Origin: Phycisphaerales bacterium
GTDB lineage: Bacteria > Planctomycetota > Phycisphaerae > Phycisphaerales > UBA5793
Direction of reading: 5' to 3'
DNA: 64,000 nt
Assembly: GCA_020852515.1 (NCBI GenBank)
Contig: JADZAS010000037.1
Location: forward strand, 62,001-126,000
Shown: piece after piece, positions 1 through 64,000 of the stretch
How the letters are laid out: the number at the start of each line of letters is the position of its first letter
Numbering within the stretch: the first letter of the stretch is position 1
Notes under the pieces: model-generated
The model's input: only the letters and a program-made list of their open reading frames with translations
The model's database searches: none
Told to the model about the DNA's origin: nothing
Translations under genes and position numbers: made by a program

Positions 1-322
1 GACCGCGATGCAGACGGAAAGTCGCTTCGCGCGGGTCGAAAACGTTGCCGCCGAGAATGTCGGTGGGAAGCAGGTCGGGCGTGAACTGGATGCGCCGGAA
101 CGTGCAGCCCATCGCGCCGGCCAGCGTCGAGACCAGCAGCGTCTTGCCCACCCCGGGCACGCCCTCGACGAGGACGTGCCGGTCGGCGAGGATGGCGCAC
201 ATGAGCAGGTCGATCTCCGCCTTCATGCCCACAACGCGCTGGGCGATCCGTCCGGCAATGCGCTGCGCGATCTCGGCGGCAAGTGCGAACTGATCAGGAG
301 TCGCTGCAAGTCGGTCGTTCAA
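1..322 (-). CDS. MoxR-family AAA+ ATPase, N-terminal part (runs off left edge)
   Basis: Reading leftward, the frame is open from about position 322 to the window edge and encodes a MoxR-type AAA+ ATPase. About 107 residues are visible. The Walker A motif is GVPGVGKT, followed by the family-typical stretch RIQFTPDLLPTDILGG. MoxR ATPases act as cytoplasmic chaperones for metal-ion insertion or protein-complex maturation, and are usually found with DUF58 and transglutaminase-like genes, which fits the upstream neighbour. No ATG lies early in the frame. The best start is TTG at 322, with a GAGAGG-like ribosome site just upstream, and this start overlaps the end of the upstream gene by about 29 bases, implying coupling. 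Family assignment is confident; the exact start is not. Confidence 0.85.
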   Translation of the reverse strand, partial: MNDRLAATPDQFALAAEIAQRIAGRIAQRVVGMKAEIDLLMCAILADRHVLVEGVPGVGKTLLVSTLAGAMGCTFRRIQFTPDLLPTDILGGNVFDPREATFRLHRG

Positions 323-2164
323 TGTCGCCCATCCTCTCGAGATGATGCATGATGCGAAGGCTGTCCCAGTAGCAGTCGTCGAGCACGGCCGGGTCGGTGC
401 GCGCATGGAGCGATCGGAGATCGAGTTCCATGACGTGAATCATGCGCTCCTGTACGCCCTGCGGGATGCGCCGCCGCTTGCACGCCGCGCGCAGGCCGTG
501 TGGCGGCTGCGGCCGAAGATCGAGCCGGTCGATGAGCGTGATGCGCACGAGGCGAACGAGATCGGCCGTCACTTCCCACGAAACGCCGCTCCTGCGATCG
601 CGCCAGGCACGATCGAGCGACCGATCCAGCGGGACGGAAGCGTGCACGAAGTGCGCCGCCACGTCCGCGCGGCGCCGCGAGCCGATGAGCGCGAGCAGGA
701 GCACCGCGACGATCGACAGACCGATGATCGGCACGAGTGATGAGAGCGGGAAGTAGCGAGGGACATAGCCGGCGCCGCCGCCAATGCCTGGGGCGCCCTC
801 GGCTCCCTCGAGGCGGAACTCGATGCGCCGCCAGCTGCCGTCGGGCAGGCGCACCTCACAGAACGAGTGCCGCTGGTTCTCCACGAGTCGGGTTTCGACG
901 CCCACCGCGTTGGCGACGACGAAAAAAGCGCGCGAACGATGTCGGCACACGCCGCGGCGCTGCAGCGCGACCGTAAGGAATTCGTTGCGCTGCATGCGCG
1001 TCCGATCGATCGGCCCGACGGTGAAGCCGGCGAAATACGACTGCAGGCGGCGCACGGTTCCGGCGTAGGTCGGCGCCGGCAGGTCGCCGATCGCGGCCAC
1101 CACCTGCTGCGCATCGGCGGCGACGTTGGGCGGCAGCGGCGCTGCGGAAGGCTCGAACGGAACCTCCGGCAGCGCCGCGAAGGCGTAATCCGGCGGCGCG
1201 ATGATCGTGTAGCGCAGCCGCACCTTTCCGCGGTAGTTGCTCGACACATAGAGGCCGTCGCCGTCGTCCTGCGCGAACGTAATGTCCACGTCAGGCGATG
1301 TGCGGCACTCGACAATGATGCTGCCCGGCGCGGGCGCGGGGAGGGGCACGGGCTGGGTTGAACGGAAGACGACCTGGACGTCGGCGCGATACGCCTTGCC
1401 CCGTTGCGGCGCCGGGCCCAGCGGGCCACCCTCGACCATCGGCGCAGGATGAAACTGATACGCGGAGTCGACCGTCGAGAACACATGCAGCCGATGCGTC
1501 CAGTAGAGCGGCGGGTCGAACGCCTCATCCCGCCGCGCATACACGCCGTCAATCGAGGTCTCGAGATCCATGTCCGGCGATCGGCCGAAGTCGAGCGTGG
1601 CCGGATCGAGCGTGGGATCAGGATCGAATTCGCGGTAGACCGGCTGGCTGGGCATCGAAGACCAGCCGCCTGCAGCAGCCTTGGCGGCTCTGGCTTCGGT
1701 TGCGTATGCGGCCGACCACTTGGCGCCGGTCGATGCGCGAATGGAATCGAAGGAAAATGAAAGTCCGCCAACGCGGCTGAGCGCATAGACGCCGCACGCG
1801 ATCGCGGCGACGACGAGCAGCGGCGCCAGAAGCGCGCGGTATCGAGATAACCATGCGCCGATGCGGCCGAATCGATGTGCGACGGGTTCCGGCTCGACTG
1901 CGTCGGGGAGCACGGCCGCAAGCCGCTCGGCGAGAGTGGCGCCGTCCCGGCACTCGGCGCTGCTGCCGCCCTGGCCGTACACGCAGCGCTCGAGCAGTGC
2001 GGTGAGTCGCTGAAACTCCGCGGGGGTGGCAAAGCCGCTTTGCTGCAGGCGGTCGCGCAGTTCGGCAGGAGTCAGGCCGCCGGGGGGACGATCCGCCCCC
2101 GCGCCGCCTTGAGGATGAGGCGCTGGTAGAGGTGGAAGAAGGTGTCCTGCTCCCGATCGGCCAC
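294..2164 (-). CDS. Transglutaminase-like membrane protein with an apparent frameshift near 2085
   Basis: The main open frame (GTG at 1982 to 294, 562 aa) has a hydrophobic segment near residues 50-70, a transglutaminase core with a catalytic Cys in GVCRHRS, a His in QRHSFCEV and an acidic residue in LPDGSW, then a second hydrophobic segment (LVPIIGLSIVAVLLLALIG) and a cytoplasmic C-terminal tail. That frame stays open with protein-like content well upstream of 1982 and no good start (for example GGLTPAELRDRLQQSGF). A second frame begins at GTG 2164, after a GGGAG ribosome site, and ends right at the run of six G (plus strand) at 2082-2087. One added base in that run would join the two into one protein of about 620 aa. 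Either the gene is frameshifted or the sequence lost a homopolymer base. Protease or cross-linking activity is unproven. Confidence 0.75.
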
Positions 2165-2329
2165 TGTCACTCCCGTGCCGCTGCCACCGGCGCGGCGACT
2201 TATCCTACGGAAAGCCGGGCGCGGCGACCAAGGTCGCGGCAGCCGGACGTGCGCTGGGTAATCGCATGAACGGGATCACTTCCGCGAGGCGGCCGGCGTT
2301 TTCTTCCGCGTCCGTGCACCAACCACGGC

Positions 2330-2466
2330 GAGTTGGGCCGAGCTTCAAAGACAATGTGGTCGTGGACGGCCGCATCATCACCGGCCAGAACCCCGCCTCC
2401 GCCCGCGGCGCCGCGAACGAAGTGGTCAAGACGCTGGCGACGAATCAGCGCGACGACGACAATTAA
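2330..2466 (+). pseudogene. C-terminal remnant of a DJ-1/PfpI family protein
   Basis: The last 40 or so residues of a rightward ORF read DNVVVDGRIITGQNPASAR and then a helix ending in VVKTLA. This is the characteristic C-terminal strand-helix of DJ-1/PfpI (class I glutamine amidotransferase-like) proteins. The upstream part of the same frame does not resemble the family: the nucleophilic-elbow cysteine region and the rest of the fold are absent. I therefore read it as a decayed 3' fragment lying between two leftward genes. It could still be translated as a short peptide, but no ribosome site supports that. Confidence 0.6.
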
Positions 2467-2487
2467 GGCCGCGGGCGCAGCCGCCGC

Positions 2488-3360
2488 TCAATTGCCCGCC
2501 GCGCTCGTGCGGCCGCGCGCGCTGCCCCCCGTCGCCCCCGCCGCTTCGCGCGGCGTACGGCCGTACAGGACGGCCAGGCCAATGAGGGCGAGGATGGTCA
2601 TGTCTACGAACAGCAGCGGCGCGAAGACCGGGGCGCCGTAGATGAGCCGGTTCATCAGCGCCACATCGCGCTCCTCAAGGCCCGCGGCAAGGTGGAGGTA
2701 GAACCCAACCAAACCTACGAGCGCCCCGGCCACCATCACCAGCATGCACATGCCGATCTCGAATCGCGTCAGACGCCGCACGAACGGCAGGACAAGAAAC
2801 GCCACGCCGAATGCTCCGGCTGCGACGGAAACCCACTCGACGTCGTAGAAGAAGCCGTTCTGCGCGTGATCGGTGACGCTGAAGGCGAAGTTGCCGATGT
2901 AGCCGCCCAGCGCCAGCAGGATGACCCACAGCGGCCAGTCGGGATCGTCCGCATCGACCATACGATTCATGATGAGCAGCAGGCCCAGGCCGGTGTAGGC
3001 CAGCGGCGCTGCGAAAGGCGCCGAGTAGACGAGGCTCTTGAGCGTGCGCGCCTGAAAGAACGAACTCTCGAGGTGATACATCGCCCCGGCGATGCCCACG
3101 GCGATGCACGCCCAGCCGACGAGATGCCCAAGCACCGACCAGCCGAGCAAGCGGCCGCGCGCGTACATCCACAGCGCCGGCACGAGCAGCAGCGGAGCGC
3201 CCAATGACAGTCCCAGCGGGATGTACTCCGCGTGGTGGGCGAAGAAGTTCATCTGGTGCGCGAGATAGATGTCCGCCGCGAGCCCGGCGATGTTGAGCAG
3301 CGCGAACAGTTCGATCCACACGCGGTGATCGCGCAGCAGGCTACTGGTCCGGCGCTGCAT
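2488..3360 (-). CDS. Integral membrane protein with about eight transmembrane helices, coupled to the octaheme cytochrome
   Basis: The 290-residue product consists almost entirely of hydrophobic helices: I count eight, starting at VWIELFALLNIAGLAADIYL and ending at LLFVDMTILALIGLAVLYG, with a short charged C-terminus. ATG at 3360 is chosen because the longer reading upstream lies over the cytochrome gene and has no protein-like content. The start overlaps the end of the upstream cytochrome gene by about 20 bases, so the two are surely co-translated. A membrane anchor or quinone-linked electron-transfer partner for the periplasmic cytochrome is a reasonable inference. Histidines within or beside helices (for example GHLVGW and DIYLAHQ) could bind heme, but no known family motif is recognised. 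Confidence 0.8.
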   Translation of the reverse strand: MQRRTSSLLRDHRVWIELFALLNIAGLAADIYLAHQMNFFAHHAEYIPLGLSLGAPLLLVPALWMYARGRLLGWSVLGHLVGWACIAVGIAGAMYHLESSFFQARTLKSLVYSAPFAAPLAYTGLGLLLIMNRMVDADDPDWPLWVILLALGGYIGNFAFSVTDHAQNGFFYDVEWVSVAAGAFGVAFLVLPFVRRLTRFEIGMCMLVMVAGALVGLVGFYLHLAAGLEERDVALMNRLIYGAPVFAPLLFVDMTILALIGLAVLYGRTPREAAGATGGSARGRTSAAGN

Positions 3361-4582
3361 GTTCGCTCCGCAACTTCCTGGCTTCATCCTCGATGCGCAC
3401 GGTGTGTTCGAGGATGGGGTAGTTGCCGTGCCACTGCACGAAGTCAGCCCCGCCCATGAAGGCGCCGTGCTTGGCCGTGCGGCCGTAGTAGTGCCACAGG
3501 TCGAAGTAGTCGAACTCGATGGGGTGCGTGAACGGCCCGCCGACGATGAGCCCCTCGGCTCGCAGCGCATCCATGGTGGCGCGCACGGCGGCGATCTTCT
3601 CGTTGGTCGCCTTCACCACCGCATCGCCCTGCTCATACACGCGGTTGACGATGGTCTCGGTGTGGCAATGCATGCATACGGCTTTCATCTCTTCGCGGGC
3701 CCGCACCGCGCCGGGGCGCTCCTCGGTGATCTCGGCAAAGAGGTAGTAGCCGAGCCGGTCGGAGGGGTCGTGCGTGACGGCCATGCCGTTGAGGCCGCTC
3801 ATGTGGCAGGTGGCGCAGGTGGGCACGAACATGTCGCGCGTGGTGAGTTCATTCGGCGGCGCGCTGAGGTTGAGCTGATCGCGCTGGGCGTGGAACATCA
3901 CGCCGTGCTTGCTCTCGGTGTAGATCTCGATCTGCGAGTGATCGGGCCCCATGTGGCACTGGGCGCAGGTGGAAGGCAGGCGGGCGACCTCGACCGACGA
4001 CGTGTGGCGCGTGTGGCAGGCGGTGCAGGTGCCGATCGTGCCGTCGGCATTGGGCTTGCCGACGGAGTGGCACGAGGCGCAGCCCGAAGCGATGGCCGCC
4101 TCGCCTTCGAGCGCCGCCAGCGCGTTGGGCGGGCGGTTGACAGCGCCGGGATGAAACTTTTCGGCGTGGGCGATCTGCTCGGGCGTAAAGTCGCGCGCGC
4201 CGGACACCGCCGCCCACGAGGGAGCCGCATGCCGGCTGCGCAGAAACTGCTGGTACTCCTGTTCGTGGCACGAGCGGCAGTTCGCTGCCGTCACGTGCGG
4301 ATTGATCTCAAAGCCGTAGTGCTCCTGCGCGCTCTGGCCCTGCTGCGCGCTGTGGCAGTCGAGGCAATTCACGTTCTTCTCCGCGTGCACGCTGAGTTCG
4401 AACTCGTGCACGATGGAATACTGCGTGCGCGAATGGCACTCAGCGCACTTACCCGTGGCACGGACGAACTCGGGGCTGGGCTGCTTCGTCACCACGGCCG
4501 GACGGAAGGAGTTGATCATGACCACGAGGGTGATCAGCGTCGCGCCGATGATGACGGCGACAAAGACATTGGCAAACTTCAT
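3341..4582 (-). CDS. Octaheme c-type cytochrome of the hydroxylamine oxidoreductase type
   Basis: Eight CxxCH heme-binding motifs are visible: CAECH (residues 46-50), CLDCH, CRSCH, CASCH, CTACH, CAQCH, CATCH and CMHCH. The N-terminus is an uncleaved or cleavable signal helix (FANVFVAVIIGATLITLVV), so the protein acts outside the cytoplasmic membrane. The stretch from CATCHMSGLN to THDPSDR is typical of the HAO-like octaheme family, which includes oxidative hydroxylamine dehydrogenases and reductive nitrite or hydroxylamine reductases. Direction cannot be decided from the sequence; the oxidative enzymes need a C-terminal tyrosine cross-link that I cannot assign here. ATG at 4582 has a GGAG ribosome site. 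The downstream 8-TM gene overlaps and probably supplies its membrane partner. Confidence 0.85.
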   Translation of the reverse strand: MKFANVFVAVIIGATLITLVVMINSFRPAVVTKQPSPEFVRATGKCAECHSRTQYSIVHEFELSVHAEKNVNCLDCHSAQQGQSAQEHYGFEINPHVTAANCRSCHEQEYQQFLRSRHAAPSWAAVSGARDFTPEQIAHAEKFHPGAVNRPPNALAALEGEAAIASGCASCHSVGKPNADGTIGTCTACHTRHTSSVEVARLPSTCAQCHMGPDHSQIEIYTESKHGVMFHAQRDQLNLSAPPNELTTRDMFVPTCATCHMSGLNGMAVTHDPSDRLGYYLFAEITEERPGAVRAREEMKAVCMHCHTETIVNRVYEQGDAVVKATNEKIAAVRATMDALRAEGLIVGGPFTHPIEFDYFDLWHYYGRTAKHGAFMGGADFVQWHGNYPILEHTVRIEDEARKLRSEHAAPDQ

Positions 4583-4688
4583 CGATGGCTCCAATTGCCG
4601 AATTCAAGTCATTCAATGCATCCTATTGCGCGGAGGCGCGCGGGCCAACTGAAGCGAACGGCTGAGGCGGGTATGAGGGTGACTTCAT

Positions 4689-6140
4689 TCAGCGCGGCGC
4701 GGTCGAGAAGGTGACCGCCACCGGATCGAGCGGCCATCCATCGGCGCTTCTGAAGCCGCTGTAACCGATGCTGTTGAGCGAGAACCGGTACGTCCTGCCC
4801 GGCTCGAGGCGCACGGGCAGCACGAAGACGCGGTCATCCTGCTCGAAGCGGCCGCGCTGCGTGGAGGGCGGCGTATCCGCCGGCCGGCCCACGACCGACA
4901 TGCCACCAGGGTTCATGGGCTTGTCGAACTCGATGACGATCGCCTCGAGGTCGGGACTCACATCGCGCGCCCCATCGGGCGGCGTGAGCCGCACGACGTG
5001 AGGCAGCGCCGCCATTCGATCCTCGATGTCCTGGGCCACCTCGTCGAAAAGCGCGACGATGCGCGGCATGAATGACGCGAGTGTCGGGTAGGTCTCGCGC
5101 GACTGTTCATACTCGGCGAGCAGTTCGGAGAGTTCGGGTGTCCAGAGGAAGCCCCGCGCCACTTCGTTTCGCAGCGCCGCCGCCGCCTCGCGATCGCTGC
5201 CGTGGGCGACGAGGAAGCGGTGCGTACAGGCGCGGACCATCGATTCGTAGAGCATGGTCTGGGCGCTGCCGTAGGCCTGTTGTTTCATGATCGCAGCGCG
5301 ATGGCGGTAGATCTGCTCCGCTGCGGTCCGCATCTGCCCGATGTTGGCGTCGACGAGCGGGTTGCAGAATGAATGGCAGAACTCGTGCGTGATGGTGCCG
5401 GCGTCATCGGCGCTGAACACGGGTAGTCCCGCGTCGTCAAAGCGGCTGGCGCCGATGATGGGGAGGATCTCAAGCCGGCCGTCAGGGTAGACGACCTTCA
5501 CGCCGTAGTTGCCGCCGCCGTTGAGCAGGCCGACGATGCCGGTGAACGAAGCGCCGGGCGAGGCGCCGAAGTAGCCGTCGATCCACTGGCGATAGGGCCG
5601 GCGGGCGATCTCGGCTTCGAGTTTTTGCGCTGCGGCGTCGTAGAAATCGCGGTGCGCATCGAAAAACTCGAATGCCTTGCTGTCATCGGCAAACTGCTGC
5701 AGCGCGGCGAGGAATTCCGTCGCCGCCTGAGGCGACCAGCGCGATTCGAGTTGAACTTTCGGATCGTCGAAGGGAATCTTCGGCTCCAATTGCGGGCCGC
5801 CCTTGAGATGCACGGCATACGACGCCACGGCGTCGTAACTGATGCCGCGCTCGGCGCGCAGTTTCGCGGCCAGTTGAATCGTCGCGTGCTCCTTGAACGG
5901 CCCGAAGTGCGCATCCACCTCCTGCACATACGTCGCCGTCGGCGCCATCGTGTATTCGCGCGCTCCCACCAGGCGAAACACGATCGACATGAGTTCGACC
6001 CGCTCGTCTACGCGCACCGGCACGGCCATCGCATCGGGTTGCTGTGACCGCACGCGCCCGGCCAGCGAGAGAAACAGACCCAGCGCGACCGTGGCCATCC
6101 ACGATGTGCGACTCGCGCTGCCGATTCGGTTCGTGTGCAT
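4689..6140 (-). CDS. Secreted DUF4932-like putative metalloprotease with C-terminal Ig-like domain
   Basis: The 483-aa product starts with a basic stretch and a hydrophobic signal sequence (MATVALGLFLSLAGRVRS). The central part contains THEFCHSFCNP, a HExxH-like zinc-protease signature typical of DUF4932 proteins, preceded by ADDAGTI. The last 100 residues (RLTPPDGARDVSPD through IVIEFDKPMNP) are a bacterial Ig-like (SbsA/Big_5-type) domain. It is therefore probably an extracellular or periplasmic peptidase of unknown substrate. It is monocistronic and divergent from the XRE regulator gene to its right; about 90 bases separate it from the cytochrome gene downstream. Catalysis is inferred from the HEFCH motif only. 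Confidence 0.75.
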   Translation of the reverse strand: MHTNRIGSASRTSWMATVALGLFLSLAGRVRSQQPDAMAVPVRVDERVELMSIVFRLVGAREYTMAPTATYVQEVDAHFGPFKEHATIQLAAKLRAERGISYDAVASYAVHLKGGPQLEPKIPFDDPKVQLESRWSPQAATEFLAALQQFADDSKAFEFFDAHRDFYDAAAQKLEAEIARRPYRQWIDGYFGASPGASFTGIVGLLNGGGNYGVKVVYPDGRLEILPIIGASRFDDAGLPVFSADDAGTITHEFCHSFCNPLVDANIGQMRTAAEQIYRHRAAIMKQQAYGSAQTMLYESMVRACTHRFLVAHGSDREAAAALRNEVARGFLWTPELSELLAEYEQSRETYPTLASFMPRIVALFDEVAQDIEDRMAALPHVVRLTPPDGARDVSPDLEAIVIEFDKPMNPGGMSVVGRPADTPPSTQRGRFEQDDRVFVLPVRLEPGRTYRFSLNSIGYSGFRSADGWPLDPVAVTFSTAPR

Positions 6141-6231
6141 GATGCGCCACTTCTAGCGGGACGCGCTGCCGGTGTCAACGCTGCGGCGGCGGTCTCTGCC
6201 CGCCTCGCTGGCAAAGGGACGCCCCAGCCCC

Positions 6232-6259
6232 GGCCCAGGCCGCTTCCGGGGCCTGGGCC
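6232..6259. repeat. Perfect 10-bp inverted repeat in the divergent intergenic region
   Basis: GGCCCAGGCC at 6232-6241 and its complement GGCCTGGGCC at 6250-6259 flank an 8-base loop. There is no T-rich tail on either strand, so it does not look like a terminator for either divergent gene. It could form a hairpin or cruciform or be a protein-binding site; function unknown. Confidence 0.6.
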
Positions 6260-6316
6260 CTCACGAAACGGCCCGCCGGGGTGATTTGCCCGTTTTGAGG
6301 AAAACTCCGACGGAGT

Positions 6317-6357
6317 TGTACAATAAACTTGACAGAATGTCGAATAAACTGTACACT
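6317..6357 (+). promoter_or_regulatory. Promoter of the XRE regulator gene, flanked by two TGTACA sites
   Basis: A consensus -35 box TTGACA (6329-6334) and a -10-like TACACT (6352-6357) are separated by exactly 17 bases. The palindrome TGTACA occurs at 6317-6322, just upstream of the -35 box, and again at 6350-6355, overlapping the -10 box. Each is next to the sequence AATAAACT. The arrangement suggests autoregulation by the XRE protein. Transcription would begin about at 6364, next to the ATG at 6365, so the mRNA may be leaderless. Confidence 0.7.
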
Positions 6358-6364
6358 AGCGGAG

Positions 6365-6592
6365 ATGAAGCCCCGGCACGATATCGACAACGCCGTTCGC
6401 CAGCACCGGTTGATGAGCGGCCTGACCCAGGAGGACCTCGCGGACCGGGTTGGAGTCACCCGCCAGACCATCCTCTCGATCGAGAAAGGGAAGTACACGC
6501 CCTCGGTCGCGCTGGCCCTGGCGCTGGCTCAGGTGCTGGGCGCGACAGTCGAGGCGCTCTTCAAGTTGAAAGCAGGCGATGAAAATGAGTGA
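6365..6592 (+). CDS. Small XRE/Cro-type helix-turn-helix transcriptional regulator
   Basis: A 75-aa single-domain HTH protein. The HTH_3 core is clear: RLMSGLTQEDLADRVGVTRQ for the first helices and QTILSIEKGKYTPSV for the recognition helix and turn. Regulators of this short type (YozG-like) are often paired with a downstream membrane protein, as here, where the next gene starts 14 bases before this one ends. ATG at 6365 is preferred over the upstream TTG because the upstream codon lies in the -35 box of the promoter. A ribosome site is lacking at normal spacing, matching a leaderless mRNA. Confidence 0.85.
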   Translation: MKPRHDIDNAVRQHRLMSGLTQEDLADRVGVTRQTILSIEKGKYTPSVALALALAQVLGATVEALFKLKAGDENE

Positions 6593-7352
6593 GGCGCGAT
6601 TCACATTTCGATGGCCCTTCCCGATGGCGACGCTGGCCGGGGGCGCGCTGGTCGTTGCCGGGTTCTTTCTGACGGGCGTGAGCTGGTGGTTCTTTCTTCT
6701 CGCGGCGGCCGGGGCGCTGGGCCCGGGGCTGCTTCGCGAACTGGAGATTCTTAACGATCGCGATGAGTTCCAGCGCCGCGCCGACCACCGCGCGGGCTAC
6801 TTCGCATTCCTCGTCACGGGGTTCGTCGCGTTCCTGATGGTGGCGTTCATCCGCTCCGGCGGGGTGTTCGAACATCCGGAGCGCCTGCCGAGTTTCCTGC
6901 TGGCGCTGCTCTGGTTCACCTGGTTCTTCACTTCGCTGCTCTCGTACTGGGGCGCGCCGCGCACGGCCGCGCGCACCCTCTACGCATTCGGTGCGGTCTG
7001 GCTGGTGTTTGCCATCCTGAGCAACCTTGGCGAGGAGTGGACCGGTTGGGCCGCGCTGCTGCTGCATCCGCTGCTTGCCGTGCCGTTCCTCGCGCTCGGC
7101 TGGCTCGCCACGCGCACGCCGCGCCTGGCGGGGTGGCTGCTGCTTCTCGCGTCGGCCGGGTTCATTGTTCTGTTTGAAGTGCCGCGCCTGCAGGCCGGCG
7201 GGCTGCCTTCACTGGTCGATGACGGCGCCATGCTTCTGTTCATCGGCCCGCTGCTGGCCAGCGGTATCTCGCTACTCAGTGAAGGTCGAGGCGAGAGTGA
7301 AGACGAGTCCGACGACGATGCCGCGCCCAGCAGCGGCATCACACCTGATTGA
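6579..7352 (+). CDS. Multi-pass membrane protein coupled to the XRE regulator
   Basis: The 257-aa product has six to eight hydrophobic segments, among them MATLAGGALVVAGFFLTGV, WWFFLLAAAGALGPGLL and FLALGWLATRT, and an acidic cytoplasmic tail rich in E, D and S. After the first two helices comes a charged loop EILNDRDEFQRRADHRAG, a pattern seen in small membrane proteins encoded next to YozG-like XRE regulators. The start codon overlaps the regulator gene by 14 bases; ATG at 6579 or at 6585 are both possible. Function is unknown. Co-expression with the regulator suggests a stress or envelope role under its control. Confidence 0.75.
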   Translation: MKMSEARFTFRWPFPMATLAGGALVVAGFFLTGVSWWFFLLAAAGALGPGLLRELEILNDRDEFQRRADHRAGYFAFLVTGFVAFLMVAFIRSGGVFEHPERLPSFLLALLWFTWFFTSLLSYWGAPRTAARTLYAFGAVWLVFAILSNLGEEWTGWAALLLHPLLAVPFLALGWLATRTPRLAGWLLLLASAGFIVLFEVPRLQAGGLPSLVDDGAMLLFIGPLLASGISLLSEGRGESEDESDDDAAPSSGITPD

Positions 7353-7407
7353 GTCACCATCAACATGCGGCCGACGCATGTTCGGCCGCCAGACAGGAGG
7401 AAGCATC

Positions 7408-7962
7408 ATGAAACCGCTACTGAGCATCATCTGCTGCTGCGTGGCAGCCGGCCTCATCGGCCTGGGATTCGCAACGCCCCAGGCGCCATCAACCGCCCCC
7501 GCCCCGGCAACCATCGCCAAAACGCGCATCGGCATCTTCGATTCGCGCGGCGTCGCACTGGCCTACGGCCGCTCGAAGCGAGCGGACTGCATGCTCGCAA
7601 AGGTCGAAGAGATCAGTAAGGCACACGACCAGGCCAAAGAAGCGGGCAACGAGAAGCGGGTGCGCGAACTCGAAGCCCAGGCCATCGCCATCCAGGATGA
7701 GATCCACAAGCAGGTGTTCAGCGGAGCGCCGATTCCCGAAGTGCTCGCCCTGATCAAGAAGGACATGCCTGCGATCGCCAAGGAAGCGAACGTGGCGCTT
7801 ATCGCCGGCGACGTGCTCTACCACGGCGACGACGTTGAACTCGTCGATGTCACGCTGCAGATGTGCGCGCCCTTCGAGCCGGATGCGGCCACGCTCAAAA
7901 TGATCAAGGACGTAATGTCCAAACCGCCCGTGCCCGAATCAGAGTTGCGCACCGATCGCTGA
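7408..7962 (+). CDS. Small exported protein of unknown function
   Basis: ATG at 7408 follows an excellent ribosome site (AGGAGGAAGC). The 184-aa product begins with a signal peptide (LLSIICCCVAAGLIGLGFA) followed by a Pro/Ala-rich linker and a soluble domain containing TRIGIFDSRGVALAYGRS, a central helical stretch and DVLYHGDDVELVDVTLQM. I do not recognise the family. The N-terminal RIGIFDSRGVALAY with a helical middle faintly resembles periplasmic OmpH/Skp-like chaperones, but the length and tail do not fit well. It lies 55 bases after the membrane protein gene and ends at a strong bidirectional terminator, so it may be the last gene of the XRE operon. Confidence 0.8.
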   Translation: MKPLLSIICCCVAAGLIGLGFATPQAPSTAPAPATIAKTRIGIFDSRGVALAYGRSKRADCMLAKVEEISKAHDQAKEAGNEKRVRELEAQAIAIQDEIHKQVFSGAPIPEVLALIKKDMPAIAKEANVALIAGDVLYHGDDVELVDVTLQMCAPFEPDAATLKMIKDVMSKPPVPESELRTDR

Positions 7963-7983
7963 TCGCCAGCGATGGATGGCAAA

Positions 7984-8011
7984 GCGCCCGCGGCAAAAAC
8001 GCCGCGGGCGC
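7984..8011. terminator. Bidirectional terminator between convergent genes
   Basis: GCGCCCGCGGC (7984-7994) and GCCGCGGGCGC (8001-8011) form a perfect 11-bp stem around AAAAAC. It sits exactly between the rightward gene ending at 7962 and the leftward gene ending at 8034. CGTTTC follows on the plus strand, and an A/T-poor tail on the other, so efficiency may differ by direction. Confidence 0.75.
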
Positions 8012-8033
8012 CGTTTCGCGTTGAAGTCGCGAT

Positions 8034-9413
8034 TCAGCTCATCCGGATCGGCTCGAAGCCCTTGCGATACTCGCGCCGCACGATGGTCTTGTTCGCGTCG
8101 GCGTGGTTCGTGAATGTGAGTTTCGGGCGATCCCAGTTGAGTACCTGCCCCGGATACCTGCACGCCTTCACGGCCAGCAGGCCAGGCTCGGTGCAGCGCA
8201 GTCCCGCTTCGAACGGCGCCCAGCGGTGCGGCGTGTCCTTGCCCAGCGCCTTGTCCACCCACGCGTGCCAGTGACTGAACTTCTCGTACGTCGGCAGTCC
8301 CGGCCACGCCAGCCCGTCGGTCTTCTGCCCCTCGCGCCAGATCTCGATCGGGCCGCTGGGCGCGAGCACCATGGTTCCGCCCTCGCAGACCACAATGGTG
8401 AAGATGCCGCCGGGCCAGTCGCCGTCGCCCAGGCCGAGTTGCTGGCGATCCGGCTGCAGGCCGGTGTCGTAAAAGTAGAAGTTGCAGGTGCTGTTGGCGA
8501 ACCTGGGGCTGTTGACCTCATACGTCAACGTCGAGAGCACTCGATCGGCGTGGAAGTTCGAAACGTCGCGGCTGTGCGTGCGCGAGCACACCTGCGTCGG
8601 GCTTTGCAGTTCGGGGAAGGCGTAGAAGACCACGTCGGTGAGATGAACCACCCAGTCGGCGATCTGCCCGCCGCCGTACTTCCACCAGCTGCGCCACTGC
8701 CGCTGGACCATGTTGGGCCGGCAGGGCTCGAACTGGGCGCCGTTGAGCCAGAGGTCGTAGTCGAATCCCGCGGGCGGATCGCACGGTTCTCCGAGCGCGC
8801 CATCCGCAAAGTAGTGCCCGCCTGAGAGCGCGCCGCCGCCGAAGGCGATGTGCACTTCGATGACCTTGCCCAGGGCGCCGCTCTTGAGAATGTCCACGGC
8901 AGCGCGGCGGGCCTCAGATTCAATGCGCTGCGCGCCCGTCTGCGTCACGAGATCAGGCCGCCTGGCAATGGCCCGACTGAGCAGTTCCAGTTCCTCGAGT
9001 TGCTGCACGAGCGGCTTCTGGCCATAGACGTGCTTGCCGCGCGCCAGCGCCATGGTCATGATGGCGCAGTGCGAATGGTCGGGCGTCGCGACGATCACCG
9101 CGTCGAACTTGTCGCCGTATTTATCGAACGCTTCGCGGTAGTCGGCGCAGGTGAACGCATCGGGGTGGTCCAGAGCCGCCTGGGCCAGCGCGTTGGCGTC
9201 GATGTCGCACAGGCCGACGATCTCGGCATCGGGATGCGAAGCGATGTTCTTGCGGTCGGCGCCGCCGATGGTGCCGATCACGCCGATCGAGAGCACGCGC
9301 AACCTGGTGTCGCGCAGAAACGACGAGCCCAGCGCCGGCAGGCCCGAGAGGGTAACGCCGGCGACGGCGGCGGAGCGGACGAACTCGCGACGGGAGAGAT
9401 GCTGAGCGGCCAT
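8034..9413 (-). CDS. Gfo/Idh/MocA family oxidoreductase with Tat signal
   Basis: The 459-aa product starts with a twin-arginine signal (SRREFVRSAAVAGVTLSG), so a folded, cofactor-loaded enzyme is exported. The Rossmann NAD(P)-binding part follows (GVIGTIGGADRKNI, VGLCDIDANAL), then VIVATPDHSH and the family's catalytic-lysine region GQKPLVQQ. In most members this reads EKP; here Glu is replaced by Gln. The C-terminal half has the alpha/beta substrate-binding fold. Tat-exported members of this family are abundant in planctomycetes and act on sugars or cyclitols; the substrate cannot be told. ATG at 9413 has a GGAG ribosome site. It is monocistronic and divergent from the BlaI-type gene. Confidence 0.9.
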   Translation of the reverse strand: MAAQHLSRREFVRSAAVAGVTLSGLPALGSSFLRDTRLRVLSIGVIGTIGGADRKNIASHPDAEIVGLCDIDANALAQAALDHPDAFTCADYREAFDKYGDKFDAVIVATPDHSHCAIMTMALARGKHVYGQKPLVQQLEELELLSRAIARRPDLVTQTGAQRIESEARRAAVDILKSGALGKVIEVHIAFGGGALSGGHYFADGALGEPCDPPAGFDYDLWLNGAQFEPCRPNMVQRQWRSWWKYGGGQIADWVVHLTDVVFYAFPELQSPTQVCSRTHSRDVSNFHADRVLSTLTYEVNSPRFANSTCNFYFYDTGLQPDRQQLGLGDGDWPGGIFTIVVCEGGTMVLAPSGPIEIWREGQKTDGLAWPGLPTYEKFSHWHAWVDKALGKDTPHRWAPFEAGLRCTEPGLLAVKACRYPGQVLNWDRPKLTFTNHADANKTIVRREYRKGFEPIRMS

Positions 9414-9553
9414 GGGGTGTCTCCAGGCTGGCGGGGGATGGGGGCCGACTGTCCAATCTTTGCCGGCCGCCGGGAGATATCGAATCCCGGTCTGCGCCGG
9501 TTTCGCCATCTGGTCGGGTGCAACCGCCGTTTGCGGCGACCGTACCACGAGTT

Positions 9554-9608
9554 ACGAAAATCTTCGTCATTTCTGAATCCGTTCTCTGGACTTGACGAAA
9601 AGCTTCGT
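9554..9608 (+). promoter_or_regulatory. Twin operator dyads ahead of the BlaI-type repressor gene
   Basis: Two copies of the same dyad, ACGAA-N4-TTCGT, lie at 9554-9567 and 9595-9608, 41 bases apart centre to centre (about four helical turns). The second overlaps a -35-like TTGACG (9592-9597). BlaI/MecI repressors bind such dyads and repress their own operon, so these are the likely autoregulatory operators of the gene starting at 9643. Confidence 0.75.
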
Positions 9609-9642
9609 GTATCGTCGCCCAACAAGCAGGCAGGAGCGATCG

Positions 9643-10035
9643 ATGGCGCGCAAGAGCGAAGAACGCAGGCCGACCGAAGCCGAACTGGCGATCCTCGGCG
9701 TCATCTGGCGGCGGCAGGCCGCCACGGTGCGGGAGGTCTTCGATGACCTCAGCCAGATCCAGGACGTCGGCTACACGACGGTCCTCAAACTCATGCAGAT
9801 CATGACCGACAAGGGCCTGCTCGAGCGCGACGCCTCCGTTCGCCCGCAGGTCTACCGGGCCACCCGGCCGCAGAAGCAGACACAGCGTCTGCTGCTGCGC
9901 GATCTGCTCGATCGCGCCTTCAGCGGCTCGCCGGGCCATCTTGTTCTGCAGGCCCTGTCGATGCGCAAGTCAACGCCTGAGGAACTGCAGGAAATCCGCG
10001 ATCTGCTCGATCGTCTCGAGGAGCGTGAGCCATGA
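9643..10035 (+). CDS. BlaI/MecI/CopY family transcriptional repressor
   Basis: A 130-aa winged-helix protein. The N-terminal domain shows the family pattern PTEAELAILGVIWRRQAATV with the recognition region DVGYTTVLKLMQIMTDKGLL, where TTV-K-M-KG is diagnostic. The C-terminal part, from LLLRDLLDRAFSGSP on, is the dimerisation and protease-cleavage region. ATG at 9643 follows CAGGAGCG. It shares ATGA with the downstream M56 protease gene, the usual repressor-sensor pair: the protease, once triggered, causes cleavage or release of the repressor. The two dyads upstream are its probable binding sites. The signal sensed is unknown; there is no beta-lactamase gene next to it. Confidence 0.92.
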   Translation: MARKSEERRPTEAELAILGVIWRRQAATVREVFDDLSQIQDVGYTTVLKLMQIMTDKGLLERDASVRPQVYRATRPQKQTQRLLLRDLLDRAFSGSPGHLVLQALSMRKSTPEELQEIRDLLDRLEEREP

Positions 10036-12209
10036 CGTGGGATCTGGCGCCGGCCACTTCGACTCTCACCGCCCTCGGCTGGGCGGTCATCCACTTCACC
10101 TGGCAGGGCGCGGTCATTGCCGCGGTGGTGGCCGCCCTGCTTGCCGCCGCGCGCGATCGCTCGGCGCCGGCCCGCTACGCCATCGCGTGCGCGGGACTGC
10201 TGGGTTGCGCGCTCTCGTTCGGCATGACCTGGGCCATCCTGCTTCCGGGGTCCGTTGCGGCTCCGTTGGATCTTGCCGAGATAGAAGGGCTCATCGCCGC
10301 GCTGCCGGCCGAAGAGGCCGCGCTGCGGCCGGTGGACATCGTCGCCTGGCTGTGGCTGCTGGGTGTGCTGCTGTGCTCGCTGCGCCTGGCGGCGCAGGCG
10401 CTGGCGGCGCGCCGGCTCAAGACCAGTCTCGTCGAGCCCGCCGAACGGCGCTGGCAGCGCATCCTCGACGACCTGTCCAACGAACTCGGTCTGCGCACAT
10501 CCATCCGACTCCTTCGCAGCGGCCTGGCGGAAACACCGATGGTCGTCGGCTGGATCGCGCCGGTCGTGCTCGTGCCCGCGGCGGCGTTTGCTTCACTCAC
10601 GCCCGAACAGTTGAAGTCGCTGCTCGCGCACGAACTCTCGCACATCCGCCGGGGCGATCACCTCATCAACGCGCTGCAGGCGATTGTTGAAACGGTGCTG
10701 TTCTACCACCCCGCGGTCTGGTGGATCTCGCGCCAGATCCGCATTGAGCGCGAGAACTGCTGCGACGACATCGCAGCGCGCGCCGCCGGCAGCGGCCGCA
10801 TCCTGGCCGAAGCGCTCGCCCGCCTCGAATCGATCCGCATTACTCCCCCTCAAACCGCTCTTGCAGCCAATGGAGGTCCACTCATGAATCGCATTGCCCG
10901 TCTGCTCGCTCTGCCCGCTCCGTCTCACACTTCGACGCCGCGCTGGCCGGGGGTGGCGGCGCTCGCCGCTGCGGCCGTGCTCACCGTCGGCGGCCTGGCC
11001 CAGGCCACCGCCATGAGCGGCATGCTCAGCGAGCCTCCCACGCAGGAAGAAATCGACGCCTGCCTCGAGACCGCCATCGTCCGCCTGCAGGAAGGAATCG
11101 ACGCGGGCCAGCTTTCCACCGACGATGCTCTCGCGCGCCTCGATGCGCTCCGCGCTCACGTCGCCGCGCGCGGAAGACGCGTTGTCGTCGCTGCGCCGCC
11201 GGACGCCAGCCGTCGAAGCGACGAGCCATCCCGCGCCGCCGCAGCGGGAATGACGGCGCGTCACCTCGCGGTAGCCAAGCAGCATCTTCAGGAGGCGGCG
11301 CGCGCGGGCCAGATCAGCGAGCAGGAGATCGGCGAGCATCTCAAGTCGCTTGAGATGGCGCTCGCCCAAAGCGCCAGACTGCACGCCCACGCCGAGGAGG
11401 CAGCCGGGGCCCTCCGGCGCGCCGAACCGACCGAGCCCGAGGAGATCGCGGCCGTCGAAGAAGACCTCATGCCGCTGCTCCGTCTGGCTGAGATTCATGC
11501 CGATCGATCCACGACCGATGTCTCGGCGCTGACGCGAAAGATCGCCGAGTCATTGCACACCGGCGATCTGTCCCCTGCCGAAGCGCACGAACACTTCAGC
11601 GCGCTGCGGCAGGTCGAGACGCTCCCCGAGCAGGCGCGCGATCACATCGACATGGCTCTGCGCCTTCGCAGCGAAGCGGCCGCCGAAGTCGCCGCTGCCG
11701 ATCAGGCTGCGCGGGAGCTCGACGCCGTCGCGCGCGATGTGCACGCCGCCGTGCTGGCCGGCCAACTGACGTCCGAGGAAGCGCACGCGAAACTGTCGGA
11801 GATTCAGCGCGCCAAGGCCGATCGGGCCCGCCTCGCCGCCGAACTCGAACTGGTGCAGGTCCGGCGCGACCAGGCCAGAGCGGAACTTGAACTTGCCCGC
11901 AAGCGTGATGCGCACCGGGGTGACGTTGAAGTGCCCATGCTCGCTGACGTTCCGCTGCTGCACCGCCGCCTCGCGGGGCGCGCCGATGAAGCGGCGGCGC
12001 TCCCGCGCGAAGCCGCGCCCGAGGCCATCGACCCGCGCGCTCCGGCCGCGGCTGAGTCTCGCGCCTCGAGCCGGCGTCAACTGCACGAACGACTGATGGG
12101 CCTGCTTGAGCAGTTGCGCGACGAGGTGGACAGCGGCGCCATGACCGTCGAAGAAGCGCGGGCCGTGCTCGATGCGCTCAAGGCCGAACTCGGCGGCGGC
12201 GATCGCTGA
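10032..12209 (+). CDS. M56 (BlaR1/MecR1-like) membrane metalloprotease with a long repeat-bearing tail
   Basis: The 725-aa product has four N-terminal membrane segments and, at about residues 200-204, the zinc-protease motif HELSH, followed by ERENCCDD, the third-ligand region of M56 peptidases. After another hydrophobic segment (GVAALAAAAVLTVGGLAQA) comes a roughly 400-residue helical tail. There is no penicillin-binding sensor domain. The tail repeats a short motif of the form AGQLS-x-EEA-x-x-x-L at least five times (for example DAGQLSTDDALARLDAL, TGDLSPAEAHEHFSAL, AGQLTSEEAHAKLSEI, SGAMTVEEARAVLDAL), resembling SHOCT-type helix-turn-helix oligomerisation units. It is coupled to the repressor gene by an ATGA overlap. 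Confidence 0.88.
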   Translation: MTWDLAPATSTLTALGWAVIHFTWQGAVIAAVVAALLAAARDRSAPARYAIACAGLLGCALSFGMTWAILLPGSVAAPLDLAEIEGLIAALPAEEAALRPVDIVAWLWLLGVLLCSLRLAAQALAARRLKTSLVEPAERRWQRILDDLSNELGLRTSIRLLRSGLAETPMVVGWIAPVVLVPAAAFASLTPEQLKSLLAHELSHIRRGDHLINALQAIVETVLFYHPAVWWISRQIRIERENCCDDIAARAAGSGRILAEALARLESIRITPPQTALAANGGPLMNRIARLLALPAPSHTSTPRWPGVAALAAAAVLTVGGLAQATAMSGMLSEPPTQEEIDACLETAIVRLQEGIDAGQLSTDDALARLDALRAHVAARGRRVVVAAPPDASRRSDEPSRAAAAGMTARHLAVAKQHLQEAARAGQISEQEIGEHLKSLEMALAQSARLHAHAEEAAGALRRAEPTEPEEIAAVEEDLMPLLRLAEIHADRSTTDVSALTRKIAESLHTGDLSPAEAHEHFSALRQVETLPEQARDHIDMALRLRSEAAAEVAAADQAARELDAVARDVHAAVLAGQLTSEEAHAKLSEIQRAKADRARLAAELELVQVRRDQARAELELARKRDAHRGDVEVPMLADVPLLHRRLAGRADEAAALPREAAPEAIDPRAPAAAESRASSRRQLHERLMGLLEQLRDEVDSGAMTVEEARAVLDALKAELGGGDR

Positions 12210-12243
12210 GTCCCCTGGGAAGAAGAATCTGCCCCGGCCGTCC

Positions 12244-12287
12244 GCCGGCGCGAAGCACGCCTTCCGCTTCGCGCCGGCTCTCTTTTT
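12244..12287 (+). terminator. Rho-independent terminator after the M56 protease gene
   Basis: GCCGGCGCGAAG (12244-12255) pairs perfectly with CTTCGCGCCGGC (12267-12278), 12 bp, followed at once by TCTCTTTTT. It ends the BlaI-M56 operon and faces the convergent alcohol dehydrogenase gene. Confidence 0.9.
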
Positions 12288-12297
12288 GAGCGGCACT

Positions 12298-13368
12298 TCA
12301 GAACGCAATGAGCGGCTTGATCATGCCGTCTTGCTTCGTCTGCATCATCGTGAAGGCCTTGCGGATGTCGGCGAACCGGAAGCGATGCGTGGTCATCGGC
12401 AGCGGATCGACGCGCCGGCGCTGGATGAGCCGCATGAGCCGGGCCATGCGCTCGGCGCCGCCGGGGCACAGCGCGGTGCGAATGGTCTTGTCGCTCATTC
12501 CCACGCCCCAGTCAAGGCGCGGGATGGGCACCGTATCGCCGTCGCCGTGGTAGCCCACGTTTGAAATCGTCCCGCCGGGGCGCGTCGCACTCACGCATGC
12601 CGCAAAGGTACCGGGCGAGCCGAGCGCTTCAATGGCGGTATCCACGCCTTCGCCGCCCGTGGCCTTGCGGATCGCTTCGACGGGATCTTCCTGCGTGTAG
12701 TCGATGATGAGATCGGCGCCGAACTTCCGCGCCATGGCGGCACGATCGGGCTTGCTCTCGACGCCAATGACCAGCCCTGCGCCGCACAGCCGCGCGCCGA
12801 CGGTCGCAATCATCCCGATCGGCCCCTGGCCGAACACCGCCACCGAGCCGCCGATGGGAATGTCTCCGTGTTCGGCTGCGATGAAGCCCGTCGAGAGCAT
12901 GTCGCAGCAGTACACCGCCTGCTCGTCGCTCAGTTCATCGGGAATGGGCGCCAGATTGGCCAGCGCATCGTTGACGTGGAAGAACTCGGCCATGTTGCCG
13001 TCTTTCACGTTGGCGAACTTCCAGCCGCCGAGCATGCCCTGGCACTGCGACGTGTACCCGCGCAGGCAGTTCGTGCAGTGGAAGCACGGCGTGATGGCGT
13101 TGATCGCGACGCGCTGACCGATTCGGAACTTTCCCGCCGCCGCAACCGCTTCGCCCAGTTCGTGAATCACGCCCACCGCCTCGTGACCCAGCGTGAGATT
13201 CGTACGCGGCCCGATCGCGCCGGCGACGGTGTGCGTGTCGGACGTGCAGATGAGTGCTGCCGTCGTGCGGATGATGGCGTCGTTGGGCCCCGGCCGAGGC
13301 AAGGGCTTGTCCACCACGCCGACTTCCCCAATCCCGTGCATCACGAACGCTTTCATGGTTGATGTCAT
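12298..13368 (-). CDS. Zinc-dependent alcohol dehydrogenase (MDR superfamily)
   Basis: The 356-aa product is a medium-chain dehydrogenase/reductase. Catalytic zinc ligands are visible in LICTSDTH and GHEAVG; the structural zinc site is CFHCTNC followed seven residues later by C. The NADP/NAD-binding Rossmann motif is VAVFGQGPIGM. The pattern, including CCDMLSTGF, matches the bacterial/archaeal TADH-like secondary or NADP-dependent alcohol dehydrogenases acting on short-chain alcohols and aldehydes; the exact substrate is unknown. ATG at 13368 has an AGGAGGT ribosome site. It is transcribed alone, toward the terminator of the BlaI-M56 operon. Confidence 0.92.
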   Translation of the reverse strand: MTSTMKAFVMHGIGEVGVVDKPLPRPGPNDAIIRTTAALICTSDTHTVAGAIGPRTNLTLGHEAVGVIHELGEAVAAAGKFRIGQRVAINAITPCFHCTNCLRGYTSQCQGMLGGWKFANVKDGNMAEFFHVNDALANLAPIPDELSDEQAVYCCDMLSTGFIAAEHGDIPIGGSVAVFGQGPIGMIATVGARLCGAGLVIGVESKPDRAAMARKFGADLIIDYTQEDPVEAIRKATGGEGVDTAIEALGSPGTFAACVSATRPGGTISNVGYHGDGDTVPIPRLDWGVGMSDKTIRTALCPGGAERMARLMRLIQRRRVDPLPMTTHRFRFADIRKAFTMMQTKQDGMIKPLIAF

Positions 13369-13602
13369 GACAGACCTCCTGGCGGGGCTCAATAGCGCAT
13401 GGGCGCACACAGCGGCAGGGGGATGCCGTCTGCGATGTGCGCGTTGGTCAATTGTCCACGGCCGCGGCCCGCGCCCCCATGCGGAAATGCCCCTGATCTG
13501 CAGAAGCGCCAGAGCATTACCACTCTGCAACGCCTGTTTCCGCGCCAAATGAGCGGTGCGCCGGCCGGCGCCTATCCGGGGCCGCGGCAAGCGAAAGCGA
13601 CT

Positions 13603-16203
13603 TCACAATCGCGGATCGACCGGCTCGCTCTCCATCGCCAGCACGGCAAACACGCACTCATGCACCCGCCGCAACGGCTCGCGCCGCACGAAGCGCTCGA
13701 GCGACTCGACGCCGAGGGCAAACTCCGCCAGCGCCAGCGAGCGCTTGCGGTTCAGGCCGCGCTTGCGCAGGCGGACGAGATTCTCCGGCGCGGTATACTC
13801 CGGGCCGTAGATGATGCGCAGATACTCCGGGCCGCGACACTTGATCGCGGGTTGGAGCAGGCCCTTCGTGCCGCGCGCGATGAAGTCGAATGGCTTGACG
13901 ACCATGCCCTCGCCGCCTCGGCTGGTCAGTTGCATCCACCATTCGATTGCCTGGGCGGTGTCAGCTTCTTCATTCAGATTCACTGCGCGAAACGGCGTCG
14001 CCAACAGCAATCGCTCGTCGGCGGCGCAGAGGCGAGCAAGCGTCTCCATGTGCCACTGGTGATCGCGGCTTGCATGCACCGCCTTCTCGCTGGCGAGCAG
14101 GTGGAACGGAGCGAGCTTGAGATCATCGATTCCCGCCACGGGCCAGCAGTAATGCCGGTACGCGGTGGTAAACTGATTGGCCATCTGCCGCCGCTGTGCA
14201 AACTTCTGCCTCAATGGCGCTACTCCGTCGCCGTATACAGCGTGGGCTGCATCGAGCGCGGCAACCGCTTCGCCCAGCGCGTGGCGCGCCGCCGAGCCGA
14301 CGGCAGCGTACTGCTCGCGGAGCAGCGCCTGCGCCTTGGCCGACCACGGCATGAGTTCGCAATCCAGACACAGCCACGACGTTTCCAGTTCGTCCCACAA
14401 CTTCGCACGATCGACCGCGCTGTGCACACGCTGCAGAAGCGCCCGCTCAAGCGCACCATCGTCGAAAAACCGGCGACCCGTGCGGGTGTAGCAGATGCCG
14501 ATGTCCTGCGTCCCGTCGTGTGGCCCGTTGACTCCGAAGCGCTGTCTCGCGGCTTGCGCATCCCGGCAGATGACCACGACCGCCCTTGATCCCATGTGCT
14601 TTTCTTCGATCAAGACGCGTCCGACGCCGCGCGTGCGGTAGTGTTCGAAGGCTTCGGCGGGATGCTCGAGGTAGCCCTCGCGCTCACTCGTTTCGCTTGG
14701 CGACATCGTCGGTGGCAGGTAGATGAGCCATCGCGGATCGGCGGCGAAACGGCTCATGACTTCGAGGGCGGCGGTCGCGTTCTCTTCGCGCAGGGTAATG
14801 TTTCGATGCAGCCGCGTGTCGATGATGCGCTTGCCCGCGACGTCAGCAAGGTTGAGCGCCGTGTCGTGCTGCTGCTGAGCGGTGAGTTGGATCACGTCAA
14901 CTTCCGGCCGCAGCGGCCGGGCCGGCGCCGCATATGGCCGCTGCGCCTCCACGGAGATGAGTTCGCGCGTCGGGTAGCGCAGCGCCGTGAGCGATCCGCC
15001 GAACACGCATCCGGTGTCGATGCAGATGGTGTTATTGAGCCAATCGGCCTGCGGTACGGGCGTGTGCCCGTAGACGACCATGGCCCGCCCGCGGTACTCC
15101 GCCGCCCAGTTGTAGCGCACGGGCAGACCGAACTCATCCGTTTCGCCCGTCGTTTCGCCATAGAGACAGAACTCGCGCACGCGACCGGAGCCTCGCCCCT
15201 GCATGTCCTCCTTGAGGCCGGCATGCGCCACGACGAGGCGACCATCGTCAAACACGTAATGGCTCACGAGGCCGTCGATGAACACACGCACGTGTTCGAT
15301 AAACTCGGGCGGCTGGCCATCGAGTTGGGCAACCGTTTCGGCCAGGCCGTGCGTGAGCTGCACGTTCTTGCCGCTGAGCTGGCGCAGCAGTTTGATGTCG
15401 TGATTGCCGGGAACGCAGTGGGCCTTGCCCTCGGCCGTGAGGCGCATCACCAGCCGCAGCACCGCGGGCGATTTCGGGCCGCGATCGACGAGATCTCCAA
15501 GGAAGACGAGCGTGCGCGCTGCGCCGTGCTCATCTGCAGGCGGCGTGACGAGCCAATCGCCTTCCGCACGATTCGCCTCGCGATGGACGGCGTAGCCGAG
15601 GCGGTCGAGCAACTCGATGAGTTCGTCGAAACAGCCGTGAATGTCGCCGATGATATCGAAGGGCCCATGTTCGTGCTTGCGATTGTTCCACAGCGGCGTG
15701 CGCGAAAGCAGCGCCGCGTCCACCTGCTCTGGCGACTCCAGCACCCAGGTGTGTCGAAAGCCCTCGCGGCGCAGGCCCCGCAGGTGGCGCCGTAGCGCCA
15801 GGCGCTGATTGCGGACGACGTGCGGCCCGAAGTCGCGATCCGGGCGGGTGCGGTTGCGGTCATGGCACAAGCGCTCGGGCAGATCGAGCACGATGGCCAC
15901 TGGCAGGCAGTGATGCTGCCGCGCGAGATCGACGTATTTTCGCCGATCTTCCGGCCGCAGATTCGTCGCATCAACCACCGTAAGCAGCCCGTTCTTGAGT
16001 CGCTTTCCCGCGATGTAGCAGAGCACGTCAAAGGCATCGCCCGTGGCGGCCTGATCGTTCTCATCGTCGGCAACCAGGCCGCGGCAGTAGTCTGACGAGA
16101 TCACCTCGGTGGGCTTGAAGTGCTTTCGCGCAAAGGATGATTTGCCCGAGCCCGAAACCCCGACGAGCACAACCAGCGACAGTTCCGGAAGTTCGATGTT
16201 CAT
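13603..16203 (-). CDS. pnkp: Polynucleotide kinase-phosphatase-ligase Pnkp (RNA repair)
   Basis: The 866-aa product has the three-module layout of bacterial Pnkp and nearly the same length as the Clostridium thermocellum enzyme. An N-terminal 5'-OH kinase carries the P-loop GVSGSGKSS (about residue 14). A central binuclear metallophosphoesterase from about residue 180 shows GDIHGCFDEL, GDLVDRGP and GNHD and removes 2',3'-cyclic or 3'-phosphates. A C-terminal ligase-type adenylyltransferase has the nucleotidyl-lysine motif EEKHMGSR and MVVKPFDF. With Hen1 it heals and seals broken RNA ends, such as tRNAs cut by ribotoxins. The ATG at 16203 overlaps the stop of the Hen1 gene. The longer upstream reading lies over Hen1 and is not used. 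Confidence 0.93.
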   Translation of the reverse strand: MNIELPELSLVVLVGVSGSGKSSFARKHFKPTEVISSDYCRGLVADDENDQAATGDAFDVLCYIAGKRLKNGLLTVVDATNLRPEDRRKYVDLARQHHCLPVAIVLDLPERLCHDRNRTRPDRDFGPHVVRNQRLALRRHLRGLRREGFRHTWVLESPEQVDAALLSRTPLWNNRKHEHGPFDIIGDIHGCFDELIELLDRLGYAVHREANRAEGDWLVTPPADEHGAARTLVFLGDLVDRGPKSPAVLRLVMRLTAEGKAHCVPGNHDIKLLRQLSGKNVQLTHGLAETVAQLDGQPPEFIEHVRVFIDGLVSHYVFDDGRLVVAHAGLKEDMQGRGSGRVREFCLYGETTGETDEFGLPVRYNWAAEYRGRAMVVYGHTPVPQADWLNNTICIDTGCVFGGSLTALRYPTRELISVEAQRPYAAPARPLRPEVDVIQLTAQQQHDTALNLADVAGKRIIDTRLHRNITLREENATAALEVMSRFAADPRWLIYLPPTMSPSETSEREGYLEHPAEAFEHYRTRGVGRVLIEEKHMGSRAVVVICRDAQAARQRFGVNGPHDGTQDIGICYTRTGRRFFDDGALERALLQRVHSAVDRAKLWDELETSWLCLDCELMPWSAKAQALLREQYAAVGSAARHALGEAVAALDAAHAVYGDGVAPLRQKFAQRRQMANQFTTAYRHYCWPVAGIDDLKLAPFHLLASEKAVHASRDHQWHMETLARLCAADERLLLATPFRAVNLNEEADTAQAIEWWMQLTSRGGEGMVVKPFDFIARGTKGLLQPAIKCRGPEYLRIIYGPEYTAPENLVRLRKRGLNRKRSLALAEFALGVESLERFVRREPLRRVHECVFAVLAMESEPVDPRL

Positions 16204-17654
16204 CGCACCGCCTCCGATCCAGAATGGAAGGCGGAATGCGCATCGCGCTTGAACACTCCCATCTGCGTCGGGCTGCCGACCTCGGCATCCTCTGGACCGA
16301 CCGGCAGGAAGTGCACGCGGTAGCCATGTTCGTTCGCCACGCGGCCCGCCCAGTGCCGGAACTGATCGCGAGTCCACTCGAACCGGTGGTCGCGATGGCG
16401 AAACGCCCCGGCCGGCAGCGTTTCCCAGCGAACGTTGTACTCACGATTGGGAGTGGTGATGACCACTGTTCGCGGCTTGGCAAACTCGAACACCGCGCGT
16501 TCGAATGCCTGCAGGCGGGGCTGATCGAGGTGCTCGATCACTTCGACGATTGCCGCCGCGTCGAAGCCCGACAGGCGGTCGTCGCGATAGATGAGTGAAC
16601 CGTGGCGCAGGTCGATGCGCTGGCGCAGGTGCTCAGCCATGCGCTCGAAGCGCAGCCGCTCCGCCGCGCGCTGCAGACTGCCCAGCGAAACGTCGACGCC
16701 GACGATGCGCGTGAACTGCTTTTCCTGCAGCAGCAGTCGCAGCAGGTTTCCTTCGCCGCACCCCAGGTCGAGCACGCTTGCGGCGCCGCCGCCCTTGAGC
16801 GCGCTGACAACCGATCCGAGGCGCTGCTGATTCAGGCTCAGAGGCCGCTCTATGGCTTCTTCTTCCGCTGCGTGCTCGGCTTGGGCGGCATCGGGGTCCA
16901 GATCGTTCTCACCCTCCGTGAGCCGCGCGAGCGCATCGCGCGAGAGTCGAGACTGGTACTTGAGATAGCGCGTCGTGATAAACTCGCGATGCGGATGCTC
17001 CTTGAGCCAGTCCTTTCCGCGAACGAGCAACTTCTCGACTTCATCCTCGCCGACCCAGTAGTGCTTGTCGTTGTCAAGCACGGGAATGAGGATGTAAAGA
17101 TGCTGCAGCAGCGACTGAAGAGTTGTCGTTTGCTTGAGCTCAACGGAAAACACGTGACCTTCGCCCCATTCGGGAAATGCCTCGTCGAGCGGGTGAGCCG
17201 CGATCTGCACTTCGTACCCCAGCGGCTCGAAGAGCGAGCGGATCATCGCTTCACCGCCGCGGCAGGAAACGACGGCGATGCGGGCGGCCAGTGCCGTTGC
17301 GCACTGCACGAGCTGTGGCCGCTCCTTGCAGCGGCCGTTCATGGCCGTGGCAAACAAGCCGTTCATCGCCACACTCAGGAACGAAGAGGCGACATACGGC
17401 CGGTCGTTGACATACTGATCGAGCCCGCGCTGGCCGCGCATCGACCCGCCTCGGCGCACGAGGGCCACGGGATCGACATCAAGCAGCACCGCCACCTGGC
17501 AGCGCTGTTCATCCGCCTGAGGATAAAAAACGTGCACATGGCCAAACGACTGTTCGAAGGTCTGCACCCGGGCCGGGTTCTTGTGCAGCAGATAGCCCAG
17601 ATCCGTGGCGGGGGATCCATCGGGAAAGCGGGTTGCGGCAATCGTCAGCAGCAT
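16200..17654 (-). CDS. hen1: RNA 3'-terminal ribose 2'-O-methyltransferase Hen1
   Basis: The 484-aa product is bacterial Hen1. The N-terminal half (to about residue 230) is the domain that in well-studied systems helps Pnkp ligate. The C-terminal half is a SAM methyltransferase: VLDLGCGEGNLLRLL for SAM binding, VGVDVSLGSL, and the Hen1 metal-site residues in VEVIEHL and in FRHRDHRFEWTRDQF. It marks the 3'-end at the repair junction with a 2'-O-methyl group, so the same toxin cannot cut again. It is the promoter-proximal gene of the two-gene operon and overlaps pnkp by four bases. The intergenic region upstream is about 200 bases. Confidence 0.93.
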   Translation of the reverse strand: MLLTIAATRFPDGSPATDLGYLLHKNPARVQTFEQSFGHVHVFYPQADEQRCQVAVLLDVDPVALVRRGGSMRGQRGLDQYVNDRPYVASSFLSVAMNGLFATAMNGRCKERPQLVQCATALAARIAVVSCRGGEAMIRSLFEPLGYEVQIAAHPLDEAFPEWGEGHVFSVELKQTTTLQSLLQHLYILIPVLDNDKHYWVGEDEVEKLLVRGKDWLKEHPHREFITTRYLKYQSRLSRDALARLTEGENDLDPDAAQAEHAAEEEAIERPLSLNQQRLGSVVSALKGGGAASVLDLGCGEGNLLRLLLQEKQFTRIVGVDVSLGSLQRAAERLRFERMAEHLRQRIDLRHGSLIYRDDRLSGFDAAAIVEVIEHLDQPRLQAFERAVFEFAKPRTVVITTPNREYNVRWETLPAGAFRHRDHRFEWTRDQFRHWAGRVANEHGYRVHFLPVGPEDAEVGSPTQMGVFKRDAHSAFHSGSEAVR

Positions 17655-17850
17655 CTCGGTTCATCGTAACAGCGCCGATCGACGCCGCGCGACGCTCCTG
17701 AGGCGCCACGTGGAGGCGGAGGCGTTGCGGCGCAGACGGTGCGTGCCTGCAGCGCCGGTGGGCGCGCATCTTCGGCGTGCCGCGACGCCGCATGGAGCGG
17801 CGCGCAGCGCTATCGATGCAGATGCGTCATCAAGTCTCGACCGAGCGGCG

Positions 17851-18297
17851 TCAGCGCACCGTGTAGCGCCCGCGGCCCTGCTTCTTGAAGAGGTCTTTCC
17901 GCTTGAGCAGGGTGAGATTCACCATGGTGCGGAAGTTGGCCGCGTTGGTCTTGTAGCCGCTGCGGAGCACGGCTTCTGCGGCATCGCCCACGCTGAGCAC
18001 CTTGCCCTTGAGCGCGTCCTGCAGCGCCGCGGTGAGCGTGGTCTTGTTCATGGACCTTGTCCGGGCGGCCTTGGAGCGGCCGACGCCGCGCCGCGCGACG
18101 CGGCCGCGCGGGCGAGCGCCGCTCGATGGGATCGAGGCGGCTGTTCCGCCGAGCGCTGCGATCTCCGCGTCGATGTGCGCCAGCTCGCTTTCCAGTTGGC
18201 GCCGGCGCGATTCGACCTGGCCCAGTTGCGAGGCGCGGCGATCGAGTTCGCGTCGAAGTTCAGCGGTGGAAATCCGAGTGAGTCGGGGTGCGGCCAT
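17851..18297 (-). CDS. Coiled-coil protein with C-terminal HARE-HTH-like winged helix
   Basis: A 148-aa basic protein. Residues 1-55 form a heptad-rich coiled coil (STAELRRELDRRASQLGQVE and RRRQLESELAHIDAEIAAL), then a basic linker (RPRGRVARRGVGRSKAARTR), then a C-terminal domain with VLSVGDAAEAVLRSGYKTNA and VNLTLLKRKDLFKKQGRGRY. The last part resembles a HARE-HTH/HB1-type nucleic-acid-binding fold, known from RNA polymerase delta, restriction enzymes and chromatin proteins. ATG at 18297 with AGGG upstream is preferred to earlier in-frame starts. A clear paralogue is at 63114-63533 in this same window. Likely a chromatin-like or regulatory DNA-binding protein; targets unknown. Confidence 0.75.
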   Translation of the reverse strand: MAAPRLTRISTAELRRELDRRASQLGQVESRRRQLESELAHIDAEIAALGGTAASIPSSGARPRGRVARRGVGRSKAARTRSMNKTTLTAALQDALKGKVLSVGDAAEAVLRSGYKTNAANFRTMVNLTLLKRKDLFKKQGRGRYTVR

Positions 18298-18368
18298 GAT
18301 GACATGCCCTCTGAATTGCGGTTTGGGTCTCTTCGCCTGGCCGGTGCACGCAAGCTGGGGATGCATCG

Positions 18369-18378
18369 GTGGAACCAC
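18369..18378. promoter_or_regulatory. Palindrome GTGGAACCAC upstream of the HARE-HTH-like gene
   Basis: The 10-base near-palindrome lies 72 bases before the ATG at 18297. The identical sequence, followed by the same TCG, lies at 18797-18806, 80 bases before the proposed start of the next leftward gene. The matching distance suggests a shared binding site, possibly for the HARE-HTH-like protein itself. Confidence 0.5.
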
Positions 18379-18540
18379 TCGGCCGAGCCGCCGAGTTCAC
18401 AGGTTAGTATACGCCGCAGGCGCAGCGCGCCGCCACCGCCGGTCGATTTCGACCGGCCCGCTGAAGTTGGGGGGACAACTATGCAGCCGGTGTGGCCGAT
18501 CAGGCAGCCACAGGTGGGGCGATGCGAGAGCAGGCCAGCC

Positions 18541-18717
18541 TCAGACCCGCTTGGGCGAGCCCTGGCCATCCGTCTCATCGAAGACATCATCGAGGCGCGC
18601 CAGTTCGGCGAGAATCTCCTTTCGCCTGGCCTGCAGTTGCGCCAGTCGCTCCTGAGGATCCTGGCGTGGACGCCGCGGCTGCCCGCTGTTCCGCCTGCGA
18701 TGTCTCGGCTTGCTCAC
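18541..18717 (-). CDS. Small basic protein with a short coiled-coil end
   Basis: A possible 58-aa protein from GTG at 18717, which has AGAGG at a good distance. The first half is strongly basic (SKPRHRRRNSGQPRRPRQ) and the second half is a predicted helix (ERLAQLQARRKEILAELARL) ending in an acidic stretch. It resembles the N-terminal coiled coil of the neighbouring HARE-HTH-like protein and is preceded by the same GTGGAACCAC palindrome. An earlier in-frame start at 18789 is possible. No family is recognised; a nucleic-acid-binding helper is only a guess. Confidence 0.5.
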   Translation of the reverse strand: MSKPRHRRRNSGQPRRPRQDPQERLAQLQARRKEILAELARLDDVFDETDGQGSPKRV

Positions 18718-18796
18718 GTGCCGTACCTCTGTGCGCAGGCGGTTACGGCGATACGCGCCGTCAGCGCGCCTGCGGTGGTTTATGTTCACGATTCAA

Positions 18797-18806
18797 GTGG
18801 AACCAC
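18797..18806. promoter_or_regulatory. Second copy of the GTGGAACCAC palindrome
   Basis: Identical to the copy at 18369-18378 and placed 80 bases before the GTG start at 18717. It supports that start over 18789, which would lie only 8 bases away. Confidence 0.5.
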
Positions 18807-19589
18807 TCGCGCCGCGATGCGGCGTGATTATGCAGGCGCTGTTCGACGCGCCGGCGAAGCGCCGCGTGAGCGATGACACCCAACCAAGTGGCCACCAGAT
18901 CATGCGGGTGCATAATACCATCTATATTGCCTATCCACTATCGTTTCTCAATTTATGCGCTGAGAAATTGAAAAATGTTTGTTGTTGAGCCGGTCTTCTC
19001 GGGCCACTGCCGGCGTCGCGCCATTTTTGCGCCGCATCCGACGGCCGCCGCGCGGAATTCGGGCCGTTCCACGGCCGCTTTCGCGCTGACCGGGTCTCCT
19101 CGCCGCGGCGTCGGGAGGCGGCCAGGGCGCAGGCTTCAACATTATCCACATTTGCGGATACCAGAGTCAGCTATATTGGCCTCCCGCCTCGGCAGGAATT
19201 GAACCCGCCCCGGCGGCGGAACCCCCGCGCTCGATCAAGTCGACCGCTCCGAGGTGCGAGCCGGCGGGCCGCGCCCGCCGAGGGCCCGGCCTGTTCGATC
19301 GCCTCGGTCACGGCCGTGGAATCGTCCGGAACTGACGCCGCAGGCCGGGCAGCGCGAGCGGCGTGCCTTCCCTTTGCGGACCGGTCGCGGGTGGAAGATG
19401 GACGGCGCCGCCGAGTGCGCGCTGGAGTTGTCGCGCCGGATCGAGGGGCCGGCCGCCGACGATGTCTGGCCGGATCGCCTCGCCTTCGGGCGCTTCGGGC
19501 CGTGTGGCCAGCTCGACTACCCGTGAAGACGGCGGCGCCGGCTGGGGGTACGCGCAGCGATCGCCACTCGTCGGCCGTGCGGCCGACCG
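18807..19589. other. Noncoding stretch of about 780 bases
   Basis: No convincing gene. The first 150 bases (around 18900-18980) are the most AT-rich DNA of the neighbourhood and could hold the promoter for the leftward genes. The rest is very GC-rich, with open but protein-unlike frames on both strands. GCAGG-AATTGAA-CCCGC near 19191-19210 resembles an isolated tRNA T-arm, but no tRNA can be built around it. A leftward frame at about 19320-19530 has weakly protein-like content without a start. Confidence 0.5.
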
Positions 19590-19949
19590 TCAGGCGATGC
19601 TGCGCAGCGCCCCGATTCCACCGGCCGCCGGGAGAGCGTCGAACTCGGTCCACGCGGCTGACGACAGTTGCGACTCAGTCATGAAGACCATGTTGACAGC
19701 CAGTCCGGCAGGCTCGTTGAGCCCGCGATCGAAGGACTGTCCAACGTACCGAGGCGACAGAGAAACGCCGACATAGACGCTGCCGTCGAGACGCACCGGG
19801 CGATCCAGCCGCAGCCTCATGATCTGACTGCCGCCCGACGGGCTCCCGATCGCGATGCACGTCCCGCAGATCGGCGATGGATTCTCATCATGGAACTCGA
19901 ACGGATCGGTCACGGCGAGGCTGAATCGGCGGCTCAACAGAAGTGCCAT
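19590..19949 (-). CDS. Hypothetical protein, candidate immunity partner of the Rhs toxin
   Basis: A 119-aa soluble protein that starts 22 bases after the Rhs gene ends, on the same strand. The sequence is mixed alpha/beta in flavour (FSLAVTDPFEFHDENPSP, IMRLRLDRPVRLDGSVYV, GLAVNMVFMTESQLSSAAW) with no signal peptide. I recognise no family. In polymorphic Rhs toxin loci the small gene just after the toxin is normally its immunity gene, which is the only ground for this suggestion. It could instead be an unrelated small gene. Confidence 0.55.
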   Translation of the reverse strand: MALLLSRRFSLAVTDPFEFHDENPSPICGTCIAIGSPSGGSQIMRLRLDRPVRLDGSVYVGVSLSPRYVGQSFDRGLNEPAGLAVNMVFMTESQLSSAAWTEFDALPAAGGIGALRSIA

Positions 19950-19971
19950 TTGCTTCGGAGGCTCCTTCTCT

Positions 19972-22900
19972 CTATTCCAAAGGAAGCGGATCGATCTTGA
20001 TGATGCGAATCGGAATGCCGCCCGGCCCGTAGACGGTGAATTCAGTGCCTCCCCCAGGTTGGCCGAATTGTGGCTTTACCCGAGTAGGAGGACACGTACT
20101 GCATTTGGAATCAAACTCGATGCGGGCGCGCCGCGTCGGTGCTCGTTCGAGGGCTAGCGAATGTTGAGCGTCGAGGCCGGTGTCGTATACATCCCTTGTC
20201 ACGTAGTTTCGTCCCGGCCTGCCACCTCGCAAGAGTCCGGTGCGTCCCATTGCCTCCATTTCTGCGACACTACCATATCGAACACAAGAGATGCCACACC
20301 GCACTCGCGCCGTGCTTCCTGTCAAGCAGCCTACAGCCTTCGGTGCGGCACGTCCCGCTAGGCCAAGGTATCCTATATTCCGAAAGGAATCACCAAGAGA
20401 GTGCATATCGCCTTCAACGACTGCTGTAGCGATTCCATCCGCCCAGTTGTTCGCCGCGCCCCAACCTATCTTGCAGACGAGAACAGGAGTGGTCGAGTCG
20501 GGTGAGTCCTGGCGCGCCGTCTCAAGCGTGCGGTGGATACGCGACTCTTCCAGATATTCGTCATCCATCAAGTTCAGACTCGTTCCCACATAGATCACGG
20601 ACTCCTTGACGACGAAGTCGATGGTTCGCTTTGCGCCAACAGCCAAATCGCACGCATCGCCACCAATGTCAGTCGCAGTGCCCCACAGCACTTCCTTTGC
20701 GTAGAAGAGCCAATCATTCAATCCTCCCTTCCCGTCGGGGCCGAGGAGGCCGATGAAATCGAGTTGTCCGATCGGTTGACCATCCACGTAAAGGTACAGC
20801 GTCGCGCCGCCATAGAAGCCGATCGGATCCCTCTCCAGCCACCTCCCCAGGACCGGGTCGTACCAGCGGAAGCGGACGGTGTACTGGCTGGTCTCGGGGT
20901 TGAAGACGTAGCCGTCCCAGGCGATGGGGTTGTCGGGGCCGTGGACGAGGGATGTTCCACTGCCAGTCGAGTTGAATGAGACCTGGCCGTTGGGCAGGGC
21001 CGCCTGGGCCGAGTTGCCCGTGAGCGCCTGGAGGGTCAGGAGATCATTGCTGTCAATCACGCCGTCGCGGTTGAGGTCCTGCTCGACCATGTAACCGCCC
21101 TGACCGATCGAGTTGTTTCCCGAGCCCATGGTCGCCAGGATGGCGTTCTTGTCCGCAGCGCTCGCCGCGCCGTCGTTGTTCACATCGCCGCCGAAGTGGT
21201 GGCGCGCCTTGCCGTAGGCTTCGTAGGTGTTGCGCTCGACCACGCGCGCATTGCTCGAGTCCACCATCGCCACGGCGCTGAACTGGGCGTCGCTGAGGTA
21301 GTAGAACTCCTCGTCGTAGGTGTCATCGGCGTCAAGATCGCGCCGGCGGAGCACCGCATCGTCGATGTAGCGCTTGCCCCAGACGATCTGGGCCCGCTCA
21401 TCTTCAGTGAAGCCCGACGACCACGAGCGGTCGATGCGTTCTTCGAGAAGTTGCCAGTTGGCCGAGTAGTACATGAGGCGCATCTCGTCCAGGCCCGGTC
21501 CGCCGACGACGGGGTTGCGCGACCGCTTCACCGTGCGCCAGTGCAGGGCATTGTACTCATACTCGCCCAGCGGCGTCGTGCCGACGGTGACGGATGTGAG
21601 CCGGTTCCACGCATCGTGCGTGTAGTACATCGTGCTCGTGCCCGTCTGGTTGGGCGACTCGGTCATGTTGCCGGCGTCGTCATACGCAAAGGGCAGCGCC
21701 GGCGGGCCGGTTACCGGCGTGAGGTCCTCGATCTCATTGGCTGCGTTGTGGGTGCGCAGTTGATCTTCAGTTGATTCATACGCGCCATCGCCATCGCTGT
21801 CGCGCCACGAGGTGTCCCAGTTGCCGAGCATGTCCAGGGCCCACTTCTGCCCGCCGACCGCAGACGACCACGAGCCGCCATCGGCGCCGCGGTCCGCCTG
21901 CTCGAGGCGATCGAGACCGTCATACGAATAGACAAAGTCGCGATCAACCCACGTCGCGCCGGGCCGAGCATCGCTCATCGAGAGCCGATTGCTCGTGCGG
22001 TCATACGTGTAGTCGAGTTCGATCAGCGGCGGCAGGTTCGGCAGGCTACCGAGACCGGTCGTGTAGGCGCCATCGACCCACGCCTGTTTCTTCACGCGGC
22101 CGAAGCGATCCCAGCCGGGATACACCCCCGCGTTCTGCGTCTGGTACGCTTGCGTGCGCCGCTTGCCGTTGTGGCTTACCGTCCGATCCAGTTGCACATC
22201 CGCCGTCGCGTAATCGACGGCAGCAATCATGCCCAGGCCGAGGTGTTCGTAAAGCACAAGATCGGTCTGCGAGCCATCAAGGACCATGCGCGTGAGGCGC
22301 GCAATGTCATCGTCGAGGCTGCTCTGCGAACCATAGTGATGATCGAGCACTGAACCATCGGGATACGTCAGCGTGCTCAGCCGGCTGCGGTTGCCGGCGC
22401 TGACGGCCGCCGAGTCGTAGGCGTACTGCACGCGCCGCGTGTTGCCCGTCGGCACGCCGCTGCCGTCGTAGGTCACCACGCCGTCGTAGTCCTGGTAGAT
22501 CTGCTCGATCTGCCAGAGCGGCGAGTAGGCAAACTCAGCCTGGTTCTTTGCGGTCGTGCCCGCGACGTCGGTGTATGAAGTCACGCTCTGCAGCCGGCCG
22601 AAGTCGTCGAACTGCACACCGATGGAGAGCGCCCAATTGTCAATATCGCTGCCCGGTGCGAGCGTCACAGCGTCGAGCGTCACGCGCCCGAGCGCATCGC
22701 GGCTGTAGGTGTGGATCGTCTCGTTCTGATCCTCAACGCTGAGCAGTTCGCCGAGCCGGTTGTACTGGTAGAGAACCTGGTACGTGCGGCCGGTTCCCGC
22801 CTCGCCGGTGGTCTCATCCGGATAGTGGACCGCGCCTAGCAGGCTGTTGGAATCCAGCAGCGAGCCGCCCGCTGTGGTCACGCCGTAGAGGTACTCGGTC

Positions 22901-25900
22901 TCCTGCACTTCCGAGTCGTTGGGGTCGGTCGTCTCGGGCAGGTGTGCCACCTGCTTGCGGATGTTGCCCACGCCGTCGTAGACAAACGACGTGACGCGAT
23001 TCACGTCGTCCTCATCGCCGATGTCGGTGACTTCCCAGCGGTCGAGCGTGCCGCTCCAGGCGATGGCGATGCCTGACGTGTCGTCGTAGTTCTCCACGAC
23101 GGCGACGCGGCGGCCCATCATGTCGTAGGCGAACTTGGTCTCTTTGCCCAGCGAGTCGATCTGCAGATCGACCAGGCCGCGCGCGTTGTACGCCGTGGCC
23201 TCGATGATGAAGTTGTTCCAGAAATAGGAGTCGTAGTCGGGCGTGGTGGACGGCGGCCAGTCGGCGGGTGGATTCTGGCCTTTCTCAAACTCGTTCGACG
23301 TATAGCCGTCGCCGACGCCAAAGTTGGCGCTGCGGATGCGCCTGCGGAAGTCGTCGTAATAGAAGCCCGCATAGAGCGGAACGGCGGTGTCCTTGGTCAG
23401 CGCACCGGCGCCGGTCGCATCGTGCAGACGGTGGAACGTGCTCACCAGGTCCAGCGTGCCCCGCCGAGGCGAACTCGCATCACGGTCGTACTCATACGCC
23501 ATCTGCTCAATGACCTCGTCGGTCGCGATGCTGCCGGACACTTCGCCTTGGTTGTCGATCGGCGGCGAACCATCGCGCCCGGGGCCGTGGTCGTACAACT
23601 CACCATCGTGCACGACGTAGCGCGTCTTCATTCGGCCCATGCCGTCGTAATCCGATTTCACAACCGGCCAGTTCGGATCCCACATCACCACCGGCCGACC
23701 CACCGGGTCGTACCACCGGTTGGATTCAAGAAATGACGGCGATACAGCCGTCGGGTCGATTGCGATCGACTCGCGATACGGCAGGCCGCGCTGACTGAAC
23801 TCGCGCTTCACGTACAGCCCGCGGTCGGTGAGGTCCTGGTCGATGTCGGTCGGCTCGATCTGGAACAGCGCCTGCTCAAGCACGCGATCGAGATTGTCAT
23901 ACTCGACGATCTCATGCGGCGGCAGCGGGGAGATGGTGCGCATCGGCCTGCTGCGGAAGTCGTAGTGCACCTCGGTGTCGCGCACCACCGGGTTCATGCC
24001 CGACATCTCGCCGGTGAACAGGCGCGTCAGCGTCAGGTTGCCATCGCCCTGGCCCTGTTCGGGCTCGCCGGTGTGATCCCAGTCGTAGAAGAACTGGGCG
24101 ACAGTGTCCATGCTCTGTTCATCCGTGCCGGTGCGCACTTCGAGCACGCGATCGAGCACGTCATACGCGTGATACTCGGTGATTGTGCCGTTGGCGTCGG
24201 TCATGAACTGCACACGGCCGAGGTCGTCGTACTCGATCGAAGTCGTCTCGGGGCTGTGGCCGGTGTCCCACCAGTCCAGCGTCGACTCGACGAGTCCCGA
24301 GAGCGAGTGCGTCACTTCCGCGCGCGACAGTTGCGTGCCAAGGCTGTAGTCACCTGCGGCGGGGTCGTAGTTGGCGATGTTGTCGATGGCGTAATCGCTG
24401 CGGCCGATGACGTCGTTATCCACGTTGAACCAGGTGACATTCGCAGGGCCGTTGGTTTCACTGCCGTTGGTCGCGGGCAGGATGACGGCGGCGTAGTAGG
24501 TGTCGAGCGTGGATCGCCCGGCGAATGGCCGCATTTCGCGATAGGTGTAGGTCGTTACGTCGCCGGGCAGCGTGATGCTGCGAATCCGACCGGCGATGTC
24601 GTACGCGTAGGTCGTGGTGAGCGAGCCGCCGTCGCTGTTGCGGCCGTCCCAGTCGTTGTTCGTCAGGGTGGGCAGGTTGATGGCTGACGGCAGGCCGGTT
24701 GTGTCGGAGTTGCGGGTGACAGAGAGCACCTTGCCGGCTGGCTCGTAGGCGCCGGAGGCGTCGAAGATGCGCTTGGTCAGCGCGCCGTCGGCCGCGAGCG
24801 ACCACGTGTTGTTGCCCAGCGTGTCGAAGAGTTCGGCGGATGAGTAGACGTCGCCGGTGCCGGTCGGCCCGTTTTCGGCCGCCAGTTCGGCTTCGCTGGC
24901 CATGCTCGTCCACTTGATGGCGTCGCCGGAGTGGAACGCGTAGCCGAAGGTCGTCGTTTCAATTTCATCAGCGGTCGGGGAGGCGGACTCCGTTCGATAG
25001 CGTCGCAATTCGGTGACGAGCCAGGGTCGGTTCGCGTCGAAATCGCAGTCCCAGATCTTCGTGTAGTTCGCAGGATCTGAGTCGTAGCCCTCGCGGAGGC
25101 GCTGGCTCTGCACGCGGTGATCGCTGTAGGTGTAGGCGTAGACGAGGCCGGAGGTGGTGCTCGCGACGTAGTCGGCTTCGGTTGACGCCGTGCCGATCGT
25201 GTAGTCGGACACGGCGGATGGCATCATCGCGAATGCCGTCTCGCGCAGGGCCGTGTACTCGTAGGCGGTGACCCACATGCGGCCGTCGGGGTCGCCGGAA
25301 GCGCCCGGCTCGACAAGGGCATACTGCATCAGATAGGGCGTCGGCGCTTCGGTTTCGCCGAGGTCAGCCCAGTCATAGAAGTGGTAGCGGTAGACAGAGG
25401 CCGAGCCGCCGACGTACTCGTCGATCTGCGTGGTCTTGAGAGTACCGACTTGCGGGTCGTGGTACGCATATTGGAACCGCTGGGACTCGCCGGAGCTGCC
25501 GCTGCATCCGCAGCCGGTCTGCACATATTGTCGGGACACCTTGCTGCCGGATTCTTCGTACGCGACGATTTTCGAAGCGAGGTCGATGAGCTTGGGAGAG
25601 CCCGGTGCACCAAGTTCGTCCCCGTCGTCGAGCATGAGCAGAGCGGCGGCAGCGGATTCGACGTCGGTGTATCCAAACTCCTCCGCGTATGCTTCGATCT
25701 GCTCGGCGCCGATGATCATCTTCAACTGATGGTCTTTGCCGATGACGGTGAGCCGCCCGTCGCTGCTGATGCGGCTGGTTACAGATGTGTCGTGGTAGCG
25801 GTACTGTGTGATGCGGACTCGGTCGGCGGGCTCGCCCCCCGTGCCTTCACCGTCGACTCTTTCACGCACAATGACCTGAATGAGATCGCCTGCGGTTCCC

Positions 25901-27663
25901 ACTTCCGTGGAGGTAAACTGATTCGGATCTTCGTCCGCCTGGTACAGGTATTCGATCATGTGCGTTTGAATGGGCACACCGGCCGGCGTGAAGCGCACGA
26001 TCTGGATGCCCGTGAGCGTGCCGTCCAAGCCGTATCGATCGCTCGTGTTCCAGAAGAACCTGATCTGGGCATCCGGGTTCGCGGGATTCGCGGCGCTTCG
26101 ACAGTCGATCGAAGTCAGCCTGGCGACCGGAGGAGACGCGCCAAAGTCCGTGTAGTTGTACGTCCACGAGTTGCCGTACATGTCGCGGCGCTGCTTCATG
26201 AGCCCGACTTCGTGTGCATCAACATTCTGGCCACCGCTGGCGAGATAGTCGATCTCCCAGGCGCCAGGCTCTGTTTGCCGCCACACCGAGTACTGCACCG
26301 AGTCAATCGTCAGTGTCGTTGACTTCAGAAACAGATTGGTCGGGCCCGCGGGGCGGTAGAGTTGGTCAAGCCCCTGCACATACTCGACTTTGTCCCAAAC
26401 GGGAGGCGTGTTGCACCAGGGTACCTGGTTCTCTCCGCTTTCGACCTCCTGAATGAACCAGAATGGAGTGGCGGTCCAGTTTCGACCGACGAGATTCGCT
26501 CCCGAGTAGTTGTGCTGGCTGGAGTAGTCTCGCCTGATGGTGAACGATCCACCCGCGAGCGGAACTGCCGCATCCGTAAAGCTCTCCCACTTGTCGCCGT
26601 AGGCGACGTGGACCGGCTGCTCGGTCAGCAGCGGGTTCGGGCAGGCCGACCCGCTCCCATCGCCGGTTCGCGTTCCCGGATCCTTCGTCGGACTCTCGCT
26701 GAGGACCAATTGCGAAGGGTCGAAGGCGCAAAGCATCCACTGAAACAGATCCGACAGCGTGGGCGCCTCGCCATGGAAGTAGTCACCATATACGGCAACA
26801 AGCTGCATCAGCCAATACCCGAGCTCGGCCGAATCGCAACTGGCAGCCTTGGCCAGCATTAAGCAGCAGGCCTCCTCGTTGAACGCCTGGCGCGGGTTGT
26901 TGTGCTGCACCGGATCAAAGGCAATGAGCTGGAAGTAGCCCGAAGCGTCCAAATCAGAACAGCTGATGTAGCTGCTGGGGATGACGGTGATGCGGCACTT
27001 GCTGTTGCGGACACAGATCTCAAGACCCTCGCCGGGGTGATCAAGGTCCGGCGGGCACGCCAGATCGATCGTACTGAACGTATACGGCACGTCCACCCAC
27101 TGCGCCATCTCGCAGGTGTTGGTTTGCTCGTAGAGATCGAGGTTTTCTCCGGTAGGAAACGGAGCGTCGACCACTTGCATGGTCCACTCGGACTCGCGAT
27201 TGAGAAATGAGGGGCAGTGGGTGATGGTGAGGCCGGGATCGGTCCACGCGTACTGCTGATCCTGGCAGTCTTCGACCAGCGGCGTCACATTGTCGTGCCA
27301 CACGTTGCACGAACATAGCGAGAACTCGCTTGGATTCGCGAGTGTCGCGGTGGCCTCCCACCAAGTGAAGTACGGCTTAAGCGTCCAGCCGGTTGCGTTC
27401 TCGCAGGTGTCTTCCTCGTCGATGAATGCGTACTCGTACGACAATTCGAACGTGACGTAGAACTCCGTATCCGGCCCGAACGCGACGAACTCCGTGCAGG
27501 GGTTCTGGGCCGAGACGATCCGGGGCGCAAGCGACATCAAGGCGATTGCGCCAGCGGCCGCGAGTGGAGCCGGGGCCGTCAGCCTGCCTGCCGTTTGTGA
27601 GAGCCGGGCGATGAACCGCTGCGAACCTCGAACGCCGCTAAGAACTCGTGTGCACAGATGCAT
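19972..27663 (-). CDS. Giant secreted Rhs/YD-repeat protein with inserted dockerin-like domain and C-terminal toxin-like tail
   Basis: The 2563-aa product has a signal peptide (around LAAAGAIALMSLAPRIVSAQ), a cysteine-containing N-terminal region of about 330 residues, a DUF6531-like entry (PLLTEQPVHVAYGDKWE), then more than 1800 residues of YD repeats (TYAYDIAGRIRS, VQFMTDANGTITEYHAYD, RTYQVLYQYNRLGELLSV and many more). The repeats should form the hollow beta-cocoon of Rhs proteins. A dockerin-like EF-hand pair, GDVNNDGAASAADKNAIL and DLNRDGVIDSNDLLTL, sits near residues 2155-2215. The conserved Rhs core end YDPVLGRWLERDPIGFYGG (about residue 2270) is followed by a variable 280-residue tail whose last 100 residues (EAMGRTGLLRGGRPGRNYVT, FGQPGGGTEFTVYGPGG) look like a small polymorphic toxin. 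ATG 27663 has AAAGGG upstream. Confidence 0.9.
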   Translation of the reverse strand: MHLCTRVLSGVRGSQRFIARLSQTAGRLTAPAPLAAAGAIALMSLAPRIVSAQNPCTEFVAFGPDTEFYVTFELSYEYAFIDEEDTCENATGWTLKPYFTWWEATATLANPSEFSLCSCNVWHDNVTPLVEDCQDQQYAWTDPGLTITHCPSFLNRESEWTMQVVDAPFPTGENLDLYEQTNTCEMAQWVDVPYTFSTIDLACPPDLDHPGEGLEICVRNSKCRITVIPSSYISCSDLDASGYFQLIAFDPVQHNNPRQAFNEEACCLMLAKAASCDSAELGYWLMQLVAVYGDYFHGEAPTLSDLFQWMLCAFDPSQLVLSESPTKDPGTRTGDGSGSACPNPLLTEQPVHVAYGDKWESFTDAAVPLAGGSFTIRRDYSSQHNYSGANLVGRNWTATPFWFIQEVESGENQVPWCNTPPVWDKVEYVQGLDQLYRPAGPTNLFLKSTTLTIDSVQYSVWRQTEPGAWEIDYLASGGQNVDAHEVGLMKQRRDMYGNSWTYNYTDFGASPPVARLTSIDCRSAANPANPDAQIRFFWNTSDRYGLDGTLTGIQIVRFTPAGVPIQTHMIEYLYQADEDPNQFTSTEVGTAGDLIQVIVRERVDGEGTGGEPADRVRITQYRYHDTSVTSRISSDGRLTVIGKDHQLKMIIGAEQIEAYAEEFGYTDVESAAAALLMLDDGDELGAPGSPKLIDLASKIVAYEESGSKVSRQYVQTGCGCSGSSGESQRFQYAYHDPQVGTLKTTQIDEYVGGSASVYRYHFYDWADLGETEAPTPYLMQYALVEPGASGDPDGRMWVTAYEYTALRETAFAMMPSAVSDYTIGTASTEADYVASTTSGLVYAYTYSDHRVQSQRLREGYDSDPANYTKIWDCDFDANRPWLVTELRRYRTESASPTADEIETTTFGYAFHSGDAIKWTSMASEAELAAENGPTGTGDVYSSAELFDTLGNNTWSLAADGALTKRIFDASGAYEPAGKVLSVTRNSDTTGLPSAINLPTLTNNDWDGRNSDGGSLTTTYAYDIAGRIRSITLPGDVTTYTYREMRPFAGRSTLDTYYAAVILPATNGSETNGPANVTWFNVDNDVIGRSDYAIDNIANYDPAAGDYSLGTQLSRAEVTHSLSGLVESTLDWWDTGHSPETTSIEYDDLGRVQFMTDANGTITEYHAYDVLDRVLEVRTGTDEQSMDTVAQFFYDWDHTGEPEQGQGDGNLTLTRLFTGEMSGMNPVVRDTEVHYDFRSRPMRTISPLPPHEIVEYDNLDRVLEQALFQIEPTDIDQDLTDRGLYVKREFSQRGLPYRESIAIDPTAVSPSFLESNRWYDPVGRPVVMWDPNWPVVKSDYDGMGRMKTRYVVHDGELYDHGPGRDGSPPIDNQGEVSGSIATDEVIEQMAYEYDRDASSPRRGTLDLVSTFHRLHDATGAGALTKDTAVPLYAGFYYDDFRRRIRSANFGVGDGYTSNEFEKGQNPPADWPPSTTPDYDSYFWNNFIIEATAYNARGLVDLQIDSLGKETKFAYDMMGRRVAVVENYDDTSGIAIAWSGTLDRWEVTDIGDEDDVNRVTSFVYDGVGNIRKQVAHLPETTDPNDSEVQETEYLYGVTTAGGSLLDSNSLLGAVHYPDETTGEAGTGRTYQVLYQYNRLGELLSVEDQNETIHTYSRDALGRVTLDAVTLAPGSDIDNWALSIGVQFDDFGRLQSVTSYTDVAGTTAKNQAEFAYSPLWQIEQIYQDYDGVVTYDGSGVPTGNTRRVQYAYDSAAVSAGNRSRLSTLTYPDGSVLDHHYGSQSSLDDDIARLTRMVLDGSQTDLVLYEHLGLGMIAAVDYATADVQLDRTVSHNGKRRTQAYQTQNAGVYPGWDRFGRVKKQAWVDGAYTTGLGSLPNLPPLIELDYTYDRTSNRLSMSDARPGATWVDRDFVYSYDGLDRLEQADRGADGGSWSSAVGGQKWALDMLGNWDTSWRDSDGDGAYESTEDQLRTHNAANEIEDLTPVTGPPALPFAYDDAGNMTESPNQTGTSTMYYTHDAWNRLTSVTVGTTPLGEYEYNALHWRTVKRSRNPVVGGPGLDEMRLMYYSANWQLLEERIDRSWSSGFTEDERAQIVWGKRYIDDAVLRRRDLDADDTYDEEFYYLSDAQFSAVAMVDSSNARVVERNTYEAYGKARHHFGGDVNNDGAASAADKNAILATMGSGNNSIGQGGYMVEQDLNRDGVIDSNDLLTLQALTGNSAQAALPNGQVSFNSTGSGTSLVHGPDNPIAWDGYVFNPETSQYTVRFRWYDPVLGRWLERDPIGFYGGATLYLYVDGQPIGQLDFIGLLGPDGKGGLNDWLFYAKEVLWGTATDIGGDACDLAVGAKRTIDFVVKESVIYVGTSLNLMDDEYLEESRIHRTLETARQDSPDSTTPVLVCKIGWGAANNWADGIATAVVEGDMHSLGDSFRNIGYLGLAGRAAPKAVGCLTGSTARVRCGISCVRYGSVAEMEAMGRTGLLRGGRPGRNYVTRDVYDTGLDAQHSLALERAPTRRARIEFDSKCSTCPPTRVKPQFGQPGGGTEFTVYGPGGIPIRIIKIDPLPLE

Positions 27664-28029
27664 GCGTGTCGCCCTTTGCTACGGTAAACAGCTTTGAATA
27701 CAGCCACGTGAGCTCCGGTGGATGCCGCTGCCGTACATAGTGTGGAGTGTCCATAAACTATGCACAGATGCTGGCAATGTATCCGCATGGCAAGAGATGT
27801 GTCAAGACGACAGACGACAGAATGTGCATAGCCGGGCCCGGTCCTCAGGTACGCTGCGGTACACGGAGCCGGCTGCAAATACAGGAGTTACCACCGTGCG
27901 AGGCGCGTCCGAAATATGTAGAGAAAAAATAAAATGGTGTCTGCGGCTTGACATTGATGCCGAAGCGCGTCATTGTGTAGACGTGGCGCGGGCCGCGGCC
28001 GAATCGCATCATGAGAACGGAGAGCGAAC
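27664..28029. promoter_or_regulatory. Divergent intergenic region between Rhs and the T2SS operon
   Basis: Holds the promoters of both directions. For the rightward operon, TTGACA (27948-27953) with a weak CATTGT (27971-27976) 17 bases later is the best candidate. The 11-mer TGCACAGATGC is found both just inside the Rhs start and near 27760. No gene is seen: the short frames here are not protein-like. Confidence 0.5.
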
Positions 28030-28722
28030 ATGAAGAGCGTGTTTGTGTGCGGAATGCTGCTCGGTGTACTTGGCGTGTCTCTAACCACGCATCGCGGGTC
28101 CTCCGGCTCGGCCTTTCGAGGGCAGGAGTTGGTCTCAACCCTGGCGATTGAAGTCGGACTCGATCCGGAGTCTCTGGCGGTCGCCGGTTGCGATGCATCT
28201 GAAGCGGAACTCATCCTCAGTCATCTGAGCGAAGCGAGCGAGATTCGGGCGGAGTACAGCCTCGCGCTGACGCATCTGGAGGAGACGGCGGCGGCGCTCG
28301 CGGCCGCGGCGGAGGTCTTCTCGCTTGATCCAGATGATCAGTCGCTTCGCTCGCAGTATCTGCAGGCGGTCCAGAGCGTGCGGGGGGCCGAAGAACGTGC
28401 GGCGGTGATTCGGGCTCGACTTGTCGAAGTGGCATTCGAGGGGCTGGCCCCACAGTTGCGCACCGACTGGGACGCTTCCCAAACGACACGCTCCTTTCGG
28501 CTCCCTCGGGCATTCTCGTTCGGGTCGGGCGCTGCGGCGGAAGCCAACGATCTTGAGCGTTGCCTGACGGCGGAGCGTCGCGCTGCCCGTCTTGGCCGGC
28601 AACTCAAACCTGAGCTGGCGGAGCGCCTCAACAGCGTGCGCCTCGATGGGCCCGTTGTGCTGGCAGAGCAGCGTCGCGCGGCACACCTGGCGCTCATCCA
28701 TGGCGTTTTCGATCGGTACTGA
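28030..28722 (+). CDS. Exported helical protein, first gene of the T2SS operon
   Basis: A 230-aa protein with a signal peptide (VFVCGMLLGVLGVSL) and an alanine- and glutamate-rich helical body (SEASEIRAEYSLALTHLEET, AAALAAAAEVF, ARLVEVAFEGLAPQL). GAGAGCGAAC precedes the ATG. No family is recognised. It ends exactly where the secretin gene begins, so it is translated with the secretion genes. It could be a periplasmic assembly factor or pilotin-like helper of the secretin; this is only suggested by position. Confidence 0.75.
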   Translation: MKSVFVCGMLLGVLGVSLTTHRGSSGSAFRGQELVSTLAIEVGLDPESLAVAGCDASEAELILSHLSEASEIRAEYSLALTHLEETAAALAAAAEVFSLDPDDQSLRSQYLQAVQSVRGAEERAAVIRARLVEVAFEGLAPQLRTDWDASQTTRSFRLPRAFSFGSGAAAEANDLERCLTAERRAARLGRQLKPELAERLNSVRLDGPVVLAEQRRAAHLALIHGVFDRY

Positions 28723-30975
28723 GTGCGTCGGCATTCCACGCGGCGAGGAAGGCGGTGGCGGATTCGATTTGTGCGAGCGAAGGCGATGGCGTGGGTAGCA
28801 ATCGGGTCGGTGACGACCTCGTCGGCAGCGCTTGCTGCGGTCAACCCGCCGCCGCAGATTCAACTGCCGGCTGAAGTCGACCTGGCCCGCCTGGTGGATC
28901 TCTGCGCTGCGCGCATGGGTCTGGCCATCGAGTACGACGCCGCAGTGCTCAAGGGACGAGCCACGCTGCGACTCACCGATTCTCTGACCGATGCCGAGTT
29001 GTGGGAGTTGACCAACCGGATTCTGGCGTTACGCGGCTTTACGACCGTGAGCGTACCCGGGCAGCAGGGCGATCAGATGCTCAGCGTTGTGCGCGTCGGA
29101 GATGCAGCCGGGCTGGTCGGGATCGGATCGTCCGCATCGCGCGCGCCGGCGGGGTTCGTCGCTGTCGTGAAGCGGGTCGAACATCAGTCGCCGGCGAGGA
29201 TCGTTGAAGCGCTCAAGCCTGTTTTGTCACGCTCTGGCGGATCCGTGGTGACGCTTGGCGAGAGTGATCTGCTGCTCATCACGGACTTCCAGCCGCGCGT
29301 GCGGCAGGCGGTCGAGTTGCTCGAGCGCATCGACACTCCCGGGCCGGCCCCGACGGTGGAACGCATCGCAACGCGGCATCTGCCCGCGGCCCGTCTCGCT
29401 GCGATGCTGAGTTCGATCGCCGCGGCGCGGGACGGCGTCACCGGAGCGAATGCATTCGGTCGCGTGATAGCCGAGCCTGGCGATCGCGCGGTCGTGCTCA
29501 TCGCGCTGCCTGAAGAGGTGGAATCCTGGCGGGCGCTCATCGAGCAGTTCGACCGAATTCCCGCCGTCGAGACGCGCACCTACAGCCCGCGCTACTTCGG
29601 GCTCGACGAAGTCGCGGCCCTGGTGGAGCAGACGGTCAAGCCCGCCGGCGCAGCCGGAGACCAATGGCGGTTGGTGCGCGATGAACTCACCGGCTCGATC
29701 ATCCTCACCGCTACGCCAGATCAGCACGAGCAGGCGCACGCGCTTGTCGAGCGGCTCAACGCGGCGCCCGTCGAGTCGAGGCGGCCGATGCGGAGTTTCC
29801 AGGTGCGCAACCGGCCGGTTGCGGAAGTGATTGGCGTGCTCGAGCGGCTGATGAGCGCGGGGGTGATCACCGAGGCTGCTGCGTCGGGCGAATCGCAGAT
29901 GAATTCGACCAATCCTGCGGGGTCCGCTATGTCGCCCGATGTGCCGCGCACCGTGCCGGGCACCGAACCACAGCCAACGCCAGCCGAGCCTGCAACCGGT
30001 CGCGACACTGGCGCGGCCCAATCAGCCAAGGTGCCGCGCGACTCCGAGACTCCCGCTCTCACACTCACCGCCGACGAAGCGACGAGCACCATTATCGCCA
30101 TGGGCGAGCCGCGCCTGCTCGACCAGGTGCGCCGGCTCATCGATGAACTGGATGTGCGCCAGCCGCAGGTCATGGTCGAGATCCTCATCGTCAGTCTCAC
30201 CGATAGCCAGACGCTCGATCTCGGCGTCGAACTCGAGAAGATCGAGGTCAGCGGAGACGTGCGCATCACACTCTCCTCGCTCTTTGGCCTGAGCAGCGTC
30301 ACCGACGGCATCCGCAGTGTCGGCAATGCGCGCGGCGGGAGCGCACTGGTGCTCAGCCCGGGTGATTTCAGCGTGGTCGTGCGCGCCCTCGAGACGGTCA
30401 ACGATGGCCGATCGCTTAACGTGCCGCGCGTGCTGGTGAACAACAACCAGCAGGCGTCGCTCAACTCCGTGCTCCAGCAGCCCTTTGTGAGCATCAACGC
30501 CTTTGACACGATCGCGACGACTTCGTTCGGCGGGACGCAGGATGCGGGCACCGTCGTGACGGTCAAGCCCCAGATCGCCGAGGGCGATCACCTCATCGTG
30601 GATTACTCGGTGACGCTCAGCGCGTTCGTGGGTGAGTCGGCGGACCCGTCACTGCCGCCGCCGCGGCAGGAGAATCGGCTGCAGAGCATCGCGACGATCC
30701 CGGATGGCTACGTCGTGGCCCTGGGCGGGATCGAAGTGACGAGCCGGAGCAAGGGCGTGTCGCAGGTGCCCGGCCTGGCGGGGATTCCCATTGTGGGCGA
30801 ACTCTTCAAGAACCGCTCGCGCACCGAGAGTCGCAGCCGCTTTTACATCTTCATTCGCCCCTCGGTGCTGCGCCGGCTGGACTTTGAAGACCTGCGCTAC
30901 CTCAGCGAGGCACCAATGGAGGCCGGCGGCATCGACGACGGATGGCCGGTGGTCGAGCCGCGCGTGATTCACTGA
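28723..30975 (+). CDS. gspD: Type II secretion system secretin GspD
   Basis: A 750-aa outer-membrane secretin. A GTG start directly follows the stop of the previous gene, and a signal peptide (AMAWVAIGSVTTSSAALA) comes next. The N0-like domain (LARLVDLCAARMGLAIEYD) and three N1-N3 modules follow up to about residue 350, including one with FQVRNRPVAEVIGVLERL. A Pro/Ala-rich linker (about 385-440) precedes the C-terminal secretin pore from about residue 470, with LNVPRVLVNNNQQASLN, TVVTVKPQIAEGDHLIVD, VVALGGIEVTS and VPGLAGIPIVGELFKNRSR, the secretin family signature. It forms the multimeric exit channel for folded proteins. Confidence 0.93.
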   Translation: MRRHSTRRGRRWRIRFVRAKAMAWVAIGSVTTSSAALAAVNPPPQIQLPAEVDLARLVDLCAARMGLAIEYDAAVLKGRATLRLTDSLTDAELWELTNRILALRGFTTVSVPGQQGDQMLSVVRVGDAAGLVGIGSSASRAPAGFVAVVKRVEHQSPARIVEALKPVLSRSGGSVVTLGESDLLLITDFQPRVRQAVELLERIDTPGPAPTVERIATRHLPAARLAAMLSSIAAARDGVTGANAFGRVIAEPGDRAVVLIALPEEVESWRALIEQFDRIPAVETRTYSPRYFGLDEVAALVEQTVKPAGAAGDQWRLVRDELTGSIILTATPDQHEQAHALVERLNAAPVESRRPMRSFQVRNRPVAEVIGVLERLMSAGVITEAAASGESQMNSTNPAGSAMSPDVPRTVPGTEPQPTPAEPATGRDTGAAQSAKVPRDSETPALTLTADEATSTIIAMGEPRLLDQVRRLIDELDVRQPQVMVEILIVSLTDSQTLDLGVELEKIEVSGDVRITLSSLFGLSSVTDGIRSVGNARGGSALVLSPGDFSVVVRALETVNDGRSLNVPRVLVNNNQQASLNSVLQQPFVSINAFDTIATTSFGGTQDAGTVVTVKPQIAEGDHLIVDYSVTLSAFVGESADPSLPPPRQENRLQSIATIPDGYVVALGGIEVTSRSKGVSQVPGLAGIPIVGELFKNRSRTESRSRFYIFIRPSVLRRLDFEDLRYLSEAPMEAGGIDDGWPVVEPRVIH

Positions 30976-30988
30976 AGATGGAGGAAGC

Positions 30989-32449
30989 ATGCCGGTTGCT
31001 CCCACTGTGGATGGCGAATTCGTTGAGCGCATCGAGCGTGACTTCGCGCGGCGGCATCTCATCTTGGGGACCGGTCGTGAGGATGATGAACTCGAACTCC
31101 TCGTGAGTGAAACGACGAGTCGCGCGGCCATCCACAACGTCGGGACGTTCCTCCAGATGCGAGTCCGGCCGACAATTGAAGAGGCAGAACAGATCGCACG
31201 CATGATCGACGAGGCGTATGCGCAGCACCGCAAGGCGGGCGGGTGGAATGCCCCTGCGGCCGGCGTTGATCGATCGGGCGCGCCTGACAAGGGTTCAACG
31301 GCCGTCGCCCGCTGGCTCGAGCAGGCGGATCGCGATCTGCTCAGCACGCAGGGCAAGGGGCCGGTGATCCAATTGGTGGATGCGCTGCTCTTCGAGGCGC
31401 TGGGCAAGGGCGCCAGTGACGTTCACATTCAACCGCTGTCGGATCGGACCGTGGTGCGCTACCGCGTGGACGGCGTACTCCACGATGTCCACCAACTTAC
31501 GGCCGAGATGACCTCCGGCGTGGTCAGCCGCATCAAGGTCATGGGGCGCATGGACATTGCCCAGCATCGGATTCCCCAGGATGGACGCGCCACCGTGACC
31601 ATCGGCGGCCGACCGGTCGATCTGCGCCTGAGCACGGTGCCCACGAGCTACGGCGAGCGAGCAGTCGTGCGACTTCTGGACAGCGCGCAGCAGTTGTGCG
31701 ACTTTGAGCGGCTCGGAATGCGCGAGGACGTCGCGCAGACGTTCCTGGCGCGGGCCACGCAGAGCAACGGCATCATCCTCGTCACCGGCCCCACGGGCAG
31801 CGGCAAGACCACGACGCTCTACTCGACACTGCGCCTCACGGCATCACCGCAACTCAACATCATGACGATCGAAGACCCCATCGAGTACGAACTCTCGACG
31901 GTCGGGCTGGCGGTGAGCCAGATGCAGGTGAACAACAAGAAGGGCATCACCTTCCCGACGGGACTGCGGCACATCCTGCGCCAGGACCCGGATGTCATCA
32001 TGGTCGGCGAGATCCGCGATGCCGAGACGGCGCGGGTGGCGATCCAGTCGAGCCTGACCGGGCATCTCGTCTTCTCGACATTGCACACCAATGACGCACC
32101 AAGCGCTGTGACGCGTCTGGTGGACCTCGGGGTGGAGCCATACCTGGTGAGTGCGTCGCTCTCGGCGGTGCTCGCCCAGCGTCTGGTGCGCACCACGCAT
32201 CAGACGTGCCGGGGAGCCGGGTGCGATGAGTGCTTCGGCACGGGACTGAAGGGCCGCACCGGACTGTTCGAGCTCATGCCAATCGACGAGCGGTTGCGGC
32301 AATTGATCTGCGAGGGCGCGGCCCTCGCGTCGATCAGAGCCGCTGCACGGCAAGCGGGGATGCGGACACTCGGCGAAGAAGGGCAGCGCCTCGTGGATGA
32401 AGGCAAGACAGTGCCGCTCGAAGTGCACCGCGTGGTGCAGATGGTCTGA
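30989..32449 (+). CDS. gspE: Type II secretion ATPase GspE
   Basis: A 486-aa cytoplasmic ATPase of the GspE/PulE/PilB family that drives pseudopilus assembly. Walker A is GPTGSGKTT, the Asp and His boxes lie in LNIMTIEDPIEYEL and TLHTNDAPSA, and Walker B is VIMVGEIRDAET. The C-terminal zinc-binding element, usually four cysteines, is present in a short form: CRGAGCDECFGTGLKGRTG. The N-terminal domain (residues 1-110) is shorter than usual. ATG 30989 follows ATGGAGGAAGC. It lies 13 bases after gspD. Confidence 0.95.
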   Translation: MPVAPTVDGEFVERIERDFARRHLILGTGREDDELELLVSETTSRAAIHNVGTFLQMRVRPTIEEAEQIARMIDEAYAQHRKAGGWNAPAAGVDRSGAPDKGSTAVARWLEQADRDLLSTQGKGPVIQLVDALLFEALGKGASDVHIQPLSDRTVVRYRVDGVLHDVHQLTAEMTSGVVSRIKVMGRMDIAQHRIPQDGRATVTIGGRPVDLRLSTVPTSYGERAVVRLLDSAQQLCDFERLGMREDVAQTFLARATQSNGIILVTGPTGSGKTTTLYSTLRLTASPQLNIMTIEDPIEYELSTVGLAVSQMQVNNKKGITFPTGLRHILRQDPDVIMVGEIRDAETARVAIQSSLTGHLVFSTLHTNDAPSAVTRLVDLGVEPYLVSASLSAVLAQRLVRTTHQTCRGAGCDECFGTGLKGRTGLFELMPIDERLRQLICEGAALASIRAAARQAGMRTLGEEGQRLVDEGKTVPLEVHRVVQMV

Positions 32450-32460
32450 ATGGAATTGCG

Positions 32461-33702
32461 ATGGAACTCTGGCGTTACACAGCGGTGCGAACTGACGCGG
32501 GGCAGGTGCTGGCGCCGCGCCGCGGTGAACTCATGGCCGAGTCCGCGGTGGAAGTCCGGGCTTCGCTGCGTCGCATCGGCTGGCAGGTCGTCGAGCTGCG
32601 CCGCGCGAGCAAGCCGATCGCGATGCCGATTCAACTGCGACACGCCTGGAACCGCCACCTCCGCCGGCGCCGCAGGGATCAACGGGCGGAGATCTTCGAG
32701 GGCTTATGTTCGCTGCTCGAATCGGGGCTGCCGCTCGTCGAATGCCTTGAGGTGATGGGCGAGGAGCGGGATCGCTGGTGCGGGCGCTCGCGGCGACAAA
32801 TGCTCATCGAATGGCGTGAAGCGATGCGCAGCGGCGCCGGCCCCGCCCAAGCGATGGCGCATCACCCGTCGTGGTTCGACGGCATCGACTGCGCCATGGT
32901 CGAGTCGGGCCAGCACGGTGGAATGCTGCCGGGCGTGCTCAAGCACATGGCCGAGCGGGAGGCGCGAGTCGGTCAGTTGGGGCATCAGCTCGTCGCTGCA
33001 CTCACCTATCCGGCGATTATCACCGTGGCCGCCGTCGGAGTCGCCGTGTTCCTGAGCGTGAAGACGCTGCCCGACCTTGCGAATCTGCTCTCGACGGCGA
33101 AGATCGAAGTGCCTGCTCTCACACGTTGGGTTATGGCGGGCGGCCAACTGGCAGCTCGCTGGGGCGCGGTGCTGCTTGCGCTCATTGTGTTGATCATCGC
33201 CGCCGGAACCATGGCCCTTCATACCGCGGTTCGGCGGTTGCCACATGCGGCGCGAATTGCTACGGCCTGCACGCCGCGAGTGCTACGCACTTGGGCGGTG
33301 GCCCGGTTTGCGCAGAATCTCGCAGACCTGCTTCGCGCCGGTGTGCCCGCCGTCGAGGCGCTGCGCGTACTCTCGACCACGTTACCTATCGCACTCAATC
33401 GCGTGGTGACCAGCGCCGCAGCTGACATCGAATCAGGCGCCGATCTGGCGCAGGTGCTCGACGATCCGCTCTGGTTCTCGGCGCAATTCAGGCGCCTGCT
33501 CCACAGCGGCCAGGCGGCCGGCGAACTCGAGGCGACGCTGGAGCGCATGGCGCAGCGCGATGAACGCCGCACCGAGCGGCAGATCAACCGGCTGGCGACT
33601 CTGCTCGAACCGGCGGCCATTCTGACGCTGGCTGCTCTGGTCGGCACGGTCGTGCTCGCGGCGGTGCTGCCGCTTACGCGGCTTCAGGAGGTGATACGGT
33701 GA
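32461..33702 (+). CDS. gspF: Type II secretion inner-membrane protein GspF
   Basis: A 413-aa polytopic protein with two T2SF domains, the first around EIFEGLCSLLESGLPLVECL and the second around FAQNLADLLRAGVPAVEALR. Membrane segments are ALTYPAIITVAAVGVAVFLSV, AVLLALIVLIIAAGTMAL and a C-terminal ILTLAALVGTVVLAAVLPL. GspF is the inner-membrane platform that couples the ATPase to pseudopilin assembly. It starts 11 bases after gspE and overlaps gspG by four bases. Confidence 0.93.
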   Translation: MELWRYTAVRTDAGQVLAPRRGELMAESAVEVRASLRRIGWQVVELRRASKPIAMPIQLRHAWNRHLRRRRRDQRAEIFEGLCSLLESGLPLVECLEVMGEERDRWCGRSRRQMLIEWREAMRSGAGPAQAMAHHPSWFDGIDCAMVESGQHGGMLPGVLKHMAEREARVGQLGHQLVAALTYPAIITVAAVGVAVFLSVKTLPDLANLLSTAKIEVPALTRWVMAGGQLAARWGAVLLALIVLIIAAGTMALHTAVRRLPHAARIATACTPRVLRTWAVARFAQNLADLLRAGVPAVEALRVLSTTLPIALNRVVTSAAADIESGADLAQVLDDPLWFSAQFRRLLHSGQAAGELEATLERMAQRDERRTERQINRLATLLEPAAILTLAALVGTVVLAAVLPLTRLQEVIR

Positions 33703-34142
33703 CTCAGCGCGCGATGCAATCTCGCCGCGGCATGACGCTTGTCGAGATTCTCGCGGTGGTGGTCATCCTCGGCCTCATCGCCACGACTCTGCTTGTCGGC
33801 TTCTCCGGCACGTTCGGCAAGGCCAAGCACGAACTGGCCAAGAGCGGCATCGGCCTGCTCGCGGGCAAGGTCGAGACGTATCGAATCGAGAAGAGCGACT
33901 GGCCAGGCAACGAAGTGGGTCTGGCGGTGCTCAGCGCTCCGCACGCGACACCGGCCGCGTCGTACTACGTGAATGCCGATCAGCTCATCGACCCGTGGGG
34001 GCGCCAGTATCTCTACGTGATGCCCGGCCCTGACGGCCATCCCTTTGAGATTCTCTCGTACGGAGCCGATGGGCAGCCGGGCGGCGAAGGCGAGAACGCG
34101 GATCTGTCATCTGCGAATCTTCGAGGGAAGGCGGATCAATGA
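33699..34142 (+). CDS. gspG: Major pseudopilin GspG
   Basis: A 147-aa pseudopilin. The prepilin peptidase site is RRG/MTLVEILAVVVILGLIA, with Glu at +5. After the N-terminal helix comes the GspG-type C-terminal fold with LIDPWGRQYLYVMPGPDGHP and FEILSYGADGQPGGEGENAD, which contains the calcium-site loop typical of GspG. It forms the body of the pseudopilus. The GTG start overlaps gspF, and the gene overlaps gspH at its end. Confidence 0.95.
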   Translation: MTQRAMQSRRGMTLVEILAVVVILGLIATTLLVGFSGTFGKAKHELAKSGIGLLAGKVETYRIEKSDWPGNEVGLAVLSAPHATPAASYYVNADQLIDPWGRQYLYVMPGPDGHPFEILSYGADGQPGGEGENADLSSANLRGKADQ

Positions 34143-34633
34143 TCGTCCGAGTTGTTAATTCGCGATTGCAGCGAGGATTCACACTGATCGAGATGCTCGC
34201 CGTGGTCGTGCTGCTGGGGCTCATCTCGTCGACTGCAGTCGTCTCGCTGAGCAGAGCAGACGAGGCGGGCGCGCTGCAATCAGCTCGCTGGGGAATTGCG
34301 AATCTCGATGCGCAGGCCCGGCTGGCCGCGCGAACCGAAGGTGGCGCGGTCGTGATTCGCCTTCTGGATGGCGGGGCGCGTATAGCCGCCAGCACCACGT
34401 CCGCATCCGAGGGACGGTGGTCGGCTTCATTTGATTGCCCTCGTTCCACACTCATTCGATTCCTCGAGGGAGGCGGCGGACAGGAATTTGACGGCATCTT
34501 CATCGACCGAACCGGCCGCAGCGCCGACGCGACATTGCAGATCTCGAATTCGTCAGGTCGCTCGGAGCAGTGGTTCGTCCACGGTCTCACCGGCGAGATC
34601 AGTCGGTTCGATGCGAACGGAGGCGGGCCGTGA
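34139..34633 (+). CDS. gspH: Minor pseudopilin GspH-like
   Basis: A 164-aa pseudopilin with the cleavage motif RGFTLIEMLAVVVLLGLIS and a beta-rich C-terminal domain (QARLAARTEGGAVVIRLLD, GQEFDGIFIDRTGRSADA), the usual size and fold of GspH. ATG overlaps the gspG stop. The H designation rests on size and position between G and I. Confidence 0.85.
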   Translation: MIVRVVNSRLQRGFTLIEMLAVVVLLGLISSTAVVSLSRADEAGALQSARWGIANLDAQARLAARTEGGAVVIRLLDGGARIAASTTSASEGRWSASFDCPRSTLIRFLEGGGGQEFDGIFIDRTGRSADATLQISNSSGRSEQWFVHGLTGEISRFDANGGGP

Positions 34634-35031
34634 AATGCTCATCGCGTCGCGCCATGACGCTGATCGAAGTGCTCGCCGCCACGGTGGTGCTGGCGATCCT
34701 CAGCAGTGTGTGTGCTTCGTTGCTGCGCAGTGTGCCGGCTATGACCACGCTGTCCGCGACCGACGCGGCATCCATCGACATGATGGCGCTCGATGACGCG
34801 GCTGATGACCTTCTCGCCGATGCGAGCCTGCGTGAGCGCCTCGTCGCCGACGCAAGTGGTGAACTTCTGATGCCTTGGCCCGGGCTTCCGGCCCGCGCGT
34901 CGATCCGGATTCGTCGTGTCGAACATGAGTCGACTGCCGAGAAGCCATCGCACGCCTGGCTGGCATTCTCATGCGAAGAGTTCCTCATCTGGCGCCGCAT
35001 CGAACTTCCAAGAGAGAACCCGGCTCCATGA
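34630..35031 (+). CDS. gspI: Minor pseudopilin GspI-like
   Basis: A 133-aa pseudopilin from a GTG that overlaps the gspH stop. The prepilin motif RRAMTLIEVLAATVVLAIL has Ala rather than Gly at -1, which prepilin peptidases accept. The rest is short, as usual for GspI, with a tail (AWLAFSCEEFLIWRRIEL). An earlier in-frame ATG at 34570 is rejected because it lies inside gspH and would displace the prepilin motif from the N-terminus. Confidence 0.82.
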   Translation: MKCSSRRAMTLIEVLAATVVLAILSSVCASLLRSVPAMTTLSATDAASIDMMALDDAADDLLADASLRERLVADASGELLMPWPGLPARASIRIRRVEHESTAEKPSHAWLAFSCEEFLIWRRIELPRENPAP

Positions 35032-35546
35032 AGCGACGTGGCATGACCATCCTCGAATTGCTCCTCGCCCTGGCGCTGTTGGGCGTCTTGTGTTCGCTGC
35101 TGACTTCATGGCTCGTGACGGTGGCCCGGCTTTCGGCGGAGCGAGGCCCGCGGCTCGAATGGCGATCGGCAGCGATGCGCGTTCTCGATGGGATCGGAGA
35201 TGATCTGGCGTGCGGGGATTTCGAAGCGACCGCCCGCAACGCAAAGCTCAGGCCGCGCGTCGAAGCGCAGGAGCCGGCGCGCCTTCGCATTCGCACTCGA
35301 AGCACATCGACGCAGTCTCCGGACAACGCCGGTCCTGGAATCCACGAGTACCGCTTCGACCGCACGGCTCAATCGCTCGCAGTCGCCATCACGTCGACGG
35401 CGCGATCCACATCACCGGTGAACCGGCAATTGCTCAGCGGCGTCGCCGACTGGCAAGTCCAACTGGATGAGGAGGATCGCGTCCTGAGCGTGACCATCGT
35501 CTCGCGCCACGGCGACACATTGAGCAGGAGATTCACATGGCCCTGA
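35028..35546 (+). CDS. gspJ: Minor pseudopilin GspJ-like
   Basis: A 172-aa pseudopilin beginning KRRGMTILELLLALALLGVL, with Gly at -1 and Glu at +5. The C-terminal domain is longer than in GspI (RVLDGIGDDLACGDFEATAR, GIHEYRFDRTAQSLAVAI), as expected for GspJ. ATG 35028 overlaps the gspI stop; the upstream in-frame ATG at 34971 lies inside gspI. With I and K it should form the tip of the pseudopilus. Confidence 0.82.
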   Translation: MKRRGMTILELLLALALLGVLCSLLTSWLVTVARLSAERGPRLEWRSAAMRVLDGIGDDLACGDFEATARNAKLRPRVEAQEPARLRIRTRSTSTQSPDNAGPGIHEYRFDRTAQSLAVAITSTARSTSPVNRQLLSGVADWQVQLDEEDRVLSVTIVSRHGDTLSRRFTWP

Positions 35547-36433
35547 TCTCCTTGACAACGAGTCGTCCGCCTCGTCGTGGCGTGGCGCTATTGCTCGCAC
35601 TCGCGATGATCGTCCTGATCGTTCCCGTAGCGCTCGGCTTCACGCAGCGCGCTCTGCTCGCCGGGATGGATGAACGGGTTTCGGAGCAGGGACAGGTTGC
35701 TGATTCGATCCGGACTCAACTGGAAGCAGGGCCGCTTCAGAACTGGCTGTCCACCGAGTCAGGCAAGGTCGCTCTCCCCGTTGAAGCGCCGACACCACGC
35801 GTTGACGTCCTCCACGAGCACTGGGAATTCGACGATTGCGAATATGAGGTGCGCATCACGGCGTGGGATCAGTGCGGCATGGCGCCGTGGGAGGTGATCG
35901 CCACCGGCTCACCGCTTCGCGCTGCCGTTCCCGCACGCATTCTCGAGCGGGCGAGACCTGTCGCCTCCGACCGGCCGCGTTCAAAGCCTCTCGGTCTCGA
36001 TCAGGTAGCTCAGTTCACTCTCGATGCAGGTGGCCCGGTGCTGCCCAGTGCGTTCCCGTCGCCGGACGAGCGGGATGCGTCTTCGCCCGGCGCCTGGATC
36101 GCCACGCATCCCGTCGGGGAATATGGATCGATCAACGTGAACACGGCGCCGTTGCCGCTCATCCAAGCCGCTTTCGGGCAATCCGGTCGTGGCGGCATCG
36201 AACTCATCCTCGCCGCGCGTCGCGAGGGGCGGGTTGGGCCTCTGCCCGCAGCCGTCGTCGCCGAGGACGCCGGCGCTCAACTCAACGCGAAAGTGCAGCT
36301 GATCGGCGCGAGCGCCTGCTGGGCACTGCGCATCGATGTCCGCGTGGGGCTTGTTCGCCGGTCGTGGTGGAGTGTCTACCGACAATCTTCCGGAAGATGG
36401 GAGTGCGTGCAGCGTCTTGTCATACCCGACTGA
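35537..36433 (+). CDS. gspK: Minor pseudopilin GspK-like
   Basis: A 298-aa protein with N-terminal RRGVALLLALAMIVLIVPVAL, which lacks the usual Glu at +5, as is normal for GspK, the tip pseudopilin. The large C-terminal domain contains YGSINVNTAPLPLIQAAF followed by a helix-hairpin-helix-like stretch, the hallmark 'NVNTA' of GspK. It overlaps gspJ by ten bases. Confidence 0.88.
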   Translation: MALISLTTSRPPRRGVALLLALAMIVLIVPVALGFTQRALLAGMDERVSEQGQVADSIRTQLEAGPLQNWLSTESGKVALPVEAPTPRVDVLHEHWEFDDCEYEVRITAWDQCGMAPWEVIATGSPLRAAVPARILERARPVASDRPRSKPLGLDQVAQFTLDAGGPVLPSAFPSPDERDASSPGAWIATHPVGEYGSINVNTAPLPLIQAAFGQSGRGGIELILAARREGRVGPLPAAVVAEDAGAQLNAKVQLIGASACWALRIDVRVGLVRRSWWSVYRQSSGRWECVQRLVIPD

Positions 36434-36968
36434 TCCAATTCGATACTGGGCAAGACGACGGGCGGCAGTCTTGATTGCCGGCGCGCTGGTGCTTTGCGGC
36501 ACAATGACCTGGGCCTTGCGGCCCGTCCGGATCCCACCGCCGCAGCATTCGAGTGTCGGACTGGCGGGCAGGGAAACTCCACCAGACGCGCAGAGCGAGC
36601 ACCGGGCCGATCGCGCGATTGACCTCGCTGTCTTCGATGTCAACCTCTGGCACGCGCCCGAACCTTCTCCGATCGCGGCCGTCGAAGCCGAGCCTCCCCA
36701 GCCGCCGCCGAATCTCGAACTCATCGCGATCGTGGCCGAAGGCAGCCGCTATCTCGCAGCGCTCTACGACGCGACCTCAGATCGACTGCACATTGCCGGC
36801 GCCGGCGAAAGCATCGGCTCACTGCAGATCATCGGCGTAGACGCGGGCGGCGTCGAACTGCGCGGCCCGTCGAGGCAGTTCAGATTGACGATCAGGACGC
36901 TCGCTTCGGGTCCGCGCGAATCAATCGATGCGATGCTGCTCGCGCGCCAAGAACAGAGTGAGCCATGA
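36417..36968 (+). CDS. GspC-like inner-membrane protein
   Basis: About 183 aa from a TTG at 36417; an ATG at 36336 in the same frame is possible but would overlap gspK by about 100 bases. One transmembrane helix (RRAAVLIAGALVLCGTMTWAL) is followed by a Pro-rich linker and a small domain (LELIAIVAEGSRYLAALYDA, LHIAGAGESIGSLQIIGVDA, GVELRGPSRQFRLTI). That layout, one helix then an HR domain that contacts the secretin, fits GspC. Its place between K and L instead of at the head of the operon is unusual. The assignment is from architecture rather than strong similarity. Confidence 0.65.
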   Translation: MSYPTDPIRYWARRRAAVLIAGALVLCGTMTWALRPVRIPPPQHSSVGLAGRETPPDAQSEHRADRAIDLAVFDVNLWHAPEPSPIAAVEAEPPQPPPNLELIAIVAEGSRYLAALYDATSDRLHIAGAGESIGSLQIIGVDAGGVELRGPSRQFRLTIRTLASGPRESIDAMLLARQEQSEP

Positions 36969-37885
36969 CGCCGCGGCCCACAGCCCCTGAACATCTCGTC
37001 TGGCCCGCCGAGCGTTTCTTCTGGGGTGTGCTGGATACTTCGGCGCTGCCCAGTCGCCTGGGCCGATCGCGGCCGGATCCGAAGCAGCTCGGATTCCTCT
37101 TCGAGGAAATGCTTCCCTGCCCCATCGAGGACGTTCAGGCCGTGTACCTGCCCCAGCCAGGGCGGCGCTTCATCGCATGCGGCATTCTTCGAACGCAGTT
37201 GGAACAGCTCCCCGCGGCGACGCTCACGCTTGCGCCGCAGTGCGCGCCTTCGGACATCATCGGTGATGCGCCATTGGATTGCCGCCAGATCAATCTGCTC
37301 ACCGGTCCGTTCGAACCCGCGCCGCTGCGGCGACTTCGGCGAGCGGCGCGGCGCGACTTGATCGCGATTGCGGCGCTGCTGCTGCTCGTGCTCTGGCTCG
37401 GAGCGCAGCGGCGCATCACAGCGCTTGATGCCGCCCGGGCCAACCTCGACGAGATGCGAGGCGGCGTCTATTCGAGCCTGCTGGACGCCTCGGCGCCGCC
37501 ATCGAGTCAGCCGCCTGCGCTGCGCCTGCTGGCGGAACTGCGGCAACTTCGCGCCACGCGCGCGGAGCGATCTACTTCGCTCCCGCAACCCGAGTCGGCG
37601 CGTTCACTCGAAGCGCTGCTGCGCCAGTGGCCCGGCGATCAACCAGTCCGCACCGAGTCGATCAGCATTACGTCTAGCGCGATAACGGTCATCGGCGTGC
37701 TGCCCACACCGGAGCAGGCGCAGCGCTTTGCGGGCGCCTTCGAGGCGCTTCCGGGATGGCAGGCGAGGCAGCCGCAAGTGGATTCGACCGGCGATGGCGT
37801 GCGCCTCACGCTCCGGTGGCGTCGGGCCGCTGACCACGATCCGCGCCCATCAGGCGCAGCGCCGGCAACGGGAGGCGGGCTGTGA
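36965..37885 (+). CDS. gspL: GspL-like inner-membrane protein
   Basis: A 306-aa protein. The N-terminal cytoplasmic part (about 130 residues) is a much reduced form of the actin-like GspL domain, e.g. ERFFWGVLDTS and VQAVYLPQPGRRFIACGIL. One transmembrane helix (DLIAIAALLLLVLWLG) is followed by a coiled coil and a periplasmic ferredoxin-like domain (ISITSSAITVIGVLPTPEQA). GspL links the ATPase to GspM. It overlaps its neighbours by four bases on both sides. Confidence 0.72.
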   Translation: MTPRPTAPEHLVWPAERFFWGVLDTSALPSRLGRSRPDPKQLGFLFEEMLPCPIEDVQAVYLPQPGRRFIACGILRTQLEQLPAATLTLAPQCAPSDIIGDAPLDCRQINLLTGPFEPAPLRRLRRAARRDLIAIAALLLLVLWLGAQRRITALDAARANLDEMRGGVYSSLLDASAPPSSQPPALRLLAELRQLRATRAERSTSLPQPESARSLEALLRQWPGDQPVRTESISITSSAITVIGVLPTPEQAQRFAGAFEALPGWQARQPQVDSTGDGVRLTLRWRRAADHDPRPSGAAPATGGGL

Positions 37886-38409
37886 AGGCGGTGCGGCCTG
37901 GCATCATCAATGCGCTCGGCGTGACGGCGGCCGCGCTCTTCATCGCTCTGGCCTTTCGCCAGATCCGCCTTGCACGCGACCGCTACGACGCTGCGCTCGC
38001 CTCAGTCGAGGCGCTCCAGCGCGACGCCGCCGAAATCATCGACCTGCGCGCTCGGCGTAAGGTCGTGGCCTGGAAGCAGCGGCCGACGACGGATATGCTC
38101 GCCGAAATCAACGCGGCCCTGGTCGAAGCCGGCATCCCTTCATCGCGCCTGCGCGGCATCGGCGAAGGCGCTGACACCCCTCTTGCCGGCCCGGGCGAGC
38201 AGAACCTCCCTTTACGCCGCCAATCGCTCACCGTGAATCTCGAATCGCTGGCCCCGGCGGAAATCGGGAGCTTTCTGCACCACTGGCTGCTCCTGCAGCA
38301 TCAGTGGAGCGCTGATCGACTCGAACTCATCCATCGGCGCGGCGACGCACAGAACGACACGTACGACCTGCGCCTGCACATCACCGCCGTTTACTATGCA
38401 GGAAGTTGA
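37882..38409 (+). CDS. gspM: GspM-like inner-membrane protein
   Basis: A 175-aa protein from a GTG overlapping gspL. One N-terminal helix (GIINALGVTAAALFIALAF), a short coiled coil (DRYDAALASVEALQRDAAEI) and a periplasmic domain with LRRQSLTVNLESLAPAEIGS, the ferredoxin-like fold expected for GspM. Assigned by architecture and position after gspL. Confidence 0.7.
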   Translation: MKAVRPGIINALGVTAAALFIALAFRQIRLARDRYDAALASVEALQRDAAEIIDLRARRKVVAWKQRPTTDMLAEINAALVEAGIPSSRLRGIGEGADTPLAGPGEQNLPLRRQSLTVNLESLAPAEIGSFLHHWLLLQHQWSADRLELIHRRGDAQNDTYDLRLHITAVYYAGS

Positions 38410-38429
38410 CCTGCGGAATCGAGCGCCAC

Positions 38430-39017
38430 ATGAACCCCGCCGTCAATCGAACACTCCTGATCGCCGCGCTCGGGTGCATGATGATGGGCAGCGGATGCGC
38501 GGCTCCGCGCCCCGCCGGTCCGTACCAGAGCGTCTCCGCCGCGCAGCGCGACTCGATGCGCGCCCAAAGGCTCACAGCGGAGGCGGCGGATCTGACCGGT
38601 TCCGATCCGCAGCGGGCGGAGGATTTGCTGCGCGAAGCCCTCACCGCTGACCTCTACCACGGCCCGGCGCACAACAACCTCGGCGTCATTCACCTGCAGC
38701 GCGGGCAGCTCTACGAAGCCGCGAACGAATTCGAGTGGGCCCGCAAACTCATGCCCGGCCACCCCGATCCGCGGCTCAACCTGGCGCTGACGCTCGAGCG
38801 CGCCGGCCGCATCGATGAGGCGCTGGCCGCGTGCGAGTCGGCCCTGCAGGTCTACCCCGGGCACACGGCGGCGACCGAGGCGCTCGTCCGTCTCCAACTC
38901 CGCCACGGCCGCGCCGATGAGCGGACGACGGATCTGCTTGCTGAGATTGCCATTCGCGGCGAGACCGAGCATTGGCGACAGTGGGCCCGAGCCCGGCTTG
39001 CGCTCAGAGCCGAGTGA
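38430..39017 (+). CDS. TPR lipoprotein, last gene of the T2SS operon
   Basis: A 195-aa lipoprotein: signal sequence LLIAALGCMMMGSGC with the lipobox Cys, then three to four tetratricopeptide repeats (AEDLLREALTADLYHGPAHN, LGVIHLQRGQLYEAANEFEW, ALTLERAGRIDEALAACESA). TPR lipoproteins of this kind help secretins reach or assemble in the outer membrane (pilotin/PilF-like), which would suit its position as the last gene. A TTG at 38406 in the same frame overlaps gspM; ATG 38430 places the signal sequence better. Confidence 0.8.
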   Translation: MNPAVNRTLLIAALGCMMMGSGCAAPRPAGPYQSVSAAQRDSMRAQRLTAEAADLTGSDPQRAEDLLREALTADLYHGPAHNNLGVIHLQRGQLYEAANEFEWARKLMPGHPDPRLNLALTLERAGRIDEALAACESALQVYPGHTAATEALVRLQLRHGRADERTTDLLAEIAIRGETEHWRQWARARLALRAE

Positions 39018-39094
39018 GGGGGGCCGCGCCTCTGCGGCCGCGTGTCTGGGCGAGGACCTTTGCGGCTCAACGGCGCCGGGCTCATTTGGCGCAG

Positions 39095-39121
39095 AAGAAA
39101 CGCCCCTGCAGGGCAGGGGCG
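39095..39121 (-). terminator. Leftward rho-independent terminator beside a tRNA-like fragment
   Basis: CGCCCCTGC (39101-39109) and GCAGGGGCG (39113-39121) form a perfect 9-bp stem with a 3-base loop. On the minus strand it is followed by TTTCTT. It would terminate leftward transcription coming from the tRNA-like sequence at 39128-39162. Confidence 0.7.
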
Positions 39122-39127
39122 TGAAAC

Positions 39128-39162
39128 GAGGCGGACGGGATTCGAACCCGCAACCACCGGAT
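39128..39162 (-). tRNA. 3'-terminal tRNA-like fragment (T-arm and acceptor end only)
   Basis: On the minus strand the sequence contains a proper T-arm, GCGGG-TTCGAAT-CCCGT, followed by a seven-base acceptor-like CCGCCTC and G as discriminator. No matching 5' acceptor (GAGGCGG), D-arm or clear anticodon arm is found upstream on that strand, so only the 3' third is present. A terminator follows, as after a real tRNA gene. It looks like the chromosomal half of an attachment site left by integration into the 3' end of a tRNA gene. Confidence 0.5.
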
Positions 39163-39302
39163 CGACAGAGGAACCTTGCCCGAGCGCGAGACTCGTAAAC
39201 GACGGTAGGGACGAGGGTTGCGGATTGCAAGCGGTGCGGCTATTGCGCGGTTTTGCGGTCGTTTTCGCGGCGGAGCGCGGTGCGCACCGCGCAGCGAGGT
39301 GG

Positions 39303-40193
39303 CTACCAGTCATCCTTCGCCAGATCTTTGTTGCGCTGTTCGAGGCGCCACGTGCTGAATGAGTGCCGCTCGATCCTGCGCAATGTTCCTTCGAGGCCGT
39401 TGGTCTTGAAAAGTTCATTTCCGGCGGCCCTTGATACCCTGGCTCTAGCCTTCTCGATGGTCAGCCACGAGAGATCTTCTGCCAGCAGTTCAGCCGCTTC
39501 CGTAACGGTGAGCCAATCGCTCGGCTTGACCTCGACCACGCCCGGTGTCGGGAAGATGCGGGCTAGATCGAGGCTGAGGCAGCCGGATTCCAGAACGGCA
39601 TGCTCCGCGAGCACGGCAGTCCGCGGGCGCGTACCGACCGACCAGATGTTGCCGGGCTTCACTCCGACGGAAAGCACAATCGGACGCTCCGACGCGGTCA
39701 GCCGCTCTGCGGTCGCAGCGATGGCGGCCGCGTCGAAACGCCCCAGCCCGAAGCCGAGGAACACCTCGCAAGCCTGTCCGCCGATACCCGCACCGCCGAC
39801 CAGCACGACTCGACCCGGAACATCTACGATGAGGATACCGGATGCGTCGATCGCGGTGGCCACGGCCCGAGCCAGTCCAACCAGACTGAATCGCCACTGC
39901 TCAAAGTCGCGGGGTTCGAAGAAGGCGACGCCGCAGCCATGCAGGCACCGGTGAACGCAGACCAATCTTTCCGGATCGTCGGGGTGCGCCTCGAATCCAA
40001 GGTTCGGCACCACACACTCATGCTCGCACCCGTCATAGATGATCTCTTCCGCCTGCTCGTGCGGCGTGAGAATTCCCACTGCTTCGATCGACGCGAGCCA
40101 CTCCCGCGGCCATGCACGCGCATCATGTGGCGTTAGCACGCCATCTCGCAGATGCTCAATTCGAATCAGCAACTCAGGCAGCGGCTCAGACAC
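39303..40193 (-). CDS. Unknown protein with Cys-rich middle and C-terminal HTH-like region
   Basis: A 296-aa protein I do not recognise. The N-terminal half has several cysteines and histidines (YDGCEHECVVPN, LVCVHRCLHGCGVAFF) that could hold zinc. The middle is glycine/valine-rich (GRVVLVGGAGIGGQACEVFL). The C-terminal 70 residues contain WLTVTEAAELLAEDLSWLTI and IERHSFSTWRLEQRNKDLA, which look like an excisionase/MerR-type winged HTH. It overlaps the end of the upstream 428-aa gene by eight bases, so the two work together. Lies in the accessory block next to the tRNA-like fragment; DNA here is visibly less GC-rich than the T2SS region. Confidence 0.7.
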   Translation of the reverse strand: MSEPLPELLIRIEHLRDGVLTPHDARAWPREWLASIEAVGILTPHEQAEEIIYDGCEHECVVPNLGFEAHPDDPERLVCVHRCLHGCGVAFFEPRDFEQWRFSLVGLARAVATAIDASGILIVDVPGRVVLVGGAGIGGQACEVFLGFGLGRFDAAAIAATAERLTASERPIVLSVGVKPGNIWSVGTRPRTAVLAEHAVLESGCLSLDLARIFPTPGVVEVKPSDWLTVTEAAELLAEDLSWLTIEKARARVSRAAGNELFKTNGLEGTLRRIERHSFSTWRLEQRNKDLAKDDW

Positions 40194-41472
40194 GTGCGAT
40201 CCCCCATTTCACGAGATACTTCTTTGCCACCGCGTCGTAGCCATGGTCTTTGAGATTGCACCGGTCCGGATAGGTGATCTCAAATGTCAGCGACTTGCCA
40301 CGAGATCCGTTCTGCCCGCGAAACTTGAAACATAGCTTCGCTTGGGAAACGTGGAGTGTCGAGAGCGGAACCTTTGATTTGTCGATGGCTTCATCTACCA
40401 GCGCACGAAGCACATCAGGCACATCCGGTGTCGCGCGACCTGAAAGCACCAGTCGCCGATATCCCTTGCCCGGGAGATCGAATCGGAGAAGTCGAATCTC
40501 GACTCCGGCGATGTTGTCCGCAGGATTCGTCTCGAAAGTGAAGTCGCCTCGCTTCAACACAGACAGGTCGTAGGGTGGTTTCGACTGAGGATCGGGGAGC
40601 GCCTTCAGCCCGAGCATCACCTTGCAGAACGCCTCTGCGATTTGCTCCCTCTGCTGCTTATCCCCACCCGCCACCATCTCGAGGACGCCGTCCTCCTTCC
40701 GATAGACAAAAATGATCTCGCGAGCCGTACGTCTTGCGTGACGTATGAAGTGATCCTGATCGTCATAGCCGAGATCGGTCTTAGGACGGCTCTCGGGATA
40801 GGCGAAGCAGCAGAATCGGTCGGGATCGCGTCGTTCAACCGTCTCGATGTGACACCGCCTACCGTACCCTTCAACCCTAAAGATTGCACGGAGTGTCTGG
40901 CCGAGTCTATCACGGTGCTCTTCGTCATCTTCCACCTGAAGTCGCTTTCCCACGGTCCATCGCTGCCACCGGCTCTCCGCAAAGCGGTCAATCTCGTTGT
41001 ATCCCAGAACGCGCTCCACGAGCTTTCGATCCTCGACGAGCGCGAGCAATGCTCGCTCGCAGTCATTGGCCATGCCGTCGAGTTGAGGCGCCCAACGGCG
41101 CTTCCAGAACACCGCGTCTTCGTAGATGAGCCGCGACCCGCCATCGGTAGCAAGTTCGTTGACGGTGATCAGGTCGATATCAACGGAGTCCTGAGTGATC
41201 GGCTCCAGCGCGTCCAAAGCCCCGATGATCGGAGCCGGATCGCCGTCCTCGTACTCGTCCCACTCGAAGTCACTGAGTAGGCTACGGCTCTCGAAATAGC
41301 GCTGGAGCAGGGGCTTTGAAATGCTCCTGAGGATTCGCTTCTGGGAGTACTGTGCCATCCGCCCGGGTTCTCCAAGGGCCACTATCCCACTGACACCATG
41401 ATCAGAAAAGACACCATCCGCCACAATGTCAAATCGCCTCTTGGTCCACCCGCGCGGAGTGCGGAACGTCAT
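40186..41472 (-). CDS. Unknown 428-aa protein in a mobile accessory block
   Basis: Starts at ATG 41472, sharing ATGA with a DUF2924-like stub, and overlaps the next gene. No signal peptide or membrane segment. The sequence is rich in charged residues, with an acidic region (FEWDEYEDGDPAPI), several aromatic/Cys spots (DRFCCFAYPE) and a basic C-terminus (CFKFRGQNGSRGKSLTFEIT). I recognise no domain. Longer in-frame starts up to 41712 lie over the stub and its upstream partner and are rejected. Given the company of a mobile-element ORF pair and the coupled HTH-bearing partner, a two-gene defence or toxin-type module is possible but unproven. Confidence 0.7.
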   Translation of the reverse strand: MTFRTPRGWTKRRFDIVADGVFSDHGVSGIVALGEPGRMAQYSQKRILRSISKPLLQRYFESRSLLSDFEWDEYEDGDPAPIIGALDALEPITQDSVDIDLITVNELATDGGSRLIYEDAVFWKRRWAPQLDGMANDCERALLALVEDRKLVERVLGYNEIDRFAESRWQRWTVGKRLQVEDDEEHRDRLGQTLRAIFRVEGYGRRCHIETVERRDPDRFCCFAYPESRPKTDLGYDDQDHFIRHARRTAREIIFVYRKEDGVLEMVAGGDKQQREQIAEAFCKVMLGLKALPDPQSKPPYDLSVLKRGDFTFETNPADNIAGVEIRLLRFDLPGKGYRRLVLSGRATPDVPDVLRALVDEAIDKSKVPLSTLHVSQAKLCFKFRGQNGSRGKSLTFEITYPDRCNLKDHGYDAVAKKYLVKWGIARV

Positions 41473-41585
41473 TGATGGTTGCCCGACCGCGATTTCTCGC
41501 CGAACACGTCGGCATACCGTCGGCGCTGTTCCGTGCCGGTCGTCCGCTCCAGTTCGGCGAGCAGTTTGCCCACGTTCAATCCCAT
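41469..41585 (-). CDS. Truncated DUF2924-like ORF (mobile-element stub)
   Basis: A 38-aa ORF with a perfect ribosome site (AAGGAGGTGACGC) before ATG 41585. Its sequence, with YADVFGEKSRSGNHQ at the end, matches the N-terminal part of DUF2924 proteins, which normally continue with a conserved helical region for another 100 residues. Here a stop follows at once, sharing ATGA with the next gene. DUF2924 genes usually precede a serine recombinase in mobile elements; none is present. It may survive only as a leader that delivers ribosomes to the 428-aa gene. Confidence 0.6.
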   Translation of the reverse strand: MGLNVGKLLAELERTTGTEQRRRYADVFGEKSRSGNHQ

Positions 41586-41815
41586 GCGTCACCTCCTTCC
41601 CGCCGCTCTCGACCTCGTGAACCAGCGGGACGATGAGTGTCCGAGCATGGGCCAGGGTCAGGGCAAGTCGAAGGCGCATCTGGGGGGCAGTTCTGGGCCG
41701 CCAAATCGGCACCCCGGCGGTGCATGGCGAGCACGCCGCCAGCCAGAATGCCGGCGATCTCGTCGAGCCGCTCGCCGGCCGTCAGTTCACCAGGATCATC
41801 ATCGCGCAGGTACAT
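41576..41815 (-). CDS. Small ORF of the DUF2924/recombinase mobile-element type
   Basis: A 79-aa ORF from ATG 41815, with GGAG seven bases upstream. The N-terminal half (ELTAGERLDEIAGILAGGVL followed by a short basic helix) resembles the small protein encoded just before DUF2924 in recombinase-bearing elements. The C-terminal half is Pro/Cys-rich and probably unstructured. It overlaps the DUF2924-like stub by ten bases. Assignment rests on pattern and gene order. Confidence 0.6.
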   Translation of the reverse strand: MYLRDDDPGELTAGERLDEIAGILAGGVLAMHRRGADLAAQNCPPDAPSTCPDPGPCSDTHRPAGSRGRERREGGDAWD

Positions 41816-41985
41816 CGGCACGCTCCGAAGGCGGAGAGTGGACGACAGCGTCCGAGACGCTTGGCTCGGCGGGCCGTGCGGCCCGCTACTGGTTAACTAC
41901 GCAAAGTGTGGGGAGAACTGCGCGCGAAGGCGCCGGCAGGCGCTGCGCACGGCAGGGGCCACGCGTCGGGAGGCGCTGCGGAACC

Positions 41986-42975
41986 TCACGACGGCGCGAT
42001 TGATGCGGCGGATGTGAAGAACCCGGCGAGATATTCGGGCACGCGCTGGTCGAGCCAGAAGCGCGGCGCCCAAGGCCAGCGGCCGCCGATGAACCCCATG
42101 TGCCCTCCGCTGCGCATCAACTCAAGCGTCACCTTGTCGGACATCTCACCCGGCTCGGGAATCACATGGGTCGGCACGAGCGGATCATTGCGCGCGTGAA
42201 GCAGCAGCGTCGGGACGTTGACGTGCCGCAGCAGCACATCCGTGCGCGTGCGGGCGTAGTAGTCCTCCGCATCCTTAAACCCGTTGAGCGGCGCGCTGAC
42301 GCATCGGTCAAAGACCGAGAAGGTTCGGATGCGGCGCAGTGCCCCGCGATCGAGCGGCAGGCCGAGGTCCATCAACTGCAGTTTCCGCAGAATGTCGCGG
42401 CGGAGGCTGCGCAGCAGGTACCACTGGTATACGCGCGACAGGCCGCGCCCGATCCGCCCGGCCACGACGCCGAGGTGAAATGGCGCCGACACCCCCACGG
42501 CCGCGACCACCGGAAGCGAATCGCCGCGCTGACCGCTCTCGCCGAGCCACTTCAGGCATATGTTTGCGCCGACGGAATACCCCACCGTCGCGATCGGCGT
42601 GTGCGGTTCGCGCTGACGCAGGTGATGCACGAGGTAGTGCAGATCGCTCGTCATGCCACAGTGGTAACTGTGCGGAAAGCGGTTCGGCTCGCCGCGTCCG
42701 CGGTAGTTCAGCAGCACGCCGCGCCATCCGCGCCGCTCGCACTGTCGCAGCAGACGCCGGACGTAGGAGGATTTCATGTCCCCTTGCAGGCCGGGGAGAA
42801 TGACCACGATCGGCCCGGCGCGCCCCACCCAGTCCAGCCGGACGAAGTCGCCATCGGGCAGATCGAGGCGCTCGCAGCGCGCGTCAAGGCGGACACGGCC
42901 AGCGAGCAGCGGCCAGATCGTCTGTCCGTGCCCGCCGGGCAGCCACCAAGTGCCCCTGAAGGCGGCGCGACTCAT
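41986..42975 (-). CDS. YheT-family alpha/beta hydrolase
   Basis: A 329-aa hydrolase with the family's opening (WLPGGHGQTIWPLL), oxyanion region VVILPGLQGDMKSSYVR, RGWRGVLLNYRGRGEPNR, the nucleophile elbow VGYSVGANICLKWLG (Ser), an Asp in LLLHARNDPLVP and a His in SGGHMGFIGG. YheT-like enzymes are esterases of uncertain substrate. ATG 42975 is chosen by comparison with the family start; an upstream TTG at 43074 is possible. Transcribed alone, leftward. Confidence 0.88.
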   Translation of the reverse strand: MSRAAFRGTWWLPGGHGQTIWPLLAGRVRLDARCERLDLPDGDFVRLDWVGRAGPIVVILPGLQGDMKSSYVRRLLRQCERRGWRGVLLNYRGRGEPNRFPHSYHCGMTSDLHYLVHHLRQREPHTPIATVGYSVGANICLKWLGESGQRGDSLPVVAAVGVSAPFHLGVVAGRIGRGLSRVYQWYLLRSLRRDILRKLQLMDLGLPLDRGALRRIRTFSVFDRCVSAPLNGFKDAEDYYARTRTDVLLRHVNVPTLLLHARNDPLVPTHVIPEPGEMSDKVTLELMRSGGHMGFIGGRWPWAPRFWLDQRVPEYLAGFFTSAASIAPS

Positions 42976-43075
42976 GGGTGTGAGGTCTCGGCCAGCGAGG
43001 TGAATGACCCGCGCGCGCAGCCAACCGCCCACGGCGTCGGTCTCGCCATTCCACCCGGTGTAGAAGGCCGACAAA

Positions 43076-43437
43076 GGGTGAAGACTCGCGTGAGAAGCAG
43101 GAACATGGCGACGCTCCCAAGGGGCTTGCCGCAGGCAGATCCAAGTGCGGCCGACCCACGCCGCGGAATCATCGGCCCTGCCCCAAGTGCGTGCCGTTCG
43201 AAAGAAAGCGGATTGGCCGAACTGCGCGGTTTATCGGAGTTGATTATCCACATATAGTACCTTTCCAGACCCCTGTGTCAATCACCGCAGGGCGATCGTG
43301 GCGCGCGGGCGTGGCGGTCGGCCTGCGCTGGTGCATGCGGGCCGGCCGGCGGCGACTAAAATCGACCAGAGTATCCACAACGCGATTGACTTGCCGTGCG
43401 CCTCGGCTTCCAGCCGCGGTGTGGAGCGGAGGACTCC
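43076..43437. other. Divergent intergenic region
   Basis: About 360 bases between the YheT-type hydrolase and the rightward efflux operon. AT-rich patches near 43240-43290 and 43365-43400 probably carry promoters. No gene or RNA is recognised. Confidence 0.4.
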
Positions 43438-44595
43438 ATGATCAGAACACTGGCCCGCCGAACCATCTTCGCCGCCCTCGTTGCGGCGGCCGTGCTCGCG
43501 CTGCTCTGGCAGGTCCGATGGCGCGCCGTTCCGGTGGAGGGGTTCGAAGTACAGGCACGTGAACTCATGGTCGAGACGATGGGCACGGGAACGCTCGAGT
43601 CGCGGGTCTCAAGCACCGTCTCCGCGAGGATTCAGGGCCGAATCGTCGAACTGGCCGTCGATCAGGGCGATGCCGTCGAAGCCGGACGGGTACTCGTGCG
43701 TCTGGACGATCTTGACCTCACGCGGCAAATCGACGTGGCCGCAGCCGTCGTCGAAGTAAATCGCGCTGCGCTCAATCGCATCGAGAGCGATCGGCAGCGG
43801 GCTGAGGCGGTGCTCGCTCAGGCCCGGCTGGAGCACCAGCAGGTGATCGACACCTTTGCTCGAGGCGCATCATCGCCAACAGAGCGCGATCGCGTCATCG
43901 AGCGACTTGCCATCGCCGAGGCGGAACTGGCGCGGGCGGATGCAGCGATCGTCGAGGCCCGGGCCGCGCTGGCCGCCTCAGAGCGCTCGCTCGACCTGCA
44001 GCGCGCCCAACTGGACGACACGGTGATTCGCAGCCCGCTTTCGGGCCTGGTCGTTCGGCGTGATCGTGAGGTCGGCGACATCGTTGTGCCGGGATCTTCC
44101 ATTCTCCGCCTGATCGAAACCGGGACGCTCTGGGTGTCGGCGTGGGTGGACGAGACGGCGATGGCGGCGCTGCACGTCGATCAACCGGCGCGGATCGTCT
44201 TCCGCTCCGAGCCGGACCGCGAGTACCGCGGGCACGTGGCGCGACTCGGCCGCGAAGTTGATCCGGAACTGCGCGAGTTCATCGTCGAGGTCGTCGTCGA
44301 CGAGTTGCCCGCCGCCTGGGCGGTCGGCCAGCGCGCCGAGGTCTATATCACGACCGATCGCGCTCCGCAGGCGCTCGCCATTCCGGCGGAATACCTGTTC
44401 GCCCGCGAAGGGGTCGGCGGCGTGTGGGTGAATGAAGAGGGGCGGGCGCAGTGGCGGCTGTGCGAGACCGGTCTGCGCGGTCGCGCGTTCGTCGAGATCA
44501 CGCGCGGCCTCGAAGCCGGGGATGTGGTTCTGCGACCCGCCGATGTCGCGGCCGAACGAATGCTCCGCGCCGGCCGGAAGGTGGCGCTGCAATGA
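43438..44595 (+). CDS. HlyD-family periplasmic adaptor of an ABC exporter
   Basis: A 385-aa membrane-fusion protein. N-terminal anchor helix (TIFAALVAAAVLALLW), a lipoyl-like half (GRIVELAVDQGDAVEAGRVL), a long coiled-coil hairpin (about residues 95-190), the second lipoyl half (VIRSPLSGLVVRRDREVGDIV) and a beta-barrel domain. ATG 43438 follows GGAGCGGAGGACTCC. It is coupled by four bases to the permease gene and forms with it and the ATPase a DevBCA/MacAB-like tripartite exporter; an outer-membrane channel gene is not in the window. Substrate unknown. Confidence 0.9.
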   Translation: MIRTLARRTIFAALVAAAVLALLWQVRWRAVPVEGFEVQARELMVETMGTGTLESRVSSTVSARIQGRIVELAVDQGDAVEAGRVLVRLDDLDLTRQIDVAAAVVEVNRAALNRIESDRQRAEAVLAQARLEHQQVIDTFARGASSPTERDRVIERLAIAEAELARADAAIVEARAALAASERSLDLQRAQLDDTVIRSPLSGLVVRRDREVGDIVVPGSSILRLIETGTLWVSAWVDETAMAALHVDQPARIVFRSEPDREYRGHVARLGREVDPELREFIVEVVVDELPAAWAVGQRAEVYITTDRAPQALAIPAEYLFAREGVGGVWVNEEGRAQWRLCETGLRGRAFVEITRGLEAGDVVLRPADVAAERMLRAGRKVALQ

Positions 44596-45803
44596 ACCTG
44601 GCTCTGCGCGACGTGCGGCACAATCTCGGGCGCTTCGGCCTCACCGCCGTGGGCATCGGCCTGCTGCTCATGATCGTCATGGGCATGGGCGGCATCTACC
44701 AGGGCATCGTCGAGGATGCCACGCTTCTCGTGGATGAACTCGACGCCGATCTCTGGCTCGTTCAGGCGGAGACCCGCGGCCCCTTTGCAGAAGTCTCGCG
44801 CCTGTCACCCAGCCTCGAGGACCGGGCGCTGGCGGTGCCCGGCGTGGAGAACGCGCGCCGATTCGCCACGCACACGATTCAACGTACGCACCGGGGGCGT
44901 CCGATGCGAATGGTGATCGTCGGCTTGGCGTGGCCTCAGGACCGCGGAGGGTGGATTCCCCTCATCGCCGGCCGGCCGCTGGCGCAGGGGCGCTTCGAGT
45001 TCATTGCCGATGAGTCACTGGGCATCGCCGTTGGCGAGCAACTGCAACTCGGGCGCGACGTCTTCACGGCGGTGGGAATCACCAGGCACATGGTCGGAAC
45101 CGGCGGCGACGGCCTGGCGTTCTTCACGGTCCGCGACGCACAGTCGATTCAGTTCGACCTTTCGCCCGAGGCCGTGCGCTTCGAACGCGAATCGCGCCGC
45201 GCGCGGGCCCACGACCTCGACCTGGCGCTGACACAGCCGGCGCTGCTCGATCGCGCCCGCCAGCCCGCGTCGACATTGCCCGCCATTGCCCCACCCATGG
45301 TGAGCGCGGTCCTCGTCGATCTGGCGCCCGGAGCGGATGGCAACGTCGTCCGCGCCACTTTCGAAGGCTGGCCCGATGTCTCAACCTACACCGGCGATGA
45401 GCAGCGTTCCCTCCTGCTCGAAGGGCCGGTGGACCGGGCCCGGCGGCAGATCGGGCTCTTTCGCGCCTTGCTCGTGCTCATCTCCGCTCTGGTCATGGCC
45501 CTGATCCTCTACACGCTGACCTTGGACAAGATCCACGATATCGCCATGCTCAAACTCATCGGCGCCCGCGATCGCATCATCCTCGGCCTTGTGCTCCAGG
45601 AGGCTTTCCTGCTCGGCGCGATCGGATACGTGATCGCGTACTTCGTGGGGATGCAGGTGTATCCCTTCTTCCCGCGCCGCGTCATCATCACCGGAGAGAT
45701 GCTCGCCTGGCTCGCCGCGGCAGTCGCCGTACTCTGCCTCGCCGGAAGCGTGCTGGGCATCTGGAAGGCCATGCGCGTCCAGCCCAACGAGGTGCTCTCA
45801 TGA
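44592..45803 (+). CDS. ABC exporter permease (FtsX/MacB/DevC-like)
   Basis: A 403-aa permease with one N-terminal helix (FGLTAVGIGLLLMIVMGMGG), a large periplasmic MacB-PCD-like domain (about residues 45-270) and three C-terminal helices (LFRALLVLISALVMALILYT and the two after), ending in the typical MRVQPNEVLS. Overlaps both neighbours by four bases, so all three subunits are made together. Confidence 0.9.
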   Translation: MNLALRDVRHNLGRFGLTAVGIGLLLMIVMGMGGIYQGIVEDATLLVDELDADLWLVQAETRGPFAEVSRLSPSLEDRALAVPGVENARRFATHTIQRTHRGRPMRMVIVGLAWPQDRGGWIPLIAGRPLAQGRFEFIADESLGIAVGEQLQLGRDVFTAVGITRHMVGTGGDGLAFFTVRDAQSIQFDLSPEAVRFERESRRARAHDLDLALTQPALLDRARQPASTLPAIAPPMVSAVLVDLAPGADGNVVRATFEGWPDVSTYTGDEQRSLLLEGPVDRARRQIGLFRALLVLISALVMALILYTLTLDKIHDIAMLKLIGARDRIILGLVLQEAFLLGAIGYVIAYFVGMQVYPFFPRRVIITGEMLAWLAAAVAVLCLAGSVLGIWKAMRVQPNEVLS

Positions 45804-46534
45804 GCGCGCCCGCCTCCTCGCCTTCTCCAGCGATCGAAACCCGCCGGCTCACGAAGATCTACGGAAGCGGCAACACCGAGGTGACAGCCCTGCGCGACGT
45901 GACCTTCACGCTCAACCGCGGCGAGGTCGTGGCGCTGCTGGGCCCGAGCGGCTCGGGCAAGTCCACGTTGCTGGGCATCGTCGGACTGATCAATGCGCCG
46001 ACGCGGGGCGAAGTCATCCTCGACGGCACGCCGGTCTACCGCGATTCGCGCGTGCTCGTGGACGTGCGCCGCTACCGCCGCGAGCGCATCGGCTTTGTCT
46101 TCCAGAAGTCCAACCTGATACCCTTCCTCTCGGCGCGCGAGAACGTGCAGGTCGCGCTGGAGATCGCGGGCGTCAGAGGCAGCGCGGCCCGCCGCCGCGC
46201 CATGGAACTGCTCGAAACGCTCGGCCTGGCCGACCGCGCGCATCACCTGCCCAGGGCGCTCTCCGGCGGCCAGCAGCAGCGCATCGCCATCGCCCGTGCC
46301 CTGGCCAACCGACCCAGCCTCATGCTCGCCGACGAACCCACCGCCGCGCTCGACGGTGAGCGCGGCAGGCAGGTCATGCAACTCTTCCGCGATCTCGGCC
46401 ACCAACACGGCGCGGGCGTCCTCGTCGTCACCCACGACCATCGCGCGCTCGATGTCTTTGATCGCGTCCTGGAGATGGAGGATGGCGCACTCCGCGCCCA
46501 GCCGGAGATCGCCGCGCCGATCGCCCCACACTGA
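45800..46534 (+). CDS. ABC transporter ATP-binding protein (DevA/MacB-type)
   Basis: A 244-aa ATPase with Walker A GPSGSGKST, signature LSGGQQQRIAIARAL, Walker B LMLADEPTAALDG and the switch His in VVTHDHRALD. The insertion ERIGFVFQKSNLIPFLSARE is typical of LolD/DevA-type exporters working with an HlyD adaptor. Last gene of the operon. Confidence 0.93.
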   Translation: MSAPASSPSPAIETRRLTKIYGSGNTEVTALRDVTFTLNRGEVVALLGPSGSGKSTLLGIVGLINAPTRGEVILDGTPVYRDSRVLVDVRRYRRERIGFVFQKSNLIPFLSARENVQVALEIAGVRGSAARRRAMELLETLGLADRAHHLPRALSGGQQQRIAIARALANRPSLMLADEPTAALDGERGRQVMQLFRDLGHQHGAGVLVVTHDHRALDVFDRVLEMEDGALRAQPEIAAPIAPH

Positions 46535-47349
46535 AAGGCCGCACAGCTGCGTGGCTACTGCCTGCGCCCGCTTCGAACCGCCCCTGAATGTAGCTTCCGC
46601 GTACACCCAACCTGGCAACCCGGACTTCGCGCGCAGGTATTTCCGTGTTCGCCTCGGGGTCCGATCCGAACCCTGCTGTTAAATAACTCGGTTGTCAACC
46701 AGAGAGGGTGAGAGTTTGAGAGGGTTGGGGTCGATTGACGATCCGAACCCCCGGGGTTTGGATCGGGGTGCCGATCGGGCGTTTCGGAAAAGAGAGCGCG
46801 GGCTTCGCGGCGCCAGCGGCGCAAGTCTTTGGAATCACGCCACTTTGCGCGACCTGTGCGGCAGGTGGCCGCTGAGCCCGATCTGTCAACAAGAACGCCG
46901 CCGAAAACTCGCGGCGGCGTCGTGAACTCCCCGATCCGAACGGTTTCGAACCGTTGGCTAATCGGGAACCGGGCATGATAGCGCTCGCGCGGCGTTAACC
47001 AAGCGGGTCGAGCCGCATTGGCGCGGCAAAAAACGCGGGTGGCGGAGAGTCACCGGAAGTGGCCGCGCCGCTCGGAAGGCGGCGACCGCCGTTCGCCAGC
47101 CGCCTCCTCTGCGGGGATCAGCGGCTGCGCCTCGCGCTCGCGCGCTGCAAACCGGACACCACGTCCGAACTCGGCGCGGGCGGGTTAACCGCGCGCGAGC
47201 GTTGTGGAGAGCCTGGAGACCCATGGCGGCCGGCGTTGGAGCGGCATAGGGCTCCCTTCGATAGAAACCCAAACGGATGCCGTCTTCCGGCTATACTCCA
47301 CAGGAAGTGTTCGACGATACACTGTGTTGCAGATGATGTTGGAGGCACG
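46535..47349. other. Noncoding region with repeats, left border of the accessory island
   Basis: About 815 bases without a convincing gene. Three copies of CGATCCGAAC lie at 46662-46671, 46739-46748 and 46932-46941. The middle copy begins a near-perfect dyad, GATCCGAACCCC (46740-46751) and GGGGTTTGGATC (46753-46764), with one G-T pair. TATACT near 47291 may be the -10 box of the methylase gene, which has the ribosome site GGAGG before its ATG. Confidence 0.55.
46895..46955 (-). other. T-arm-like hairpin followed by a leftward terminator (possible tRNA remnant)
   Basis: On the minus strand, AACGG-TTCGAAA-CCGTT (46939-46955) has T-arm geometry and is followed, after about 18 bases, by a 9-bp stem hairpin (46895-46903 with 46912-46920) and TCTTGTTG. 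The layout copies that at 39095-39162. No complete tRNA can be folded, so it is either a 3' remnant of a tRNA gene or a chance hairpin. Confidence 0.35.
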
Positions 47350-49341
47350 ATGGCGAAGCGAAACCACCTGAACGGCGACTCCGCCCTGCTAATTCCCGAA
47401 CTGAAGACCCCCAAGGAAGCGTTCCGGGATCTGCGGAACTATCTCGCGGGGCAGCATGTTGGCGCCACGCGCGATGACTCGCTGTTGGAAGAACTGCTCA
47501 AATGTCTGTTCTGCAAGCTCTATGCGGAGATGGGGCGGACGGGCGAACTGCTGGCGGACCTCGAACCGTTCACGCTCGCGAAGCAAGTTCGCGGGATCTT
47601 CGCCAAGGTTCGGAAGGACTTCCCCGACCTGTATACTAAGGACACTGAGATCCTGCTGGCGCCTGATGCCATTGCTGAAGTGATGCGACAGTGCGCGTTC
47701 TCGTTGGTCGACGCGTCGACTGATCCGATCGGCGATGCTTTCGAGGTGTTCGTCGGTAGCGAATCGAGGGGTCGCGCCGGCCAGTTCTTCACTCCACGGC
47801 CCGTGACTGACCTGCTGGTGGAAGCGGTAGATCCCAAGCCAGGCGAAACCATCATCGATCCCGCATGCGGCGCCGGCGGGTTTCTCACTTCAGCGGCGCG
47901 CCATTTTCTCGACAAGGGCGTGAAGCCGAGCGAGCTGGGAGCCTTGGTCTCCAACCACTTGTACGGCATCGATAAGGACGAGTACCTCACGAAGTTGGCG
48001 AGGCTCCATGTCGCTCTGCTAACCACGGGACACCCGAGGATTCATTGCGCGGACAGCGTCTCGCTGCAGAATGGAAGCGCACATTTTCGGAGCGAACTTC
48101 CCGCTGAGGGATTCGATGTGCTGCTGACGAATCCGCCATTCGGAGTCCGCATCGTTGCCGCCCGACCTGACGTCCTTCGGACCTTCAGTTTGGCTCGCAA
48201 ATGGCGACGTGATCCGGAGACGAACCGGTGGGTACCGACGGGCGAGCTTCAGTCGCAGGTACCGCCGCAGGTGCTATTCTTGGAACGAAGCCTGTCACTG
48301 CTCAAGGAAGGCGGCCGGCTCGGCATGGTGTTGCCTGAGAGCATCCTGTCAAACAAGTCCTATCGCCATGTCATGGAGTTTCTGTCGGATGCCGCAGAGG
48401 TCGAAGCGGTGATTGGCATGCCGGACGCTCTGTTCAAGACGTCTGGCAAGGGGGGTACCCATACAAAAACGTGCTTGCTCGTCGCCACCAAGCGGACGGA
48501 GCGGGTGAAGCGGAAGCCTTCGATCTTCATGGCTGAGGCGAAGTGGTGTGGGCACGACTCGCGCGCCCGCGTCATTCCACATAATGATCTGCCGAAAATC
48601 GCGGCCAACCTGAAGGCGTACCGGGCGAAGAGGAATCTTCCTGCATCCACGCTCGGCTTCCTGGTTGACAGGGAGAACATCGTGGACAATGTGCTGTGTC
48701 CGCGGTACTACGACCCACAGATCGTCATCGAACTGGCTTCCTTAGAACGCACGCACGATCTAGTGCGATTTGGCGATCTCGTCAAACGCGGGGTACTGTC
48801 CATTGCCACCGGCGACGAACTTGGCAAACTCGCTTATGGCACGGGCGACATTCCGTTTATCCGCACATCGGATATCAGCAATTGGGAGATCAAGGCCGAT
48901 CCCAAGCACGGAGTGGATCGGAGGACGTTTGAGCGGATTAGGAGCAAACAGGATGTCCGGGCCTATGACCTACTTATGGTGAAGGATGGCACCTACCTGG
49001 TCGGCACCTGCGCCATCGTGACGCCGAATGATCGAGAGTTGATCTACCAGAGCCATATTTACAAGATCCGGGTGAACGATAATGAAGGCCTCGTCGACCC
49101 CTTTTTGTTGCTGGCCATCCTGAGCTCCCCCGTCGTTCAGCGCCAGATCCGTTCAAAGCAGTTCACCCAGGACATCATCGACAGTCTCGGTGACCGGATT
49201 CACGAGCTGGTTCTGCCGATACCCAAAGACGCGAAGACGCGGGAAAGCGTGACCGAGATGGTCAAGACCGCGTCACGAAAGCGTGTTGAAGCACGGGAAC
49301 TTGCCCGCGATGCTCGACTCGCGGTGGCCGGCGCCGGGTAA
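47350..49341 (+). CDS. N6-adenine DNA methyltransferase fused to a type I specificity domain
   Basis: A 663-aa protein from ATG 47350 (GGAGG upstream). Residues 1-110 are an HsdM-like helical N-terminus. The methylase core has motif I DPACGAGGF (about residue 170) and the catalytic motif NPPFG (about 260), i.e. the gamma-class N6-adenine type of HsdM. From about residue 465 there is a single target-recognition domain of the HsdS kind (LVRFGDLVKRGVLSIATGDE, IPFIRTSDISNWEIKAD, DLLMVKDGTYLVGTC, LLLAILSSPVVQRQI) ending in a helical spacer. Such M-S fusions act alone or as part of larger anti-phage systems, marking self DNA. No HsdR is present; the convergent HNH gene or the helicase operon are possible effectors. 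Confidence 0.88.
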   Translation: MAKRNHLNGDSALLIPELKTPKEAFRDLRNYLAGQHVGATRDDSLLEELLKCLFCKLYAEMGRTGELLADLEPFTLAKQVRGIFAKVRKDFPDLYTKDTEILLAPDAIAEVMRQCAFSLVDASTDPIGDAFEVFVGSESRGRAGQFFTPRPVTDLLVEAVDPKPGETIIDPACGAGGFLTSAARHFLDKGVKPSELGALVSNHLYGIDKDEYLTKLARLHVALLTTGHPRIHCADSVSLQNGSAHFRSELPAEGFDVLLTNPPFGVRIVAARPDVLRTFSLARKWRRDPETNRWVPTGELQSQVPPQVLFLERSLSLLKEGGRLGMVLPESILSNKSYRHVMEFLSDAAEVEAVIGMPDALFKTSGKGGTHTKTCLLVATKRTERVKRKPSIFMAEAKWCGHDSRARVIPHNDLPKIAANLKAYRAKRNLPASTLGFLVDRENIVDNVLCPRYYDPQIVIELASLERTHDLVRFGDLVKRGVLSIATGDELGKLAYGTGDIPFIRTSDISNWEIKADPKHGVDRRTFERIRSKQDVRAYDLLMVKDGTYLVGTCAIVTPNDRELIYQSHIYKIRVNDNEGLVDPFLLLAILSSPVVQRQIRSKQFTQDIIDSLGDRIHELVLPIPKDAKTRESVTEMVKTASRKRVEARELARDARLAVAGAG

Positions 49342-50421
49342 TCAGGCCCAGCCTCGTGCCTCGTAGTTGGTCGCAACCCGCCGGAGTAAATTGCGAACCT
49401 CGGCGAGCCCCAGGCTGCCTTGGATGCGATTCCCATCCGCTGACACCCAGCTAATGTTTTCCGGTGAGTGGCCAGACGCGGTCGCATTCGGATCGTCGAG
49501 CTTAAGGGGGTTCAGATGACCGACCTGAAAGTCGGACTTGCCATGAGACGGGTTCATAAGCTTGTCGTGGAACTCTGCAAACGACATGGGGTCGAGCGTG
49601 ATCGGACACCGGAACGGAGCGAGGTCCGGTGCCAGCACACCCTGAGCTTGTAGCATTTCGCGAGACCGTTGCGGGAACCCGTCAAACATGCACAACTGCT
49701 GGACCAACGTGTATTCTATGGCCATACACGTCTTTCTGGCAGCAAAGTGGACAGAACGAGGATGAACCTCCCACCTCTTTTCCCGATTCGTCTTGTGGTC
49801 ACCAGTCAACACACGATCCGTCAGGTAGGTCTTGACCTTGATCTTGTCCTCCAGTACCTTGCGGAAGAACGGAGCGTCCGGACTGGTCGCCGGGTCCGTC
49901 AGGTACTTCCTGAGCTTCATCGTGCGCAGCATCGTTGAGGTTGACACCCACTTCAGGTTGCCCCGGCGGTGAATGCGAGTACCGTCCGTTGGACGATCCT
50001 GATAGTCGAGCGGTACCTCGTAAGGCAGCAGTGAACGGTCAATGCAGAGCCGCATGAGCTCGCCGTTCTCGGGCAAATCGAGCCAGCCAGCCCCGAGATC
50101 CGCCAGCAGATCACGCGCGATGGTGACGCACTCCTCGAACGTGCATTGACGCGGATCACCAGTGAGCTGTTCGTACCAACGAGAACGGAACTTGGTGGTC
50201 TCAATCGCAGGGACCTTTACCAACTCGATCAGGAACACGTGGCGCAGGATCGCGCTGGCCAGCTTCGGATAGTGTCCCTGAAGCTTCTGCTTCAAGGGCG
50301 GCATAAGCGCTGCGATCTCGGGGTGTGCCTCGACGAGAGGCCACACCTTGCGGACCAGCGCGGGCATGCTGAATCTGTCCGCCTCCAGGATGGTTTCAAT
50401 CTCGTGCTGAATCACGGGCAT
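49342..50421 (-). CDS. HNH endonuclease-like protein
   Basis: A 359-aa protein (from ATG 50421; longer starts up to 50694 are possible). Most of the N-terminal part is helical and unrecognised (LVRKVWPLVEAHPEIAALMP, FEECVTIARDLLADLG). The C-terminal 80 residues form an HNH-type nuclease domain: FRCPITLDPMSFAEFHDKL, then DFQVGHLNPLKLDD, then SPENISWVSADGNRIQG, giving H, N and N-type residues. It is convergent with the methylase and ends one base after it, so the pair may be a restriction-modification-like unit. The site specificity would come from the methylase partner or from its own N-terminal part. No strong ribosome site decides the start. Confidence 0.72.
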   Translation of the reverse strand: MPVIQHEIETILEADRFSMPALVRKVWPLVEAHPEIAALMPPLKQKLQGHYPKLASAILRHVFLIELVKVPAIETTKFRSRWYEQLTGDPRQCTFEECVTIARDLLADLGAGWLDLPENGELMRLCIDRSLLPYEVPLDYQDRPTDGTRIHRRGNLKWVSTSTMLRTMKLRKYLTDPATSPDAPFFRKVLEDKIKVKTYLTDRVLTGDHKTNREKRWEVHPRSVHFAARKTCMAIEYTLVQQLCMFDGFPQRSREMLQAQGVLAPDLAPFRCPITLDPMSFAEFHDKLMNPSHGKSDFQVGHLNPLKLDDPNATASGHSPENISWVSADGNRIQGSLGLAEVRNLLRRVATNYEARGWA

Positions 50422-50931
50422 CCATCCCGGCGTGCGCGGTGAAAGCGATCGACAGTGACGGTCGGCAGCAGCGGGTGTCGTGACATCGCCTGAAGCATAT
50501 GTCATCCGAGCATGGCCGGTGGGTCGCCATATCGATGGGAGCCTGCCCGTGGCGTGCCATGACCGCCAGACGTCGCACGAACCGTTGTGAAATCGCCCGC
50601 AGCGGGTGAGACGACGGGTATGACCTCGCAGCGAGCGGAGACAAGGCCGCACATCGGCCCCTTCGCCAAGTCCTTGCAGAACAGTGGCCTGCAAACGCCA
50701 GCGCAGCCGAGGTCTCTAGGCTGCGTCTCCAGCAAACCACAGGGCCGGCTGCGTTTGCAACCGGCCCTTCAATAGAGGGTGGGATAGCCCGGATCGAACG
50801 GGGCTCCGTCGCTCACGCCCGAATTCGCCATGATTGGACGGCCGAGCGGGTCTCTCCAAGGCATCGCCGGCAAGTGTATGTGGCGATTTGGGCGTCATTT
50901 GACGGGGCACGTTGGAATTTCAGGCTCTGCG
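50422..50931. other. Noncoding spacer with a strong hairpin between the HNH gene and the helicase operon
   Basis: About 510 bases with no convincing gene. AGGGCCGG (50741-50748) pairs with CCGGCCCT (50761-50768), and three further inner pairs extend the stem. It may terminate leftward transcription from the helicase operon or the element next to it. Just to its right, AGCCC-GGATCGAACG-GGGCT (50786-50805) looks like an imperfect T-arm. The hairpin next to a T-arm-like sequence repeats the layout seen at 39.1 and 46.9 kb. Confidence 0.45.
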
Positions 50932-53900
50932 TTATCGCGCGCGGGACAGCGCCGCTCCGTGTCCGCCCGCGCCAGTCAGACCCCGCAACCAAGCCAGGGG
51001 CACGGACCGCTGCAGGTGGTCCCAATGGAACTGATTGGAGTAGTTGCGTAGACATCCATAGCAGCTTCCATTGGGATCGCACTGCGGATTCTCGCATCGT
51101 TCGAGCTGGCGCATGGCCTTGGTGATCACCTCGGACAATCGCTCCTGAATGCGCTCTGCGTACCCGGCTCCGCCCGGTATTCGATCGTAGAGGTACAACT
51201 CTCCTTCATTGCCGGACTCCGAACTCGCCCGGAAACCGCATACCAGGTCATTTCTGGAAATCTCCAGGAGGTCGCACGCCGCGTTGGCAATAGCCGCCGC
51301 GAGCGTGTGCCAGAAGGCCAGGTCCCCTACTTCAGAAATACTCCCGCCACTGAACTGCACCTGGAGCACCGATGTCGAGAAGTCGTGCGCCAGGGCCAAT
51401 GGACGGAACATGCCGGTGCATCTTCCACCCCAGGGAGACTCATGAGGACCCCGCCCGCCGACAGTCCGCTGCGCCCCACAGCGCAGACAGACATGGAAGC
51501 CTCGCTTCTGCTTTCCGAGGTTGGCACGGAACAAGCGAGACTCTGCTCCCAGAGCGGACCGCACACCTCGCAGGCCAGCGCATGGCACAAATGCGCTTTC
51601 GTCAGCCCCCTCGGCTAGGAAGACTTCCGTACTTGGTGGCGGCCGTCGCCGGAATAGATTTGGCGGCGCCGGCCTCTCGGAGGCGCTCGTCGTGAATCCC
51701 AGCGGCTGTATGAAGTGGAAAGCCTGAGGGCCCGCCGTGGCCTGCCCTTCTTGCGCGAGCGCAATCGAGATGCGATGACCGGGAAGAAACCTAACAGTCT
51801 CGAGCCGCGGCTCACGCCTTTCGAGATCAATTCCCACGCTCGTCAGCGAGAATCCATCTGCGATCACCTCCGCACCGGGCGCATACTCAGAAATGCCCTG
51901 ATCCCGCGACCGCTCCAATCGCATCTTGCTCCGGAAGTCACCGGCCCGTACGGTCAGTTGCACAACATCCTGTGGAAACGCATAGTTCGGCAGCCAATGC
52001 TCGCCAGCGAGAAAGTCGATCACGCTCCTATCGCACACGTCTGAGGCCAGTCGTTCCACGCGTTCCGAGGCGGACGCGAGAGCCGTCGCTCGCTTGCGAT
52101 CACCCTCCTTCCATGCCTTGTCGGCTTCTTCCCGGAGTTCATTCAGCTGAAGCTCGTAGGCACGCAGATGGGCTCGAAGCCCCTTATGCCACGCGGTGCG
52201 ATCCGCCGCATTCGAATCGCGAGCGAACAGGCTGTCGCTTGCTTGCGCGATCGCATCAGTCGCAGTGAGCCCCGGGATGTTGGGCATGAACGCCCCGACC
52301 TCGGCAGTGAGCTCGTGGGCGTGATCATGGCACCACGGAGAGAAGAGGTCCGCCGGACGAGCGGGACCATCGACGGTCTTTGGGAAGAAGCCCAGATGTT
52401 TGTCGGTGTCACCCGCTCGAATCTGCCCCAGCGACCGTGGCTGTTTGTCGAACTTCTGCATTTCTCCAGATTCCAGCAACCACAGCAGAAACCGTCCAAG
52501 AAGCAGGCTGTTCACGTGCCGCTGGGTCAACACGCGATTCTGCGTATGGACGGTCGGCACCGGTACCCGACCGGCGACCATATCCAGTGGCCGAAAGAAG
52601 TGGTGGAGATCGTGCGGCACAGACCGAGCAAATGTCACCGCATGCGCCAGTGACTGGTTCCGCCTTCCGGCTCGCCCGGCGCGCTGCAGATAGTTCGACG
52701 TCGATGGCGGCACGTTGCGAAGCAGCACTGAGTCCAGGTCGCCAATGTCCACACCCATTTCAAAGGTCGTCGAACAGCTCAGCACATTGGACGCACCAGT
52801 CTTGAACTCGTCTTGGTATTCTCGACCATGCTCCAGGCTGAGTTGCGCCGTATGTTCGCGCACACGCAAGGGCAGCGGTTCGGCCTTGTACCGGCGGATG
52901 AGATGACGAGTGGGCGCTCCTTCCTGCGCTGTGGCGACCTCCACAAGTCGACCCTTGCACTCAAAGACCTCGCATTGCCCACCCATGGCGTGCACGGTGC
53001 GAGCATCGCAAGAGTGACAGCGGTACCACGGTCCCCTGCCGCTTGCCAGAATCGCGTCGGCGGGAACCTGAAATAGGCCGGTGCCGAGCCCATGTAGTAT
53101 CGCGCCTCCCTCGGCTGTCAGCACGTCCCACAACGCTTCGAACGTCTCGTCCATCAACGCTTCGGACACCGGTCCATACAGGTTCAACGCCTTCTCAAGC
53201 ACATCTCGCAGGTGGCTCCGCTTTATGGATGTCCCTCGATGACGGGAGGGGGCCCGGTAGGGGTTCCATCGCAAGGGCCGCATGCCATCGCGGCTCAATC
53301 CCGCGGGATCTTTGTGAACCGCGACCTGTAGAGGTCCTTTGCGTCCCGGCAGCAGGTCGCGTGCCTGAATCTCGCTCGGCGAGAAGGTAATCGCGTACCG
53401 GCGCATCAGAAACGCGCACACGCGCTGGATCGCATCGCTGCCGGCGCATTCATCGCCGAACAGTGCTGGCACGCCGCTTCGCAGGGCGTCAAGATCGGCC
53501 GACCGAAGCTCCATGTGCGGCGCGGCGAGCATGAGGCGAGGCAAGCGCGTCCGCTGAAGTGGCGTCGACGTCAAGTGCTGATACAGGACGAGGGCGCACT
53601 CACGCATGAGTTTGCGCTCATCTGCGCCACGTAGCGTTGCGGATTCTGCCACCTCGTAGCAGTCGTAGCCATCGTCATCGGTCGTGCGCAAGATCACCCA
53701 GCGTCTCGCCTTGGCGTGTCTGGCCGCAGCCTCCGCCAACTCCGGAATGCTGCGGACCTCGCCCTTGGCGTCCGCGTGGGAGATCGCCGTCAGCACTGGC
53801 TCCACGAATGACGCCTCCGCAACGGTTCGACTCAGATAAGGGGCGAAGAAGGCTGCGCGCTGGCGGCTATCCGAGAACGCCAGCAAGCGCCGACCACCAG

Positions 53901-55818
53901 CGGGCTTCGACCCATTCTGGACCGGCATCTGCCTCAGCAACTCTTCTGCGAGTACAGCCGTCGGAGCGTCATCGCCGGTAATGAATGATCGAGCAGCCGA
54001 GGGGAATGCGCCCCGCCCCGCCCCGCAGCAGGGGCACTTCTGAATGTCACCCTGCTCATTGGCACTCGGGACCACGTACATCTGAACGAGCGTGTCGGCC
54101 GGTGAGGTTGGGCGGCTACGAAGCAGACCCCGCGACTCGGTATCCAGCCACAGAGAAGGGACATCATCGCCGACCTCTTCCGAGGCCTCCGCCTGGTCAT
54201 CGGGTTCCCGCTCGACCATGAACTCTGGGCTCACCCAGGTCAGCGCGAGGCGGTTCTCACCATCGTTCATCGTTGGGTACGCCCAGCGATCTCCATCCTC
54301 ACGGACCACCACGAACGGGAACCCGCAGGAATGACACACCGAGAGTGGTACGGGATGTCGCCCCCTTTCATCGGCAGTGCGCCGGTCTTCGAGCACGAGT
54401 TGTTCGAGCACTCCATCTGGTCCGCCGGTCCCTTGTTCGCCCGATAGGTAGACAGACGCGCCCGCTACGCCACGGAAGAACTGGTGCACCCGTGCCGATA
54501 GCAGCGGCACGCCGTCCACTTCCGTCGTGCGGGCGTTCGTGGCCAGAACGACCAGCCGTTCCAGGCACTGAGGGGATACGACCAGCCCCTCACCCGACAG
54601 TGCGCCATGCAATTCTGAGATCGATCTCGGACTCGCGATGATCAGCTCACGCGCCCGTCGAACGACCGTGAGGGGATTCAGAGTACGAAAGAGCGTTGAC
54701 CGCGGTCCTTCGCCGACTTGGACCTGAAACCCGCACTGTTTGAGCATTCCTCGCATCGCAGCGGTGGCGCTCAGCGCCGTGGCGATAGCGTCATCAGCCG
54801 CCACAGATTCGAGATTCGTGTGGACCGACGCTGGAAGAGCCACGGAGGATGCCACTTCGAAATCGTCCTGCCTCACGCCACGAATGACATCGCCAGCGTC
54901 GAATTCAGATCCCGTCAGCCGGGTCGCAAACTCAGCGATCCTCTGGGAGGCGTCTGGACTGTCATCTCCTAGGGTGGCGCTGGTGAGAATGAACTTGAGG
55001 GAACTGCCAAACCGTCGCTTCAGCTTGCGCATCAGCAGGCTAATATCGATGCCCTGAGCTCCTGTGTAGCTGTGAGCCTCATCCAGGACCACGTGTCGCA
55101 CTTTGCCGTGACGAAAAATTCTCTGGTCGTCCGGACGCAGCAACAGGTACTCAAGCATCGCAAAGTTGGTCAGGAGCAGTTGAGGAGGTTCGCTCCGAAT
55201 GTCCTCGCGGGACCGTCTCTCGCTCGGGCACACCGGTGGCCCGTCTCTGGCTTCTACCTCGTCTGGAGTCTGGCTCGTGTAGCGGCCAAACGTCACGCCC
55301 GAGTCCGCGATGAGGCTCTGCATCCGATCCAGCTGATCATTCGCGAGTGCGTTCATCGGGTACACAAGAATCGCCCGTACTCCGGAGGGTTCGCCCGATC
55401 GGATTGCCTCGTCAAGTAGCGGTAGAAGGAAGCACTCGGTCTTTCCGCTACCGGTTCCCGTGGCAACAACGACGTTGCGTCCGCTCTGCATGGCTTTGAT
55501 TGCGGCCAACTGGTGCCTGTATAGAGGCCTGTCCGCGTGAAAGACCTGCGGGTTGAGCCGTGCCATGCGGCTGGAGAGTCTGGGCGCGTCTGACCGATCG
55601 AAGAGCTGACGCGGCGTTTCCGCCGTTCGATAGCTCGGAATGGCCGAAATCAGCGGCTCTCGGACAAACGCGTCCGGCACCGCGAGCTGCTCGCGAAATT
55701 GCGCACGCAGGCGCCCTTGAGTGTGATGGATCGGCAGCGCCTCAACCATGTAGTCAAGGTACTGATCCCTCATGGCGCCGGCCACGCGGAACGGATTTAC
55801 GACGCTCACAGTTGACAT
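50932..55818 (-). CDS. Large DEAH-box helicase with zinc elements and C-terminal DUF1998-like domain
   Basis: A 1628-aa superfamily-2 helicase. Walker A is ATGTGSGKTE (about residue 120), the DEAH box lies in VVLDEAHSYTGAQGID (about 245), motif III is TSATLG (about 281). A long insert (about 300-1000) carries CxxC pairs (VCHSCGFPF, KCPCCGAG). The C-terminal motor half has FEMGVDIGDLDSVLLRNV and QRAGRAGRR (about 1025-1060). The end has the DUF1998 signature LYDRIPGGAGYAE (about 1546) and a cysteine cluster CENPQC-CYGCLRNYSNQFH. This architecture is like DruE of Druantia, the DrmA/DrmB pair of DISARM and DpdJ. It is the last gene of a tightly packed operon with an Hsp70-type ATPase. Probably ATP-driven recognition or unwinding of invading DNA. 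Confidence 0.9.
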   Translation of the reverse strand: MSTVSVVNPFRVAGAMRDQYLDYMVEALPIHHTQGRLRAQFREQLAVPDAFVREPLISAIPSYRTAETPRQLFDRSDAPRLSSRMARLNPQVFHADRPLYRHQLAAIKAMQSGRNVVVATGTGSGKTECFLLPLLDEAIRSGEPSGVRAILVYPMNALANDQLDRMQSLIADSGVTFGRYTSQTPDEVEARDGPPVCPSERRSREDIRSEPPQLLLTNFAMLEYLLLRPDDQRIFRHGKVRHVVLDEAHSYTGAQGIDISLLMRKLKRRFGSSLKFILTSATLGDDSPDASQRIAEFATRLTGSEFDAGDVIRGVRQDDFEVASSVALPASVHTNLESVAADDAIATALSATAAMRGMLKQCGFQVQVGEGPRSTLFRTLNPLTVVRRARELIIASPRSISELHGALSGEGLVVSPQCLERLVVLATNARTTEVDGVPLLSARVHQFFRGVAGASVYLSGEQGTGGPDGVLEQLVLEDRRTADERGRHPVPLSVCHSCGFPFVVVREDGDRWAYPTMNDGENRLALTWVSPEFMVEREPDDQAEASEEVGDDVPSLWLDTESRGLLRSRPTSPADTLVQMYVVPSANEQGDIQKCPCCGAGRGAFPSAARSFITGDDAPTAVLAEELLRQMPVQNGSKPAGGRRLLAFSDSRQRAAFFAPYLSRTVAEASFVEPVLTAISHADAKGEVRSIPELAEAAARHAKARRWVILRTTDDDGYDCYEVAESATLRGADERKLMRECALVLYQHLTSTPLQRTRLPRLMLAAPHMELRSADLDALRSGVPALFGDECAGSDAIQRVCAFLMRRYAITFSPSEIQARDLLPGRKGPLQVAVHKDPAGLSRDGMRPLRWNPYRAPSRHRGTSIKRSHLRDVLEKALNLYGPVSEALMDETFEALWDVLTAEGGAILHGLGTGLFQVPADAILASGRGPWYRCHSCDARTVHAMGGQCEVFECKGRLVEVATAQEGAPTRHLIRRYKAEPLPLRVREHTAQLSLEHGREYQDEFKTGASNVLSCSTTFEMGVDIGDLDSVLLRNVPPSTSNYLQRAGRAGRRNQSLAHAVTFARSVPHDLHHFFRPLDMVAGRVPVPTVHTQNRVLTQRHVNSLLLGRFLLWLLESGEMQKFDKQPRSLGQIRAGDTDKHLGFFPKTVDGPARPADLFSPWCHDHAHELTAEVGAFMPNIPGLTATDAIAQASDSLFARDSNAADRTAWHKGLRAHLRAYELQLNELREEADKAWKEGDRKRATALASASERVERLASDVCDRSVIDFLAGEHWLPNYAFPQDVVQLTVRAGDFRSKMRLERSRDQGISEYAPGAEVIADGFSLTSVGIDLERREPRLETVRFLPGHRISIALAQEGQATAGPQAFHFIQPLGFTTSASERPAPPNLFRRRPPPSTEVFLAEGADESAFVPCAGLRGVRSALGAESRLFRANLGKQKRGFHVCLRCGAQRTVGGRGPHESPWGGRCTGMFRPLALAHDFSTSVLQVQFSGGSISEVGDLAFWHTLAAAIANAACDLLEISRNDLVCGFRASSESGNEGELYLYDRIPGGAGYAERIQERLSEVITKAMRQLERCENPQCDPNGSCYGCLRNYSNQFHWDHLQRSVPLAWLRGLTGAGGHGAALSRAR

Positions 55819-55822
55819 GGGA

Positions 55823-56167
55823 CTACGCTCCGCTGCCGCATCGGCACTCGCTGCCGAACAACCACTTCCAGTTGACGCTTCCGTCGGCCACCCTCACCGG
55901 ACCGAATACCACCCGCTGGCACGTCCGGCACCGCAGGGTTTCGTGACGCTGCGCGTATTGCTCGGGACGAAGCACAGTCAGAATGTGCTGCTCCTCGACC
56001 GCCGTCGGCGGTGACATGGACCTTCCGAGGATGTCGGTGACCAGACGTCGTATCGCAGGTCCGCCTCGGACGTGACGGACAAACTCCGTGTCGCCAACCC
56101 GCCCAAGGTGAGCGTTCCGCGGCACAACATTGGACACCGGCATGACATTGGATCGGGGTGTGGTCAT
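55823..56167 (-). CDS. Small zinc-ribbon protein of the helicase operon
   Basis: A 114-aa protein. The N-terminal 75 residues are unrecognised. The C-terminus has a zinc-ribbon pattern: LRCRTCQRVVFGPVRVA, then FGSECRCGSG, i.e. CxxC and CxC. It starts six bases after the Hsp70-type gene and ends four bases before the helicase gene. Possibly an adaptor that binds DNA or links the ATPase to the helicase. Confidence 0.72.
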   Translation of the reverse strand: MTTPRSNVMPVSNVVPRNAHLGRVGDTEFVRHVRGGPAIRRLVTDILGRSMSPPTAVEEQHILTVLRPEQYAQRHETLRCRTCQRVVFGPVRVADGSVNWKWLFGSECRCGSGA

Positions 56168-56173
56168 CGCTGT

Positions 56174-57601
56174 TCAGGCTCCAATGTCGTATGTGAAGCG
56201 CAGTTTCTCGTACTCGAACTCCCGGACATCCGCTTCATTGCCTGATTGGCTTTGCGCCCGCGCATGAAAGGTGAGGTCCCGCGTGAGCATGGTCGAGAGG
56301 TCCAGCCTTTCACGGTCGAATCCTTGCATGGGGACAGAGACGTATCCGATGTTCTCAGTGTCGGTCGCACCGTGCGTTGAGCTCTCAAGATCCCGGCTTC
56401 GGCAGAACACGAGCTCCGCACTACGTGCGTCCTCAACTATGCCGAGTACGTGATGTTCGGGCAGCCCACCAAAGGGATCTCCTGGATCGACGAGCGGGAG
56501 CGCCGAATTGTCGGCGAGCCGCAGTTCCAGCCGATCCAGCACCTTGAACCGCCCGGGGTTGTTGGCCAGAGCGGATGCGCCTTGTGCGACCGCCCACTCC
56601 GGTTCGCGTCCGTGGAACACCCTGCCGGGAAACAGATCCTCGAGCCGATCACGAACAGACACCAGTTGACTGCTGCCACCGACAAGCACGATCTGGTCAA
56701 TCACCCGCGTTCCAACGTTCGCCGAGGTCAGCGCCCGCCGCAGCACCTCAACTGCCGATTCCACTATGGGGTGCACAAGTTCTGCAAGCAGCGGACGCTC
56801 GATCCGTACTGACGGCGCGCCCTCGCCAAGATACCCCGGCACGGTGATCGTGGACTCGATCTCGCGAGACAGCGTCTGCTTGGCCGCTTCACAGCGGAAT
56901 CGCAGCCGGTCCTTGTCACGCGGGCTGACATGCTTGAATGCTGGTGCGTCCGTCATCTCCAGGGTCAACTGCCTGTGAGCCCATTCCGCGATGTGGTTGT
57001 CAATGGCATCGCCAGCGATAGCCATGCCATCAACCGCGAGTTCCCGTATCTGTCCTCCCCCAACGGAGAGCACGCTCACGTCGAGAGTGCCGCCGCCCCA
57101 ATCGAAGACGGCAAGCGTCGAACAGTTCCCCAAATCCTTGCGGTACCTCAAGAATGCGGCGGTGGGCTCCGAGACAAAGTCCGTGATAACCACGCCCGCA
57201 CCGAGTGCCGCGTCCCGGAGAGTCTGCCGTTTGGCGCGCCGAAAGCCCACCGGGATTGCAATGACCGCCTCTCTCATCTCGCGTCCGGTCTGGCGTTGGA
57301 CATGGTTGACTAGATGCCGGAAGAACTCCTCAGCAATGTCGAAAGGTGTCCAGGAGCGGTTGGGGGTGTTCCACCGATGGTCGGTGCCGAGCTGCGTCTT
57401 GACTGACAACACCACCTCGTAGTTGGCGTCGCGGAGCTCTTCTTGCCTCTGTTTGACGACATCCCCGCACACGACCTCGCCGGAGGCTCGGTTGATGGCG
57501 ATAGCCGTAGGGATCGGTCCGTTCGACGGACCGCGCAGCAGCGTGGTTTCGTCGAAGACGACCGCGGAGTTCGTGGTGCCGAAGTCGATGCCAAATGCCA
57601 T
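56174..57601 (-). CDS. Hsp70-type (DnaK-like) ATPase with shortened C-terminus
   Basis: A 475-aa protein with a complete Hsp70 nucleotide-binding domain: phosphate-1 loop GIDFGTTNSAVVF at the N-terminus, VIAIPVGFRRAKRQ, TDFVSEPTAAFLRY, phosphate-2 loop AVFDWGGGTLDVSVL (around 170) and adenosine loop IVLVGGSSQLVSVRDRL (around 325). After about residue 355 only some 120 residues remain (about 240 in DnaK), with beta-like content (DRLELRLADNSALPLVDPG), so the usual substrate-binding lid is missing. It lies between the coiled-coil and Zn-ribbon genes, 3-6 bases from each. It probably assembles or regulates the helicase complex rather than folding general clients. Confidence 0.88.
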   Translation of the reverse strand: MAFGIDFGTTNSAVVFDETTLLRGPSNGPIPTAIAINRASGEVVCGDVVKQRQEELRDANYEVVLSVKTQLGTDHRWNTPNRSWTPFDIAEEFFRHLVNHVQRQTGREMREAVIAIPVGFRRAKRQTLRDAALGAGVVITDFVSEPTAAFLRYRKDLGNCSTLAVFDWGGGTLDVSVLSVGGGQIRELAVDGMAIAGDAIDNHIAEWAHRQLTLEMTDAPAFKHVSPRDKDRLRFRCEAAKQTLSREIESTITVPGYLGEGAPSVRIERPLLAELVHPIVESAVEVLRRALTSANVGTRVIDQIVLVGGSSQLVSVRDRLEDLFPGRVFHGREPEWAVAQGASALANNPGRFKVLDRLELRLADNSALPLVDPGDPFGGLPEHHVLGIVEDARSAELVFCRSRDLESSTHGATDTENIGYVSVPMQGFDRERLDLSTMLTRDLTFHARAQSQSGNEADVREFEYEKLRFTYDIGA

Positions 57602-57604
57602 GTG

Positions 57605-59032
57605 CTATCCATTCGAGCGAGGGGTCGGAGGACGGAGCACCCGCATGAGCTCCTCGTGACACGACCTCAGGGCGGCCCGCTGCCTTTCCGATGGCTCCAA
57701 TTGCAGAAGTTCCTTCATGTTCTCGATGTGAATACTCGCTGCCCTAGTCAGTTCCTGCGCCATCGCGGCCCGTTCGGTGTCACGCGTGTATTCAACATCC
57801 TTTCGCTTGTCCTCACGGACCCGCTCCAGATCCCGTTCGAGTTGCGCATTCCGACTTTTCACTTCCGACGTGGTCGCCTCCAGGCCGGCGGTGAGCTCTT
57901 TCAGTTTGCACAGTTCTGACTCAGCTGCTTCTGTTGAACGAAGCGCGCGATTACGCTGGTCGGTTATCTCGGCGAGCGCACGCTCCTGTTGCTCGAAGCG
58001 TTCCTTCGTGATCCCGAGCGACGTTGCGAGTTCATCCCTCTCCTGCGTCCGCCGCTTCAGACTGTCAGCGAGATCCGTCGCTCTGCGACGCAGGTTCAAG
58101 AGTTCCGAGCCGTCTTCGCTGCTCCACCGCTTCACCTCCGCCTGTATGACCCGCAGCGCGTCGGCGATGAGCACCTTTGGATGCGACGGTGGACTGCCCG
58201 GACTGCCCTGCGCAAGGTTCGATCTCGACTCGGCCTTGGTGTTCGCCACTCCGCTTGGAAGCACGCGGGGCACGGTTGTGGCGTTCGGAGCCACGCCCTT
58301 TTCGAGGCCGGCGCTCGAGGCTACGGACGCAGGCACCGCTTCCGCGGCTGGTCCGAGAGATCGCAGGCGACTGAGTGCTGATTCCACTGCATGGCGACTC
58401 TCGCTGGACGACTCAGTGACAAGCTGAGCATCCAGCCAGTTGGTCACGGCGTCGCGGAGCGCCGGCGGCTGACCGCTCAGCGCTTCGTTCAGAAGCGAGT
58501 CAAACTCCGGCCGCGCGTCCCTGGCTATATGGGTATAGCGGAGCGCAAACAGGGGGGCCGTGCTGACCGGCTGCAGCCATCGTTCAAGTAAAGTTCTCCG
58601 GAGCGTTGCACGTAGGTCTGTGCGGGGCGCAGTGCCTCCACCTCTGCCAGGCCGCGCTCCGCCGCCGGCCCTCCTGGCGATCACTCTCATGGCCTCACCG
58701 AGCAACCCGCTGGCACCCACAGGGTCTGATGTAGCGACCGCCGCGCCCAGGTACAAGCAGGCCCGCGCTCGGCTCTCCGGCTTGCGTTCGTGCCACTTCC
58801 ATCTCAGCGCGACGACCTGAAGATCCTTCGGCAGGTCCGCCCAGCGCGCCGCGAGCAGTTCCGCGGCACGTTCTGCGTGCTCGTTCTTGTGTTTCAAGGC
58901 GGTTTCAAAGTCCCTTGCGTCACCAGATCCCAACTCTCCGCGCGCAAGGATCGCTTGGAGCGGAGACTTCGAATCTGATGAGCCAGACTTTTCTGACGGG
59001 GGGCCGTCTGTATGTGTTTCGCTCATTCCCAT
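57605..59032 (-). CDS. Coiled-coil protein of the helicase operon
   Basis: A 475-aa protein. Residues 1-200 are a helical, HEAT- or TPR-like region (FETALKHKNEHAERAAELLA, ACLYLGAAVATSDPVGASGL), 200-280 a Ser/Pro-rich linker, and 280-450 a long coiled coil (ADSLKRRTQERDELATSLGI, LEATTSEVKSRNAQLERDLE). Polar C-terminus. No enzyme motif. In this operon it may be the structural or scaffold partner of the Hsp70-type ATPase. ATG at 59032 or 59026; both overlap the end of the preceding 1071-aa gene. Confidence 0.78.
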   Translation of the reverse strand: MGMSETHTDGPPSEKSGSSDSKSPLQAILARGELGSGDARDFETALKHKNEHAERAAELLAARWADLPKDLQVVALRWKWHERKPESRARACLYLGAAVATSDPVGASGLLGEAMRVIARRAGGGARPGRGGGTAPRTDLRATLRRTLLERWLQPVSTAPLFALRYTHIARDARPEFDSLLNEALSGQPPALRDAVTNWLDAQLVTESSSESRHAVESALSRLRSLGPAAEAVPASVASSAGLEKGVAPNATTVPRVLPSGVANTKAESRSNLAQGSPGSPPSHPKVLIADALRVIQAEVKRWSSEDGSELLNLRRRATDLADSLKRRTQERDELATSLGITKERFEQQERALAEITDQRNRALRSTEAAESELCKLKELTAGLEATTSEVKSRNAQLERDLERVREDKRKDVEYTRDTERAAMAQELTRAASIHIENMKELLQLEPSERQRAALRSCHEELMRVLRPPTPRSNG

Positions 59033-62000
59033 TTGACCAGCTTCCCGAGCTCGAGCTCACTGACGATCTTGTCACGGTCCTGCATGGTGCCCGGTATCTC
59101 GTGCATTCTGGCTCGCGCACGCAAAAGCATATTGGACGCCTCACCATTCGTCCCGAGTGCGATCGCTCGCCAGAGCAACCACAACGTGAGCCACGATCCG
59201 GCGTGCATTCCGACGTTTGGGTCACACCGTGCCAGCGCGGCGAGGGCAGTGTCATCGTCGAGTGGGCTGACGTCAGCTAGGGCCCAGGAACACTCAATGA
59301 CCGGGCTGGCAACCGCGCCGCCTCGCAGGTTGGCCAGCACGTAGGATAGACAAGGCGGAATAGCGCTGTGCGGATCTAGGCGGGATGTCTCATTCAGAAA
59401 AGGCGTGATGTTCCCGCTGCGGAGCATCGTCAACAAGTAGAACGCTCTAGCCACCTCGCACCAGAGGTCCGTGGCCGCCATCCAAGCTGCTCTGAGCTGG
59501 TGCAGCGCGGATTGGACTGCGACCTGCCGCACATCGAGTCCTCCCGTGGAAAACGCGATCCGATAGTTTCTGAGTCCGTTCAGCAGCCCATCCGGGACGT
59601 CCGACGGTGGCGGCGTTCGTTCCAGTACGGCTCTTCGAAGTTGTCGCATCGTCGACGTTGAGTCGGCGGCGGTCATCAACCGCTGCTCGGCCTCGGACAG
59701 CAAGACGCGCCACGTCGTAGGCCACACCTCGTGCCGCACGCCGGTTAGCGCGAGCACCGCTTCGGCGTCGAGTCGCCGCCATTCGTCAACGAGTGCGGAG
59801 GCGTCGGAGGGTCGGAGACGCTCCCGAGAGCGCCGGACGAGCGTGGCCAGTTGTCGAGCGTTACCATCAAGATGCCGTTCAATGCCATACACAATGCGAG
59901 CCCCTCTCAACCAGGGGTCGATGATGTTCTGCAGGGAGTCTAAGGGTGCAGCGAGTCCTGAATCGGAAGGCTGGTGTCCGGCCTGGAGACCTCGGAGTCC
60001 GTTCAGCGCGGCGACCAGCTCGGGCGGAGTGCCTGTGGGCGCTTCGAGGGTTGGACGGGGCCGCCAAAGCGCCGCGGTATTTACGAGCACGACTTCGAGA
60101 GGCAACTGTCGACCGTATTGGGTCAGCTCGAACAGGCCTACCTCAGCCTGAGCCCCTCGGACGGCATCACGTATCTGTGCCCAGCGAAGCGGATACCTCC
60201 CGATCTCAGACTTCTCGGCCGCAAAGTCAGAAACCTCGAAAAGCGGGTATGTTCCGTTCGCGGTGCGAAGCGTGAGCTTCCAGCCCTTGCGGCGCGCCGC
60301 AACGATCGTGAAATCGCCGAGCCGCCCACTGGATGAAGCCCTATCCCGCGTATCGATGGCCGACATATCCAGGAGCACCGGGGTTCCCGGCTCGCCCGGC
60401 ACGACCATGCGAGCCCGCGGCAGGCACGACGTCACCCGCAGTTCGTCATGACCGATCCTCAGAACTAAGGATGCCTCATCTGAAGGTGGCGCAACTTCAA
60501 TTACGCGAGGCAACGACTGCCCCCTTTGGTCAAGAACATCGAGCACCGCAGACGTCCTGATGGTGACGGTGCCGATATCGTTGGCGCCCATGACGTTCGG
60601 TGACTTTAGAAGCTGGACGTCGGGCCACACGGCGTACACAAGCGTGCTCTCGGACTTGAGGGAGCCCGAACGCCGTCCTCTCCCCTCGATCCGCACGACT
60701 CCGACGTGCGGCCGCTGTGGTAACAGGAGACGGTGTGAACCCGCACTGGGATGTAGCTGCTGGGTTACGTCATCGACGTGTCCCTCCACCTCCCGCGTAA
60801 CGCGAAAGTGTGCGAAGCGCTCGGCCGTCCAGCCCGCCACACGGATGTGCGCGGCATCGGGCGAGAGGACTACGTCGACGTCTGGAGTGCAGCCGTCCAG
60901 TGGGTGTGCGCTCTCGACCTCAAACCGTGGAACTGACGCAGCCGATACCACCGAGACACCCGGCAGGGCGTCGCATCCTTCAACCAATGCGACGTGTAGC
61001 AGCGCAAAGTCTCCAACGTCAGCCCCATCAAACTCAAGTAGGCCCAGATCAGCTCGAATCTCAAGCCCTGTTGCCCGCAACGCCGTTGCCGCCAGGCAAT
61101 CGCTGACCGCAATGAGGTATTCACCCGCCGGCAGCGATGTCGTCTGGCCATGCGAGCCCGCAATTGCACCTCTCAGGTCGAACACTGCCCACGCGCTGTT
61201 GCGTCTCGGCCAGGCTTGGATCGACCACTCGCCCTCGGTTTCCCGTTGCTCAACCGTGCCCGTGAACATGCTCTCGTAGCGCACCGACTTCCCGAGGTAC
61301 ATGACTGACTTGATGCTCCCCGCGTGGCTACTGCTCTGGTTCCAGGTGTACTTGCAAGTTCTGCTTGCTGCGAGGCCCGGGAATCTGACCGCCATCCGCC
61401 CCTGCTCTTCGAGGACGATGAGAACTGGCCAGAGCCCTCTCGGAATACCGTGCTTGGGCTTGCGACCCTCCCCATCGAGCAACGGGTTCAGTTCCTGGAC
61501 GAGTCTGTGCAGAAAGCCGGTATGGAACCCGGGCTCCTGCGCCAGGCGACCGGCAACGTCTCGCCGAGCCGGCCAACCAGAACGAGCCAGCACGGCACCG
61601 GCTGCGCGAACGAGCTCCTCGCCCGCCTCAGAAGACAGAAATTCAGAGGCGAAACGAGTGCCTTGGAATGCGGTGTTCACCGCTCGCTGAAGCGTCTCAC
61701 TGGGAAGGCTGGCCACGGCCTCCAGCCCATGATCACACGCGATGTCGAAGACCAATCTGGCAAACCGCGGAATCAAGAGCCTTGGCACGCCCGTGTGAAC
61801 TCTGACAGGTCCGACGTACCGCCACCGGAACTCCGGCGCGAATCCCGCCCATTGTTCGATCGCTCCACGCACCGCAGGCCCAACGTGTTCGGCCCACTCA
61901 CGTTTACATGCGTCCTCGTCAGCAATGCCGAGCTGTCGCATGAACGGGACCACAAGGCCTCCAGAGTCTTCGTGTTCAAAGCACACCTCGACTGCAGCGC

Positions 62001-62238
62001 GGGCCAACGCCAGCTGCGCGTCTCGCCCGATCCCCCATCCACGTTGGCGACGAAGAGTCTTCAAGAGCGAGGCGAGATCCACTCCGTCCGGAAGCGGCAC
62101 CTCACAGAGATACTCCACCTGACCCTGCTGGGCGCGCAGTGCGTGGGCGACCGCGCCAATGGGGTCAACGCCGTTGGCTTGATGAGTGTCGGCGCTAGAC
62201 AAAGAGCGCCTCCGCGATGACGAAGCAGCCACATCCAT
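59023..62238 (-). CDS. 1071-aa protein of unknown fold, core of the helicase operon
   Basis: No signal peptide, membrane helix or recognisable catalytic motif. The N-terminal third (about 1-300) is helical with GPVRVHTGVPRLLIPRFARL and looks like a conserved recognition domain. Residues 300-700 are beta-rich, with several repeated Ig-like or jelly-roll-like modules (GEYLIAVSDCLAATALRATG, RVAGWTAERFAHFRVTREVE, GTVTIRTSAVLDVLDQRG). The C-terminal third is helical (LRRAVLERTPPPSDVPDGLL). It might be a distant relative of the large unnamed proteins that accompany DUF1998 helicases in predicted defence arrays, but I cannot place it. It overlaps both neighbours, so its product must be made in step with theirs. 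Confidence 0.8.
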   Translation of the reverse strand: MDVAASSSRRRSLSSADTHQANGVDPIGAVAHALRAQQGQVEYLCEVPLPDGVDLASLLKTLRRQRGWGIGRDAQLALARAAVEVCFEHEDSGGLVVPFMRQLGIADEDACKREWAEHVGPAVRGAIEQWAGFAPEFRWRYVGPVRVHTGVPRLLIPRFARLVFDIACDHGLEAVASLPSETLQRAVNTAFQGTRFASEFLSSEAGEELVRAAGAVLARSGWPARRDVAGRLAQEPGFHTGFLHRLVQELNPLLDGEGRKPKHGIPRGLWPVLIVLEEQGRMAVRFPGLAASRTCKYTWNQSSSHAGSIKSVMYLGKSVRYESMFTGTVEQRETEGEWSIQAWPRRNSAWAVFDLRGAIAGSHGQTTSLPAGEYLIAVSDCLAATALRATGLEIRADLGLLEFDGADVGDFALLHVALVEGCDALPGVSVVSAASVPRFEVESAHPLDGCTPDVDVVLSPDAAHIRVAGWTAERFAHFRVTREVEGHVDDVTQQLHPSAGSHRLLLPQRPHVGVVRIEGRGRRSGSLKSESTLVYAVWPDVQLLKSPNVMGANDIGTVTIRTSAVLDVLDQRGQSLPRVIEVAPPSDEASLVLRIGHDELRVTSCLPRARMVVPGEPGTPVLLDMSAIDTRDRASSSGRLGDFTIVAARRKGWKLTLRTANGTYPLFEVSDFAAEKSEIGRYPLRWAQIRDAVRGAQAEVGLFELTQYGRQLPLEVVLVNTAALWRPRPTLEAPTGTPPELVAALNGLRGLQAGHQPSDSGLAAPLDSLQNIIDPWLRGARIVYGIERHLDGNARQLATLVRRSRERLRPSDASALVDEWRRLDAEAVLALTGVRHEVWPTTWRVLLSEAEQRLMTAADSTSTMRQLRRAVLERTPPPSDVPDGLLNGLRNYRIAFSTGGLDVRQVAVQSALHQLRAAWMAATDLWCEVARAFYLLTMLRSGNITPFLNETSRLDPHSAIPPCLSYVLANLRGGAVASPVIECSWALADVSPLDDDTALAALARCDPNVGMHAGSWLTLWLLWRAIALGTNGEASNMLLRARARMHEIPGTMQDRDKIVSELELGKLVKWE

Positions 62239-62383
62239 CTACTTCAACGGTCCAACCGGACGCCTCGTCTATCCTGGCATCGATACCATGCACGCACGAT
62301 CGCTCCAGCCGGGCGGGCGATGCGGCATCTCTTTGGGACTTGCCCATCGGGAACAGGTCGTGCTGGAATCGCTGCCGCGTCAT
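62195..62383 (-). CDS. 62-aa protein upstream of the 1071-aa gene
   Basis: ATG 62383 has AGAGG ten bases upstream. The product has a basic start (TRQRFQHDLF) and an amphipathic C-terminal half (GWTVEVDGCGCFVIAEALFV). It overlaps the 1071-aa gene by 44 bases. It is too short to classify; a leader or small regulator is possible. It could be a spurious frame, but the ribosome site and the place in the operon argue for a real gene. Confidence 0.5.
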   Translation of the reverse strand: MTRQRFQHDLFPMGKSQRDAASPARLERSCVHGIDARIDEASGWTVEVDGCGCFVIAEALFV

Positions 62384-62444
62384 GGAAGACCGCCTCTAAT
62401 CACGTCATCAATGGTGGGGTGGCTGGGCGTTTCTGTGACTCTCC

Positions 62445-62635
62445 TTAGATGATCCATCTGTCAGTGACGATGCGGCTAAACCGCCAGTGTTTCCCGACCT
62501 TCTGACCCGGGGCACCTTCCCGCTCTGTGCCAGCTTGTAGAGAGAGGATTTGGACACCTGGAGGTCGAGGTCCGAGATGGTCTTCACCTCGGGCGGCGAC
62601 GAAGCGCGGGAGGATGCACGGCTGGCGCGGGCCAT
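62445..62635 (-). pseudogene. Excisionase/MerR-type HTH gene broken by a one-base shift
   Basis: From ATG 62635 the frame reads ISDLDLQVSKSSLYKLAQSG, the first half of an excisionase-type HTH_17 domain. It then loses the pattern after GKVP. The expected second half, GQKVGKHWRFSRIVTDRWII and a stop at 62445, is present in another frame. One extra base in the G run at 62509-62512 (plus strand) would restore the whole 62-aa protein. A -10-like TACACT lies eight bases before the ATG. Either a real frameshift or a homopolymer error. The intact protein would be the likely regulator of the operon behind it. Confidence 0.72.
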
Positions 62636-63113
62636 AGGGACGCAGTGTAGCCGTTCCTACCCGTTGGTGGAAGCATCGGCCCTGGCCCAGTCGCTGACTA
62701 CAGCCCGGGCGGGCAGGCCATTGGCCCACTCGATGTTGATCGCAAGTTCCGGGCCTCAGGCCATCGCGTGCTTGCGGCAGTTCCGGCACCGGCGGCGCCG
62801 GTCTTCCCTCGCATCTGCCAAATCCAACGCAGTCGCGTCGTCGAAGCGGTGTGGGGCGATGGGTGGGCCGACGTGCTCGGCACTGGTCAACGCAGCGCTG
62901 CCCTCCGCCCCGTCGCAGTTCGTGTCGCAGGCCATCGTCAGTGTCGCCGTGCCGCCCGTCGCGGCTGGATGCATCGCGGTGCCGGAGCCGCAGAAGCATG
63001 TCGCAATTGAGTTTGGGCTCGCTTCGCCGGTACGAACCTGGCGAGAAGCACCGGCAGCATGGAGTTAGCATTGTGCGGTGCCATACCGTCGTCCGCAGAA
63101 CGGAGGAGACAAG
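62636..63113. other. Noncoding region between the operon promoter and the HARE-HTH-like gene
   Basis: About 480 bases. A leftward frame encodes a weakly protein-like stretch: DDATALDLADAREDRRRRCR up to NCRKHAMA, then a TGA at about 62756, then in the same frame GPELAINIEWANGLPARAVV to a stop at about 62659. It may be a small gene with a nonsense mutation or chance. No other feature is seen apart from the promoters of both directions. Confidence 0.35.
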
Positions 63114-63533
63114 ATGCCCAGGAAACCCGACCTCAGCCGCGTTCCGACCGTTGAACTGATCCGCGAACTCGAACGGAGGCAGGCAATGGCAGGTGAGTTC
63201 GAATCCAGGCGAGAGGCGTTGCAGAAGGAGCTGGCCGAGATCGAGGCCGAACTTTCGGCGCTGGAGACTAGAGCAAGCAACGCCTTTGGCCGGCGCCACG
63301 TCAATCGCTCCGCCGCGGCCCGCACGCGATCGGCCAATCTGCAGCCGCTCAGTGTTGCGCTCCAGAAGCTGCTCACGGGCGAGACCATGAGCGTTTCCGA
63401 GGCGGCCGAGGCCGTGAAGAAGGCTGGGTACAAGTCGAACGCCGCAGACTTCAAGAGCGTCGTCAACCTGACGCTGCTCAAGCGCAAGGACCTGTTCAAG
63501 CGGGTCGGGCGCGGGCAGTACACGGCGAGGTAG
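63114..63533 (+). CDS. Coiled-coil protein with C-terminal HARE-HTH-like domain (second paralogue)
   Basis: A 139-aa protein from ATG 63114, which follows CGGAGGAG at good spacing; the earlier in-frame ATG at 63078 lacks one. It has the same plan as the protein at 17851-18297: coiled coil (TVELIRELERRQAMAGEFES, LQKELAEIEAELSAL), basic linker (RRHVNRSAAARTR) and a C-terminal domain MSVSEAAEAVKKAGYKSNA plus VNLTLLKRKDLFKRVGRGQY. The last 40 residues are nearly identical between the two. It sits at the far end of the accessory island, so one of the copies may have been carried in. Confidence 0.8.
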   Translation: MPRKPDLSRVPTVELIRELERRQAMAGEFESRREALQKELAEIEAELSALETRASNAFGRRHVNRSAAARTRSANLQPLSVALQKLLTGETMSVSEAAEAVKKAGYKSNAADFKSVVNLTLLKRKDLFKRVGRGQYTAR

Positions 63534-63652
63534 TGCACGCGGGTCGGCTCAACGTGGGCACGGCTACTGCCGAACGGTAGTGGCGACCCAACGCATGACT
63601 CCAACGCGCGGACTCACATGTTGCAAAGCACGTTGAGTAGTTGGGATTCCGA

Positions 63653-64000
63653 ATGGGATTATCGCAAACTGGATGTCGGCTAGTTCGGTGGGCTGCCCAA
63701 TTCCTCAGACAGAGACGGCGCACTGAGTCGGCTGCCGTCGTATCGGACATCGTGGAGTCAGAGCATCCAAGATTCGCTTGTCGTATCAGATTCAGGATCC
63801 CCGCGCGAAGCAAGATCGGAATCGATACCTCACGCATCGAGATTCCACTTGATGGCATGCCAAATGTCGTGTTGTCGGCAGTTGACCACGAGCAGTCTAT
63901 AAAGGGGACCGACTGGTTAGTGCTGCGAGCGGACGGCTGGGATACGCACGAACGCGCCACACAGGCAGCTGAGCTCATCATGGATTGCTTGCGAAGGACG
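63653..64000 (+). CDS. Partial gene running off the right edge, unknown
   Basis: From ATG 63653 the rightward frame stays open for 116 codons to the window edge. It has protein-like content (IGIDTSRIEIPLDGMPNVVL, WLVLRADGWDTHERATQAAE), with a basic N-terminal stretch and a helix at the visible end. No family is recognised. Its ending in the window is artificial, so a domain may follow. Confidence 0.55.
   Translation, partial: MGLSQTGCRLVRWAAQFLRQRRRTESAAVVSDIVESEHPRFACRIRFRIPARSKIGIDTSRIEIPLDGMPNVVLSAVDHEQSIKGTDWLVLRADGWDTHERATQAAELIMDCLRRT

Follow-up and report, generated by a model that had tools for sequence, protein, structure and literature searches.

An operon that combines a giant protein, a coiled-coil protein, an Hsp70-type ATPase and a DUF1998-type helicase raises the question of whether it represents an undescribed defence system, as had been proposed in an earlier note on this DNA, or a form of a named one. 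The operon considered here is located in a 64-kb stretch of planctomycete DNA, analysed at its whole length and referred to as the window. The analysis divided that proposal in two, since the genes at both ends of the operon correspond to the pair of Druantia type III, a named system, while the composition including an Hsp70 is new. The novelty is the Hsp70 cassette placed between DruH and DruE, in a system that as a whole is known. Judging from sequence comparisons, the operon probably encodes an anti-phage system of the Druantia III type, of the nuclease-less "III-B" kind, with the built-in Hsp70 cassette as a proposed checkpoint.

Organization of the Operon

All the leftward open reading frames listed in the earlier note were found at their positions on the minus strand. 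Upstream of the operon, an HTH regulator, of the excisionase/AlpA type by eye, is represented by its first half at 62408–62635, and its second half lies in another frame; the broken reading frame that had been described was thus observed, with the halves in two frames at ~62.4–62.64 kb, and it may correspond either to a true frameshift or to an assembly error. It is followed by a 62-aa ORF (62195–62383) overlapping the start of the next gene, for which a coding-like composition was the only sign and no Pfam family was found, so that it would be a weak candidate for a leader gene. The 1071-aa protein, a divergent DruH-like protein and presumed infection sensor, is encoded at 59023–62238, followed by a 475-aa coiled-coil protein with a helical N-terminal part (57605–59032), a 475-aa Hsp70-type ATPase (56174–57601; Pfam HSP70, E 2.9e-41), a small Cys-rich protein of 114 aa (55823–56167), supported as a gene by its coding composition, and a 1628-aa DruE-like SF2 helicase of the YprA family (50932–55818). 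The computed junctions between these five genes were of −10, +3, +6 and +4 bases, in this order, in agreement with the close coupling noted before, and indicate that the genes from the DruH-like one to the helicase form a single operon, which with the 62-aa ORF spans 50932–62383. Third codon positions of the operon genes were GC-rich, as in genuine genes.

The Helicase Is a DruE without a Recognised Terminal Nuclease

The earlier reading of the last gene as a DEAH helicase with a C-terminal DUF1998-like domain was borne out by Pfam, which recognised the DEAD, Helicase_C and MZB (= DUF1998) domains. Because MZB occupies residues 1506–1590, leaving only 38 aa to the C-terminus, the helicase has no recognisable C-terminal nuclease. 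The best PADLOC models were DruE1 (E 6.4e-183, 609 bits) and DruE3 (E 2.6e-177, 590 bits), with DpdJ, DrmA and BrxH scoring far below, and two parts of the protein, 704 and 741 columns long, could be aligned to E. coli DruE with 25–27% identity. In a tree that included the ARMADA-like helicase of a sister genome, the window protein branched deeply and sided with the DruEs, its exact place being unsure owing to several long branches.

Bell et al. (2025; PMC12458937) describe, in the main text, a "Druantia III-like" group, or "yellow branch", whose DruE most often lacks a nuclease, and a figure legend of that paper names this nuclease-poor branch type III-B. The window DruE resembles that branch, as far as the main text and legend characterise it, and differs from type III-A, since it has no PLD-like C-terminal nuclease, an absence that is usual in III-B. 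It also lacks the PLD-like tail carried by the DruEs of two Gemmatales loci discussed below (L050:9995–15838 and L149:4088–9859). In these, the PLD-like C-terminal domain was matched by Pfam MIT_C, with E 3e-9 in L149 and 0.006 in L050.

The 1071-aa Protein as a Divergent DruH

The 1071-aa protein had been described as having no known fold, a description that profile comparison did not sustain: by this approach, it is recognisable as a divergent DruH, a member of the sensor family of Druantia III. A genome-wide scan based on a helicase alignment recovered 80 DruE-like loci; no fewer than 50 of them encode a large protein of one family directly upstream of DruE. Against a profile of 37 members of this family, the window protein scored 10.0 bits, the best of 200 shuffles reaching 2.2. 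Against a 54-member profile of the DruH family, which also takes in more distant members, it scored 19.5 bits with an E-value of 2e-6, computed in a small set (best of 200 shuffles, 2.5). The alignment of the window protein to the DruH family by hhalign gave a probability of 93 and a score of 64.6, in comparison with 15.7 for the reversed sequence and at most 21.4 for 30 shuffles.

The second step connected this family with annotated DruHs, a set of nine consisting of the E. coli protein WP_001513100.1, named in PMC13192584, and eight plasmid-borne proteins, one of them partial. Compared with the 37-member family, the set gave a probability of 96.3, E 1.5e-9 and a score of 95.5 over 688 columns, whereas the controls reached 22.4 (reversed) and at most 15 (column shuffles). 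No direct similarity between the window protein and E. coli DruH was detectable, and the assignment therefore follows from the two controlled profile steps, from the window protein to the III-B family and from this family to annotated DruH. PADLOC DruH3 models recognised E. coli DruH with 1828 bits and matched neither the window protein, whose sequence, unlike that of E. coli Druantia III, is too diverged for current DruH models, nor the III-B relatives tested (L154, L025, L058, L050, L102). Since these relatives were missed despite their profile homology, surveys probably undercount Druantia III.

The strongest common motif was YVtPIlaHaGIP for the family as a whole; it reads RYVGPVRVHTGVP in the window protein (approximately residues 139–151) and FLGTLFSEGGLP in E. 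coli DruH. Substitution of DruH residues L129, T131/L132 and G136/G137 abolished Druantia III defence (PMC13192584), and we infer that the shared motif spans these residues after a 3-residue offset attributable to start-codon choice.

An AlphaFold2 model of the Microbispora relative (pLDDT 84), whose alignment did not contain E. coli DruH, displayed a helical part at 12–258, β-sandwiches at 265–786 and a second helical part at 797–1104. This predicted layout is like that of the published DruH, in which three Ig-like domains lie at 257–748 (PMC13192584). The model of the window protein, of low confidence (pLDDT 55) and leaning on the family alignment, was helical to residue 255, β at 272–732 and helical from 739, so that it would share with E. 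coli DruH a helical N-terminal part, a β-sandwich middle and a helical C-terminal part. Of the two approaches that the earlier note had suggested for this protein, profile searches recognised the DruH family, while structure prediction gave a poor model. A search of PDB structures with the models returned generic Ig, FnIII and macroglobulin-type chains with Z below 8, DruH not being among the matches, which indicates no specific fold relative. In a search of 397 genomes of the class, two loci (L006 and L007) gave weak matches to the 1071-aa protein in unrelated neighbourhoods, and these were rejected as chance.

The Hsp70 and Its Partner Proteins

The window Hsp70 comprises a full nucleotide-binding domain and a short β substrate-binding part, and has no helical lid, which fits its earlier description as a truncated Hsp70-type ATPase. 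All cassette Hsp70s aligned with DnaK read GIDFGTTN and DWGGG where DnaK has GIDLGTTN and DLGGG, and each of them retains the catalytic Lys as well as the EP(T/I)AA and GG motifs. The β substrate-binding part was kept in the cassette Hsp70s, the lid being missing in the window and Gemmatales proteins. In the Hsp70 tree, the window protein grouped with those of L050 and L149 (bootstrap/SH-aLRT 97/98), and DnaKs were separate from all cassette Hsp70s, although the branches are long and call for caution.

The heptad pattern placed the coiled coil of the neighbouring protein at approximately residues 305–408 of its 475 aa, as expected from the note. The window and Gemmatales coiled-coil proteins have a common layout and no sequence similarity; homology of the window protein to its Gemmatales or actinomycete counterparts was not supported, as the scores fell within those of heptad-preserving shuffles or gave no signal, and a GrpE-like identity was discarded for lack of Pfam support. 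The 114-aa protein, which had been presented as a Zn-ribbon protein, does contain one CxxC and one CxC at its C-terminus, a possible Zn site, but no Pfam family matched it. The small gene found in the same slot of the Gemmatales operons is unrelated to it in sequence.

Recurrence of the Cassette and Number of Origins

An Hsp70 gene was found beside DruE in 3 of the 80 DruE-like loci. In a Gemmataceae MAG (L050), a DruH-like protein of 1065 aa is followed by a 611-aa coiled-coil protein, a 514-aa Hsp70, a 304-aa protein and DruE, and in a second genome of Gemmatales (L149), which came from a further search, the corresponding proteins have 979, 414, 518, 179 and 1923 aa; the gene order in both, DruH – coiled coil – Hsp70 – small gene – DruE, is identical to that of the window. 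In Microbispora (L058), the order is DruH-like, a 556-aa protein, a 272-aa coiled-coil protein, an Hsp70 with a fused RNase of the NYN/Zc3h12a type (Pfam E 1.4e-8) and DruE. Microbispora-type Hsp70s occurred in 18 of 299 genomes of Microbispora's order, and the arrangement of L058 was shared by three further actinomycete loci (L129, L131 and L135). The neighbourhood survey that the earlier note had called for found its gene order conserved in the Gemmatales, and a variant order in actinomycetes, with an extra 556-aa gene and no small gene. With DruH and DruE directly next to each other in 50 or more of the 80 sampled relatives, the intervening cassette is exceptional yet conserved.

In actinomycetes, the cassette was also found beside a DruH–DruE pair, in divergent orientation in L141 and downstream in L033, and at least eight loci (L130, L132, L133, L134, L137–L140) had no DruE-like gene within ~10 kb of it. 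Among these stand-alone cassettes, one (L133) has a Type I R subunit in its vicinity and another (L139) has GmrSD. The occurrence inside, beside and without the pair indicates that the cassette is modular and was repeatedly placed in the DruH–DruE slot, and the loci without DruE suggest that the actinomycete 556-aa/coiled-coil/Hsp70-NYN cassette is possibly an independent, undescribed defence unit.

These same loci outside the pair or without DruE would be accounted for if the operon contained two independent systems, an ordinary Druantia III-B pair and, under common regulation but without mechanistic coupling to it, an Hsp70/coiled-coil system that stands alone. This explanation was judged unlikely, although it is the strongest of the alternatives, because the cassette sits exactly between DruH and DruE in seven loci of two phyla (the window, L050, L149, L058, L129, L131 and L135), whereas a cassette that was a mere neighbour should lie outside the pair no less frequently than within it.

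A single origin does not explain the distribution. The Hsp70 state required three changes on the helicase trees, and a single clade of all Hsp70-bearing helicases was rejected (AU p 1.7e-82), while one clade of the window and Gemmatales helicases was not (AU p 0.15). Rejection of the single origin implies at least two recruitments, the simplest reading of the trees being that one may have taken place in planctomycetes and one in actinomycetes. This recurrence suggests that chaperone machinery was recruited into Druantia more than once.

Gemmatales-type Hsp70 was found in 0 of 324 genomes of a phylum sample, in a search that had no positive control. At the limits used, scans of viral contigs with the helicase, the 1071-aa protein and E. 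coli DruH, each singly, gave no relatives, and neither did scans of plasmids with the helicase, the 1071-aa protein and the Microbispora Hsp70, also singly.

Two further features of the Microbispora locus were observed. The C-terminal region of its 556-aa protein (L058:5433–7103; family A2) contains NPYxxLG...INxAxRRL, which is J-domain-like by eye; the HPD motif is absent and Pfam gave no match. If that region were a J-domain, an Hsp40-like protein would pair with the Hsp70. Moreover, at L058:14678–24596, DruE is directly followed by NERD-kinase and DUF7008 methylase genes resembling PglW and PglX of BREX-2.

Proposed Mechanism and Relation to Described Systems

In the type III system of E. 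coli, DruH, for which a dimer-dependent nuclease activity has been reported, is a likely sensor of late phage proteins, and DruE loads on 3′ single-stranded DNA (PMC13192584). By extension from that study, the DruH-like protein of the window would sense a late phage protein via its β-sandwich domains, and the DruE-like helicase would load on single-stranded intermediates of phage replication or recombination. The Hsp70, with its β substrate-binding part and no lid, would form an ATP-driven checkpoint together with the coiled-coil protein; it might bind either the sensor or segments that phage proteins expose during assembly, and would license or remodel the DruH–DruE complex, controlling the assembly of DruH with DruE. 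Since no nuclease was recognised in the window DruE, damage to DNA is proposed to come from DruH or from helicase action alone. This provides a testable model for how Druantia couples the sensing of phage proteins to the attack on phage DNA, and the presence of a dedicated Hsp70 between sensor and helicase, at a corresponding position in two distant phyla, points towards immunity under chaperone control.

A broader proposal is advanced only tentatively. An Hsp70 with its own coiled-coil partner, brought in between DruH and DruE on at least two occasions, might define a chaperone-gated branch of Druantia. It might serve as an ATP-dependent switch, either recognising proteins of phage assembly or remodelling the sensor–helicase complex, with an NYN RNase as an added output in actinomycetes. 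If this holds, the cassette of actinomycetes would by itself constitute another undescribed defence unit.

The operon shares with Druantia type III of E. coli (PMC13192584) a DruE-like helicase, a DruH-like protein and the order DruH then DruE. These end genes make the operon a variant of Druantia III; unlike the two-gene system, it has three further genes between DruH and DruE, one encoding the Hsp70 ATPase, hence "variant" rather than plain type III. It also departs from III-B as described in the main text of PMC12458937 by the Hsp70 cassette between the genes. The earlier statement that DISARM, Druantia and Dpd, as described, have no such partners agreed with the literature, in which Hsp70 is absent from the main texts of the YprA helicase paper (PMC12458937) and the Druantia III paper (PMC13192584). 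A full-text search found Hsp70 and Druantia co-mentioned only in CoCoNuT papers, as separate components, and the operon was considered a new variant on these grounds. None of the partner proteins matched the PADLOC models for the Druantia I and II partners (DruA–DruD; DruM, DruF, DruG).

Other conflict systems provide precedents for an Hsp70. In the Hsp70-bearing CoCoNuT systems (Type III-A CnuC/CnuD and Hsp70-McrB fusions; PMC11090510), an Hsp70-like domain and coiled-coil proteins also occur in a defence operon. However, the CoCoNuT Hsp70 units accompany McrB-type GTPases and McrC, as fusions or as separate partners, and have degenerate motifs, whereas the window motifs are intact, and Pfam and PADLOC detected no McrB-like GTPase (CnuB) or McrC domain (CnuC) in any operon protein. 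Kaur et al. (2020; PMC7159879) reported GAP1-N2 GTPase conflict systems with HSP70/GrpE, likewise a recruitment of Hsp70 to bacterial conflict; unlike the window operon, those systems are GTPase-centred and have no DruE or DruH.

Genomic Site and Neighbouring Genes

No homologue of the 1071-aa protein was found in four other genomes of the genus. DNA identity to two sister genomes, G004 (98%) and G001, ends at one point, ~47,040. In G004, the sequence beyond it encodes a Type I R-M system together with an SngC-type helicase of Shango, and in G001 an ARMADA-like helicase accompanied by methylase and DpdE/DrmD-like genes. In the window, this point is followed by an N6-methylase–specificity fusion as first gene (47059–49341, plus strand; Pfam N6_Mtase, PADLOC MTase and Specificity_I), an HNH gene (49342–50694, minus strand) and the Druantia operon. 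The position at ~47,040 (L166 and L167 in the same-genus genomes) is a defence hotspot of the genus, and its coincidence with other defence genes in two genomes upheld the placement of the operon in a variable island with defence-type neighbours, of which the left edge is the one located. The tRNA-like fragments said to flank it did not hold up, as ARAGORN found 0 tRNA genes and Rfam 0 matches at gathering score in the 64-kb window.

This site bears on the idea that the block is a housekeeping or DNA-repair operon, composed of an MrfA/YprA-type repair helicase and a chaperone. Repair members do exist among YprA-family helicases, and DnaK-like proteins are mostly housekeeping; nevertheless, the helicase scores as DruE, a DruH-family protein is present, and the operon is absent from other genomes of the genus and belongs to a block that starts where sisters hold Type I R-M or ARMADA-like genes, so that this idea is very improbable. 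Least probable of all is membership in another YprA-based system (ARMADA, DISARM, Dpd, BRIGADE or TALON), which the common helicase superfamily and the ARMADA-like set at the same site in a sister genome could suggest, since DruE models are best by hundreds of bits and the tree separates the window helicase from the ARMADA-like one. The operon resembles ARMADA (PMC12458937) in its YprA-family helicase and its location in a defence island, but the BrxHII-like and PglX-like genes that define ARMADA, a helicase and a methylase, are absent from it, the nearby methylase being the fusion on the other strand. DISARM has a split DrmA/DrmB helicase, whereas that of the window is single-chain, and no 7-deazapurine genes of Dpd were found among the operon proteins. 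A Druantia III-type system with an Hsp70 cassette is the preferred reading.

The methylase–specificity fusion and the HNH gene were present next to the operon, as the earlier note had it, whereas a role of the HNH protein as its functional partner was unsupported. A relative of this protein, on an Acinetobacter plasmid, is encoded directly upstream of an N-6 DNA methylase, and the HNH protein is therefore most likely the (restriction) partner of the methylase and a neighbour outside the system; for the same reason, it is less likely to be the missing nuclease of the operon. Elsewhere in the window, a 2563-aa protein with RHS repeat and DUF6531 is encoded at 19972–27663 on the minus strand, and a 151-aa coiled/winged-helix-like protein at 63078–63533 on the plus strand; most genomes of the genus each contain several related copies of the latter.

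What the first reader, a model, noticed from the sequence alone, without database searches (positions are those of the whole stretch)
56174..57601. Hsp70-type ATPase without a normal substrate-binding domain inside a helicase operon
All ATP-binding loops of DnaK are present but the C-terminal part is half the usual length. This suggests a dedicated ATP-driven switch for the helicase complex rather than a general chaperone. No J-domain gene is seen nearby.
Basis: partly seen in the sequence, partly recalled or inferred. Interest (0 to 1): 0.6.

Follow-up and report, generated by a model that had tools for sequence, protein, structure and literature searches.

The report
Portable Hsp70 cassette in phage-defence operon
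A shortened cousin of the DnaK chaperone sits in a five-gene operon that looks like a phage-defence system, and the same small set of genes recurs beside several unrelated bacterial DNA-defence systems, which suggests an ATP-driven part that such systems can borrow.

Summary
In detail: 56174-57601(-) is a 475-aa Hsp70 with the tested ATPase residues intact and no C-terminal lid. One detail is wrong: the beta half of the substrate-binding domain (SBDbeta) is present (AlphaFold2 pLDDT 93.0; top PDB match DnaK lacking SBDalpha). The operon is Druantia III-like: DruH-like protein (hhalign 95%), coiled-coil protein (CC), Hsp70, small Zn protein, DruE-like helicase without the usual C-terminal nuclease. 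The same five-gene order recurs in a Desulfomonile MAG (L109). CC-Hsp70-Zn behaves as a portable cassette: of 47 family loci, 13 lie beside DISARM-like DrmA, 3 DruE, 6 BREX genes, 3 McrB(C), 3 DUF1156-DUF499, 7 only an SNV-Zn/UvrD gene, 12 undetermined; a fourth DruE locus (L161) came later. The Zn domain is a free gene, or fused to a UvrD helicase, or probably the tail of the Hsp70. The Hsp70 lies far from DnaK/HscA (100/99). The J-domain contact arginine and the VLLL linker are absent in 46 of 46, so it probably works without DnaJ. Switch, sensor and assembly-chaperone roles are not separated. Ten literature searches showed no description of this cassette.

The parts
59023..62238 (-). Big, 1071 aa, DruH-like (YjiT-type N-terminus) putative sensor
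   Evidence: hhalign of window+L109 Big against four DruH candidates: 95.2%, E 2.5e-8, columns 25-164; blastp to the L109 counterpart E 1e-8, residues 77-371; no PADLOC DruH hit at E up to 1
57605..59032 (-). CC, 475 aa: helical-repeat domain (24-224), disordered linker (231-284), one helix 308-443, short helix 449-466
   Evidence: AlphaFold2 mean pLDDT 78.9, pTM 0.46; a same-strand gene directly upstream of Hsp70 in 47 of 47 family loci, 44 of 47 passing a home-made coiled-coil composition rule
56174..57601 (-). Lidless Hsp70, 475 aa: NBD 1-351, SBDbeta 352-472
55823..56167 (-). SNV-Zn protein, 114 aa (SNV motif, CxxC and CxC)
   Evidence: hit at E 7.1e-6 by a profile trained only on 16 proteins' N-terminal domains from genes downstream of family Hsp70s, mostly UvrD-like helicases, and E 6.1e-8 after adding L109 and L106; 9 reversed decoys none
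50932..55818 (-). DruE-like YprA-family helicase, 1628 aa, Walker A, DEAH and MZB present, ends soon after MZB, no PLD or Vsr nuclease part
   Evidence: Pfam DEAD, Helicase_C, MZB; PADLOC DruE1 609 bits; alignment A1; sister of the L109 helicase at support 1.000

Best explanation
The Hsp70 is the ATPase of a portable three-part cassette: a helical-repeat/coiled-coil protein (CC), a lidless Hsp70, and an SNV-Zn domain. Here the cassette is built into a Druantia III-like operon with a DruH-like protein and a DruE-like helicase that lacks the usual nuclease. Proposed mechanism: ATP-bound Hsp70 keeps its SBDbeta docked on the CC scaffold. A peptide, from DruH, DruE or an invading phage protein, enters the open groove and triggers hydrolysis along the conserved P143-K70 path, without a J-protein. 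The change of shape passes through the SNV-Zn domain to the helicase and licenses or resets its action on foreign DNA. Shown by calls: gene content, homologies, fold, intact ATPase site, separate phylogeny, recurrence beside several defence systems. Inferred: physical contacts, trigger, direction of control, and the anti-phage role itself.
For: Same five-gene order in L109 with sister helicases. CC-Hsp70 pair in 47 of 47 family loci, mostly overlapping or a few bases apart. 28 of 47 loci lie beside known defence genes (types). SNV-Zn domain free here, fused to UvrD-like helicases in DISARM-like loci, probably fused to the Hsp70 tail in BREX-type members (63%, E 7e-5): fusion to both sides suggests an adaptor. 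K70, T199, E171 and P143 positions 46 of 46. R167 and VLLL linker absent 46 of 46 at R167, L390, L391; no HPD nearby. Own clade (100/99). The P143-K70 path and R167-J-domain contact are described in PMC8215388 (passages).
Against: No experiment and no complex model. 12 of 47 loci show no recognised partner. DruH homology covers only the N-terminal ~140 residues and PADLOC has no hit. SNV link to the Hsp70 tail is weak.
Confidence: 0.45

Rival explanations
1. Dedicated assembly chaperone: the Hsp70 with CC folds or assembles the very large DruH-like and DruE-like proteins (or BREX, DISARM and McrBC subunits) and plays no part in the attack.
For: Partners are large multi-domain proteins; SBDbeta is present; gene order lets it be made with its clients.
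Against: Most DruE and DrmA loci manage without it: none of 19 genomes with strong DruE-like hits other than the window showed the family next to the helicase in the stretches I read (16 stretches of 15 genomes, blastp).
Confidence: 0.2
2. Infection sensor: the SBDbeta groove binds exposed segments of phage proteins, and Hsp70 itself is the trigger.
For: Open, lidless groove. Druantia III work (PMC13192584 and PMC13316683, passages) reports activation linked to phage structural proteins through DruH, so protein sensing fits.
Against: DruH-like Big is already present here; no sign of groove diversification was tested.
Confidence: 0.2
3. Nucleic-acid-binding Hsp70 like the CoCoNuT CnuD, used to target the complex to RNA or DNA rather than as an ATPase.
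For: CnuD is an Hsp70-like part of defence operons with coiled coils and HEAT-like repeats, and is predicted to bind RNA (PMC11090510, passages).
Against: CnuD has degenerate Walker A-like motifs by that paper; here the ATPase residues are invariant in 46 of 46. CnuD sequences were not compared directly.
Confidence: 0.1
4. Chance neighbour: an ordinary dnaK paralogue in a defence island.
For: Defence islands collect unrelated genes; the family is rare here: the signature pattern hits 5 of 392 phylum genomes and the four others are a lid-bearing Hsp70 type.
Against: Gaps of a few bases, same order in L109, separate clade, DruE pairing on several helicase branches.
Confidence: 0.03

Closest known systems
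Druantia type III (DruH-DruE)
   Same: DruH-like first gene, DruE-like helicase last, same strand
   Different: three extra genes (CC, Hsp70, SNV-Zn) between them; helicase lacks the C-terminal PLD part; DruH homology only N-terminal
DISARM-like DrmA-DrmB loci (L092, L105, L107 and others)
   Same: CC, closest kind of Hsp70, SNV-Zn domain before a YprA-family helicase
   Different: SNV-Zn fused to a UvrD-like helicase; DrmA plus DrmB instead of DruE
CoCoNuT CnuD and McrB-fused Hsp70 (PMC11090510, passages read)
   Same: Hsp70-like NBD/SBD with coiled coil and helical repeats in defence operons
   Different: CnuD sits with McrBC-type genes and has degenerate Walker A-like motifs; here ATPase residues are intact and the partner is a YprA helicase; sequences not compared
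HSP70-GrpE in GTPase-centred conflict systems (PMC7159879, passages read)
   Same: Hsp70 with a possible exchange-factor partner in a conflict operon
   Different: GTPase/FNIII context, true GrpE and DnaJ domains there; none recognised here
DnaK / HscA
   Same: NBD fold, catalytic residues, SBDbeta
   Different: no lid, no VLLL linker, R167 replaced, L195 to W in 44 of 46; separate clade

Membership tests
Hsp70 superfamily | NBD with phosphate-1, phosphate-2, adenosine motifs and K70 | tested here: met
Hsp70 superfamily | SBDbeta beta sandwich | tested here: met
   predicted strands 352-472, matches lid-deleted DnaK structures
DnaK-type general chaperone | SBDalpha lid | tested here: not met
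   protein ends 8 residues after the lid-start column; no helices after 346
DnaK-type general chaperone | R167 and VLLLD linker (J-domain coupling) | tested here: not met
   R167 0 of 46, D393 0 of 46, L390 and L391 columns empty in 46 of 46
DnaK-type general chaperone | groups with DnaK or HscA in a tree | tested here: not met
Druantia type III | DruE helicase of the YprA family | tested here: met
   DruE1 609 bits, DruE3 590 bits
Druantia type III | DruH partner gene | tested here: inconclusive
   hhalign 95.2% on ~140 residues but no PADLOC DruH hit
Druantia type III | two C-terminal PLD domains in DruE | tested here: not met
   window DruE ends at 1628, just after MZB; the paper says this branch often lacks a nuclease
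Druantia type III | anti-phage activity | not testable with these tools
   needs an experiment
CoCoNuT with CnuD | McrB/CnuB-like GTPase and McrC/CnuC partner in the operon | tested here: not met
   no such family among the window proteins scanned
GrpE (for CC) | sequence kinship of the C-terminal region | tested here: inconclusive
   hhalign 69.3%, E 4.3e-5 over 103 columns; reversed control 2.9%, shuffles up to 0.2%, end alone 2.8%, coil alone 16.2%
GrpE (for CC) | C-terminal beta wing that enters the nucleotide cleft | tested here: not met
   model all helical to 466

The most novel reading that the evidence does not exclude
CC, a J-protein-independent lidless Hsp70 and the SNV-Zn domain form one portable chaperone-type control cassette that was joined separately to Druantia, DISARM-like, BREX, McrBC and DUF1156-DUF499 systems and drives a common ATP-dependent step (sensing, licensing or resetting) in otherwise unrelated immune machines.
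Probability: 0.5. Interest if true: 0.85.

Novelty: new variant of a known kind. Interest (0 to 1): 0.72.

Why it matters
How large defence helicases are kept off self DNA and switched on is an open question. One Hsp70 cassette shared by several unrelated systems would point to a common control step, would link the sensing of protein states to attack on DNA, and can be tested by removing or moving the same three genes in laboratory strains.

Tried and rejected
Tried without result. (1) Hsp70 as query in 298 class genomes: 289 match, but apart from the window's own gene the hits I looked at are DnaK-type with longer open frames. (2) The 1071-aa protein found nothing in plasmids or viral contigs and only itself in 298 class genomes. 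(3) The single-protein helicase scan of genome contigs found nothing. (4) The DWGGGT[L/F]D DNA pattern hits 5 of 392 phylum genomes; the four others are DLGTTNS, lid-bearing Hsp70s, so that motif alone is not diagnostic. (5) Promoter and terminator scans are not above shuffles. (6) PHROGs and NCBIfam have no family for this Hsp70 beyond general Hsp70 relatives, and none for CC or the Zn protein beyond chance-level coiled-coil hits.

Rejected or left open. GrpE identity of CC: suggestive profile alignment, no beta wing, not claimed. VIA and Foldseek give only common helical-repeat matches for CC (best Z 7.8; no Foldseek E at or below 0.001), so no fold name is claimed. Ordinary dnaK paralogue: rejected by the tree and L109. 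The HNH-like ORF 49342-50694(-) as the missing nuclease: its relative on a small Acinetobacter plasmid is followed by an N-6 DNA methylase and the window copy converges with an N-6 methylase, so I read it as a separate restriction-modification pair.

Rows dropped before counts. From L092-L184 (93 loci) 47 family loci were kept by phosphate-2 motif and match place. L096 (same contig as L084) and L161 were missed by my ORF picker and are outside the 47. L110 (TPR fusion) and L126 (truncated) were left out of the tree, L030 lacked the motif, L161 is not in it. In '7 only SNV-Zn/UvrD' four contigs (L113, L114, L120, L127) end within 1.1 kb of the Hsp70. Of the 9 viral stretches, six belong to the family (L083, L084, L086, L087, L089, L090), L088 is another Hsp70, L091 spurious, L085 unresolved. 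GO-style names such as DrmA, DruE, PglX, McrB for the 47 rest on blast seeds; PADLOC or Pfam checks were made only for L083, L087 (C2H2, CC and Hsp70 only), L089, L106, L109, L156, L157, L158, L167. The McrB and McrC names of L087 are my reading of the sequence and were not checked by a family search.

Full report
Observation. It sits in a compact minus-strand operon: Big 62238-59023, CC 59032-57605, Hsp70 57601-56174, Zn 56167-55823, helicase 55818-50932, with one 10-nt overlap and gaps of 3, 6 and 4 nt. GC of the stretch from about 48 kb on is 58-64%, mostly below the 60-70% to its left.

Structure. AlphaFold2 with 46 family sequences gave mean pLDDT 93.0 and pTM 0.89. Residues 352-472 are beta strands and no lid helices follow. 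The first PDB match is Mycoplasma genitalium DnaK lacking SBDalpha (5OBU); the docked 'stimulating' DnaK 7KRV_B fits with TMq 0.82, rmsd 4.1. VIA aligns model residues 1-464 to a DnaK model at Z 36.8, rmsd 4.8, 443 residues.

Active site. Aligned with the genome's own DnaK, the positions of D8, T11, T12, K70, E171, D194, G196, G198, T199, D201, K270, G341 and G342 are conserved in 46 of 46 rows, and P143 too. L195 is W in 44 of 46. R167, which the review PMC8215388 gives as a contact of the J-domain aspartate (passages read), is R in 0 of 46; D393 is D in 0 of 46; the L390 and L391 columns are empty in 46 of 46. DnaK residue numbers are recalled and agree with that review where it names them. 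This fits the absence of an HPD motif in 7 window proteins.

Operon partners. The helicase matches DruE models (PADLOC DruE1 609 bits) and ends soon after its MZB domain, where DruE proteins such as L066 and L069 continue for several hundred residues. Bell et al. 2025 (PMC12458937; outline, sections 5, 8 and 26 and passages read) say that the Druantia III-like branch most frequently has no nuclease domain. Big aligns with four DruH candidates over about 140 residues (hhalign 95.2%, E 2.5e-8). The Zn protein is found by a profile trained only on N-terminal domains of 16 genes downstream of family Hsp70s, mostly UvrD-like helicases (E 7.1e-6; L109 counterpart 1.2e-22; L106 counterpart 1.5e-11). 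CC is a helical-repeat domain, a disordered linker and one helix of 136 residues.

Recurrence. In L109 (Desulfomonile MAG) the order is 1043 aa, 509 aa, Hsp70 482 aa, Zn 113 aa, DruE-like 1616 aa, the same as in the window; its helicase scores 726 bits against DruE1. L106 (Acidobacteriaceae MAG) has DruF, CC, Hsp70, a 190-aa SNV-Zn protein, a 330-aa protein and a type II DruE (1828 bits). L158 (cyanobacterial MAG) has a C2H2 protein, CC, Hsp70 and a DruE-like helicase. L161 (Gemmataceae MAG) has CC, Hsp70, a 304-aa protein and a DruE-like helicase.

Contexts of the 47 family loci: DISARM-like DrmA, with DrmB in 12 of 13, 13; DruE 3; BREX genes (PglX and/or PglZ) 6; McrB with or without McrC 3; DUF1156-DUF499 3; only an SNV-Zn or UvrD gene 7; other or undetermined 12. 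L083 (contig of L092) scores 782 bits for DrmA and 276 for DrmB; L089 (contig of L093) 1574 for PglX and 1334 for BrxC. As a control, of 45 other loci from the same scans only L161 matched a partner seed, and it proved to be a hidden family member.

Phylogeny. In a 74-row NBD tree the window lies in a 23-row set (100/99) made mostly of Hsp70s next to YprA-family helicases or SNV-Zn/UvrD genes; a second 23-row set holds the BREX and McrBC types; 27 DnaK/HscA-type rows stand apart (100/99). The window pairs with L106 at 84/81 only. In a FastTree of 23 helicases the window and L109 are sisters (1.000), while L161, L106 and L158 fall on other branches. The cassette has therefore met DruE helicases several times, or has often been lost.

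Adaptor. The SNV-Zn domain is a free gene here and in L109, is the N-terminus of UvrD-like helicases in DISARM-like loci, and probably the tail of BREX-type Hsp70s (hhalign 62.9%, E 7.1e-5). Fusion to a helicase on one side and perhaps to Hsp70 on the other is the best hint that it joins the two.

Mechanism. Most likely an ATP-driven, J-independent Hsp70 switch on a CC scaffold, joined through the SNV-Zn domain to the helicase. Assembly-chaperone and infection-sensor roles are not excluded. CC resembles GrpE only weakly (69.3%) and has no beta wing, so an exchange-factor role is a suggestion and not a claim.

Prevalence. The signature pattern occurs in 5 of 392 phylum genomes, and only the window's own hit is of this family. 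Neither of the two same-genus genomes searched has Big. The operon looks like a rare, laterally moved island here.

Literature. Ten full-text searches (one search was for J-domain contacts) showed no paper on such a cassette; nearest are the CoCoNuT paper (PMC11090510, passages) and the GTPase-centred conflict systems (PMC7159879, passages). Druantia III mechanism is from PMC13192584 and PMC13316683 (passages). Most subscription papers are outside that library.

Noticed in passing
window 47059-49341(+) and 49342-50694(-): N-6 DNA methylase (NCBIfam MAD2 237 bits, below its cut-off) converging with an HNH-like 450-aa protein; the pair also occurs on an Acinetobacter plasmid, so probably a separate restriction-modification unit.
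   Followed up: partly
window 19972-27663(-): A 2563-aa open frame in the left half of the window; not annotated by any search here.
   Followed up: no
window 28723-38409(+): Run of genes that read like type II secretion parts (my reading of start sequences, no family search).
   Followed up: no
L110 1830-4175: Family Hsp70 with a TPR-like N-terminal extension in one open frame (781 aa).
   Followed up: no
L006 7586-11192: Rhodococcus plasmid operon with a short Hsp70, a TPR protein whose J-like start lacks HPD, GrpE and FtsK: another Hsp70-based mobile operon.
   Followed up: no
L109 17803-18732: Cas6 gene downstream of the L109 operon, so that copy also lies in a defence island.
   Followed up: yes
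L129, L130, L138, L145, L168: Archaeal MAG loci where an Hsp70 follows a 417-524-aa protein with a GrpE-like region, longer than usual GrpE.
   Followed up: no
L186-L189: Another Hsp70 type with DLGTTNS and DWGGGT(L/F)D and a longer C-terminus in four genomes of the phylum.
   Followed up: partly
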